Source of the DNA: Pseudomonadota bacterium
GTDB taxonomy: Bacteria > Pseudomonadota > Gammaproteobacteria > Steroidobacterales > Woeseiaceae
Direction of reading: 5' to 3'
Assembly (NCBI GenBank): GCA_027621915.1
Contig: JAQCAD010000031.1
Coordinates: 1 to 39,093, forward strand
DNA length: 39,093 nt
Of the stretch, positions 1 through 39,093 are shown piece by piece. Within the stretch, counting starts at the first letter, position 1. Each line of letters starts with the position of its first letter. Made by a program: the position numbers and the translations under genes. The notes beneath the pieces are model-generated. The model did not search any database and had not been told where the DNA came from. It was given only the letters and a program-made list of their open reading frames with translations.

Positions 1-10
1 CGCCCGCTGC

Positions 11-157
11 CGGGAGGGGCGAATTCGGCGAGCGTGCTCGAGCGTCGTGCGTAGCGCAGTGACGCAGGACGCCAAAGCAAGCGGAGCTCGATCCGAGCGA
101 GACAGGGATGTCGAGCGAGGTTTAGCGAGAGCACGCTCGCCGAGTCCGCCCCTCCCG
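11..157. repeat. long imperfect inverted repeat (29-nt arms)
   Basis: The left arm (11-39) and the right arm (129-157) are reverse complements at 27 of 29 positions and enclose about 90 bases. The enclosed DNA is itself rich in short CG-containing, purine-rich words with no convincing reading frame. A single strand could fold into a long cruciform-like stem. This is typical of dispersed intergenic repeats of gammaproteobacteria (REP/BIME-like or non-autonomous mobile elements). No transposase is beside it and I cannot see other copies in this window, so its class is unknown. Confidence 0.6.
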
Positions 158-178
158 TATTCACCTATTGGGGGTGCG

Positions 179-302
179 CATAAAAAAATCCCCCAGCCCG
201 CCCACTGCGCTCAGTCGCGCGCGGATATTTGGCGCGGGATGACCTTTAGTAAACGGATCAGAACTGAGCGTGGGCCATAAAACAATCGGGGAGAATCAGG
301 GG
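179..302. repeat. terminator-like module, split copy A
   Basis: The 15-mer cataaaaaaatcccc (179-193) and the 16-mer cggggagaatcagggg (287-302) both recur exactly in copy B at 388-426. There they lie only 8 bases apart and form a terminator. Here they are separated by 93 bases with no recognised gene. Copy A looks like the same element opened by an insertion, or like two flanks of a small transcribed unit. The 93-base spacer contains no ORF of note. Confidence 0.5.
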
Positions 303-387
303 CAATGCGCCTGCGTCGTCAATTATCCCCTGCCGGCCGGTGCGCATTGATCTTTAGTGCCGCCGACAAAATGAATGGCAACATCCA

Positions 388-426
388 CATAAAAAAATCC
401 CCGGACTAGCCGGGGAGAATCAGGGG
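388..426 (-). terminator. rho-independent terminator of the small ORF (copy B)
   Basis: Read on the minus strand, a 6-bp G/C stem (ccccgg pairing with ccgggg, 399-404 with 410-415) and a 5-base loop are followed directly by seven T residues (complement of 391-397). It lies 50 bases past the stop codon of the minus-strand ORF 466-663, in the right orientation to end its transcript. Both flanks of the hairpin are repeated upstream in copy A at 179-302. Confidence 0.8.
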
Positions 427-465
427 GAAAAAATATTCAGACGCCAGTAGTACTTCCGTACTCAA

Positions 466-663
466 TCAATGCAATCGTGACCAGCTCACCAGTTGTACCG
501 CGCTCTGTTGCAGGTCGAAATTCTTCGCCAGTACCGCTTCGATGTCCGTAATATCGGAGTCCTGCTCCATCGGACGACTCAGCTCTACCACACCGCTAAA
601 TTCGTTGCCGCCGCGGTAATCCACGTCGGTTAATTTGAACTGTGTGTAGTATTTGGCGGACAT
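466..663 (-). CDS. small conserved-looking protein of unknown function
   Basis: A 65-residue acidic, soluble protein with no signal peptide, membrane segment or cysteine. It begins MSAKYYTQFKLTDVDYRGGN and ends in an aromatic/basic tail (VSWSRLH). The even spacing of charged and hydrophobic residues suggests a folded alpha/beta mini-domain. I do not recognise a named family. It is likely a real gene because a strong intrinsic terminator follows in the correct orientation and the overlapping 102-residue frame has poor composition. There is no clear Shine-Dalgarno sequence before the ATG at 663. It is divergent from the OmpA-family gene, with a CRP-like palindrome between the two. Confidence 0.7.
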   Translation of the reverse strand: MSAKYYTQFKLTDVDYRGGNEFSGVVELSRPMEQDSDITDIEAVLAKNFDLQQSAVQLVSWSRLH

Positions 664-745
664 GGGGCAAGATTACTTGGACGTCTCGCTTCGATCTGTG
701 AGCCACCCCACAATTTTTCTTTCGACCGAATGGACTGTTCGGTTT

Positions 746-761
746 GGTGATCGGGATCACA
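746..761. promoter_or_regulatory. CRP/Vfr-like palindrome
   Basis: The sequence GGTGA-TCGGGA-TCACA matches the CRP half-sites TGTGA-N6-TCACA at 9 of 10 positions, inside the perfect inverted repeat GTGATC-GG-GATCAC. It lies between two divergent genes, 83 bases upstream of the small minus-strand ORF and about 190 bases upstream of the OmpA-family start. Regulation of either gene is an inference. The rest of 664-951 shows no gene. Confidence 0.4.
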
Positions 762-951
762 GAGTCCGATGTGTCGCCGTTGCGCTTGGTTCGCCAAACC
801 GCCGATTCAGCGTAGAATAGCGACATTTCGACATAACCTGTGACGGAGAAAGAGAGCCAATGCACAGAATCCGTCTTAGGGGATATGTAACATTCCGATA
901 ACACTTGGGTGTGCGTAACTTATTGTTTTGACTACAAAGCGGAATTCCAGA

Positions 952-2418
952 ATGACTTCGAAGACCAGATCTGCCCTCCCATTCTTGCTATCCCTGTTGA
1001 TTGCAGGTGCCAGCATCGCAGCACCACAGGATGCGCTGCGCAATACATTTTTCAAGGATGTCGATGCGGCTCGCGCAGCTGCAGATGCGGTTGACGCGAG
1101 TCTGCTCGGGCCAACGAGCTACACCAAGGGTGCTGAAGACTACAGCGCAGCCGAGGTTGCGCTTGAGCGTGGACGCAATATCGAATTCGTTCGCAGAAAG
1201 GCGTCCGATTCCGAGCAAAACTTCAGGACGGCAACCGAGTCGGCCAGGCTGGCCCGAACGGTGCTCTCGCAGGTCATCAAGAGTCGACAGGATGCGGCCA
1301 ACGCCAAATCACCTGACCTTTCACGTGACATTTGGGACAAAGCGCAACGCGAGTTCGGCAACGCCATCCGTTATGTCGAACGTGGCGATCTCAAGAATGC
1401 GAAGCGCAAAGACATCGAGGCCACCAGTCTGTATCGGGACGCCGAACTGGTCGCAATAAAGGCTGAGTACCTCAGCGAGACACGCAGATTGCTCGCAGAC
1501 GCCGATCGCGCCCGCGTGGGACGATACGCGCCACTGACACTCGGTTTTGCCCAACGTCTGCTGGCCGATGCAGAACGTGAACTCAATGAAAATCGTTATG
1601 ACACCGATTTGCCACGCAGTCTCGCGCGCCAGGCCAATTATCAGGCCAAGCATGCGATCTACCTGTCAGAAGTTGTTAGAAATGTCCGGGACGACAAGCT
1701 GACTGTCGAGGAGCTGGTTCTGCAGTGGGAAGATCCGCTCGCGAAGATTGCCGGCATCGCAGACATCACGCCGGCTATGGCAGAAGGTCACGACATTATC
1801 GAACAGGATCTCACTGCCTACATCGAAACCATGCAGGGCGAGGTCCAGAGTCTGCAACAGGAAGTCGATGCAAATATTTTGCGCCTGGCTGACATGGAAG
1901 AAGAAATTCGCACGCTCGATGAACGTCTTGGCGGCGCGACGACCGAACGCACAGCACTGGTGCAACGCCTGGAGGCGCAAGCATTGGTGAAAGCGCAGTT
2001 CGAGCAGGTTGAAAAGATGTTCGACAGAAATGAGGCACGTGTATTTCGCGAGGGCGACACGATCATACTGCGACTGGTCGGACTGACGTTCGATAGTGGC
2101 AAATCAGAGATCAAGCAACAGGATTTCAATCTTCTGGCGAAAGTCGAAAAAGCGATCGACGTATTTCCACGTAGTGAACTCATCATTGAAGGTCATACCG
2201 ATTCTTACGGCGGCGATGAGTCGAATCAGCGACTATCGCAGCAGCGAGCAGAATCCGTTCAGCAGTATATGATTAACGCGATGCGACTCCCGAGCTACCG
2301 GCTGATTGCAACCGGCTATGGCGAAACCAACCCGGTTGCGAACAATGAAACCGAATCGGGACGTGCCAGGAACAGGCGCATCGACATTGTTATCAAGCCC
2401 AATCTCGAACCGGCTTAA
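952..2418 (+). CDS. OmpA-family protein with DUF4398-like N-terminal region
   Basis: A 488-residue envelope protein. An ATG at 952 gives a classical signal peptide (basic MTSKTR, a hydrophobic stretch, then an Ala-rich cleavage region near ASIAAPQ). An upstream in-frame TTG at 928 would only add a polar extension. The mature N-terminal half is helical and Ala/Arg/Glu-rich like DUF4398 proteins. A coiled coil follows at roughly residues 285-345. The C-terminal 115 residues are an OmpA-like peptidoglycan-binding domain: TFDSGKSEI, EGHTDSYGGDESNQRLSQQRA, and the closing GRARNRRIDI motif, whose Asp and Arg positions bind diaminopimelate in this family. It probably tethers the outer membrane or a periplasmic complex to the cell wall. 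It converges on the hydrolase gene with a 5-base gap. Confidence 0.9.
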   Translation: MTSKTRSALPFLLSLLIAGASIAAPQDALRNTFFKDVDAARAAADAVDASLLGPTSYTKGAEDYSAAEVALERGRNIEFVRRKASDSEQNFRTATESARLARTVLSQVIKSRQDAANAKSPDLSRDIWDKAQREFGNAIRYVERGDLKNAKRKDIEATSLYRDAELVAIKAEYLSETRRLLADADRARVGRYAPLTLGFAQRLLADAERELNENRYDTDLPRSLARQANYQAKHAIYLSEVVRNVRDDKLTVEELVLQWEDPLAKIAGIADITPAMAEGHDIIEQDLTAYIETMQGEVQSLQQEVDANILRLADMEEEIRTLDERLGGATTERTALVQRLEAQALVKAQFEQVEKMFDRNEARVFREGDTIILRLVGLTFDSGKSEIKQQDFNLLAKVEKAIDVFPRSELIIEGHTDSYGGDESNQRLSQQRAESVQQYMINAMRLPSYRLIATGYGETNPVANNETESGRARNRRIDIVIKPNLEPA

Positions 2419-2423
2419 CAACA

Positions 2424-3320
2424 TCAAGCAATTTTCTCGCGCCACCATTCACTGATTGTTCGAGCGGTTACCTCGTTGACGAGATAACCGTATTCGGCAT
2501 GGACGTTGAGCGCGCCGTGCATGTGGTAATAGTTGTATGAATCGCGATCTTCGATGTCGCCAGTCAGCTTCAACCGGATCATTTCCGAGAAATCATTTTT
2601 CAGCGTTCTGTCAATTGCGGTCAGTTCACCAACTGCGGCGATATTTATCCAGCGCCGGATGTTTGCGGGGAATTTTTCGACGCCTATGCTATGCGACCCC
2701 ATCAGGTGTCGTTGCACAATTGACTGTCCCAGCGGACTGCCGGTGGTTAGATACAGATCGACAGTCAACTCCTTCTTCATTTCCCGGGACAGTTGCCACA
2801 AAGACTCATAGGCGATGACCGAGCCCATACTGTGACCAAGCAGCAGGATAGGGCGACCGGCTTCCGCCGCTTCCGTAATGACTGATTTAACTTTCTGCCG
2901 GGCCGCCTCGGAAGTACCCTGGTTGTTACGGAGGTACTTGTTGAAATCGCGCAGGTGAATCTCGAGTTCTTCAGTCGCAAAATGCGGTATCAGGAATGGG
3001 AGAAAGTCCGCGGTACGAAAAAGCCATTGAGTGAATCGACGACGCCACGAAGTGACAATTGCAATATCTTCCGGGTCAGCAGTCATCTTCGTCAGAACCC
3101 CGTCGATATCGGCAAGGTCGAGAGCCATATCCCTGTGCTCTCCGTAGAAATCGTAAGTCCAGCTGACAAGGTGAAATGCACCGGCAATGTCGTCGGCGAT
3201 CTCTGCGTCGATGCGTCGAATACCTTCTCTCAGGCAACGGATCAATTCACGCTCGTGCAACTCGGCGGGAGGCTTGGGCTTCAGTCCCGGAACATAAACA
3301 ATGAGCGGCTGTTTGGACAC
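2424..3320 (-). CDS. alpha/beta-fold hydrolase
   Basis: A 298-residue protein with the nucleophile elbow GHSMGS (Ser164) after the strand RPILLLGHS, and an early YVPG strand-turn in the oxyanion-hole position. A His-rich segment near the C-terminus (NYYHMHGALNVH) could supply the catalytic histidine. No signal peptide is seen, so it is probably cytoplasmic. Family members are esterases, lipases or thioesterases; the substrate cannot be told from sequence. It lies 5 bases downstream of the HAD phosphatase gene on the same strand, so the two are probably cotranscribed. Confidence 0.85.
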   Translation of the reverse strand: MSKQPLIVYVPGLKPKPPAELHERELIRCLREGIRRIDAEIADDIAGAFHLVSWTYDFYGEHRDMALDLADIDGVLTKMTADPEDIAIVTSWRRRFTQWLFRTADFLPFLIPHFATEELEIHLRDFNKYLRNNQGTSEAARQKVKSVITEAAEAGRPILLLGHSMGSVIAYESLWQLSREMKKELTVDLYLTTGSPLGQSIVQRHLMGSHSIGVEKFPANIRRWINIAAVGELTAIDRTLKNDFSEMIRLKLTGDIEDRDSYNYYHMHGALNVHAEYGYLVNEVTARTISEWWREKIA

Positions 3321-3325
3321 CTGGC

Positions 3326-4024
3326 TTATCCCGAGGCTTTCTCAAGAATTTCGCGAATTTCCGAGAGCGTGGACACTGTCAGGTCCGGTTCTTCCAGATG
3401 CTCCGGCCATATTGCATTGGTTCTGTTTATCCATGCAGTACGTAAACCTGCCTCCCTGCCGCCAGCAACATCTGTTTCCGGATGATCACCAACGTGCAGT
3501 ATTTCTTGCGGAGAAACGCCAGCTTTTTGAACGGCGATATCAAAAATTCGACGTGCAGGCTTGGCAGCGCCCGCCCCTACCGCGGTCACGACGTGATGGA
3601 ACAGATGGCTGATGCCGATCATCTGCAGGTTCGCGTTGCCATTTGTCACTGCAATGACGGTGAATTTGGCGAACAGACGCTCAAGATCCGGCAAAACGTC
3701 CGGATAGAGTTCGACGTCGTTTCTTGCTTCATCGAAAATCCTGAACGCCGGTTCCACGAGATCCGGGGAATATCCAACCTCCTGCGCCAGCGTTTCAAGC
3801 ACTTTTTTCCTCAGGAAACGAAAGTCATGACTTTTGTGTTTCCAGTATTTTTCTATCATGACTTCCCGCAGCACTACTGCGTCCTCAGGCGAAAACGTTT
3901 CGGGGATACGTGGATAATTTTCGCTGAGCCATTTCCATAGTGACGCCTCGGCTCTATGGATAACCGGATCAATCTCCCAAAGCGTATTATCGAGGTCGAG
4001 GGTAATTGCGCGAATGCGGTGCAA
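3326..4024 (-). CDS. HAD-superfamily phosphatase, YigB-like
   Basis: A 232-residue cytoplasmic HAD hydrolase. Motif I is DLDNT (nucleophile Asp10, acid/base Asp12), motif II is VTNGN (Thr127), the motif III lysine is in AAKP (Lys155), and motif IV is HVGDHPETD (Asp180, Asp185). Length, cap region and the TNGNA and LHVGD motifs match E. coli YigB, which dephosphorylates FMN and the riboflavin-pathway intermediate 5-amino-6-(5-phosphoribitylamino)uracil; that substrate is inferred by similarity. The start is a TTG at 4024, supported by an AGGA Shine-Dalgarno seven bases upstream and by motif I following at once. A stop codon lies a short way upstream in frame. It is first in a two-gene unit with the hydrolase. 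Confidence 0.85.
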   Translation of the reverse strand: MHRIRAITLDLDNTLWEIDPVIHRAEASLWKWLSENYPRIPETFSPEDAVVLREVMIEKYWKHKSHDFRFLRKKVLETLAQEVGYSPDLVEPAFRIFDEARNDVELYPDVLPDLERLFAKFTVIAVTNGNANLQMIGISHLFHHVVTAVGAGAAKPARRIFDIAVQKAGVSPQEILHVGDHPETDVAGGREAGLRTAWINRTNAIWPEHLEEPDLTVSTLSEIREILEKASG

Positions 4025-4108
4025 GCTAAAATCCTGAGTCTTAACGCGGTGCTCATTGTCATCTTATAATGAGTTGAAGTTCAACCGAATACACACACGG
4101 AGTCGACT

Positions 4109-4528
4109 ATGAAGTACCTGCACACGATGGTGAGGGTCAGCGACATAGACAAGTCACTGAATTTTTACTGCAACAACCTGGGCCTCGTCGAACTGCGCCG
4201 TCACGAGAGTGAATCGGGTCGATTTACTTTGATCTTCCTCGCCGCGCCTGGCGATGAAGATGCGCAAGTTGAGCTGACATACAACTGGGATCCGGAAGAA
4301 TATGGTGAGGGTCGAAATTTCGGCCACCTGGCTTATGCCGTCGACGATATCTACAAAACGTGCCAGTCACTGATGGATAGCGGCGTAACCATCAATCGAC
4401 CACCCAGAGACGGACACATGGCATTTGTCAGGTCGCCGGACAATATTTCGATCGAATTGCTGCAAAAGGGAAAAGCATTGCCGGCAATCGAGCCATGGGT
4501 GTCGATGAAAAATGCAGGCAGGTGGTAG
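4109..4528 (+). CDS. gloA: lactoylglutathione lyase (glyoxalase I)
   Basis: A 139-residue VOC-fold enzyme. It isomerises the methylglyoxal-glutathione hemithioacetal to S-lactoylglutathione in the cytoplasm. The metal ligands of the nickel-type bacterial enzyme are all present: His5 (YLHTMVRV), Glu55 (VELTYN), His73 (GHLAYAV) and Glu116 (SIELLQ). The length and the absence of the extra loops of the zinc type agree with the E. coli class. A GGAG ribosome-binding site lies six bases before the ATG. It is monocistronic, divergent from the HAD gene and convergent with batD, with only 6 bases between stop codons. Confidence 0.95.
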
Positions 4529-4534
4529 TCCGAT

Positions 4535-6229
4535 TCAGACGGGTGTAAGGGGTGGCAGCCCGGCTACCGGGCGATCATCAACCTGCTCCGACAACACAGA
4601 AAACGATCGCATCGATTTGGCAAGTTCATCACCACTCCACGAGCGTTCACCGGGCCCGTAACTCGCACTGCACAAGGCTTGCAGATGGATTGAGAGCGGC
4701 AGCGAAACCCGGGACGAGAGCTCGCCCACGCTTCGTGGAGGGCTGTCCGGCCACTGCAGCCTTGCCCATTGCAGGAGGCTGGCTTTTACGCCCGCCGCAT
4801 CGCCGTCCAGCGCAGCCTTGCGTGCGGCTTTCATGAATTTCGCCTGCTGTTTGTGTATAGGTGGCGCTTCCGGTTGTCTTGGACTGTGATCCTTTGGTCT
4901 GCGCGACCACCACCAGGCGATGATTGTCATTAGCCAGACCAGAGCAATACCGACGCTGACCAGCCGCCAGAAGTCGCTATAAACCACGGTTGCAGGTCCG
5001 TTCTGGCTATCGCTTGGCGCTGTCTCTTGCGGCGGCGCAGCCACAGGCGCCGGCTGGGGTGTCGTCAGAGAGGGCAATATCGTCAACGTCGATGCCGGAA
5101 GTCGCGCGACCTGCCATTCGGCAGCGTCGATGTTCCACCACGGTAATTCGACACTCGGCAATGCAACGTCGCCAGCCGTCACGCCAATTATTGCGTACTG
5201 ATCACTGCGGACCGCGCGGATACCGGATGCATCCGTTGTATCACTGAATTCCGGTTTGTCCGGATACACTTTCACCGCTTCCGAATTCGCGGGTGCGAGG
5301 ACCGGTATCTGTGTCGATAACTGTCCAACTGCGGTCACGGTTATGTGGCGAGTAATCGGTTCGCCCATTGGCAATCCGCCGGGCTCACGTGACCAGTCTT
5401 CACCTAAGACTACTGACTTCGCCGGGAACCAGGCCGCGTCCGGGAAGTCAGCTGGTGGCGGCGGAATAGGATTGACCACAATGTCGATGGCATTGGATTC
5501 AAAAATCTTGCGCCCGGTAATTCGGCCATCTCGCAAAACGCGCGCCTCAAACCTGGCAGGCTCAATGGAAATCTTTCCACTCTCCTGGGGAAACAACGCG
5601 TAGATCCGTTCAACTACGTTGTAAGCCTTGCCATTCAGAATTGATTCATAACTGCGTTCATCGCCGGCCGATTCAATCAGCACCTCGACACCACCGATGC
5701 TCGGTTCGCTGAGTCGCGGCTGACGGGTAGCAACAGCGCGATACACCTTGACTGTGTATAGCACCTGCGCCTGCACAAAACTTTCGGTGTGATCCGTTTC
5801 CGTCGTCACAAAAATATCCGCTTCGCCAGGTAGTGTTGTTGACGGCGGAGTAACACGAATCGGAACGGGTTCACTCTGTTCCGGACCGATTTTTACTGGC
5901 GGAATCAGGAGATCACCTTCGCGCTTGGCCATCAGCACATAGGTCCAGGTCCTCGAACGACTGATTTGCCCGTTCACAATAGTCGTATTGCTCAGCTGGC
6001 TGCGTGTACCAACATAGAAATCTTCTTCAAGCGCCAGCGCATCCGGCTCGACGTCGATCGCCGTGTCGACGGTGATCTTGAGCGTGAACGATTCGTTCAG
6101 TTCGACGTTGGCGCGATCAATTGCCGCAATAACGGCCGCCTGTGCGGATAACACCGGGAATACCAGTACAGCCAAAAGGACCGCAAGGATTTTATTTAGC
6201 GATTGCGAGCGGATGTTCATAACTACCAT
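4535..6229 (-). CDS. batD: BatD-like protein (oxygen-tolerance family)
   Basis: A 564-residue exported, membrane-anchored protein, last in the moxR-bat operon. An N-terminal signal peptide (hydrophobic residues 13-30, Ala-rich end) precedes long beta-rich periplasmic repeats. A transmembrane helix at 421-441 follows, then a basic cytoplasmic tail of about 120 residues. This is the domain order of BatD. Bat proteins with the MoxR ATPase are linked to envelope stress and oxidative tolerance; the mechanism is unsettled. The ATG at 6229 overlaps the batB/C stop (ATGGTAG) and has a GAGGT site at the right distance. A second ATG at 6220 has none. Translational coupling is likely. Confidence 0.88.
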   Translation of the reverse strand: MVVMNIRSQSLNKILAVLLAVLVFPVLSAQAAVIAAIDRANVELNESFTLKITVDTAIDVEPDALALEEDFYVGTRSQLSNTTIVNGQISRSRTWTYVLMAKREGDLLIPPVKIGPEQSEPVPIRVTPPSTTLPGEADIFVTTETDHTESFVQAQVLYTVKVYRAVATRQPRLSEPSIGGVEVLIESAGDERSYESILNGKAYNVVERIYALFPQESGKISIEPARFEARVLRDGRITGRKIFESNAIDIVVNPIPPPPADFPDAAWFPAKSVVLGEDWSREPGGLPMGEPITRHITVTAVGQLSTQIPVLAPANSEAVKVYPDKPEFSDTTDASGIRAVRSDQYAIIGVTAGDVALPSVELPWWNIDAAEWQVARLPASTLTILPSLTTPQPAPVAAPPQETAPSDSQNGPATVVYSDFWRLVSVGIALVWLMTIIAWWWSRRPKDHSPRQPEAPPIHKQQAKFMKAARKAALDGDAAGVKASLLQWARLQWPDSPPRSVGELSSRVSLPLSIHLQALCSASYGPGERSWSGDELAKSMRSFSVLSEQVDDRPVAGLPPLTPV

Positions 6230-8040
6230 GGTTGTACCTCATCATCAGGCCAGAGATTATTGCCATCCTGGTCCTTGCCCTGACGTTGATATTGATAACG
6301 AAATTTTCTGCGCAGAAGGCCGCCCGGGTCATCCGGTATGCGCCGCAGCCATTGTTCCATCGCTTGTTGTTGTTCCTGCACACGGCGCATCGCTTCGGCC
6401 TCGGCCTGCGTCATGCCTTCCTGCTCCTGTGCCTCGGCTGATTGTTCCATCGCCTCCTGCGCTGCCCGTTCGAGCTCCGCCTGCATGGCCTCCATGTCTT
6501 CCTGGTTGGCGGCTTCCTCGTCACGTACCGACGCATCACCCTGCTCACCCTCGGAACCGGGCTCGCCCTGTGCGCCTTCTTGTCCGGCCTGGTCGGATTC
6601 ACTCTGACCTTCGGATTGCTGTGCGCCGCCGCCTGCCTCGGAGGAATTTTCCTGATCGCCCTGGTCGCCGCTTTGTGAGTCCTGGTTTTGCTCGAGCATT
6701 TCTTTTAAGAGATCGCGATTGTATTGCGCGTCTGCGGCATCCGGATCCTGTAACAGGACTTCTTCGTAGGCGTCGATTGCGGATTCGAATTCACCGAGTC
6801 TTGCCAGCGCATTACCAAGATTGTAAAGGCTGCGCGTGTCTACTCCGTCCGCGAATCCCGCCGCGCTACCGCCATACTCGCCGGCCCGATAATTTGCGAC
6901 AGCCCGCCAGCTCGGATCTTTAAACAATTCCGCGGCGTCTGTTGCGCTGCCCTCTTGCAGCAGACGCTGTGCCTGCTGGTCTTTCGTCAACCACAGATCC
7001 TCCCAGCTGAAGGCGTGCGCCGGTTCTGCAACCGGCAGTACAAACACGAACAGCATGAGGACCAGACCGCGACGAAAAGCCAGTGCTGCGATTGGTACAA
7101 GCAATAACAGCAACCACGGCCCTTCTTCCTGCCATTGGTCTGTCGCCAGCGATTCGTCCGTGCGTGAACCGCTTCCGACCTCGCCGGACAGGAGAATGTC
7201 AATGTCCTGATCATCGGCCGTCATCACGGCAAATTTTCCGCCACCTGCGGCAGCCAGTTGCCTGAGACTATTTGCCTCAAGCCTTGGAACGGCAATATTG
7301 CCGGAACGATCCGTCACGAAACCGCCGCCGGCACGTGGAATCGGTGCCCCCTCAGTCGTGCCGACACCCAGCACCGACAGGGAATAACCGAAGCTCTTGA
7401 GTTCCTCCGCCGCGCGCTCGGCGGCGGGCGATGTGCCACCATCGGTGATCAGCAATATTTCTCCCAGTACGACTCCGGCCTGCTCAAGCAACTGCCGGCC
7501 CTTCTCGATCGCCGCCAGTGGATAACTGCCGCGGCTCGGCATGATATCGGTGCTCAGGCTGTTGACAAGCGAGGCGACAGTGTCAGCGTCGTTGGTCAGC
7601 GGAGTTACGGTAAACGCGTTCGAGGAGTAAACGACCAGGGCCGTCTGCCCGCCGCTGCGTCGCTCGAGAATGTCGAGAATTTTGAGTCTCGCGCGCGTCA
7701 GGCGACTGGGCATCAGATCCTGTGCATCCATCGATCTTGAAAGATCCAGCGCGATGACGACGGCCTGCTCCGAGCGAAAAACCGGTTGTTCGACGCGATT
7801 CCAGCTCGGACCCGCCAGCGCGAGCGCAGCGAGGGTGCCACCGAAAAGTATCAGCCACCAGCGATAACCAAGGCGCTTGACCTGCGCGCGAGACAAAACG
7901 TACGGGGCCAACGCCGGGTCGACGACATGCTGCCAGCTACCCGGCGCCAGGTGCCGGCGAGCCAGTACCATCGTCATCGCGCCGATGAGCGGCAGCGCCC
8001 ACAGCCATTCAGGCCGCAACCAGTGAAAATCAGCCGGCAT
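6223..8040 (-). CDS. batB: BatB/BatC fusion: vWA membrane protein with TPR and Gln/Glu-rich tail
   Basis: 605 residues. Membrane helices at about 11-27 and 60-77 precede a von Willebrand A domain with MIDAS residues DLSRSMD (Asp99, Ser101, Ser103) and LITDGG (Asp200). Two hydrophobic segments span about 308-337. A TPR region (about 372-445, with YNLGNALARLGEFESAIDAY) and a Gln/Glu/Ser-rich low-complexity tail (about 450-575) follow, ending in a basic WLRRIPDDPGGLLRRK motif typical of BatC/BatB C-termini. BatB and BatC are separate genes in some bacteria and fused here. The start overlaps the batA stop by 11 bases. The repetitive tail codons produce long spurious frames on the opposite strand. 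Confidence 0.9.
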   Translation of the reverse strand: MPADFHWLRPEWLWALPLIGAMTMVLARRHLAPGSWQHVVDPALAPYVLSRAQVKRLGYRWWLILFGGTLAALALAGPSWNRVEQPVFRSEQAVVIALDLSRSMDAQDLMPSRLTRARLKILDILERRSGGQTALVVYSSNAFTVTPLTNDADTVASLVNSLSTDIMPSRGSYPLAAIEKGRQLLEQAGVVLGEILLITDGGTSPAAERAAEELKSFGYSLSVLGVGTTEGAPIPRAGGGFVTDRSGNIAVPRLEANSLRQLAAAGGGKFAVMTADDQDIDILLSGEVGSGSRTDESLATDQWQEEGPWLLLLLVPIAALAFRRGLVLMLFVFVLPVAEPAHAFSWEDLWLTKDQQAQRLLQEGSATDAAELFKDPSWRAVANYRAGEYGGSAAGFADGVDTRSLYNLGNALARLGEFESAIDAYEEVLLQDPDAADAQYNRDLLKEMLEQNQDSQSGDQGDQENSSEAGGGAQQSEGQSESDQAGQEGAQGEPGSEGEQGDASVRDEEAANQEDMEAMQAELERAAQEAMEQSAEAQEQEGMTQAEAEAMRRVQEQQQAMEQWLRRIPDDPGGLLRRKFRYQYQRQGKDQDGNNLWPDDEVQPW

Positions 8041-9064
8041 TGAATTTCAACCTGCTCTGTCTTGCCAATTGCCATCCTGCCAGCAGATTCATCAGCGCGA
8101 GAAATGCGGCAAGCACGAACGAACCAGCCAGTGGCCAGTAATAGAGAGACTTGATCGGACGAAAACCGGCTTCCGGCTCTGCGACCGGCTCCATTTCATC
8201 GAGGAGTCGATAAATTTCCTGCAGGCCAGCGGTATCTTTCGCACGAAAATACTGGCCGCCGGTCAGGTCTGCAATTTTCGTCAGTGTTTCCTCGTCGAGA
8301 TCCGCCGATGGATTAACGCGGCGCATCCCACCGGTTATCGAAGAAACCACCATCTGTTCGGCGCCAATGCCGATCGTGTAGACGCGAAGACCGATTTGTT
8401 GCGCCAGTTCGGCGGCCTTGAGTGGGTCGATTTCTCCGGCCGTGTTGGCACCATCGGTCAACAAAATCAGAACCTGCTCTCCGGCCGCGGTGCCCTGATC
8501 ATGAATTCTTTTGACTGCGAGCGTGATCGCATCGCCGATCGCAGTTTTCTCACCGGCCAGCCCGATAAATGCTTCGAGAAGTAAAGTCTTGACCGTTTCG
8601 CGATCCAGCGTCAAAGGCACCTGGAGATAGGCGCGTTCGCCAAAAAGAATCAGGCCGATTCGATCACCCTCACGACGACCGATAAAATCGCTGGCGACAG
8701 CTTTGGTCGCAGTCAGGCGATCGACGCGACGTGACCCCAGTTCGAAATCTTTCGCGTCCATACTGCCGGAGAGATCAACGGCCAACATCAGGTTGCGGCC
8801 GGACACCGGCACGTCAAGCTCATCTCCGATTCGCTGCGGACGGGCGGCAGCAAGAACCAGCAGCATCCAGGCGATGACCGCGACCCAAAAACGCCAGTTC
8901 AGAAATTGCTCAACTTCTGATCGATCAGCCAGCACTGCAAATCCGCGAAAGCTTGGCACTTTTAGCCCGGCGTCCTGCGTACCAACGACCGCTGGCATCA
9001 ATTTGCGAATCAAGAGCGGCAATGGCAACGCCAGCAACATCCAGGGCCAGGCAAGAGACCACAT
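8030..9064 (-). CDS. batA: BatA, vWA-domain inner-membrane protein
   Basis: 344 residues. A short hydrophobic N-terminus and a helix at about 57-73 anchor the protein. The von Willebrand A domain has a full metal-ion-dependent adhesion site: DLSGSMD (Asp97, Ser99, Ser101), Thr174 in GEKTAIGDA, and Asp204 in LLTDGAN. A C-terminal helix (about 318-338) closes it. This is the standard BatA layout, thought to form a complex with BatB at the inner membrane. The ATG overlaps the upstream DUF4381 stop by one base (TGATG), indicating coupled translation. Confidence 0.92.
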   Translation of the reverse strand: MWSLAWPWMLLALPLPLLIRKLMPAVVGTQDAGLKVPSFRGFAVLADRSEVEQFLNWRFWVAVIAWMLLVLAAARPQRIGDELDVPVSGRNLMLAVDLSGSMDAKDFELGSRRVDRLTATKAVASDFIGRREGDRIGLILFGERAYLQVPLTLDRETVKTLLLEAFIGLAGEKTAIGDAITLAVKRIHDQGTAAGEQVLILLTDGANTAGEIDPLKAAELAQQIGLRVYTIGIGAEQMVVSSITGGMRRVNPSADLDEETLTKIADLTGGQYFRAKDTAGLQEIYRLLDEMEPVAEPEAGFRPIKSLYYWPLAGSFVLAAFLALMNLLAGWQLARQSRLKFNAG

Positions 9065-9558
9065 CAGTTGACCCTCTCTTCAAGCGGTGTTTTCAGACGC
9101 GCTTGTACCGCGTCGATCAGTCCTCGCACGTCAACGTCGTCCGTCACATTTTCCGGTCGCTGGTACGGTAGCGACTCAAGGTGTTTGCCAGAACCGGTGG
9201 TAAAGGGTTTGCTCTCCATGCCGCGATCGAGCCACTCCAGCCACCTGTCGCCGGTCAGGCCCGCGACTTCCGCGCGGGGCGCGTAGGCCAGCATACTTCG
9301 CCGTACCAGTTCGGATAGCTCCTTACTCAGGGTGAGTGCGTCCATGCCGTTGTCAAATTCGACCCTGACACGCGCGAGCTCGCTCAACGCTAATCGCCGC
9401 GCCGCATTCCTGCGCCACCGCAGGTACTGTTTGTATAAAAAATAACCCAGGCCCGTGGCGGCCATCGCAATCAAAATCCACCAGCCCGGAGCGAGCGGCC
9501 ACAGACCGACCGCCTCGGGCAGATGCAAATCACGCAGTGGTATTTGTTCGGGATCCAT
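9064..9558 (-). CDS. DUF4381 domain protein of the bat operon
   Basis: 164 residues from the preferred start. MDPEQIPLRDLHLPEAVGLW and the following WPLAPGWW motif are the typical beginning of DUF4381 proteins. A single transmembrane helix (about residues 29-46) follows, then a basic, helical cytoplasmic domain. The frame stays open to an ATG at 9612, which would add 18 residues and overlap the DUF58 gene by 37 bases. I prefer 9558 because the family begins there, although neither start has a strong ribosome-binding site. The function is unknown; its fixed place between DUF58 and batA suggests a partner in the MoxR/Bat membrane complex. Confidence 0.88.
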   Translation of the reverse strand: MDPEQIPLRDLHLPEAVGLWPLAPGWWILIAMAATGLGYFLYKQYLRWRRNAARRLALSELARVRVEFDNGMDALTLSKELSELVRRSMLAYAPRAEVAGLTGDRWLEWLDRGMESKPFTTGSGKHLESLPYQRPENVTDDVDVRGLIDAVQARLKTPLEERVN

Positions 9559-9575
9559 TTTCGCTTTTATTGCCT

Positions 9576-10520
9576 TTATCGTTCCCGCCGGCGAAGTGTC
9601 TTCTGCAAACATTGCACAGGGTCATCGTCGGTTGATAGTGACATCAGATGGATACCGTAACGATGACAGAAAATGTCGAAATTATGGAAGCGCTCTTCGA
9701 ACGCATGCTGGTAGTCCGATCTGGCACCGCGAGCGTAAGTGTCGATTGCCATTTCTTCGTCGTGGCTCACCAGTCGGTAGCGGCCCGGCGGCGGTAATTC
9801 CCGTTCCAGCGGGTCACTCAATAATATGGCGAGAACTTCATTGTGCCTCGCAATTCCGGTCAGATGAGACATTGCGGAGCGCGACAGCCCGATGAAATCA
9901 CTGATGATGATGACAAGGCTTCCCGGGTGGGTCACGCGGCGCAGCATCGATATCGCCTGTGTCAATGGCGGTTCTTCGTCAACGTTCCCCTGATCAGTGG
10001 TGATCGCCCAGTCGGGGTGGCCGACAAGCTCGTGGACGTAACGCAGCGCCGCCTGGCGTCCCAGGCGCGGACGCAATTCGCGATGCTTCGTGTCACCAAA
10101 AACCAGCCCGCCAAGTCGATCACCACGTTGGTGTGCGGCCCATGCCAACAGCGCCGCAGCTCTTGCCGCGTTGACGGACTTGAAACTTCCCTTCGTTGCG
10201 AAGTGCATATTGCTGCGAAGGTCGGTCATGATTAATACCGGTCGTTCACGCTCTTCGCGAAACAACTTGGTATATGCCTCGGAACTTCGCGCGGTAACGC
10301 GCCAGTCGATGTTGCGAGGATCGTCGCCCGGCTGGTACGGCCGAGACTCATCGAACTCCATGCCGCGACCCTTGAAGTGCGAGACGTAGGCGCCGGTTTG
10401 CAATGAGTTTACTCGCAACACGTTCAACGCTATCGCTCTTGCCGGTCCACTCAGGCGAATCAGGCCAGCCTGGCTAACGCTGACTCGTGACGCATCTGCC
10501 TGTAACTTGTCGTGTCGCAC
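9576..10520 (-). CDS. DUF58 domain protein (vWA-like, MoxR partner)
   Basis: 314 residues. The DUF58 signature region is clear: GRGMEFDESRPYQPGDDPRN followed by IDWRVTARS (about 51-79). A vWA-like fold follows, in which the strand VLIMTDLRSNM replaces a strict DxSxS motif. No membrane segment is apparent. DUF58 proteins are encoded with MoxR AAA ATPases and are thought to be their vWA partners in chaperone-like assembly. The start is a GTG at 10520 with a GAGG site eight bases upstream. The gene follows moxR by 24 bases. Confidence 0.9.
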   Translation of the reverse strand: MRHDKLQADASRVSVSQAGLIRLSGPARAIALNVLRVNSLQTGAYVSHFKGRGMEFDESRPYQPGDDPRNIDWRVTARSSEAYTKLFREERERPVLIMTDLRSNMHFATKGSFKSVNAARAAALLAWAAHQRGDRLGGLVFGDTKHRELRPRLGRQAALRYVHELVGHPDWAITTDQGNVDEEPPLTQAISMLRRVTHPGSLVIIISDFIGLSRSAMSHLTGIARHNEVLAILLSDPLERELPPPGRYRLVSHDEEMAIDTYARGARSDYQHAFEERFHNFDIFCHRYGIHLMSLSTDDDPVQCLQKTLRRRER

Positions 10521-10544
10521 TGTCTGAGCCTCTCTGCTTCCCTG

Positions 10545-11513
10545 CTAGGGAACGCCGATACCGTCGAGAACTCCCTCGATAACTGAATCGGCGGTAACGC
10601 CATCAGCCTCGGCCTCGAAGCTCATCACCAGCCTGTGGCGCAGAACGTCGGACGCAACGGCCTGGATATCTTCCGGCCCGACATAATCACGACCATTGAG
10701 CCAGGCATGTGCGCGCGAGGCGCGATCAATACCCATGCAGGCCCGTGGGCTGGCGCCGTACATCACCTGTCCCTCGAGATCTTTGTTCACAGCACCCGGA
10801 TTTCGGGTAGCAACGACAACGTTGACGATGTATTGCTCAAGCTCATCCGACAGATGCAGATTAAGAATCTGCTGGCGCCCTTCCATGATCGTGGCTTCCG
10901 ATGTTTGTTCCGGCGGTGAAAAAGCATCGCGTTTTCCCGACTTCGCTTCGTCCCGATTCAAGACGAGGATCTTGCGCTCGTCTTCGGGAGTCGGATAGCC
11001 CACCTTGATATGCAAAAGAAATCGATCAAGCTGTGCTTCCGGCAGCGGGTACGTGCCTTCCTGCTCGATCGGGTTTTGCGTCGCCATAACCATGAAAAGA
11101 GCCGGCAATTTGTAGCTTCCTTCACCTACCGTTATTTGACGTTCTTCCATCGCCTCGAGCAGCGCCGATTGCACCTTGGCTGGCGCACGGTTGATTTCAT
11201 CGGCCAGGATCAGGCTGTGAAAGAGCGGCCCTTCGCGGAATTCGAATGTTCCGTCCTGCGGTCGATAAATATCTGTCCCGGTCAAATCAGCAGGTAACAG
11301 GTCGGGCGTAAATTGAAGCCGATGGAAACTACCCTCGATGCTTTCTGCCAGCACCTTGATCGCACGCGTCTTGGCGAGCCCCGGTGCTCCTTCGACGATC
11401 AGGTGACCATCGCACAATAGCGCGATCAACATTCTGTTGATCAGGTGCTCCTGGCCGATGATCAGGCTCGCCACATGGGCTTCGAGCTTTTGGAATTGTT
11501 CTGAGACGCTCAT
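10545..11513 (-). CDS. moxR: MoxR-family AAA+ ATPase
   Basis: 322 residues, the usual MoxR length. Walker A is GAPGLAKT (42-49), Walker B is LILADEIN (Asp105-Glu106), and sensor 1 is Asn147 in MATQNPIEQEG. A helical lid with ASPRA follows. It is a cytoplasmic ATPase likely acting on vWA proteins (DUF58, BatA, BatB) encoded next to it. The frame is open up to 12332, but that extension is antisense to the lipoprotein gene and has no family resemblance. The ATG at 11513 gives the family N-terminus. A TTGGAC-N17-TACAAT promoter lies just upstream, so this is the first gene of a six-gene operon ending in batD. Confidence 0.93.
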   Translation of the reverse strand: MSVSEQFQKLEAHVASLIIGQEHLINRMLIALLCDGHLIVEGAPGLAKTRAIKVLAESIEGSFHRLQFTPDLLPADLTGTDIYRPQDGTFEFREGPLFHSLILADEINRAPAKVQSALLEAMEERQITVGEGSYKLPALFMVMATQNPIEQEGTYPLPEAQLDRFLLHIKVGYPTPEDERKILVLNRDEAKSGKRDAFSPPEQTSEATIMEGRQQILNLHLSDELEQYIVNVVVATRNPGAVNKDLEGQVMYGASPRACMGIDRASRAHAWLNGRDYVGPEDIQAVASDVLRHRLVMSFEAEADGVTADSVIEGVLDGIGVP

Positions 11514-11548
11514 TCTTTCATTTACTCCGAGGGCAAAAACGGCGTGCC

Positions 11549-11577
11549 ATTGTAGTGGCGATGTCCATTCAGTCCAA
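11549..11577 (-). promoter_or_regulatory. sigma-70-type promoter of the moxR-bat operon
   Basis: On the minus strand, TTGGAC (complement of 11572-11577), a 17-base spacer and TACAAT (complement of 11549-11554) give a good housekeeping promoter. Transcription would start near 11542, leaving a leader of about 28 bases before the moxR ATG. Confidence 0.55.
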
Positions 11578-11690
11578 CCGGTCAGAGAAGATAAATTGCG
11601 CTGACCGTTATTCAAACCAGCAATTGTGAGTTGGTCCGCACGCGACGGTTGGCCATAATGCGCTATTGGGACATGGCAGAAGGCAAAACA

Positions 11691-12341
11691 TTGCAGCAAT
11701 TTGGGATAAATCGTTTCCGTAGTAACGTTCAGAGCATCGGTCGAAAAACCAGTGCAGCCCTCGTCTTGTCGATCCTGACGACCGCCTGTGAACAACCGGT
11801 CGCGCCAATTGACATTGAAACCGCCATCGCGGAGGGCACTACCCAAGGGCTTATGAGAAACGAGACCAGTGATGGCGGTTGTGGCGACGATGGTCAGCTG
11901 GCCGTGGAGTTGTACGGGAGTTTTCGCGCCTCGATAACCTGGCGGGCCGAGGCATTGTCCTGTGCCGGCATGCCCCGGCCCGATAGTGACGGGGCCCGCA
12001 TCAGGATGTCCGGGCGGCTGGGAGAAGGCGATGACACCCGGACGCTCGCTTTCATTTTCGGTATTCCAGATCTTAAGGTTGGCCAGTCGGGTGTCGAATT
12101 GCCAACCAATGTCACGCTTATAGAAGAAGGTGCCGGACGCTTTTTCAGCACCGTCGACACAAACGGTTGCTGGACCGACGTCACCAGCCAGGAGCCGCTT
12201 GGTGAGGACAACGATCGGGCTTACCGAATCGACGGTACGGTTTACTGCGTAACGCCACTTGCCGAACTGAACGGCGGTACCAGCGTCACCTTCACCGAAC
12301 TCAAATTCACGGGCCGGGTTGACTGGAGGCAACCGGAATGA
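11691..12341 (+). CDS. putative lipoprotein of unknown function
   Basis: About 216 residues from a TTG at 11691. A hydrophobic signal (TSAALVLSILTTACEQ) ends in a lipobox-like TTAC, which lacks the usual Leu at -3, so lipidation is likely but not certain. The mature part is acidic and beta-rich with several cysteines (GGCGDDG, LSCAG, NGCWTD, VYCV), suggesting disulfides. I recognise no domain. TTG 11691 is preferred because AGAAGG lies seven bases upstream and it gives the shortest signal n-region; ATGs at 11658 and 11673 are alternatives. It is divergent from moxR and overlaps no gene. The next gene starts 64 bases downstream. Confidence 0.7.
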   Translation: MQQFGINRFRSNVQSIGRKTSAALVLSILTTACEQPVAPIDIETAIAEGTTQGLMRNETSDGGCGDDGQLAVELYGSFRASITWRAEALSCAGMPRPDSDGARIRMSGRLGEGDDTRTLAFIFGIPDLKVGQSGVELPTNVTLIEEGAGRFFSTVDTNGCWTDVTSQEPLGEDNDRAYRIDGTVYCVTPLAELNGGTSVTFTELKFTGRVDWRQPE

Positions 12342-12405
12342 TGTTCGTGCAATTGATTGCCCCTGGGAGAGTCAAATTGTCTCTACGAAACTCGAGCAAC
12401 GTCAT

Positions 12406-12960
12406 ATGCAACAGAATCTGACTGTTTTCGGACTCGTAACGCTGGCGGTCGGCGGACCGGTTCTGGCGTACCTATTGCTGCTGGGCTCTGACGACGAGCA
12501 TATGCTTGAAATGCTACGCCTGACGGCATGGACTGCTGTACTTGTCTACCTGGTTGTCTTCGTCGCCCGCCCGTTGAAGCAACTCGTCGGATCCCCCGTT
12601 AGCAGGACGTTGCTGCGGAATCGTCGCTACTTCGGGATCGCACTGGCAGCGGTCATGACCGTTCACCTGGTATTGCTTTTGATCGTAAATGACCAGGCAC
12701 TAAACCTCGGGGGAGCCGTGATTTTCTCGCTAATGTACCTGATGCTTTTCACATCGTTCAATTCGTCGCCAGCGAGAATAGGCCCGCGAAACTGGCGAAT
12801 TCTGCACAGGGTCGGGCTTTACGGACTCGGCCTTGGTTACGCCCAAAGCATTGGAGGCGCTTTCATTGAGACGCCGCTCGATCCGGTTTATCTGTCGCTG
12901 ACGTTGTTAATGTTGACCGCAGTAGCGATTCGGGTAGCGGCGTTCCTGAAGGCCCGCTAG
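12406..12960 (+). CDS. ferric-reductase-like (MsrQ/YedZ-related) haem membrane protein
   Basis: 184 residues with five or six hydrophobic helices. The pattern RNRRYFGIALAAVMTVHLVL (His87) and NWRILHRVGLYGLG (His134) follows the ferric-reductase-like transmembrane domain of MsrQ/YedZ, which carries b-type haem and passes electrons across the inner membrane. In MsrQ a further histidine lies 13 residues after the second one; here that position is Gln147. One haem-ligand set therefore looks incomplete. No MsrP-like partner gene is adjacent. The ATG at 12406 was chosen because upstream residues are polar and overlap the lipoprotein gene. It converges with the aminotransferase gene, overlapping it by 4 bases. 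Confidence 0.75.
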   Translation: MQQNLTVFGLVTLAVGGPVLAYLLLLGSDDEHMLEMLRLTAWTAVLVYLVVFVARPLKQLVGSPVSRTLLRNRRYFGIALAAVMTVHLVLLLIVNDQALNLGGAVIFSLMYLMLFTSFNSSPARIGPRNWRILHRVGLYGLGLGYAQSIGGAFIETPLDPVYLSLTLLMLTAVAIRVAAFLKAR

Positions 12961-14141
12961 AGAACCGAAGCGATTGAGTCGGCAAGGTACCGGACGTTGC
13001 CCGGAGTAATCCCGCAGACATTGATGCGACTCGACCCAGGCAGATACACGCCGCGATCTTTAATCAGTCGCTCTACCTGTTCGGTCGACACACCGAGATA
13101 GGCGAACATGCCGGTCGTTCGCAGGATGTGCGAAAAATCATGATCCGGCGCCGCTTCCTGCAACGCGGCGACCAGCGCTGATCTCATTCCCTTCAAGCGC
13201 TGACGGATAGCATCGAGTTCCGTTAACCAATCGGCACGCAATTTTGCATCGTGCAAAATCCTCGACACGACCGCGGCGCCATGATCCGGCGGCAATGAAT
13301 ACATTGTTCGCACGACGAACTGAGCCTGACTGTCAACTGTTTGCGCAGTTTCCTCGTCCCGGGCGACCAGTAACATGGCGCCAACCCGATCACGGTACAA
13401 ACCGAAATTCTTTGAGCAGGAGTGGGTGACCATCATTTCCGGCACACGCTCGTACATCAGCCGAACACCATAAGCGTCCTCCTCGATGCCGTGGGCGAAC
13501 CCCTGGTAGGCAAGGTCGATGAACGGAATCAGCTTGCGTTTTTGAACGAGGTCCGCAACCTGTTGCCACTGTTCGACCGAGAGGTCCATGCCGGTCGGAT
13601 TGTGACAGCAACCATGCAGCAGTATCAGGTCGCCTTGTTCAGCTTCACCGAGCGCATCAAGCATCGCACCGAAATCGATACTGCGGGAGCCGGAGTCATA
13701 GTAGGGATAGGCACGAAGCCTGATGCCCGTCTCGCCAAGCAATGGCGTGTGATTGCTCCAGGTCGGATCGCTGACCCACGTCGTTACGTCCGGATTACTT
13801 CGCAGTGCGAGTTCGGCGGCTACCCGAAGTGCACCTGACCCGCCGGGAGTCTGGATCGTTGCGATGCGGCCGTCACTGCCAGCGGCATCGCCAAATACCA
13901 TTCGTTGTATCGCGTCGCAGAAAACGGCATCCCCGCGAGATCCCAGGTACGACTTACTGGTTTGCTTGTCAACCAGCCATTGCTCGGCCTTTTTCACGGC
14001 ACGCAGAATCGGCGTATTGCCGGTTGCATCCCGGTAAACACCGACGCCCAGATCCACCTTTTCGGCACGCGTATCGCTCTGGTGCTCGCCAATGAGCTTC
14101 AGGATTGAGTCTGCCGGTTTCGGCGTCAAGGTCTCGAACAA
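12957..14141 (-). CDS. aromatic-amino-acid / aspartate aminotransferase (class I)
   Basis: 394 residues, the standard length of the AspC/TyrB group. PLP residues are visible: Lys244 in SCSKNFGLYRDRVG, Asn181 in CCHNPTG, Asp209 and Tyr212 in FIDLAYQGF, and Arg372 in GSSRINVCG for the substrate alpha-carboxylate. It transfers the amino group of aspartate or an aromatic amino acid to 2-oxoglutarate in the cytoplasm. Aspartate or aromatic preference cannot be fixed from sequence. It is the last gene of the minus-strand run starting with the HiPIP gene, 63 bases after the metallo-hydrolase, and may have its own promoter. Confidence 0.92.
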   Translation of the reverse strand: MFETLTPKPADSILKLIGEHQSDTRAEKVDLGVGVYRDATGNTPILRAVKKAEQWLVDKQTSKSYLGSRGDAVFCDAIQRMVFGDAAGSDGRIATIQTPGGSGALRVAAELALRSNPDVTTWVSDPTWSNHTPLLGETGIRLRAYPYYDSGSRSIDFGAMLDALGEAEQGDLILLHGCCHNPTGMDLSVEQWQQVADLVQKRKLIPFIDLAYQGFAHGIEEDAYGVRLMYERVPEMMVTHSCSKNFGLYRDRVGAMLLVARDEETAQTVDSQAQFVVRTMYSLPPDHGAAVVSRILHDAKLRADWLTELDAIRQRLKGMRSALVAALQEAAPDHDFSHILRTTGMFAYLGVSTEQVERLIKDRGVYLPGSSRINVCGITPGNVRYLADSIASVL

Positions 14142-14204
14142 AGTTTCTCTCCACGGCGTATTGCGGTCGGTCAGGCCGCGAATTGTACACGCCGGGTGAT
14201 TGAA

Positions 14205-15065
14205 CTATAGAGCGTCGAGCGGAATTTTGATGTAGGCGATTTCATTGTCCTCAGGCTGAGGAAGCCGACCCGCCTGAATGTTGACCTGTATCGACGGCAG
14301 GATGAGCGCCGGTAACGACAACGTCGCGTCACGAGCCTGTCGCATTTCGATAAAAGCCGCTCTGGCCACGCCGGCGCCGACGTGAATATTGGTCGCCTTT
14401 TGCTCGCCCAGCGTTGTCATAAACCGGAGCGAGCGGGACGCGGGCGGATAGTCGTGACAAAGATAAATCATCGTGTCGTCAGGCAACGCGAATAATTTCT
14501 GAATCGAATCGTACAACTTGCCGGCATCACCACCAGGAAAATCACAACGCGCCGTGCCAAAATCTGTCATGAAAACGGTGTCGCCGACGAACGCCGCATT
14601 TCCGATCAGGTAGGTCACGCTGTCATTGGTGTGACCAGGCGTGTGTAGTACACGACAACGAAGTGCGCCGATATCAATCACATCGTTATCGGCAAACAGA
14701 TGATCGAATTGCCGTCCGTCTGCGTTGAACGACTCGCCAAGATTAAACACGGGCCCGAAGTGCGCCTGAACATCCCGGATGCCCTCGCCAATCGCGACTT
14801 TCCCGCCCAGGCGGCGCCGCAAGAATTGCGCGCCAGACAAGTGATCCGCGTGTGCGTGCGTCTCGAGGATCCACTGAAGGTCAAGTTCGTGCTGTTGAAT
14901 ATATGCGGCGACAATTTCTATCGAACTTTGATCCGTGCGCCCGGAATCCGCAGAAAAACCAAGAACCGGATCAATCACGGCTGCCGACGAAGTTTCCGGA
15001 TCACTAACCACATACGAAACAGTGCCGCTTGGCTCGTGAAAGAAATGCTGAATATCAGGATTCAT
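14205..15065 (-). CDS. MBL-fold metallo-hydrolase, persulfide-dioxygenase-like (ETHE1/Blh type)
   Basis: 286 residues. The metal motif THAHADH (His70, His72, Asp74, His75), HTPGHT (His145), GDTVF (Asp162) and YLCHDY (His204) show a metallo-beta-lactamase fold. The region TARCDFPGGDAGKLYDSI and the C-terminal LPSIQVNIQAGRLP are typical of the ETHE1/Blh branch, whose members oxidise glutathione persulfide to sulfite with a single iron. Substrate assignment is by resemblance. The ATG at 15065 has an AGGA site and overlaps the Mpo1-like gene by 11 bases. An earlier in-frame start would overlap that gene by 80 bases. Confidence 0.85.
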   Translation of the reverse strand: MNPDIQHFFHEPSGTVSYVVSDPETSSAAVIDPVLGFSADSGRTDQSSIEIVAAYIQQHELDLQWILETHAHADHLSGAQFLRRRLGGKVAIGEGIRDVQAHFGPVFNLGESFNADGRQFDHLFADNDVIDIGALRCRVLHTPGHTNDSVTYLIGNAAFVGDTVFMTDFGTARCDFPGGDAGKLYDSIQKLFALPDDTMIYLCHDYPPASRSLRFMTTLGEQKATNIHVGAGVARAAFIEMRQARDATLSLPALILPSIQVNIQAGRLPQPEDNEIAYIKIPLDAL

Positions 15066-15402
15066 CGAATATTCCTGCAGCCTTCCACTGTCGCCACCAT
15101 CGACCGGTAAACAGGAACATCGGAAAGATAACAAACTGCTCGTTAAACCACCGGCGCAGAAAGTTTAATGGGCCTGAAAACGGACGCGGCCTGTGCGGCT
15201 CTGCCCTGTGGGCCCGAGCCTGTAGTGCCATTGCAAGGACCGCACAGGCAGTAACAACGGCAGCGGAAACCCAATCGCCACGCACAACATATTTGACCAG
15301 GGAAAACGCAGCCGCTATGAAAAGCGGAACCGCGAAAAGGTGGATCAGCAGGTTAGTACGACTGGTATGAACCCGAAGGTATTCAGTCCAGTCAATTTTC
15401 AT
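15055..15402 (-). CDS. Mpo1-like (DUF962) membrane protein
   Basis: 115 residues. The pattern NLLIHLFAVPLFIAA, two hydrophobic helices, then LQARAHRAEP and PFSGPLNFLRRWFNEQF matches DUF962/Mpo1-like proteins, with conserved histidines (His21 and the one in QARAHRAE) and a Pro-Phe-x-Gly-Pro turn. Yeast Mpo1 is an iron-dependent dioxygenase acting on 2-hydroxy fatty acids; activity of bacterial members is untested as far as I know. It sits between the HiPIP and the metallo-hydrolase genes. A hairpin immediately precedes its ribosome-binding site. Confidence 0.85.
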   Translation of the reverse strand: MKIDWTEYLRVHTSRTNLLIHLFAVPLFIAAAFSLVKYVVRGDWVSAAVVTACAVLAMALQARAHRAEPHRPRPFSGPLNFLRRWFNEQFVIFPMFLFTGRWWRQWKAAGIFDES

Positions 15403-15407
15403 GTACC

Positions 15408-15433
15408 GATCCCGCCCGTTGCCGAGCGGGATC
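15408..15433 (-). promoter_or_regulatory. intercistronic hairpin over the Mpo1-like gene's ribosome-binding site
   Basis: GATCCCGC (15408-15415) pairs perfectly with GCGGGATC (15426-15433), with a 10-base loop. It lies between the HiPIP stop and the Mpo1-like ATG. On the minus-strand transcript the 3' arm holds GGGA about 9 bases before the ATG at 15402, so folding would mask the ribosome-binding site. There is no T-tract, so it is not a standard terminator. Confidence 0.5.
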
Positions 15434-15445
15434 TAAATTCCGAGA

Positions 15446-15769
15446 TCAGGCCTTGGGGGCCCAAACCGAACACCACCCTTTGGCAGCCACAACCTTGCCC
15501 GGGAAAATCTGGCACGGACGCCAATCCGCTCCATCTTCGCCCTGCACAAGCGCGCAGTTCGCGCAGGTCTGCTCCGGTGCAGGATTCGCGCGTGACGCAG
15601 GGGCTACAGTGCTTGCATCGTTCGTGTACTTCATCGCCTGTGCCATTGAATCGCTTTCTTCAACTTTCGGCATGTCCTGGGCCTGTGCTTCCTGACCCGG
15701 ACGCATCATGCAACCCGCTGCCGCAACAGCCGATAACTGGATGAACTGACGTCTCGCAATCTTGCTCAA
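15446..15769 (-). CDS. high-potential iron-sulfur protein (HiPIP), Tat-exported
   Basis: 107 residues. A twin-arginine signal (ARRQFIQLSAVAAAG) precedes a small domain with four cysteines at 69, 72, 86 and 100 (CxxC-x13-C-x13-C) and the aromatic GWCSVWAP end, which is the HiPIP [4Fe-4S] fold. HiPIPs carry single electrons in the periplasm, usually from a cytochrome bc1 complex to an oxidase or reaction centre. The start is TTG at 15769 with an AAGGAG site seven bases upstream. Cys20 follows AAAG and resembles a lipobox, an alternative to cleavage at AQA-QDM. It is first of the run to the Mpo1-like and metallo-hydrolase genes. Confidence 0.92.
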   Translation of the reverse strand: MSKIARRQFIQLSAVAAAGCMMRPGQEAQAQDMPKVEESDSMAQAMKYTNDASTVAPASRANPAPEQTCANCALVQGEDGADWRPCQIFPGKVVAAKGWCSVWAPKA

Positions 15770-15884
15770 GGGAATCTCCTTAACAATTTCTTCAAAAATT
15801 TCTTTGCCCGAACGACTATTCAGGCGTCGCGTATCTTAATCGAATTCCAGCCACTAGCGTACCCGTTTCCCGATCCTTTTTGTT

Positions 15885-15949
15885 GAGAATGGTTCTTATT
15901 TCCATCGCAAGTCATCGGTTTACGTTGGCAGAATGGATTCAGAATTATA
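15885..15949 (-). promoter_or_regulatory. promoter -10 and Fur-like box upstream of HiPIP
   Basis: On the minus strand an exact TATAAT (complement of 15944-15949) lacks a good -35 hexamer. About 40 bases downstream, GGAAATAAGAACCATTCTC (complement of 15885-15903) matches the 19-base Fur consensus at 13 positions. This would place iron-dependent repression just after the start point. The rest of 15770-16129 has no gene; it also holds the small inverted repeat GTCAT-N5-ATGAC at 16001-16015. Confidence 0.35.
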
Positions 15950-16129
15950 CCGATGCAACCTGAACGGCAGCATAACGAGCCGGATTGAATCAATGCATGT
16001 GTCATCAATAATGACGCTCAGGACGAACTTAGTGTGAACGCAATCACAATCGCATACTCCAAATATTTCACGTCACACTCACTCCTGCATAATGAGGGCC
16101 TTGTTCGATTGGGAAAAGAAAACAACAAC

Positions 16130-17581
16130 GTGAAAAGACGCCCAGGATTTCAGTTCATTTTGCAGTGTTTGCCGATTCTTTGGCTTTGTTCATCTGCATC
16201 TGCCGAAACGGTCACACATCACTACACGATCACTATCGACTACACACTCAGCAGGTTGTCGGTTGAAGCACGGTTCAACCATCCGGTGAAAAGTGTTACC
16301 GCGCGGTCCCGGGATGCGGGCAAGTTTTTGCTGGACGTCCGGGAGTGTGGTGACGATACCAACATCCGCATGCGAAACCGGCGCATGATGCTCCCGGACA
16401 ACGGCATTCAGTGTCTGAACTACACCGTCGATCTGGAAAAGGCAGCGAAAGAATATCGCCACGCGACGCTACTCGCGAAAAGTAACATTATTGTGTCGCC
16501 TTCCAACTGGCTATGGCGCCCCGAGCTTCACGGCGATACGAACATCCAGGTAGTTTTTCAGGTTCCGGAGGGCGTGCAGATCTCGGTACCGTGGCAACAA
16601 CTGGATGATTCCGGCATGAAATTCCTGCTGGGCGAGTCGCCCGAGAACGCAAGTTCGCCCGCGGTGTTCGGTCGATTCGACTACCGCTTGATCGAGGTGC
16701 CTGGCGCAGTGCTGCGAGTCAGCCTGATCGAGGGCCAGACCAAAATGGACAATGAGGCGATCGCGAGATGGCTCCAGGCAGCGGCGACCGATGTCAGCCT
16801 CGCTTACGGACGATTTCCAAGCCCATCGCCACAAGTAATCGTTGTTCCGGTTGCGGGCAGCCGTAGTGCAGTGCCGTTCGGTCAGGTCATCCGTGACGGA
16901 GGAGAAACTGTTGAACTGACGATCGATCCCAGGGAATCCCTGCTAGAATTTTTATCCGACTGGAAAGCGACTCATGAATTCAGTCACCTGATGCTGCCGT
17001 ACATCACGCGCGACCATCGCTGGATATCGGAAGGATTCGCACAGTATTACCAGAATGTACTACTGACAAGATCCGGTGCTTACGATCAGGAATATGCCTG
17101 GCAAAAAATTTACGCTGGTCTGGAGCGCGGCAGGTTATCCCAACCGGAGCTTTCACCGAACGAAGCGGCGATGAACGATGTCCGCGGCGGCGGAATGAAG
17201 GTTTACTGGGCTGGCGCGGCGCTTGCTTTAATGGCCGACGTCAAACTGCGCGAGCGATCTGGTGGCGAAGAAGGACTGGACGACGTGCTTGGCAGATTTC
17301 AGGATTGTTGCCTGCCGTCTCCGGAAGTCTGGACCGGCCCCGAACTCTTCGCAAAATTTGATACGCTGATTGCCGAACCGCTGTTCACGCCGCTATACAT
17401 GCGCTACGCGGAAACAGCGGGTTTTCCGGACACCAGCGACGTGATGGCTCGGCTGGGCGTATCCGTTGAGGACGGAGAAATTCGCCTGAAGCGAAATGCC
17501 GAATTGAAGGAGATTCGGGATTCGATCACCGAAACCGACAGTGCCGCCGCAAGGTGGCGAGACAAGCTCGCTGCAAACTGA
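16130..17581 (+). CDS. secreted gluzincin-like metallopeptidase (M1/M61-like)
   Basis: About 483 residues from a GTG at 16130, which gives a clean signal peptide (VKRRPGFQFILQCLPILWLC, then SSASAE). The frame is open to a GTG at 16034, but that adds 32 residues before the signal. The zinc site is HEFSH (His282, Glu283, His286) followed by WISEGFAQYY with Glu301. Only 14 residues separate the second His from that Glu, against 18 in classical M1 enzymes. The N-terminal half is beta-rich like M61 glycyl aminopeptidases. It is probably periplasmic; the substrate is unknown. fdhD follows 56 bases downstream. Confidence 0.8.
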   Translation: MKRRPGFQFILQCLPILWLCSSASAETVTHHYTITIDYTLSRLSVEARFNHPVKSVTARSRDAGKFLLDVRECGDDTNIRMRNRRMMLPDNGIQCLNYTVDLEKAAKEYRHATLLAKSNIIVSPSNWLWRPELHGDTNIQVVFQVPEGVQISVPWQQLDDSGMKFLLGESPENASSPAVFGRFDYRLIEVPGAVLRVSLIEGQTKMDNEAIARWLQAAATDVSLAYGRFPSPSPQVIVVPVAGSRSAVPFGQVIRDGGETVELTIDPRESLLEFLSDWKATHEFSHLMLPYITRDHRWISEGFAQYYQNVLLTRSGAYDQEYAWQKIYAGLERGRLSQPELSPNEAAMNDVRGGGMKVYWAGAALALMADVKLRERSGGEEGLDDVLGRFQDCCLPSPEVWTGPELFAKFDTLIAEPLFTPLYMRYAETAGFPDTSDVMARLGVSVEDGEIRLKRNAELKEIRDSITETDSAAARWRDKLAAN

Positions 17582-17637
17582 GCGATTCCCGACGCCGGCA
17601 CGATATACTGGCCGACCGCTTCAGCGACGGTTCCGTA

Positions 17638-18480
17638 ATGACCGGTAGCAGCCAGACCATTGAAATCGCCAGATTTGACGGATCCCGCATTACAGGCAGG
17701 ACCGACAACGTGGCCGTAGAGGAACCGCTGGAGATCCAGCTGAGTTCGCCCCATGCCGATGGGGCTGCCGCAAAGTCCGTTTCCATAACGATGCGAACGC
17801 CGGGCGATGATCATGAACTTGCCCTTGGGTTTCTGCTTACCGAGGGGATCATCGAGTCGGCCGATCAGGTTGTTTCTGTCCGGCACTGCGGCGAAAGAGA
17901 TCCTGACTCCGGACTAAGGAACATTGTCAGAGTTGAACTTGATCCCGGAGTTGACCTGCAGCTCGATCGACTGGCAAGACACTTCTATACGACGTCAAGT
18001 TGCGGCGTTTGCGGAAAAGCGTCACTGGACGCGCTTCGCGTGACCGGTCAAGACTCGCTCAAAAATTGCCGGACCGTCTTTTCTTCACAGATGCTGCTCG
18101 ACATGCCCCGCGCTGCACGCGACAGGCAGCCGTTGTTCAGCAAGACAGGCGGCCTGCACGCGGCAGCGATATTTGGTTCGGATGGTGAGATCGTAATCGT
18201 TAAGGAAGATGTAGGGCGTCATAATGCGACCGACAAGGCTATTGGATCGCTCTTCGCGGCCGGGCGCTTGCCGGGGCACGATCTTGCATTGCTGGTATCG
18301 GGTCGTGCGAGTTTTGAATTGATGCAGAAGGCGCTGGTCGCAGGGATACCATTGCTGGCGGCGGTTGGAGCACCGTCCAGCCTCGCGGTGAATACAGCCA
18401 GAGAATTCGACATGACGCTGATCGGCTTCCTGCGCGACGGCACATTCAATATTTATGCTGGGCCCGAACGGATAAGTTAG
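17638..18480 (+). CDS. fdhD: FdhD, sulfurtransferase for formate dehydrogenase
   Basis: 280 residues. FdhD moves sulfur from a cysteine desulfurase to the molybdenum cofactor, making formate dehydrogenase active. Key cysteines are in SCGVCGK (Cys122 and Cys125). The cofactor-binding region KTGGLHAAAIF and EDVGRHNATDKAIG are conserved. The ATG at 17638 matches the family start; an upstream in-frame extension overlaps the peptidase gene. It leads the fdhD-fdsG-fdsB-fdsA run, with only 4 bases to fdsG. In Ralstonia and Rhodobacter fds operons the equivalent gene (fdsC) lies after fdsA. Confidence 0.95.
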   Translation: MTGSSQTIEIARFDGSRITGRTDNVAVEEPLEIQLSSPHADGAAAKSVSITMRTPGDDHELALGFLLTEGIIESADQVVSVRHCGERDPDSGLRNIVRVELDPGVDLQLDRLARHFYTTSSCGVCGKASLDALRVTGQDSLKNCRTVFSSQMLLDMPRAARDRQPLFSKTGGLHAAAIFGSDGEIVIVKEDVGRHNATDKAIGSLFAAGRLPGHDLALLVSGRASFELMQKALVAGIPLLAAVGAPSSLAVNTAREFDMTLIGFLRDGTFNIYAGPERIS

Positions 18481-18484
18481 GAAA

Positions 18485-18958
18485 ATGGCAACGAAATACG
18501 ACAAAACGATCGCATCGGAGATCATCAATCAATTCGGCGCAAAACCAGAAATGCTGGTGCAGGTGCTGCATGCGTTCGTACAGCGATACAGTTTTATCAG
18601 CGAGGAAGCGATTCGCCAGATCGCGAACGAATTGAATCTTTCTAACGCTGAAGTTCACGGTGTCGTCAGCTTCTACCACGACTTCCGTACGATCGCCCCG
18701 GGTCAGCATGTCGTCAAAATCTGCCAGGCCGAATCCTGCCAGGCGATGGGTAGCCGCCAGCTCACAGCGCATGCAGAACGCACACTGGGCATATCCCTGC
18801 ACGGCACTACAGTTGACGGCCAGGTAACACTCGAACCGGTATATTGTCTCGGCAATTGCGCATGCTCGCCCGCCGTCATGATCGACGAAACGGTGTACGG
18901 TCGAGTCAGCCCGGACAAGCTCGATGCCCTGATCGAAGATTGCGGAGGTAGCCGATGA
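18485..18958 (+). CDS. fdsG: formate dehydrogenase gamma subunit (NuoE-like)
   Basis: 157 residues, a thioredoxin-like [2Fe-2S] protein. Cluster ligands are Cys80 and Cys85 (KICQAESCQAMG) and Cys121 and Cys125 (YCLGNCACSP). It is homologous to NuoE and works with FdsB in passing electrons from formate to NAD+. The helical N-terminal domain (HGVVSFYHDFRTIAPGQH) is typical of the family. It overlaps fdsB by 4 bases (ATGA). Confidence 0.94.
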   Translation: MATKYDKTIASEIINQFGAKPEMLVQVLHAFVQRYSFISEEAIRQIANELNLSNAEVHGVVSFYHDFRTIAPGQHVVKICQAESCQAMGSRQLTAHAERTLGISLHGTTVDGQVTLEPVYCLGNCACSPAVMIDETVYGRVSPDKLDALIEDCGGSR

Positions 18959-20478
18959 GTCAATCCGTTACCGTTTACGTCCCGCGCGAGACCGCAGCTG
19001 TTTCGATGGGCGCACAAGGCGTCGCAGAAAAAATTTCGGCACTTGGTGACGTCAGAATTGTTCGCAACGGCTCGTGGGGCATGAGCTGGCTTGAGCCGTT
19101 GATTGAAATCGATGTCAACGGGCAACGAATCGGCTATGGCCCGGTCACGGCGGACGACGTCGATAGTCTTTTTGCCGCCGGTTTTCTGCAGGGTGGGGAT
19201 CACGCATTAAAGCTCGGACCTGTTGCGGACGTTCCCTATCTGAAGAACCAGGAACGCTGGACATTCCGGCGCTGCGGTCTCATCGATCCACTGTCTGTCG
19301 ACGACTATCGTGCAAATGGAGGATTCAACGGCCTGGAAACTGCGCTCAACAAAGGACCGGAGTTTGTACTTGATCAGATCAAGGCATCCGGCCTTCGCGG
19401 TCGCGGTGGCGCCGGCTTCCCTACCGGCATCAAATGGCAAACGGTCGCAGATGCTGCCGGCGAACAAAAATATATTACGTGCAACGCTGACGAAGGTGAC
19501 AGCGGAACATTTTCTGACCGAATTCTAATGGAGAGCGATCCATTTACGCTGATTGAAGGAATAATCATCGCTGGCTTCGCTGTCGGTGCGAGTAAAGGGT
19601 ACGTTTACTTACGATCGGAGTACCCGCTGGCGAGGCGCGTGTTCGCCGAAGCGTTAAGCATTGCAAAGAATTGCGGCTGGCTCGGAAACAGAATCCAGGG
19701 CAGCGGTTTCGATTTCGACATTGATTTGCATCTTGGCGCAGGCTCCTACGTATGCGGTGAAGAAACCGCGATGCTTGAAAGTCTCGAGGGTAAAGCCGGG
19801 CTCATTCGATATAAACCTCCGCTGCCGGCAATCGAAGGCCTGTTCGGCAAACCGACTGTCGTTAACAACGTCGTAACGCTGGGGTCGGTGCCTGACATCA
19901 TCGCGTTGGGCGCAGAAGCCTACGCAAGTTTTGGCGTCGGTCGCTCGAAGGGAACGCTCGCTTTCCAGCTCGCCGGCAATATCAAACAGGGCGGTCTCGT
20001 GGAGAAGGCGTTCGGGCTGACATTGCGAGAACTCATTACGGACTTCGGCGGCGGCACGGCCAGTGGACGAAAGATTCGTGCCGTACAGATCGGCGGACCC
20101 CTAGGCGCCTACTTTGCCGATGAGCACCTGGACACACCGCTCGATTACGAAGCGTTCGCCAAAGTCGGCGGTATGATTGGCCATGGCGGCATCGTGGTTT
20201 TCGACGACACCGTGGATATGGCCGAACAGGCCCGTTTTGCCATGGAGTTTTGTGCGATCGAATCCTGCGGGAAATGTACGCCCTGTCGCATCGGTTCGGT
20301 CCGTGGTGTCGAGGTCATCGACCGCATCCTCGCGAACGAAGATCGGGAAGAAAACCTTAATTTACTCAGCGAGTTATGTGACACGATGGTCGACGGTTCC
20401 TTATGTGCAATGGGCGGAATGACACCGTTTCCGGTCAGGAGTGCGGTAAAGTACTTCCCGGAGGACTTCAAGCGATGA
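18955..20478 (+). CDS. fdsB: formate dehydrogenase beta subunit (NuoF-like, FMN and NADH site)
   Basis: 507 residues. An N-terminal NuoE-type thioredoxin-like part (1-90) leads into a NuoF domain. The NADH/FMN motif is RGRGGAGFPTGIKW (148-161), followed by NADEGDSGTFSDR (178-189) and GAGSYVCGEETAMLESLEG. The [4Fe-4S] ligands are Cys438, Cys441, Cys444 (SCGKCTPCRIG) and Cys484. It reduces NAD+ with electrons delivered by FdsA. A GGAGG site precedes the ATG by six bases. It overlaps fdsG and fdsA by 4 bases each. Confidence 0.95.
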   Translation: MSQSVTVYVPRETAAVSMGAQGVAEKISALGDVRIVRNGSWGMSWLEPLIEIDVNGQRIGYGPVTADDVDSLFAAGFLQGGDHALKLGPVADVPYLKNQERWTFRRCGLIDPLSVDDYRANGGFNGLETALNKGPEFVLDQIKASGLRGRGGAGFPTGIKWQTVADAAGEQKYITCNADEGDSGTFSDRILMESDPFTLIEGIIIAGFAVGASKGYVYLRSEYPLARRVFAEALSIAKNCGWLGNRIQGSGFDFDIDLHLGAGSYVCGEETAMLESLEGKAGLIRYKPPLPAIEGLFGKPTVVNNVVTLGSVPDIIALGAEAYASFGVGRSKGTLAFQLAGNIKQGGLVEKAFGLTLRELITDFGGGTASGRKIRAVQIGGPLGAYFADEHLDTPLDYEAFAKVGGMIGHGGIVVFDDTVDMAEQARFAMEFCAIESCGKCTPCRIGSVRGVEVIDRILANEDREENLNLLSELCDTMVDGSLCAMGGMTPFPVRSAVKYFPEDFKR

Positions 20479-23309
20479 ATCCAACCCGCGAATCTGATCT
20501 CGGCACCCCTGTCAGCAAGCAAAAAGCGACAGTTCGAATAGAAATTGACGGACTACCGGCTACGGTGCGAGCCGGCAGCACGATCATGCGTGCCGCACGT
20601 GAATCCGGCGTCGATGTACCAAAACTTTGCGCGACCGACAACCTGAAACCCTTTGGCTCCTGCAGGTTATGCCTGGTCGAGATTGAAGGACGAAAAGGCT
20701 ATCCCGCCTCCTGCACGACGCCGGTCGAGGAAGGCATGCAGATTCGCACGCAAACTCCGGCACTCGCGAAACTTCGCCGCAATGTCATGGAGCTCTACAT
20801 TTCCGATCATCCGCTCGATTGCCTGACCTGTTCAGCCAACGGCGATTGCGAATTACAGGACATGGCCGGTGCAGTTGGCCTCAGAGATGTCCGCTACGGA
20901 TTCGATGGCGACAATCATCTCGATGCGAAGATCGATAGCAGCAATCCCTACTTCTCGTTTGATCCGAGCAAGTGCATCGTATGTTCACGTTGTGTACGCG
21001 CCTGCGATGAGGTGCAAGGCACCTTTGCGCTGACGATCGAAGGACGTGGTTTTCAATCGAAAGTATCAGCCAGTATTGGCCAAAGCTTCATGGATTCGGA
21101 GTGCGTATCCTGCGGCGCCTGCGTGCAGGCCTGCCCGACCGCAACGCTGATGGAGAAATCCATCATCGATAACGGCCAACCGGACCACAGTGTAGTGACC
21201 ACCTGCGCGTACTGCGGCGTCGGCTGCTCATTCAAAGCAGACATGAAAGGCGACCAGGTCGTGCGCATGACACCTTACAAGGATGGTGGTGCGAACCAGG
21301 GTCATAGTTGTGTCAAGGGCCGCTTCGCGTGGGGTTACGCGTCGCACAAAGAGCGCGTGATGAACCCGATGATTCGCGACTCGGTTGACCAGCCGTGGAC
21401 AGTCGTCGGCTGGGATGAAGCCATTTCGCACACGGCGAAGAGATTCAAGGAAATTCAGAAAAAGTATGGCCGCAAGTCAGTCGGCGGTATTACTTCATCC
21501 CGGTGCACGAACGAGGAAGTTTTCATCGTCCAAAAACTGGTGCGTGCTGCATTTGGCAACAACAACGTCGACACCTGCGCACGCGTTTGCCACTCGCCCA
21601 CCGGATACGGATTGAACAAGACACTGGGAACGTCGGCCGGCACGCAACCATTCGAAAGCGTCATGGATGCCGACGTGATGATTGTAATTGGTGCGAATCC
21701 AACGGACGGTCATCCGGTATTCGCATCGCAGATGAAACGCAGACTTCGCGAAGGTGCGAAATTAATTGTTGTCGATCCACGCAAGATCGATCTTGTTCGT
21801 TCGCCACATATCGAGGCCTCATATCACCTGCCGCTGCTGCCGGGCACGAACGTACCAATAATCAATGCGCTGGCACATGTCGTGGTAAGCGAAGGACTGC
21901 TTGACGAAGAGTACGTAAAGCAACGCTGTGACCTCGAATCCTTCGCTGCATGGAAAACCTGCGTGATGAAACCGGAAAATTCGCCCGAGGCTGTGGCTGA
22001 AATTTCCGGCGTCCCGGCTGATGATATCCGCGGAGCGGCACGGCTGTATGCGAATGCTGACAGGGGTGCCATTTACTATGGCCTCGGCGTGACTGAACAC
22101 AGCCAGGGCTCGACCATGGTGATGGGCATGGCAAACCTCGCAATGGCGACCGGCAACATCGGCTTTTCCGGCACGGGCGTAAATCCGCTCCGTGGTCAAA
22201 ACAACGTGCAGGGCTCCTGTGATATGGGTTCTTTCCCGCACGAACTGCCAGGCTATCGGCCCGTGCAGGATGACGAGATTCGTGGCACGTTCGAAAAAAT
22301 ATGGGGCGTCAAAATTGACGCGGAACCCGGTTACCGAATTCCCAATATGTTTGACGCCGCGATCGCCGGCGATTACAAGGGCATGTACATCCAGGGCGAA
22401 GATATTGCCCAGTCTGATCCCAACACGCAGCATGTCGAAGCGGCACTCAGCAACATGGAATGCGTGGTCGTTCAGGACCTGTTCCTGAACGAAACCGCGA
22501 AGTTTGCACACGTATTTCTGCCTGGCACATCATTCCTTGAGAAAGACGGCACTTTTATCAACGCGGAACGACGAATTAATCGCGTACGGCCCGTGATGAA
22601 ACCCCGCCAGGGCAAAGCGGAATGGCTCATCACGCAGGAACTGGCGCGGGCGCTCGGATACCCGATGAATTACAGCAAAGAATCCGAAATCATGGATGAG
22701 ATTGCGACGCTTACTCCTACCTTCCAGGGTGTATCTTTCAAGTTCCTCGATGAAGTTGGCAGCGTCCAGTGGCCCTGCAATGCCGAAGCACCGATGGGCA
22801 CGCCGATCATGCATATCGACAATTTCGTCCGGGGCAAGGGACTCTTCATTGAAACGGACTACGTGCCAACCGAGGAACGTACGAATCGCAAGTTTCCGCT
22901 CTTGCTGACGACGGGTCGCACGCTCACCCAATACAACGTCGGCGCACAGACGCGGCGCACGGAGAATGTTGTCTGGTACAAGGAAGACCTGCTCGAGATT
23001 CACCCGCACGATGCAGAGACTCGTGGCATCAATCATGGTGACCGCGTGTCACTGACCAGTCGCAAAGGTGATATCACGCTCGAAGCGAAGATTACCGAAC
23101 GCGTGCAGCCGGGCGTCGTTTACACCACCTTCCACGATCCCGAGACGGGTGCGAATGTTGTGACAACGGAGTATTCAGACTGGGCAACCAGTTGTCCCGA
23201 GTACAAAGTGACGGCGGTACAGGTCGCGCCAGCAGTTCATCGCTCGAAGTGGCAGAAAGGGTTTGAGAAGAGAGCGAAGGAACAGGAAAAGCTCCTGGAG
23301 CCCACTTAG
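20475..23309 (+). CDS. fdsA: NAD-dependent formate dehydrogenase alpha subunit (Mo-bis-MGD)
   Basis: 944 residues; oxidises formate to CO2. The N-terminal NuoG-like part has a [2Fe-2S] site (Cys52, 63, 66, 80), a His-ligated cluster (His112, Cys116, 119, 125), two ferredoxin clusters (Cys167-177 and Cys210-220) and the CAYCGVGC cluster (Cys244, 247, 251, 279). The molybdenum ligand is Cys372 in CARVCHSPTG, coded TGC rather than a selenocysteine codon. The C-terminal MopB domain includes LLTTGRTLTQYN. The start ATG at 20475 overlaps the fdsB stop (ATGA); an in-frame ATG at 20403 lies inside fdsB. It overlaps the opposing membrane-protein gene by 4 bases. No fdsD (small delta subunit) follows. 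Confidence 0.96.
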   Translation: MNPTRESDLGTPVSKQKATVRIEIDGLPATVRAGSTIMRAARESGVDVPKLCATDNLKPFGSCRLCLVEIEGRKGYPASCTTPVEEGMQIRTQTPALAKLRRNVMELYISDHPLDCLTCSANGDCELQDMAGAVGLRDVRYGFDGDNHLDAKIDSSNPYFSFDPSKCIVCSRCVRACDEVQGTFALTIEGRGFQSKVSASIGQSFMDSECVSCGACVQACPTATLMEKSIIDNGQPDHSVVTTCAYCGVGCSFKADMKGDQVVRMTPYKDGGANQGHSCVKGRFAWGYASHKERVMNPMIRDSVDQPWTVVGWDEAISHTAKRFKEIQKKYGRKSVGGITSSRCTNEEVFIVQKLVRAAFGNNNVDTCARVCHSPTGYGLNKTLGTSAGTQPFESVMDADVMIVIGANPTDGHPVFASQMKRRLREGAKLIVVDPRKIDLVRSPHIEASYHLPLLPGTNVPIINALAHVVVSEGLLDEEYVKQRCDLESFAAWKTCVMKPENSPEAVAEISGVPADDIRGAARLYANADRGAIYYGLGVTEHSQGSTMVMGMANLAMATGNIGFSGTGVNPLRGQNNVQGSCDMGSFPHELPGYRPVQDDEIRGTFEKIWGVKIDAEPGYRIPNMFDAAIAGDYKGMYIQGEDIAQSDPNTQHVEAALSNMECVVVQDLFLNETAKFAHVFLPGTSFLEKDGTFINAERRINRVRPVMKPRQGKAEWLITQELARALGYPMNYSKESEIMDEIATLTPTFQGVSFKFLDEVGSVQWPCNAEAPMGTPIMHIDNFVRGKGLFIETDYVPTEERTNRKFPLLLTTGRTLTQYNVGAQTRRTENVVWYKEDLLEIHPHDAETRGINHGDRVSLTSRKGDITLEAKITERVQPGVVYTTFHDPETGANVVTTEYSDWATSCPEYKVTAVQVAPAVHRSKWQKGFEKRAKEQEKLLEPT

Positions 23310-23809
23310 CAGGAATCGTCTGGCCCAGTTTTACGGTCTTCGACGAACAGCCAGCGTTCCAGGGGCTCCTTAAGGAACTTCGGAAACAAGACAAACATTG
23401 CGGCCAGAATTCCGGCACCCCATGCGGGGTGAATTTCAATGATGTACACGGGCCACATAAACGCACTGATCGTATTCTGAAACGATTCGCCGATATATTT
23501 AAACAGCAACTCCGATACTTGCGACGAAAAATACTCGCTGGCACTTTTCGCCTCGTAGATGTCCACAAAAAACATGCGGAATTCCAGAAAAACAAAAGTG
23601 ATCAGGAATCCGCATGCATAGAGTCCACCGCCGCGCGCATCCCAGACGGTACGAAGCGATCTCTTGATCAACTTCAGTAACTCAGATGGGAACGACCTGG
23701 GTTCGTTTGCAAGTACCTGGCCAAGCGCTTTCGCTTCCCGACCGCGGTTGGCCATGCGCTTTAGAAAAGGGGCCTTCTTCTTTTTCTTCCGGGGATTGGC
23801 GTCAGTCAT
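23306..23809 (-). CDS. membrane protein of unknown function
   Basis: 167 residues. A very basic N-terminus (NPRKKKKKAPFLKR) precedes two hydrophobic helices, GGLYACGFLITFVFLEFRMFF at about 60-82 and GAGILAAMFVLFPKF at about 129-146, with a third weaker one at about 113-126. No conserved catalytic motif is visible and I do not recognise the family. The amphipathic middle (SASEYFSSQVSELLFKYIGE) may lie on the membrane. It converges on fdsA with a 4-base overlap and has no operon partner downstream. Confidence 0.75.
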   Translation of the reverse strand: MTDANPRKKKKKAPFLKRMANRGREAKALGQVLANEPRSFPSELLKLIKRSLRTVWDARGGGLYACGFLITFVFLEFRMFFVDIYEAKSASEYFSSQVSELLFKYIGESFQNTISAFMWPVYIIEIHPAWGAGILAAMFVLFPKFLKEPLERWLFVEDRKTGPDDSC

Positions 23810-23842
23810 CGGTTTTTATGTCTGACGCGATCGAAAATCTGC

Positions 23843-23873
23843 AGACAAAAGTGCCCGGACACCAATCCGGGCA
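23843..23873 (-). terminator. intrinsic terminator after the SYLF gene
   Basis: Perfect 8-bp stem TGCCCGGA (23852-23859) with TCCGGGCA (23866-23873). On the minus strand a run of four T follows (complement of 23847-23850). It lies 9 bases beyond the SYLF stop codon. Confidence 0.55.
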
Positions 23874-23881
23874 TTCGGCTT

Positions 23882-24433
23882 TTATTCCTGATCTTTCTTG
23901 ATACGCGAAATCTTGGTGCCTTCAAGCGTCAGGTTGTACATCAATCCTTTCGCGCCGAAAATGAAACCAACGACTGGATCCTTTATGTTCCCGCTGTTGA
24001 TTTGCTTTCCTGCGCCAAGATCGATGAGAGCGACAGAACCATCTACGCCAACCTGCCAGCCGTTGCTATTGCGAAATTTAGCGAGCGACTCTTTCGTCAT
24101 GAATGCGATGACGATCGACTTCGCCTGAGCGCCTAACTGGAATCCGAATGAACCGGAAGTCGTTCGATAATAGGCGGCAGACCGCCCGTTCACACGAAGT
24201 ACCCCCTCGCCTGTTTCTCCGCCAATACCGATACCGACCTTGATCACGCGGGGAAACACCAGGTAACCGACCGCCTGCCCAAGGAACACTTCCGCGCCAT
24301 TCACTTCTTCCTTGAAGGCGGCGATCGTCTCGTTAGCCTCGCTATCGAGCTCAGCTGCGGACGCAGCATAGGTGGTTGTTGCCGGCAGCAATGCAAGCGC
24401 CGAAATCAACGCTGAAATAAGTACTCTTTTCAT
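23882..24433 (-). CDS. SYLF-domain (YSC84/DUF500-like) exported lipid-binding protein
   Basis: 183 residues. A signal peptide (MKRVLISALISALALLPATT, then TYAASA) precedes an SYLF/YSC84 fold: AVGYLVFPRVIKVGIGIGGETGEGVLRVNG, SFGFQLGAQAKSIVIAFMT and GVDGSVALIDLGAGK. The domain binds phosphoinositides in eukaryotes. Bacterial versions are periplasmic and poorly understood. The second ATG at 24433 is preferred over 24442 because the AAGGGA site sits nine bases upstream of it, while it nearly touches the first ATG. It is monocistronic, with a terminator after it. The interval 24434-24610 shows no other gene. Confidence 0.85.
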   Translation of the reverse strand: MKRVLISALISALALLPATTTYAASAAELDSEANETIAAFKEEVNGAEVFLGQAVGYLVFPRVIKVGIGIGGETGEGVLRVNGRSAAYYRTTSGSFGFQLGAQAKSIVIAFMTKESLAKFRNSNGWQVGVDGSVALIDLGAGKQINSGNIKDPVVGFIFGAKGLMYNLTLEGTKISRIKKDQE

Positions 24434-24610
24434 GACCTTCATTCCCTTATTGAGTGAATGGCTCGTTATGTAAGTAATGATAGCGCATACGCGAACCCGG
24501 GTAACAGACGTCGCATAATACGGACAGTAGCCTGAAAGGACGCTGAACGTAACGCTACGGAAGTGAATTCATCTGGCTGGCCGAAACCCAGCCCCGCCAA
24601 CCAGTCGGCG

Positions 24611-24961
24611 TTAATTGCTCGCAGCAGACTGACCAGGCATTAATGATGGTGGAATCGGCGCCCTGCGCCGATGGGGTTGTGGCGGGTAATTCGCAGCAAG
24701 GTAATCGAGAATGCCCGTTTCCGTAACCGCATCAAATTGCCACAGGTTCTGCGTTGCCTGCATCCAGCGAATCAGGTCGAGCCATGTTTGCCGATCTGCG
24801 CGTTGCGCGGCAACCAACGCATGGGAATGACAGCCTCCGCAATGAATTCTGACGAGTTCCCAGCCGTCGCCAATAATCAGACCGGTTTTTTCATCGACGT
24901 TTTGTGCAATCGAGGCAGTACAAGCCGTCAGGAAAAAAATACTAATTAAAAGACGCCGCAT
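24611..24961 (-). CDS. small cytochrome c (SorB-like partner of sulfite dehydrogenase)
   Basis: 116 residues. The N-terminus has a hydrophobic segment ending in LTAC, a good lipobox, so it may be membrane-tethered; cleavage as an ordinary secreted protein is also possible. One haem c site is visible, HCGGCHSH (CxxCH). A WMQ methionine about 22 residues further on could be the sixth ligand, as in SorB. Length and neighbour support an electron acceptor for the sulfite-oxidase-family enzyme just upstream. ATG at 24961 or GTG at 24964 lies directly after the sorA-like stop, so translation is coupled. Confidence 0.85.
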   Translation of the reverse strand: MRRLLISIFFLTACTASIAQNVDEKTGLIIGDGWELVRIHCGGCHSHALVAAQRADRQTWLDLIRWMQATQNLWQFDAVTETGILDYLAANYPPQPHRRRAPIPPSLMPGQSAASN

Positions 24962-24964
24962 CAC

Positions 24965-26281
24965 TCAGGTCGTTACGCTGACGGCGATACGATGACAGGC
25001 ATTGTTCAGATAGCCACGTGGATTCCAGCCAGGCAGAACAACTGGCTGCGAGGCGCCTCGCTCATCGACGGCGCGCGCCCAAACTTCATAGTACCCGGGT
25101 TCCGGAAATTCCACCGAGGCTGACCAGTGTTGCCACGCCAGCCGATTAACCGGTTTTTTCAGTCTCGCTTTCTGCCAGGACGAACCAAAATCGATTGATG
25201 TGAAAACATGATCGACGCGAAGATCTCCTGCCCATGCATGTCCGCGAATCTCAAGTGAATCGCCAACAGACTGTGTGAGACCTGATTTTGGAAAGGTAAT
25301 GACTGATCTGACCGGCATCGATTCGATAATGCACATATCCTCGTCGGCGACATTACTGCCAGGCTCCACAGGTTTGCAGGGCATGCGATAGGATTGTCCC
25401 AGCATCTTCTCGCCGTCATGTACACGATCCCTGATGAGGATTTTTTTCAGCCATTTTCCGCTGACCGATGCAGGCCAGCCGGCGCACACCATGCGCAATG
25501 GGTAGCCGTGCTGCAGCGGCAGTGGCTCCCCATTCATTGCCCAGACAATCATCGACTCATCTTCAAGTGCTTTCCACAATGGCACACCGCGTGAGATCGG
25601 CAGTTTTTTCGGGTCACCGGATAAGTGACTGTCCGCGCCCTCGTACGCGACATAGACGGCATCATCTTTCACGCCACAATGTTCAAGCACATCTTTAAGA
25701 CGCACACCCGTCCACTCAGGACAACCGATCGCTCCGGTCGTCCACTGGTTACCCGAAGTCGGGGGATAGAATTCAGACCGCCCATTGCCGGCACATTCGA
25801 TCTGCAATTGAAGAGTGTGTTGTTTGAATTCTTTTCTGAGCGAGGCAATCGTTAACGCCTTCGGTTCAACCACCGACTCACCACCAATCTCAATCGTCCA
25901 GTTGTCGACATCGATATCGGCGAGCGTCGGCGGAATTCCGTTGTTGCGAACAAACAGGCGCGATGCCGGCGTGATTTTGTCATCGAGAAGATGAGCCGGC
26001 GTCTCTGCATTGATCGGCCGATCGTTCAAAAGCACGAGGCCGTCTTTCCCCGGCAGCCGAAAGGGTTCGTCACTTTGCGCCAATGCGGCTGGGATCAACC
26101 CGCCTGGCAGGTACTTCGCGAACGGGATGCTTGCTCCAATCGCGGCGACCATCGCAGCCAGTCCGCTGCCCCGCAAGAATCCACGCCTCGAGACGGGGTC
26201 AGTTCGCCTTCCCCAAACCAGATCGTCGGCCCGCGACGCGTCTTTCGCGTACAACTCATGTAACCCGACCTGTTTTTTCAT
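24965..26281 (-). CDS. sulfite-oxidase-family molybdoenzyme (SorA/SoxC-like), Tat-exported
   Basis: 438 residues. A twin-arginine signal (SRRGFLRGSGLAAMVA, Arg32-Arg33) ends near ALAQSDEP. The molybdenum-pterin domain carries the thiolate ligand Cys163 in LQIECAGNGRSEF, and GAIGCPEWTGVRLKDVL and LQHGYPLRMVCAGWP follow. A C-terminal dimerisation domain begins near SVITFPKSG. Relatives oxidise sulfite to sulfate in the periplasm (SorA) or act with SoxD on sulfane sulfur (SoxC). The small cytochrome next door favours a sulfite dehydrogenase. Its ATG overlaps the hutG stop by 4 bases (ATGA), so it is part of the hut operon by structure. Confidence 0.9.
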   Translation of the reverse strand: MKKQVGLHELYAKDASRADDLVWGRRTDPVSRRGFLRGSGLAAMVAAIGASIPFAKYLPGGLIPAALAQSDEPFRLPGKDGLVLLNDRPINAETPAHLLDDKITPASRLFVRNNGIPPTLADIDVDNWTIEIGGESVVEPKALTIASLRKEFKQHTLQLQIECAGNGRSEFYPPTSGNQWTTGAIGCPEWTGVRLKDVLEHCGVKDDAVYVAYEGADSHLSGDPKKLPISRGVPLWKALEDESMIVWAMNGEPLPLQHGYPLRMVCAGWPASVSGKWLKKILIRDRVHDGEKMLGQSYRMPCKPVEPGSNVADEDMCIIESMPVRSVITFPKSGLTQSVGDSLEIRGHAWAGDLRVDHVFTSIDFGSSWQKARLKKPVNRLAWQHWSASVEFPEPGYYEVWARAVDERGASQPVVLPGWNPRGYLNNACHRIAVSVTT

Positions 26282-27072
26282 CCGGAGCCCTTCGCCGACT
26301 GAATGTAAGCAGTCAGCATTTTTTCAATTGTACCGCCGACGTTGACCGCAGCTTTGGCATCATAACTCAGATTATTTTCGTCCATGTAGCAACGCTGTGA
26401 GAGTTCGAGCTGGATCGCGTGGATGTTTTTTTTCGGGGCACCGTAGTGCCGTGTGGTGTACCCACCCTTGAATCGACCGTTCAGCACCGACGTGTAGTCC
26501 GATGTGTTCGCTACATTCATAACTGACGACTCACAGGACGCCCCGCAACTGACCCCACCGAAAGTGCCAATATTGAGATCGGTCAGAACACCGGGAAACA
26601 ACATCGGCACTTCGGAAGCGATCGAGTGCGCGTCCCAAAGGAGTGCGAAACCATATTCGTCGCGTAATGCAGATAGTGTTGACGCAATCCTGTCGTGGTA
26701 GGGGCGCCAGAACCGATCGACCCGGTCCTGTTGCTCTGTTGTCGAGATCGTTTCGCCGTCCAGGTAAATGGGCCGCCCTGCGAACGTCCGTTGCGGGCAA
26801 AGCCCGGTTGACACCTGCCCTTCATATAACGAAGCATCATCCGCCGGCCGGTTGAGATCGACGACGTAGCGCGAGTAATTGGCTGCAATGACGTTGGCAT
26901 CAAGTTCGCCAACGAATGCGTACAACTCGCGCACATACCAGTCCGTATCGGGTAAAGCCCTGCCATCGTCTGTCATGCGCTCCGCCTGGCCCGGCATCAA
27001 TTCGCGACCGTCGTGCGGGATGCTGATCAAAAGTGGCGAGCTGCCCGTCGTGAACGAGAAGACGTCTGTCAT
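26278..27072 (-). CDS. hutG: N-formylglutamate deformylase
   Basis: 264 residues. The N-formylglutamate amidohydrolase fold is shown by LLISIPHDGRELM, PDTDWYVRELYAF, YSRYVVDLNRP, LLWDAHSI and NIHAIQLELSQRCYMDE. It releases formate and glutamate, the last step of the five-step histidine pathway, and requires HutF, encoded at the start of this operon. The ATG at 27072 overlaps the hutH stop (ATGA); the upstream in-frame ATG lies inside hutH. The stop overlaps the sulfite-dehydrogenase start. The formate it makes is a substrate for the FdsGBA enzyme encoded nearby. Confidence 0.93.
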   Translation of the reverse strand: MTDVFSFTTGSSPLLISIPHDGRELMPGQAERMTDDGRALPDTDWYVRELYAFVGELDANVIAANYSRYVVDLNRPADDASLYEGQVSTGLCPQRTFAGRPIYLDGETISTTEQQDRVDRFWRPYHDRIASTLSALRDEYGFALLWDAHSIASEVPMLFPGVLTDLNIGTFGGVSCGASCESSVMNVANTSDYTSVLNGRFKGGYTTRHYGAPKKNIHAIQLELSQRCYMDENNLSYDAKAAVNVGGTIEKMLTAYIQSAKGSG

Positions 27073-28593
27073 GCAGCGTAGCCTGGCAATATCGTGCTGC
27101 ACTGCTCGCAGAAATAACCAGCATTGACCAACGATGAAACCGCATCGATATCCGGTTTCAGAGAGCGATCCCTGTCAAGTGTTGGCGACAGGTCGCGAAT
27201 CCGCGCGAGTGAGCGCTCCAGTATTGGTGAGCTCTTGCGCGGATGGTGAAAATCGATCCCCTGGGCTGCCGACAGCAGTTCAATCGCAACGATGTTGTTG
27301 GCGTTATCCAGCATCGTATGCAGCCTGTTTGCGGCGAACGTTGCCATGCTGACATGATCTTCCTGATTAGCGCTGGTCGGAATACTGTCGACGCTTGCGG
27401 GGTGTGCCAATGACTTGTTTTCCGAAGTCAGCGCTGCCGCAGTAATTTGCACAATCATGAATCCCGAGTTCAGCCCGCTCTCCCTGACGAGAAATGCGGG
27501 CAGGCCTGAAAGGTGCGGATCCATCATTAACGCGATACGCCGCTCGGAAATTGATCCGATTTCTGCGATGGCCAGTGCAAGATGGTCCGCAGCGAATGCA
27601 ACCGGCTCGGCGTGAAAGTTCCCGCCTGACAGAACAGCATTAGCCTCCGCAAACACCAACGGATTATCAGTAACCGCATTGGCCTCCGTTTCCAGAACAT
27701 CACAGACATGTCGCAGGACATCGAGACAGGCTCCCACCACCTGCGGCTGACACCGTATCGAATAGGGATCCTGCACGCGATCGCAATCGACGTGCGAGGC
27801 CCGAATGTCGCTGCCTTGCAGTAAATTTCGCAACAGGGTGGCAACATCGATCTGCCCCTTGTGTCCACGAACTGCGTGAATTCGATTATCGAATGGCGCG
27901 TCACTGCCCTTGACGGCGTCAGTCGACATTGCGCCAGCAGTTACTGCAGCCGCAAGCAGGTTTTCCGTTCGAAACGCGGCAGCCATGGCAAGCGCGGTCG
28001 ACACCTGCGTGCCATTTAGCAGTGCGAGCCCCTCTTTTGGCGCCAGGTTGATCGGCGAAAGTCCGGCAGCCTGCAACGCATCAGCCGCGGGGATCTCCAC
28101 ACCGTTCACGCGCGCGCTGCCCGCCCCGATCAATACGCCAGCCATGTGCGCCAGTGGCGCGAGATCTCCTGATGCGCCGACCGAGCCTTTCGAAGGAATC
28201 GTTGGATAGATTTCGCGGCTGACAAGCTGGCAGAGCATATCGATCAGTTCAGGACTGACACCGGAATATCCCGCGGCGAGCGCCTTAACCTTCATGACCA
28301 TTACGAGCCGGACGATTTCGTCCGGCAGCAGCGGCCCGACACCCACCGAGTGAGACCGAATCAGGTTCTCCTGCAATAATCCCAATTCATCGTCGCTGAT
28401 TCGTACATTGGCGAGCAGGCCAAATCCGGTATTGACGCCGTAGGTACTCTTGCCACCAGCAAGCACTTTGGTAATCGTCGCCTGCGCCGCGGCAACCGCA
28501 TCACGACACTCGTCACCCAGAGTCAACTGAGTGGGCTGCAGCCAGACGTCGCGAAGCGTTGCGAGCGACAGTGGACTCTTGCCTATCGTCAGA

Positions 28594-28601
<8 letters not shown>
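27069..28601 (-). CDS. hutH: histidine ammonia-lyase
   Basis: 510 residues; removes ammonia from histidine to give urocanate. The MIO prosthetic group forms from Ala143-Ser144-Gly145 in [15 protein letters not shown]. Tyr54 in YGVNTGFG and later [12 protein letters not shown] are conserved active-site segments. The intact ASG argues against an ergothionase. The start ATG at 28601 lies 8 bases inside hutU (ATGAATAG) and matches the family N-terminus; an upstream in-frame ATG would extend well into hutU. Confidence 0.96.
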
Positions 28602-30269
<1,668 letters not shown>

Positions 30270-30270
<1 letters not shown>

Positions 30271-31028
30271 TACATCCCTACTCCACTTGTGGGGCGCTTG
30301 CCGAATACTTTTGTACCCGGTGGTGCATAGTGACCGGACAACTCAAAGCGACTGCCCGGGTGGTACAGGCGCGCGAAGGAGACCGGCCTGCCATGTGCCC
30401 ATGTTCTGCGCGTGACGACGAGGCAGGGCTCCCCATCGGCCATCTCCAGGTTTCGTTTTATTTGCGTGTCTGGCATCGCAGCGCGAACAACATGCTCGGC
30501 TTCCTGCAATGGCGACACTGAACTCAGGTAGGCGCTTGGTGTTATTTCATCGAAGTCCTGTTTGAGAAAATCAGGCGCAAAGTCCGGCAGGACGTAGCGG
30601 TCCTCCAGCTGTATGGGAATGCCGTTCTCGCGATGGACAATTCGCACCCGGTGTAAAGAGTCGCCGGGTTTTACTTTCAAAGCTGCTGATGCCTCGGGAT
30701 CGATCGGGGCGCCAGCGCCGTCAAGCACTGTCGCCGAGTATTCGTGGTCACGAAGCGCGATTTCATCCGCGATGTTGCGTACTTCCAGAACGTGAGAGGC
30801 GGCTTTGAAGTCAGCGACGAAGGTGCCTACGCCGGCAACACGTTCAACGTAACCTTCACTGTCCAGCTCCCTGAGTGCACGGTTTGCCGTCATGCGCGAC
30901 ACACCGGTGGCATCGACCAGTTCGTTCTCGGATGGAACCCGATCCCGCGGTTGAAGCTCGCCGGTCGAAATTCGCCCGATGATCAACTCCTTGAGCTGGC
31001 GATATCGGGGTTTCGCGCCGACGCTCAC
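30270..31028 (-). CDS. hutC: HutC, GntR-family histidine-utilisation repressor
   Basis: 252 residues. An N-terminal winged helix-turn-helix ([19 protein letters not shown], then [20 protein letters not shown]) is followed by a UTRA ligand domain ending in [10 protein letters not shown]. HutC represses hut genes and is released by urocanate. The GTG at 31028 overlaps the hutF stop (GTGA) and has a GAGG site seven bases upstream. The open frame continues to 31124 but that part lies inside hutF. Its likely operator is the TGTATATACA palindrome at 32423-32432, so it would repress its own operon. Confidence 0.93.
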
Positions 31029-32404
31029 CACAGCACCTCGTCGAGCAGGAGCTTTCCGGCTACGTCCGAATACGCACTGCGTGCCGCTTCCTCTCCCTCG
31101 TGCCTGCCGTCCACCACGCGCCACACGCCATTCACCATGACGCGATCAATCGGCAACGTGAATCCGGAAAAAACCAGCGCGTCCAGGTACGAACGCGTCG
31201 TATGACCGGCAAGCATCGGGCTGTCATCATCCAGTACGACCAGGTCTGCATTCGCGCCGGCCTCGAGCTGACCGCCGCCCTGACCGCAGGCAAGCGCTCC
31301 GCCGCTCGCCGCCATCTCGAACAAACTGCGCCCGGTTTGTGGTTGGCCGATCGCTGCAATATTCCGGCTCTGTGAAACCAGGCGTTGCCCGTATTCAAGC
31401 CAGCGCAATTCTTCAAAAGGGTTAATCGAAACGTGACTGTCGGACCCGATCGCAATGCGGCCACCTTGTTCGAGATACGGCTTCAGCGGAAACAATCCGT
31501 CTCCGAGGTTTGCCTCGGTGCTCGGGCAAAGGCCAACGACTGCACCTGACCTGGCGATCAGCGCTATCTCCCGATCGTCAATGTGTGTTGCATGGACCAG
31601 GCACCAGTTTTTATCGACGTCGCAGTTGTCGAACAACCATTCAACCGGCCGCGCGTTAAATTCAGCGAAACACTGATCAACTTCTCTTTTTTGTTCCGCG
31701 ATATGAATATGCATTGGTACGCCGTCATTAGCTGCCACTGCCGCGACCTGTTTCAGGGAATCCACAGTTACGGCCCGAAGACTATGTACGCCGATCCCCG
31801 TATGAAATATTCCGCCCGCCAATCCGGCAGCGATGGCAGACGCGTTTTCATAGTGCGCTATCAGCTGGTCCGAACTCAGCGCAAAGCGCATCTGGTCTTT
31901 GGTAGGTTCAGGCTCGGTAAAGCCTGCCCTTTCATAAAGGACGGGCACATACGTCAGGCGAATTCCGCTTTCGCTGGCGGCCTCGACAATTGCCTCAAAC
32001 ATGGCCACGGATGTGGTGCGTTCTCCGGGTTCGTTATGCAGATAGTGAAACTCCGCGACCGAGGTATAGCCGGTCGAGAGCATTTCCCCATAAGCCTGAC
32101 GTGCGATCGCCCTCATCGACGAGGCATCGATCCGGCCGGCAAGGGCGTACATGCGAGCGCGCCAGGTCCAGAAATTATCTTTGCCCGTGGGACCACGTTG
32201 CTCGGTATGTCCGGCCAGTACCCGCTGAAATGCGTGGCTGTGGACGTTCGCAAGACCCGGAATGACGATGCCGGCAACATAATCGCCACGCTCGGCGAGC
32301 ACGTTTGCCTTCAGCGAGCTGATTTTGCCGTCACTGACAATAATCCGGACGTTTTCTGCCCAGCCCTCCGACGTCAGTGCCTTTCTTGCGAATAGTTGAG
32401 TCAT
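31025..32404 (-). CDS. hutF: formimidoylglutamate deiminase
   Basis: 459 residues of the amidohydrolase superfamily. Metal residues are visible in NVHSHAFQR (His55, His57), MHIHIAEQ, HATHID and SDSH. HutF converts N-formimidoyl-glutamate to N-formylglutamate plus ammonia. With HutG this defines the five-step pathway, in contrast to the direct HutG-type formiminoglutamase route. Segments RVLAGHTEQRGPTGKDNFWTW and STEANLGDGLFPL are characteristic. It is first of the operon hutF-hutC-hutU-hutH-hutG and divergent from hutI. Confidence 0.95.
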   Translation of the reverse strand: MTQLFARKALTSEGWAENVRIIVSDGKISSLKANVLAERGDYVAGIVIPGLANVHSHAFQRVLAGHTEQRGPTGKDNFWTWRARMYALAGRIDASSMRAIARQAYGEMLSTGYTSVAEFHYLHNEPGERTTSVAMFEAIVEAASESGIRLTYVPVLYERAGFTEPEPTKDQMRFALSSDQLIAHYENASAIAAGLAGGIFHTGIGVHSLRAVTVDSLKQVAAVAANDGVPMHIHIAEQKREVDQCFAEFNARPVEWLFDNCDVDKNWCLVHATHIDDREIALIARSGAVVGLCPSTEANLGDGLFPLKPYLEQGGRIAIGSDSHVSINPFEELRWLEYGQRLVSQSRNIAAIGQPQTGRSLFEMAASGGALACGQGGGQLEAGANADLVVLDDDSPMLAGHTTRSYLDALVFSGFTLPIDRVMVNGVWRVVDGRHEGEEAARSAYSDVAGKLLLDEVLW

Positions 32405-32432
32405 TGTCTGCTTTTTCCAGGTTGTATATACA
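32404..32432 (+). promoter_or_regulatory. hutI promoter overlapping a HutC-type operator
   Basis: The perfect palindrome TGTATATACA (32423-32432) lies between divergent hutF and hutI and resembles known HutC sites (TTGTATxTACAA type). A plus-strand promoter, TTGTCT (32404-32409), a 17-base spacer and TATACA (32427-32432), places its -10 inside the palindrome, so repressor binding would block it. The symmetry could also control the hutF transcript. Confidence 0.6.
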
Positions 32433-32480
32433 GGCTAGTACATGCTACGGTTCTTTGCAATTCATGGCGGAGCGACGTGT

Positions 32481-33695
32481 TTGCCGGACTGGGATCTCAT
32501 ACTGACGGAATTGAACGTAGCCACGATGGTTGAGGATTGCGGCCCTTATGGTGTGATCGAAAATGCGGCGGTTGCGATTGCGAATGGCCGGATCTCCTGG
32601 ATCGGGGCGAGGGCCGACCTGCCGGCAGGCAGCGCCACCGAGTCGCGATCGATGGGCGGTCGCTGGCTGACACCGGCGCTGATTGACTGTCATACACACC
32701 TCGTATTTGCCGGCAACCGTTCCGCAGAATTCGAACAACGCCTGGCCGGGGCAAGTTACGAGGAAATCGCGCGTGCCGGTGGCGGCATCATGTCGACAGT
32801 CAATGCGACTCGCGCCGCAAGCGCCGACCTGCTCCTTGAACAGACCGCGGCCCGACTCGACATCCTGCGTGCCGAGGGATGCGCGACGGTGGAGATCAAA
32901 TCCGGCTATGGCCTGAATCTGCAAACCGAGCTTAAGCTTCTGGAGACCATTCGTGCGCTTAAGAACCAGGCAGGCATCTCCATCAGCAGCACTTTCCTGG
33001 GTGCACACGCCATTCCCGTGGAGTTTCGCGGTAAAGCGGACGAGTACATCGATCTTGTTTGTGACGAGATGTTGCCAGCCGTGCACGAGAAACAACTGGC
33101 CGACGCGGTGGACGCGTACTGCGAGTCCATCGCCTTTTCCGTAAAACAGATTGGCCGGGTTTTCGAAACGGCGCGATCGCTGGGGCTGCCAGTGAAGTTA
33201 CATGCGGATCAACTCAGCGACTGCGGCGGCGCGGAACTTGCGGCGGAGTTCGGCGCACTGTCTGCCGATCACCTTGAATACACGTCAGCAAAAGGTGTCG
33301 ATGCCCTCGCAGCCGCCGGTTCGGTGGCAGTGTTATTACCTGGTGCGTTCCTGACGCTCGGCGAAACCGAATGCCCGCCGGTAGCACTGTTGCGCGACAG
33401 GAACGTTCCAATTGCCATCGCTACTGATTGCAACCCGGGAACATCGCCGATTTGCTCATTGCGGACAACGATGGCGCTCGCGACCAGCCTGTTTCGACTT
33501 ACGCCCGCAGAATGCCTTGCCGGTGTCACCAGAAATGCCGCTGTGGCTCTGGGCCTGGAACAAGACAGAGGCACACTCGAAACCGGCAAGCGAGCGGACA
33601 TTGCAATATGGGATATCGGACATCCGCAGGAGTTGTCCTACTGGATCGGCAAGAACGACCTGGCAGAGCTGTTGGTTGCCGGACGAACCGCCTGA
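32481..33695 (+). CDS. hutI: imidazolonepropionase
   Basis: 404 residues from a TTG at 32481. It opens 4-imidazolone-5-propionate to formimidoylglutamate. The amidohydrolase metal motif is DCHTHLVFAG (His71, His73), followed by KSGYGLNLQTELK, FLGAHAIP, KLHADQLSD, SADHLEY and ATDCNPGTSP. TTG 32481 is preferred: GGAG lies eight bases upstream, WDLILTELNVATM is the usual beginning of HutI, and the predicted start point near 32439 would leave an ATG at 32442 almost leaderless. ATG 32442 (417 residues) remains possible. It is transcribed away from the rest of the hut genes. Confidence 0.94.
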   Translation: MPDWDLILTELNVATMVEDCGPYGVIENAAVAIANGRISWIGARADLPAGSATESRSMGGRWLTPALIDCHTHLVFAGNRSAEFEQRLAGASYEEIARAGGGIMSTVNATRAASADLLLEQTAARLDILRAEGCATVEIKSGYGLNLQTELKLLETIRALKNQAGISISSTFLGAHAIPVEFRGKADEYIDLVCDEMLPAVHEKQLADAVDAYCESIAFSVKQIGRVFETARSLGLPVKLHADQLSDCGGAELAAEFGALSADHLEYTSAKGVDALAAAGSVAVLLPGAFLTLGETECPPVALLRDRNVPIAIATDCNPGTSPICSLRTTMALATSLFRLTPAECLAGVTRNAAVALGLEQDRGTLETGKRADIAIWDIGHPQELSYWIGKNDLAELLVAGRTA

Positions 33696-33739
33696 ATTCA
33701 GAAGAACAAAAATAAAATTCACATGAGAACAGGCCCCTG

Positions 33740-34960
33740 ATGAATACCGGACTCGCCACGTCGCGCCGCTTCGTACTCGTCCTGGGACTGCTGACCGCAC
33801 TGGTCGCCTTCACGATAGATATCAGTTTGCCGGCGATACCTCCTATGGTCAGCGCCCTTGAGACCAGCATGTCGCTCGGGCAACAGATAGTCGGATTGTT
33901 CATGGTCGGAATGGCGGCTGGACAAATACCCGCTGGACTGGCGTCGGACCGGATCGGTCGCATGCCGGTGCTGTATGTCGGGATTGGCCTGTTTACGGTT
34001 ACGGGCATTGTCACTGCCGTGACCAACGACATGAATACGATGCTCGCGGCGAGATTCCTGCAGGGAGTTGGTGCGTCAGCCGGAATGGTCCTCGCACGCG
34101 CCATCGTCAGGGATATTTCGAGCGGCAACCAGGCTGCAAGAATGATGTCCATCATGGTGATGGTTTTTACTGCGGCTCCCATGATTGCGCCGCTGCTCGG
34201 CTCTTACCTCGTGATCGGGTGGGGCTGGCACGCACCATTCGCTGCGACCGCAGTTGCCGGATTCCTGATTCTGTATGGAATCAGATCTTCGCTTCGCGAG
34301 ACGCATACGCCAGCTACCCATCCGGATATCGCACGCCAGCTTTGGTTAAGCGTCATCAGGTTTATGTCACAACGACAAAGCCTGTTCGGCCTGCTGATTG
34401 TTCTGGTTACGATGGTAGGCATCATGTCACTGATCAGTGGTTCTTCTGCTCTCGTGATCGAGATATACGACTACCCGGTGCATTACTTTGGCTACCTGTT
34501 CGCGTTAACGGGCGTTGCGATTCTTATCGGGTCGGCAATTAACCGTCGCCTGCTCAGGCACTTTGATTCAACAGACATGATCGGCGTCGGCGCGACGATC
34601 GCGTGCCTTGCCGGTATTCAGTTGCTGGTGATGGCCTGGCTGGGTGACGCCCCGTTCTGGTGGTTATGGGGTTGTGTATGCCTGTTCATGTCGAGCACCG
34701 GGTTCCTGATTCCAAACGCAACGGTCCTGGCACTCGATCCGGTGCCCGAAATTGCCGGCGTCGCGGCATCGGTGATCGGTACGCTGCAAAGCCTGGCTGG
34801 CGCCACCAGCGCAATCGTGAGCAGCGCGCTCTACACAGGAACAATATTGAATCTCACATTGGTCGTCGGCGTATCCGGCATCGCCAGCGCTGTCGTTTTT
34901 CTATTGCGTAAATCGATAATTGGCGAACACACGGCGGAAAATCAGGAAACTTCGGGTTGA
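33740..34960 (+). CDS. Bcr/CflA-family MFS drug or metabolite exporter
   Basis: 406 residues with about 12 membrane helices. The DHA1 signature GLASDRIGRMPVL in the loop between helices 2 and 3, and the segment RFLQGVGASAGMVLARAIVRD, match Bcr/CflA exporters (bicyclomycin, chloramphenicol, and amino-acid or dipeptide efflux). It starts 44 bases after hutI on the same strand, with no terminator seen, so it may be cotranscribed with hutI. A role in histidine or urocanate movement is only a guess; drug-like compounds are the usual substrates. Confidence 0.9.
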   Translation: MNTGLATSRRFVLVLGLLTALVAFTIDISLPAIPPMVSALETSMSLGQQIVGLFMVGMAAGQIPAGLASDRIGRMPVLYVGIGLFTVTGIVTAVTNDMNTMLAARFLQGVGASAGMVLARAIVRDISSGNQAARMMSIMVMVFTAAPMIAPLLGSYLVIGWGWHAPFAATAVAGFLILYGIRSSLRETHTPATHPDIARQLWLSVIRFMSQRQSLFGLLIVLVTMVGIMSLISGSSALVIEIYDYPVHYFGYLFALTGVAILIGSAINRRLLRHFDSTDMIGVGATIACLAGIQLLVMAWLGDAPFWWLWGCVCLFMSSTGFLIPNATVLALDPVPEIAGVAASVIGTLQSLAGATSAIVSSALYTGTILNLTLVVGVSGIASAVVFLLRKSIIGEHTAENQETSG

Positions 34961-34961
34961 T

Positions 34962-35003
34962 TTGAGATCCTGAGTCGTTGCGGGCGCAGCGAATTAATCT
35001 CAA
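34962..35003. terminator. possible hairpin between convergent genes
   Basis: TTGAGAT (34962-34968) and ATCTCAA (34997-35003) are perfect inverted arms between the convergent exporter and nitroreductase stops, with a second short imperfect stem inside (CGTTGCG with CGCAGCG). There is no clear T-tract on either side, so termination is uncertain. Confidence 0.25.
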
Positions 35004-35008
35004 GTCCC

Positions 35009-35593
35009 CTAGATCATTTCGGTCAGAATTTCGTCGACGCCCTTTCTCGACTGGGTCGGAAGTATTTTTGGATAGCCGTACCAGATCAACCCGACTACGA
35101 ACTCATCGCTCGAATCAATCTTCAGAAGATCGAAGAAGCGTTCATCCCGGGTGATGAGGCCCGTGGTCCATTTCGATGCGACACCAGCCTCCGAGAGATA
35201 AAGCGTCAGGTTTTGTATCGCACAACAGCAGCTTGCATAGTTCTCACGTTGCAATAACTCGTCGTCGGACTTTTTACAGGTTACGAGCAACCAGCCCGGG
35301 ATAGCCGCTGCGGATTTCGCTTTGAACTCCGCCACGTCTTCGTCCTTGGTTTCTGCGGCGATTGTTCGAATCAGCTCGACGGTCTGCACGATCGTCTCAT
35401 CACCGAAAGAATAGAAATGCCAGGGTTCAGTCAGGTGGTGATTCGGTGCCCACCGCGCAACTTCGATGGCATCGTGCACAAGCTTCTTACTGACACGCTG
35501 CCTGAGAAATAATTTGGTCGTCCGGCGACCGCGCATCCGCTCAGCGATCAACTGCAGGTTTCGACTCTCACCATCCGGCAGAATTTCGCTCAT
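35009..35593 (-). CDS. nitroreductase-family FMN oxidoreductase
   Basis: 194 residues. The motif RRTTKLFLRQRVSKKLVHDAIE and WAPNHHLTEPWHFY mark the FMN-binding nitroreductase fold, close in size to YdjA-type minimal enzymes. It probably reduces quinone- or nitro-type substrates with NAD(P)H; the physiological substrate is unknown. An unusual Cys-Cys-Cys triplet (YASCCCAIQN) sits where the family has a helix. The ATG overlaps the thiolase stop by 4 bases (ATGA), so the two are coupled. Confidence 0.87.
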   Translation of the reverse strand: MSEILPDGESRNLQLIAERMRGRRTTKLFLRQRVSKKLVHDAIEVARWAPNHHLTEPWHFYSFGDETIVQTVELIRTIAAETKDEDVAEFKAKSAAAIPGWLLVTCKKSDDELLQRENYASCCCAIQNLTLYLSEAGVASKWTTGLITRDERFFDLLKIDSSDEFVVGLIWYGYPKILPTQSRKGVDEILTEMI

Positions 35594-36795
35594 GCCTTTT
35601 TAATGATCATCGCAATGCCCTGCCCGACGCCGATGCACATTGTGCAAAGTGCGTAAGTGCCGCCAGTTCTTTGCAATTGATACGCCGCTGTTGTGACAAG
35701 CCGTGCACCTGACATACCGAGCGGGTGACCCAGTGCGATGGCACCACCGTTAGGGTTAACGTGCTCGGCATCTTCGGGAACACCCAACTCGCGAAGCACT
35801 GCAATCCCTTGTGCCGCAAATGCCTCGTTCAGCTCAATGATGTCCATCCTGTCGAGATACAGGTCGGCGAGCTCCAGAACCTTTCGCGTGGCAGGGACCG
35901 GCCCTATGCCCATGACTCGCGGCTCTACGCCTGCGGACGCCCAGGCAATCACACTGGCCAGCGGCGTCAATCCATTCGCCTTCACTGCCTCATCCGACGC
36001 GATCAGAAGCGCGCAGGCACCATCATTGATACCCGATGCATTACCGGCGGTTACCGTGCCATCGTCGGTTACGATTGGGCCGAGCTTGCCCAGCCCCTCG
36101 ATAGTCGAACCGGCGCGCGGATGTTCATCGGTATCGACGACGAGCGGTACACCTTTACGTTGAGGGATACTCACCGAAACGATTTCGTCCTTGAAGCGAC
36201 CGGCTGAAATTGCATCGGCCGCTTTCAGCTGACTTTTCAATGCGAAATAATCCTGCTCCTGGCGCGTTACCGAAAAATCCTTGGCAACATTTTCGGCAGT
36301 CTCCGCCATCGAGTCGATACCGTACTGCTCTTCAAGCTTTCGATTAACGAATCGCCAGCCCAGCGTCGTGTCGTACATTTCGACGTTGCGACTGAAGGCA
36401 GTGTCTGCCTTGGACAATACAAACGGGGCACGGGACATTGATTCGACACCACCGGCTATGATCATGCCGGCCTGACCCGTTTGTATGGCATGCGCGGCGT
36501 TGCCAATTGCATTCATACCGGAGCCACAAAGCCTGTTTACCGTGGCTGCCGGCACAGTAGCAGGCAATCCTGCGAGCAGCGCCGACATCCGCGCGACATT
36601 TCGATTGTCTTCGCCAGCCTGATTTGCGCAGCCAAAGATAAGATCATCAATCGCACTTGTATCAAGATTCGGATGACGGTCGAGCAATGCCTTGATCGGA
36701 ATTGCGCCAAGGTCGTCCGTCCGTATCGATGACAATGCGCCGCCGTATCGTCCGATCGGCGTTCGTACTGCGTCGCAAATCCAGGCGCTCTTCAT
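35590..36795 (-). CDS. pcaF: acetyl-CoA acyltransferase, 3-oxoadipyl-CoA thiolase type
   Basis: 401 residues. Catalytic residues are Cys90 (NRLCGSGM), His357 (GGAIALGHPLG) and Cys387 (CTMCIGVGQG). The segments RTPIGRYGGALSS, FGCANQAGEDNRNVARM and ETAENVA are those of PcaF/PaaJ, which split 3-oxoadipyl-CoA into succinyl-CoA and acetyl-CoA at the end of protocatechuate or phenylacetate degradation. No other aromatic-pathway gene is nearby, so a general beta-oxidation role is possible. It lies 14 bases after the nucleotide-transporter gene and overlaps the nitroreductase gene, forming a three-gene unit. Confidence 0.85.
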   Translation of the reverse strand: MKSAWICDAVRTPIGRYGGALSSIRTDDLGAIPIKALLDRHPNLDTSAIDDLIFGCANQAGEDNRNVARMSALLAGLPATVPAATVNRLCGSGMNAIGNAAHAIQTGQAGMIIAGGVESMSRAPFVLSKADTAFSRNVEMYDTTLGWRFVNRKLEEQYGIDSMAETAENVAKDFSVTRQEQDYFALKSQLKAADAISAGRFKDEIVSVSIPQRKGVPLVVDTDEHPRAGSTIEGLGKLGPIVTDDGTVTAGNASGINDGACALLIASDEAVKANGLTPLASVIAWASAGVEPRVMGIGPVPATRKVLELADLYLDRMDIIELNEAFAAQGIAVLRELGVPEDAEHVNPNGGAIALGHPLGMSGARLVTTAAYQLQRTGGTYALCTMCIGVGQGIAMIIKKA

Positions 36796-36809
36796 GCATT
36801 GATCTCTTG

Positions 36810-38129
36810 TCAGCTCGCCGGTGACGCGATGGCATTTGCTGCGTCACCGGTCTTCGTGAATCGCCTGCCCAGGTACACACCCACTACGGCCCAGAGAAGT
36901 GCGATGCCTGCACCAACGGCGGCTACGACCCCCAGGCCAAGCCCAAGGCCGGTCGTCAGCCCCGCAAACGCCCAGCCCGACAGGGTATCGCCGCCGCGAT
37001 AAACGACGATGTCGATAACCGGTTTCGCTTTGAAGCGGGTTTCCCGGTCGACGACGGTGAATAATACTTCCCGCCCCGGTCGGGTAATTGAGTAATTGCC
37101 GCCCTTGAGGACGATCTGGGCCGCGATAATGGCAGCAATGATCGGGTTTACCGCAACGATCAACAAACCGAAGGCGACAACAACGGGCACCAGGGCCAGC
37201 GTCTTCGCCAGTCCCAGTTTCGTCGTAATTCGACCTGCCGCGAACCAGGCAATGACGATCGCACTGATATTGATGGCCCCGTTTATGCCCGCCCAGATCG
37301 ACTCTCTGTCAGCGCTGGAATAATCCGCCAACAGGTTCTTCAACTCGAAATAAACGAACGATCCGACGGACGTGTACAAAAGAATGAATACAGAGATACC
37401 GAGCAAATACGGGTTAGTCAGAAACAGGGAAAAACCGGCGAAGGGGTTTCCACCAATTGCCCCTCTTTCGTTCAGGTCAACCTGTTGGTTTTCATTGCCA
37501 AGTTCCGTGACCTTTAATCTTTGTACATAGCCAAGCACCGGGATAGTAGCCACCAGCACGGCTGCCGCAATCAGCATCAGGTTAGACGTGCCCAGTTTTT
37601 CGGCCAAAAACAACGGCACGGCGGTTCCGGTGATCGTGCCGATGCTTGCGCCACTCGCGATAAAAGCGAACAGCCGCGGCGCCTGCACCTTCGTAAATAC
37701 GTCTGACATCAGACTCCAGAAAACGGAGATGTGGAACAGCGAAAAAACGCTGACCCAGACGTAAAACGACTTTCGGATAAGCACCGCATCCTCGATTGAT
37801 GCCGTGCCCAGATAGAAAGCCAGAAATGACGCTGCAAAGAAACCGTAAACGCCAGGCACGAGATGCCTGAATTTGAATTTCGAAATCGCGAGTCCGTAGA
37901 TGGACACGGCAACGGCGCTAAAGAAGAAATTGATGGTCCAGAGCGTGGCAACTTCAGGGTCCGACCAGTCACTGGCCATTGCGTCCCGAACAGGCTTCAG
38001 GATGTTATAAGACAACATCAGCATGAAGAGGAACACGAATGAAAGGAGCGTCGCCCTGATCTCGTGGGGCTCGACTTTCATTAACGCGCCGGCGATTCGG
38101 CCAACCGGCCCGCGATCCTCGTTACTCAT
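36810..38129 (-). CDS. NTP/NDP exchange transporter family protein (MFS-like)
   Basis: 439 residues with about 11-12 membrane helices. RATLLSFVFLFMLMLSYNIL followed by KPVRDAM, VFWSLMSDVFT and LVLKGGNYSITRPGRE resemble the ATP:ADP antiporter (Tlc/NTT) superfamily and its free-living bacterial relatives. The function of free-living homologues is not settled. The ATG at 38129 is chosen because the frame upstream is polar and unrelated. It is the first gene of a run with the thiolase and nitroreductase. Confidence 0.8.
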   Translation of the reverse strand: MSNEDRGPVGRIAGALMKVEPHEIRATLLSFVFLFMLMLSYNILKPVRDAMASDWSDPEVATLWTINFFFSAVAVSIYGLAISKFKFRHLVPGVYGFFAASFLAFYLGTASIEDAVLIRKSFYVWVSVFSLFHISVFWSLMSDVFTKVQAPRLFAFIASGASIGTITGTAVPLFLAEKLGTSNLMLIAAAVLVATIPVLGYVQRLKVTELGNENQQVDLNERGAIGGNPFAGFSLFLTNPYLLGISVFILLYTSVGSFVYFELKNLLADYSSADRESIWAGINGAINISAIVIAWFAAGRITTKLGLAKTLALVPVVVAFGLLIVAVNPIIAAIIAAQIVLKGGNYSITRPGREVLFTVVDRETRFKAKPVIDIVVYRGGDTLSGWAFAGLTTGLGLGLGVVAAVGAGIALLWAVVGVYLGRRFTKTGDAANAIASPAS

Positions 38130-38178
38130 TGACTGTTTTCTCCCGTGCTTTGCCGGCCGCAGTGCAAGAGACTGCCAC

Positions 38179-38218
38179 AAAAATACGCCGACAGACTACT
38201 TTCGCGATCTGTCGGCGT
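38179..38218 (-). terminator. strong rho-independent terminator of the thioredoxin-fold gene
   Basis: A perfect 10-bp stem, ACGCCGACAG (38185-38194) with CTGTCGGCGT (38209-38218), is followed on the minus strand by a T-run (complement of 38179-38183). It lies about 50 bases past the stop at 38271 and separates that gene from the transporter operon. Confidence 0.85.
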
Positions 38219-38270
38219 CGGCAACCCAGGCAAGGGATGAGGGCCCGGGCGTTCAACCTTGTAGCGCTGG

Positions 38271-38939
38271 TCAGTCGGCAAGCGCCTTGGCAGCATCCAG
38301 CAGATCCTGTGCCGGCAGCCGTACTTTGTAATCCGCCTCGACAAATGAATAGACGACTTTTCCGGACGTATCGATCATGTAGACCGCCGGTACCGGTAGC
38401 GCCTGAAAATTGACCATTGAGGATTCGCCCAGGTCAGTACCGCGATCCTCCATTCGAGAAACGCTGTCGTCCGCCACCTTGAAAGCAATACCCAGCGCGA
38501 GCGCCGCTTCAATCTTTGCATCGGACAAAATCGTATAGCCAAGTCCGTCGATAGCGTTCTGGGTCTCCATCTTGAGACTGGCATAAAGCAACTCCGGGCG
38601 ATCCCCGCTCAGGAAATACACATTGATGCCTTTTGCCTGTAATTCCGGGATGACATTACGCAGCTCGGACAGGTGCAAATTGCAATAAGGGCACCAGCCG
38701 CCGCGAAAAGTAATCAGGATGGTCGGCGCGTCCAGGTTTTCCGGATCGAAAATGAACGGTTCATCGTCGACAGTTCGAACCGTGAATCGGGGCGCCATCT
38801 CGCCCGTTTTCACCGGATTTATTTCGCTCGCGCTGGCCGCTATTTCTGCAGCAAGCACACGAATCGGGTGCGCTGTGACGAACGCGCCAATGAGCATGGC
38901 AACGAACGCCACATAAACAAGCTTTTGACCGGTTTTCAT
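38271..38939 (-). CDS. exported thioredoxin-fold (AhpC/TSA-like) protein
   Basis: 222 residues. A signal peptide (KTGQKLVYVAFVAMLIGAF, cleavage near RVLAAE) precedes a peroxiredoxin/thioredoxin fold with the motif GGWCPYC (Cys83, Cys86), then LSELRNVIPELQAKGI. It is probably a periplasmic thiol peroxidase or disulfide reductase. A CxxC motif is more like TlpA-type proteins or peroxiredoxin-like family members than two-cysteine AhpC. The ATG at 38939 has an AGGAG site; an upstream in-frame ATG at 38987 lacks sense. It is monocistronic with a strong terminator. Confidence 0.85.
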   Translation of the reverse strand: MKTGQKLVYVAFVAMLIGAFVTAHPIRVLAAEIAASASEINPVKTGEMAPRFTVRTVDDEPFIFDPENLDAPTILITFRGGWCPYCNLHLSELRNVIPELQAKGINVYFLSGDRPELLYASLKMETQNAIDGLGYTILSDAKIEAALALGIAFKVADDSVSRMEDRGTDLGESSMVNFQALPVPAVYMIDTSGKVVYSFVEADYKVRLPAQDLLDAAKALAD

Positions 38940-39015
38940 GTTGGATTCTCCTGTCCAGAACATCAGCAGACCGCGTTGCCTGCACAAATATTACTGCAGG
39001 AGCACCGGGAGAGCG

Positions 39016-39053
39016 AAAAAGCCGCTAGGGAGACTCTGATTTAGGGGCTTTTT
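39016..39053 (-). terminator. possible terminator of a gene beyond the right edge
   Basis: AAAAAGCC (39016-39023) pairs with GGCTTTTT (39046-39053) across a 22-base loop, with T-runs on both strands. A minus-strand gene to the right could end here, before the thioredoxin-fold gene. The rest of 38940-39093 shows no gene. Confidence 0.3.
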
Positions 39054-39093
39054 GAAAAATGGACGTTACACATCAGCTGTAAATTCACGTGAT

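Follow-up and report, generated by a model that had tools for sequence, protein, structure and literature searches.

The locus described here lies within a 39,093-nucleotide stretch of Woeseiaceae DNA, the whole of which is called the window below. On the minus strand, genes in the order hutF-hutC-hutU-hutH-hutG are followed by sorA and sorB, and hutI is divergent (Table 1). At their junction, hutG ends and sorA begins within the same four bases, ATGA (TCAT on the plus strand), and the preceding hutH-hutG junction is likewise an ATGA overlap (27069 to 27072). Only 3 nt separate the sorA stop from the sorB ATG, or 0 nt if the GTG just upstream is the start. An initial annotation of this DNA had reported a sulfite dehydrogenase gene overlapping the hutG stop by four bases, with a cytochrome gene directly after it, and both details were confirmed. 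Two of the open reading frames probably extend beyond the true genes: the real start of hutH probably lies inside the frame, near 28601, and that of hutC is probably also internal, since the GntR domain begins only at residue 41. The fds cluster, which converges on the hut block, adjoins it in many relatives as well. The hutF and hutG route of histidine degradation yields formate and glutamate, and because it is the hutG step that frees the formate, a formate dehydrogenase beside the hut genes makes direct metabolic sense. Between fdsA and ysc84 there is also a minus-strand open reading frame of 167 amino acids (23306 to 23809) with no Pfam match; a cluster of neighboring frames in six relatives may be homologous to it.

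Table 1. Features of the hut-sorAB block and its borders (window coordinates)
Feature	Position	Strand	Remarks
fdhD-fdsG-fdsB-fdsA-like NAD-linked formate dehydrogenase cluster	17554..23309	+	convergent
Candidate two-way terminator 3' of ysc84	23850..23875	.	weak terminator-scan call
ysc84-like gene	23882..24442	-	PF04366; downstream border of cassette site in relatives
sorB-like monohaem c-type cytochrome	24611..24961	-	116 aa; CGGCH at residues 41-45
sorA-like molybdenum sulfite oxidase/dehydrogenase	24965..26281	-	438 aa; PF00174, PF03404; Tat motif
ATGA overlap, hutG stop/sorA start	26278..26281	-	plus strand reads TCAT
hutG, N-formylglutamate amidohydrolase	26278..27072	-	TIGR02017, 299 bits vs cut-off 278.75
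hutH, histidine ammonia-lyase (ORF)	27069..28682	-	TIGR01225 above cut-off
hutU, urocanate hydratase	28594..30270	-	TIGR01228 above cut-off
hutC, repressor (ORF)	30270..31124	-	TIGR02018, 277.9 bits vs cut-off 220
hutF, formimidoylglutamate deiminase	31025..32404	-	operon's first gene; TIGR02022 above cut-off
HutC operator TGTATATACA, hutF-hutI intergenic	32423..32432	.	perfect consensus match
hutI, imidazolonepropionase	32442..33695	+	divergent; TIGR01224 above cut-off

The SorA protein scores above the Pfam cut-offs for PF00174 (172.2 bits; cut-off, 24) and PF03404 (64.9 bits; cut-off, 22.7). Its Oxidored_molyb and Mo-co dimerisation domains place it in the sulfite oxidase superfamily, and it matches sulfite oxidases with solved structures at an E value of about 1e-47. 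The Tat motif, RRGFL, occupies residues 32 to 36 (TIGR01409, 19.9 bits against 16.7). The protein gives good matches to three NCBIfam sulfite dehydrogenase models and yet falls under their equivalog cut-offs, those for SorA (NF052245, 236.5 of 600 bits), SorT (203.6 of 570), and SoxC (181.5 of 420), and SorB falls under that for NF052246 (21.1 of 93 bits). The name sulfite dehydrogenase is therefore supported at the level of the superfamily and not by the subfamily models; with that restriction, the identities first proposed for hutG, the dehydrogenase, and the cytochrome were borne out. All six of the SorA residues R112, C163, R168, W180, Y298, and R422 align with chicken sulfite oxidase R138, C185, R190, W204, Y322, and R450, which we take to be the molybdenum-ligand cysteine and the sulfite site. 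The first five of these positions are invariant in all 103 aligned SorA rows. Judged by sequence, SorA appears to be a sulfite oxidase of divergent type whose sulfite-site residues are intact. The dN/dS ratios of SorA (0.047 to 0.090 in nine of ten pairs, the tenth being saturated) point to strong purifying selection. The window genome encodes three more PF00174 proteins, two of them 27 to 29% identical to SorA.

In SorB, the CxxCH motif is invariant in all 21 proteins aligned out of the 77 found. The best profile match was the haem domain of an amine dehydrogenase (1jmx_A; E, 1.7e-5), followed by the Starkeya SorB (2blf_B; E, 9e-4). A structure model with a mean pLDDT of 84 gave 2blf_B as the top fold match (probability, 0.99; E, 0.065), with no match at an E value of 0.001 or lower, and as modeled SorB may resemble the Starkeya cytochrome. 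The pair as a whole shares with the SorAB of Starkeya novella (2blf) the sulfite oxidase fold family, a Tat motif, and an adjacent gene for a small monohaem c-type cytochrome, whose predicted fold may also be similar. It differs in scoring under the curated SorA and SorB cut-offs and in its control, for an ECF sigma factor that responds to sulfite is described as governing the Starkeya genes (PMC6527743, available text) whereas the window pair ends a HutC operon.

To see how widely this arrangement occurs, the initial annotation had proposed a genome survey of hutG-sorA adjacency. Among 107 genomes of Woeseiaceae, with SorA called at an E value of 1e-80 or lower, SorA was found in 81, HutG in 94, and HutU in 93. 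In 36 of the 107, equal to 36 of the 81 with SorA, sorA comes immediately after hutG, and a further linked copy in genome G019 is cut by a contig end. Recurrence on this scale excludes a one-off arrangement, and the adjacency is more than chance would produce. Across the 36 linked genomes, the distance from the hutG stop to the sorA start always lay between -14 and +43 nt; 20 of them, the window included, have overlapping genes, 16 by exactly four bases. We saw no hutG-sorA pair outside the family: when the best 80 of 436 relatives were inspected, the 18 loci with adjacent genes all belonged to it. An order-level check of 196 genomes found SorA in 22 from outside the family, and in the 13 of these that were inspected there was no hut match in the stretch fetched. 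The whole block of MFS, hutI, hut, ysc84, and fds genes is syntenic in the family, so adjacency by itself does not prove a functional tie.

The operon carries both a hutC gene and, at its head, the sequence TGTA-N2-TACA, the two marks of a HutC-regulated operon. This is the HutC consensus operator, from which urocanate releases the repressor (PMC12977541, available text). The element, TGTATATACA, is the sole perfect operator match in the window. Besides the window, perfect operators were present in all 36 testable hutI-hutF regions of relatives, compared with 8 perfect matches in 720 stretches drawn at random from those loci, some of which may overlap the true site. Weak HutC-like matches (26 to 39%) in three loci (L058, L072, and L080) were taken as other GntR regulators. 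In its HutC repressor, TGTA-N2-TACA operator, urocanate inducer, and hutF-hutG route, the operon is like those of Pseudomonas (PMC12977541); the available text of that paper mentions no sulfite gene, and the window operon differs in having sorAB added at its end. Considering the overlap, its recurrence, and the perfect operator together, it is likely that sorAB is cotranscribed with the hut genes and induced by urocanate, and sorAB probably shares the operon's switch.

A different account would make sorAB a passenger captured by chance, with a promoter of its own inside hutG and no response to urocanate. A scan for sigma-70-like consensus sites from 23300 to 33800, a weak one, gave none on the minus strand and one on the plus strand against 5.8 expected, which speaks against such a promoter; so does the distance from hutG to sorA, which never exceeds 43 nt in the 36 linked genomes, with 20 of them overlapping. 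A terminator scan returned 13 sites against 11.3 expected by chance and so was not above chance. What favors a separate promoter is that sorAB behaves as a cassette that may be present or absent at one fixed position. Many hut loci do without it and retain the rest of the block (MFS, hutI, hutF to hutG, ysc84, and fds); in 47 of them, ysc84 comes immediately after hutG. In one genome (G006, locus L182), a decayed sorA start persists between hutG and ysc84, direct evidence of loss in place. Conversely, four genomes (loci L155 to L157 and L132) hold sorAB without adjacent hut genes, and there another promoter must serve. Neither HutG nor HutU was matched in three of the four (G094, G045, and G072), which keep sorAB-ysc84 beside fds; the fourth (G071, L132 and L207) has the same sorAB-ysc84 arrangement beside fds, with a divergent hut cluster of other gene order located elsewhere. 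In the hut-less pair L155 and L156, the SorA dN/dS is still 0.047. On balance, we regard capture with an independent promoter as rather unlikely. Chance capture, which the initial annotation had raised, fits the origin of the arrangement, but long in-frame retention with hutG and strong purifying selection on SorA mark sorAB as a passenger that works and not as debris.

The cassette pattern also rules out an obligate tie of sorAB to histidine use. Since relatives carry either gene set alone, SorAB has the appearance of a passenger, inherited and histidine-controlled, and not of a step in histidine breakdown. This bears on the suggestion, made with the initial annotation, that the operon degrades a sulfur-bearing histidine derivative such as ergothioneine or a thiohistidine, with the sulfur ending as sulfite. 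Adjacency alone counts for that idea, which we consider extremely unlikely. The window genome, 95% complete, has a single gene of the aromatic lyase family PF00221, which is hutH, and a single urocanase-family gene at an E value of 1e-100 or lower. HutU passes the urocanase model and falls below the cut-off of the thiourocanate hydratase model (696.3 bits against 930). Moreover, sorAB is kept where the hut genes are gone, and elsewhere a copy in a sulfur gene island substitutes for it. Thiohistidine breakdown was rejected on these grounds, and a chemical link of sorAB to histidine is not supported. The coupling to the hut operon first proposed therefore holds as an arrangement, seen in 36 of 107 genomes with an operator before hutF, and is not supported as sulfur chemistry.

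The island copies form a second type of SorAB within the family. In 39 genomes, SorAB lies in sulfur islands beside YeiH (PF03601), DsrE-like (PF13686), or rhodanese genes, and 9 of these 39 loci have aprA or sat nearby within the flanks fetched. Relatives of this type occur in Halomonas, Thiotrichaceae, and Alteromonadaceae. It is the same enzyme pair, with SorA 62 to 71% identical to the window protein in most rows; it differs in forming a separate clade, in its YeiH, DsrE-like, rhodanese, and apr-sat neighbors, in having mostly K422, and in lacking a HutC-type site within 400 bp upstream at all 40 loci checked. The SorA tree left out rows shorter than 380 amino acids or with stops (two linked, G023 and G081; two island, G034 and G036; and the cut G019 copy) and included 26 outside rows hand-picked from named loci. 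In this tree, the island rows make up one clade (37 rows, 99%), and a branch with 99% support has 63 rows (island and outside) on one side and 40 (hut-type and related) on the other. Position 422 is R in 32 of 34 hut-linked rows and in all four hut-less rows of the same site, and K in 35 of 37 island rows and 21 of 26 outside rows. This difference, together with the scores under all three curated sulfite dehydrogenase cut-offs, could be read to mean that the substrate of the hut-linked SorA is something other than sulfite. We find that very improbable, given that the window SorA matches chicken sulfite oxidase at six positions presumed to form the sulfite site and that the sister island clade is located among sulfur genes.

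No genome among the 107 had two SorA matches at the cut-off used. The hut type (41 genomes) and the island type (39 genomes) were never seen together, against 14.9 co-occurrences expected if they were independent (Fisher, 1e-11, a value that ignores phylogeny, with many of the genomes incomplete). In a quick HutU tree, from which rows shorter than 350 amino acids were omitted, hut-linked, island, and absent states are interleaved, with 12 to 13 changes, of which 2 to 4 are forced by well-supported branches; the nearest row to the window, G028, is island type. Apparently one sulfite dehydrogenase has repeatedly been lost or has given way to another, a xenologue. dsrA was present in 9 of the 107 genomes (none of 41 hut type, 5 of 39 island type, and 4 of 27 others) and soxY in 24 (5 of 41, 10 of 39, and 9 of 27, respectively), so the hut-linked form tends to lack genes of sulfur lithotrophy.

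The best reading, in our view, is that an old operon fusion puts periplasmic sulfite oxidation under a histidine/urocanate switch in protein-feeding sediment bacteria. sorAB would have entered the hut operon a single time, at an early stage of the family, and been passed down at that place, with lineages often losing it or holding a xenologous SorAB in a sulfur gene island. Urocanate would free HutC, transcription from the hutF promoter would read through to sorB, and the level of sorAB should rise with urocanate. The Tat-exported molybdenum protein SorA and the periplasmic cytochrome c SorB would then oxidize sulfite to sulfate in the periplasm and pass the electrons to the cytochrome c pool. 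The substrate would not be a histidine product; its disposal may be useful while the cell is eating protein and other sulfur-bearing detritus. We hold with some confidence that sorAB in this way closes a hut operon under HutC control and serves general sulfite disposal, with histidine as a proxy signal. Gene order and the operator point to the read-through half of this reading, and knowledge of the enzyme family and the cassette pattern to the sulfite half. Woeseiales have been described as proteolytic (PMC7082342, whose main text contains neither of the words sulfite and histidine), and sulfur-oxidizing Woeseiales have also been described (available text of PMC7451513 and PMC12345210). As sources of sulfite, cysteine dioxygenase, dsrA, and soxY were sought in the window genome, and none was matched. 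SorA is somewhat commoner with HutG (75 of 94 genomes) than without it (7 of 13; Fisher, p = 0.07, the cut G019 copy being counted as present), which counts against this reading and may point to a genuine link.

One such link would be protection. In dark, sulfidic sediment, sulfite might harm the hut enzymes, and the operon would make a sulfite scavenger when urocanate appears; light could not reactivate urocanase there, and SorAB made at the same time would keep sulfite low. Sulfite reportedly inactivates the urocanase of Pseudomonas putida through addition to the NAD+ that the enzyme binds tightly. Histidine ammonia-lyase, too, may be attacked, at its electrophilic group. This enzymology, the coexpression that the operon suggests, and the slight excess of SorA in HutG-positive genomes would all agree with protection, and photoactivation of the P. 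putida urocanase is listed among the references of PMC3654973. However, 19 of the 94 HutG-positive genomes are without a SorA of this kind, and SorAB would be Tat exported whereas urocanase is cytoplasmic. A literature search on urocanase or urocanate hydratase with sulfite turned up no paper that looked relevant. We therefore think protection quite improbable and keep to general sulfite disposal under the histidine signal as the preferred account.

The enzyme pair at the locus is a known one; its regulatory position is unusual and has long been retained. We found no printed link between sulfite dehydrogenase and histidine utilization, or between hutG and sulfite, in a search confined largely to openly accessible papers without their supplements. 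Induction of bacterial sulfite dehydrogenases by sulfite, through ECF sigma factors, has been reported (PMC6527743, available text). If the pair is HutC controlled, the logic would be different, an organic-nitrogen signal turning on sulfur oxidation. The family is common in sea-floor sediment (PMC7082342, available text), and the proposed arrangement, if true, would bear on how bacteria there join protein breakdown to sulfite removal. A recent sediment study describes SorAB as rare or absent (PMC12345210, available text); members that score under curated cut-offs, as those here do, could be overlooked in surveys. The family offers a natural experiment in which the three states (hut-linked, island, and absent) are interleaved among close relatives. 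The alternation of R and K at SorA residue 422 (about 25016 to 25018 in the window) may mark a kinetic difference between the two types.
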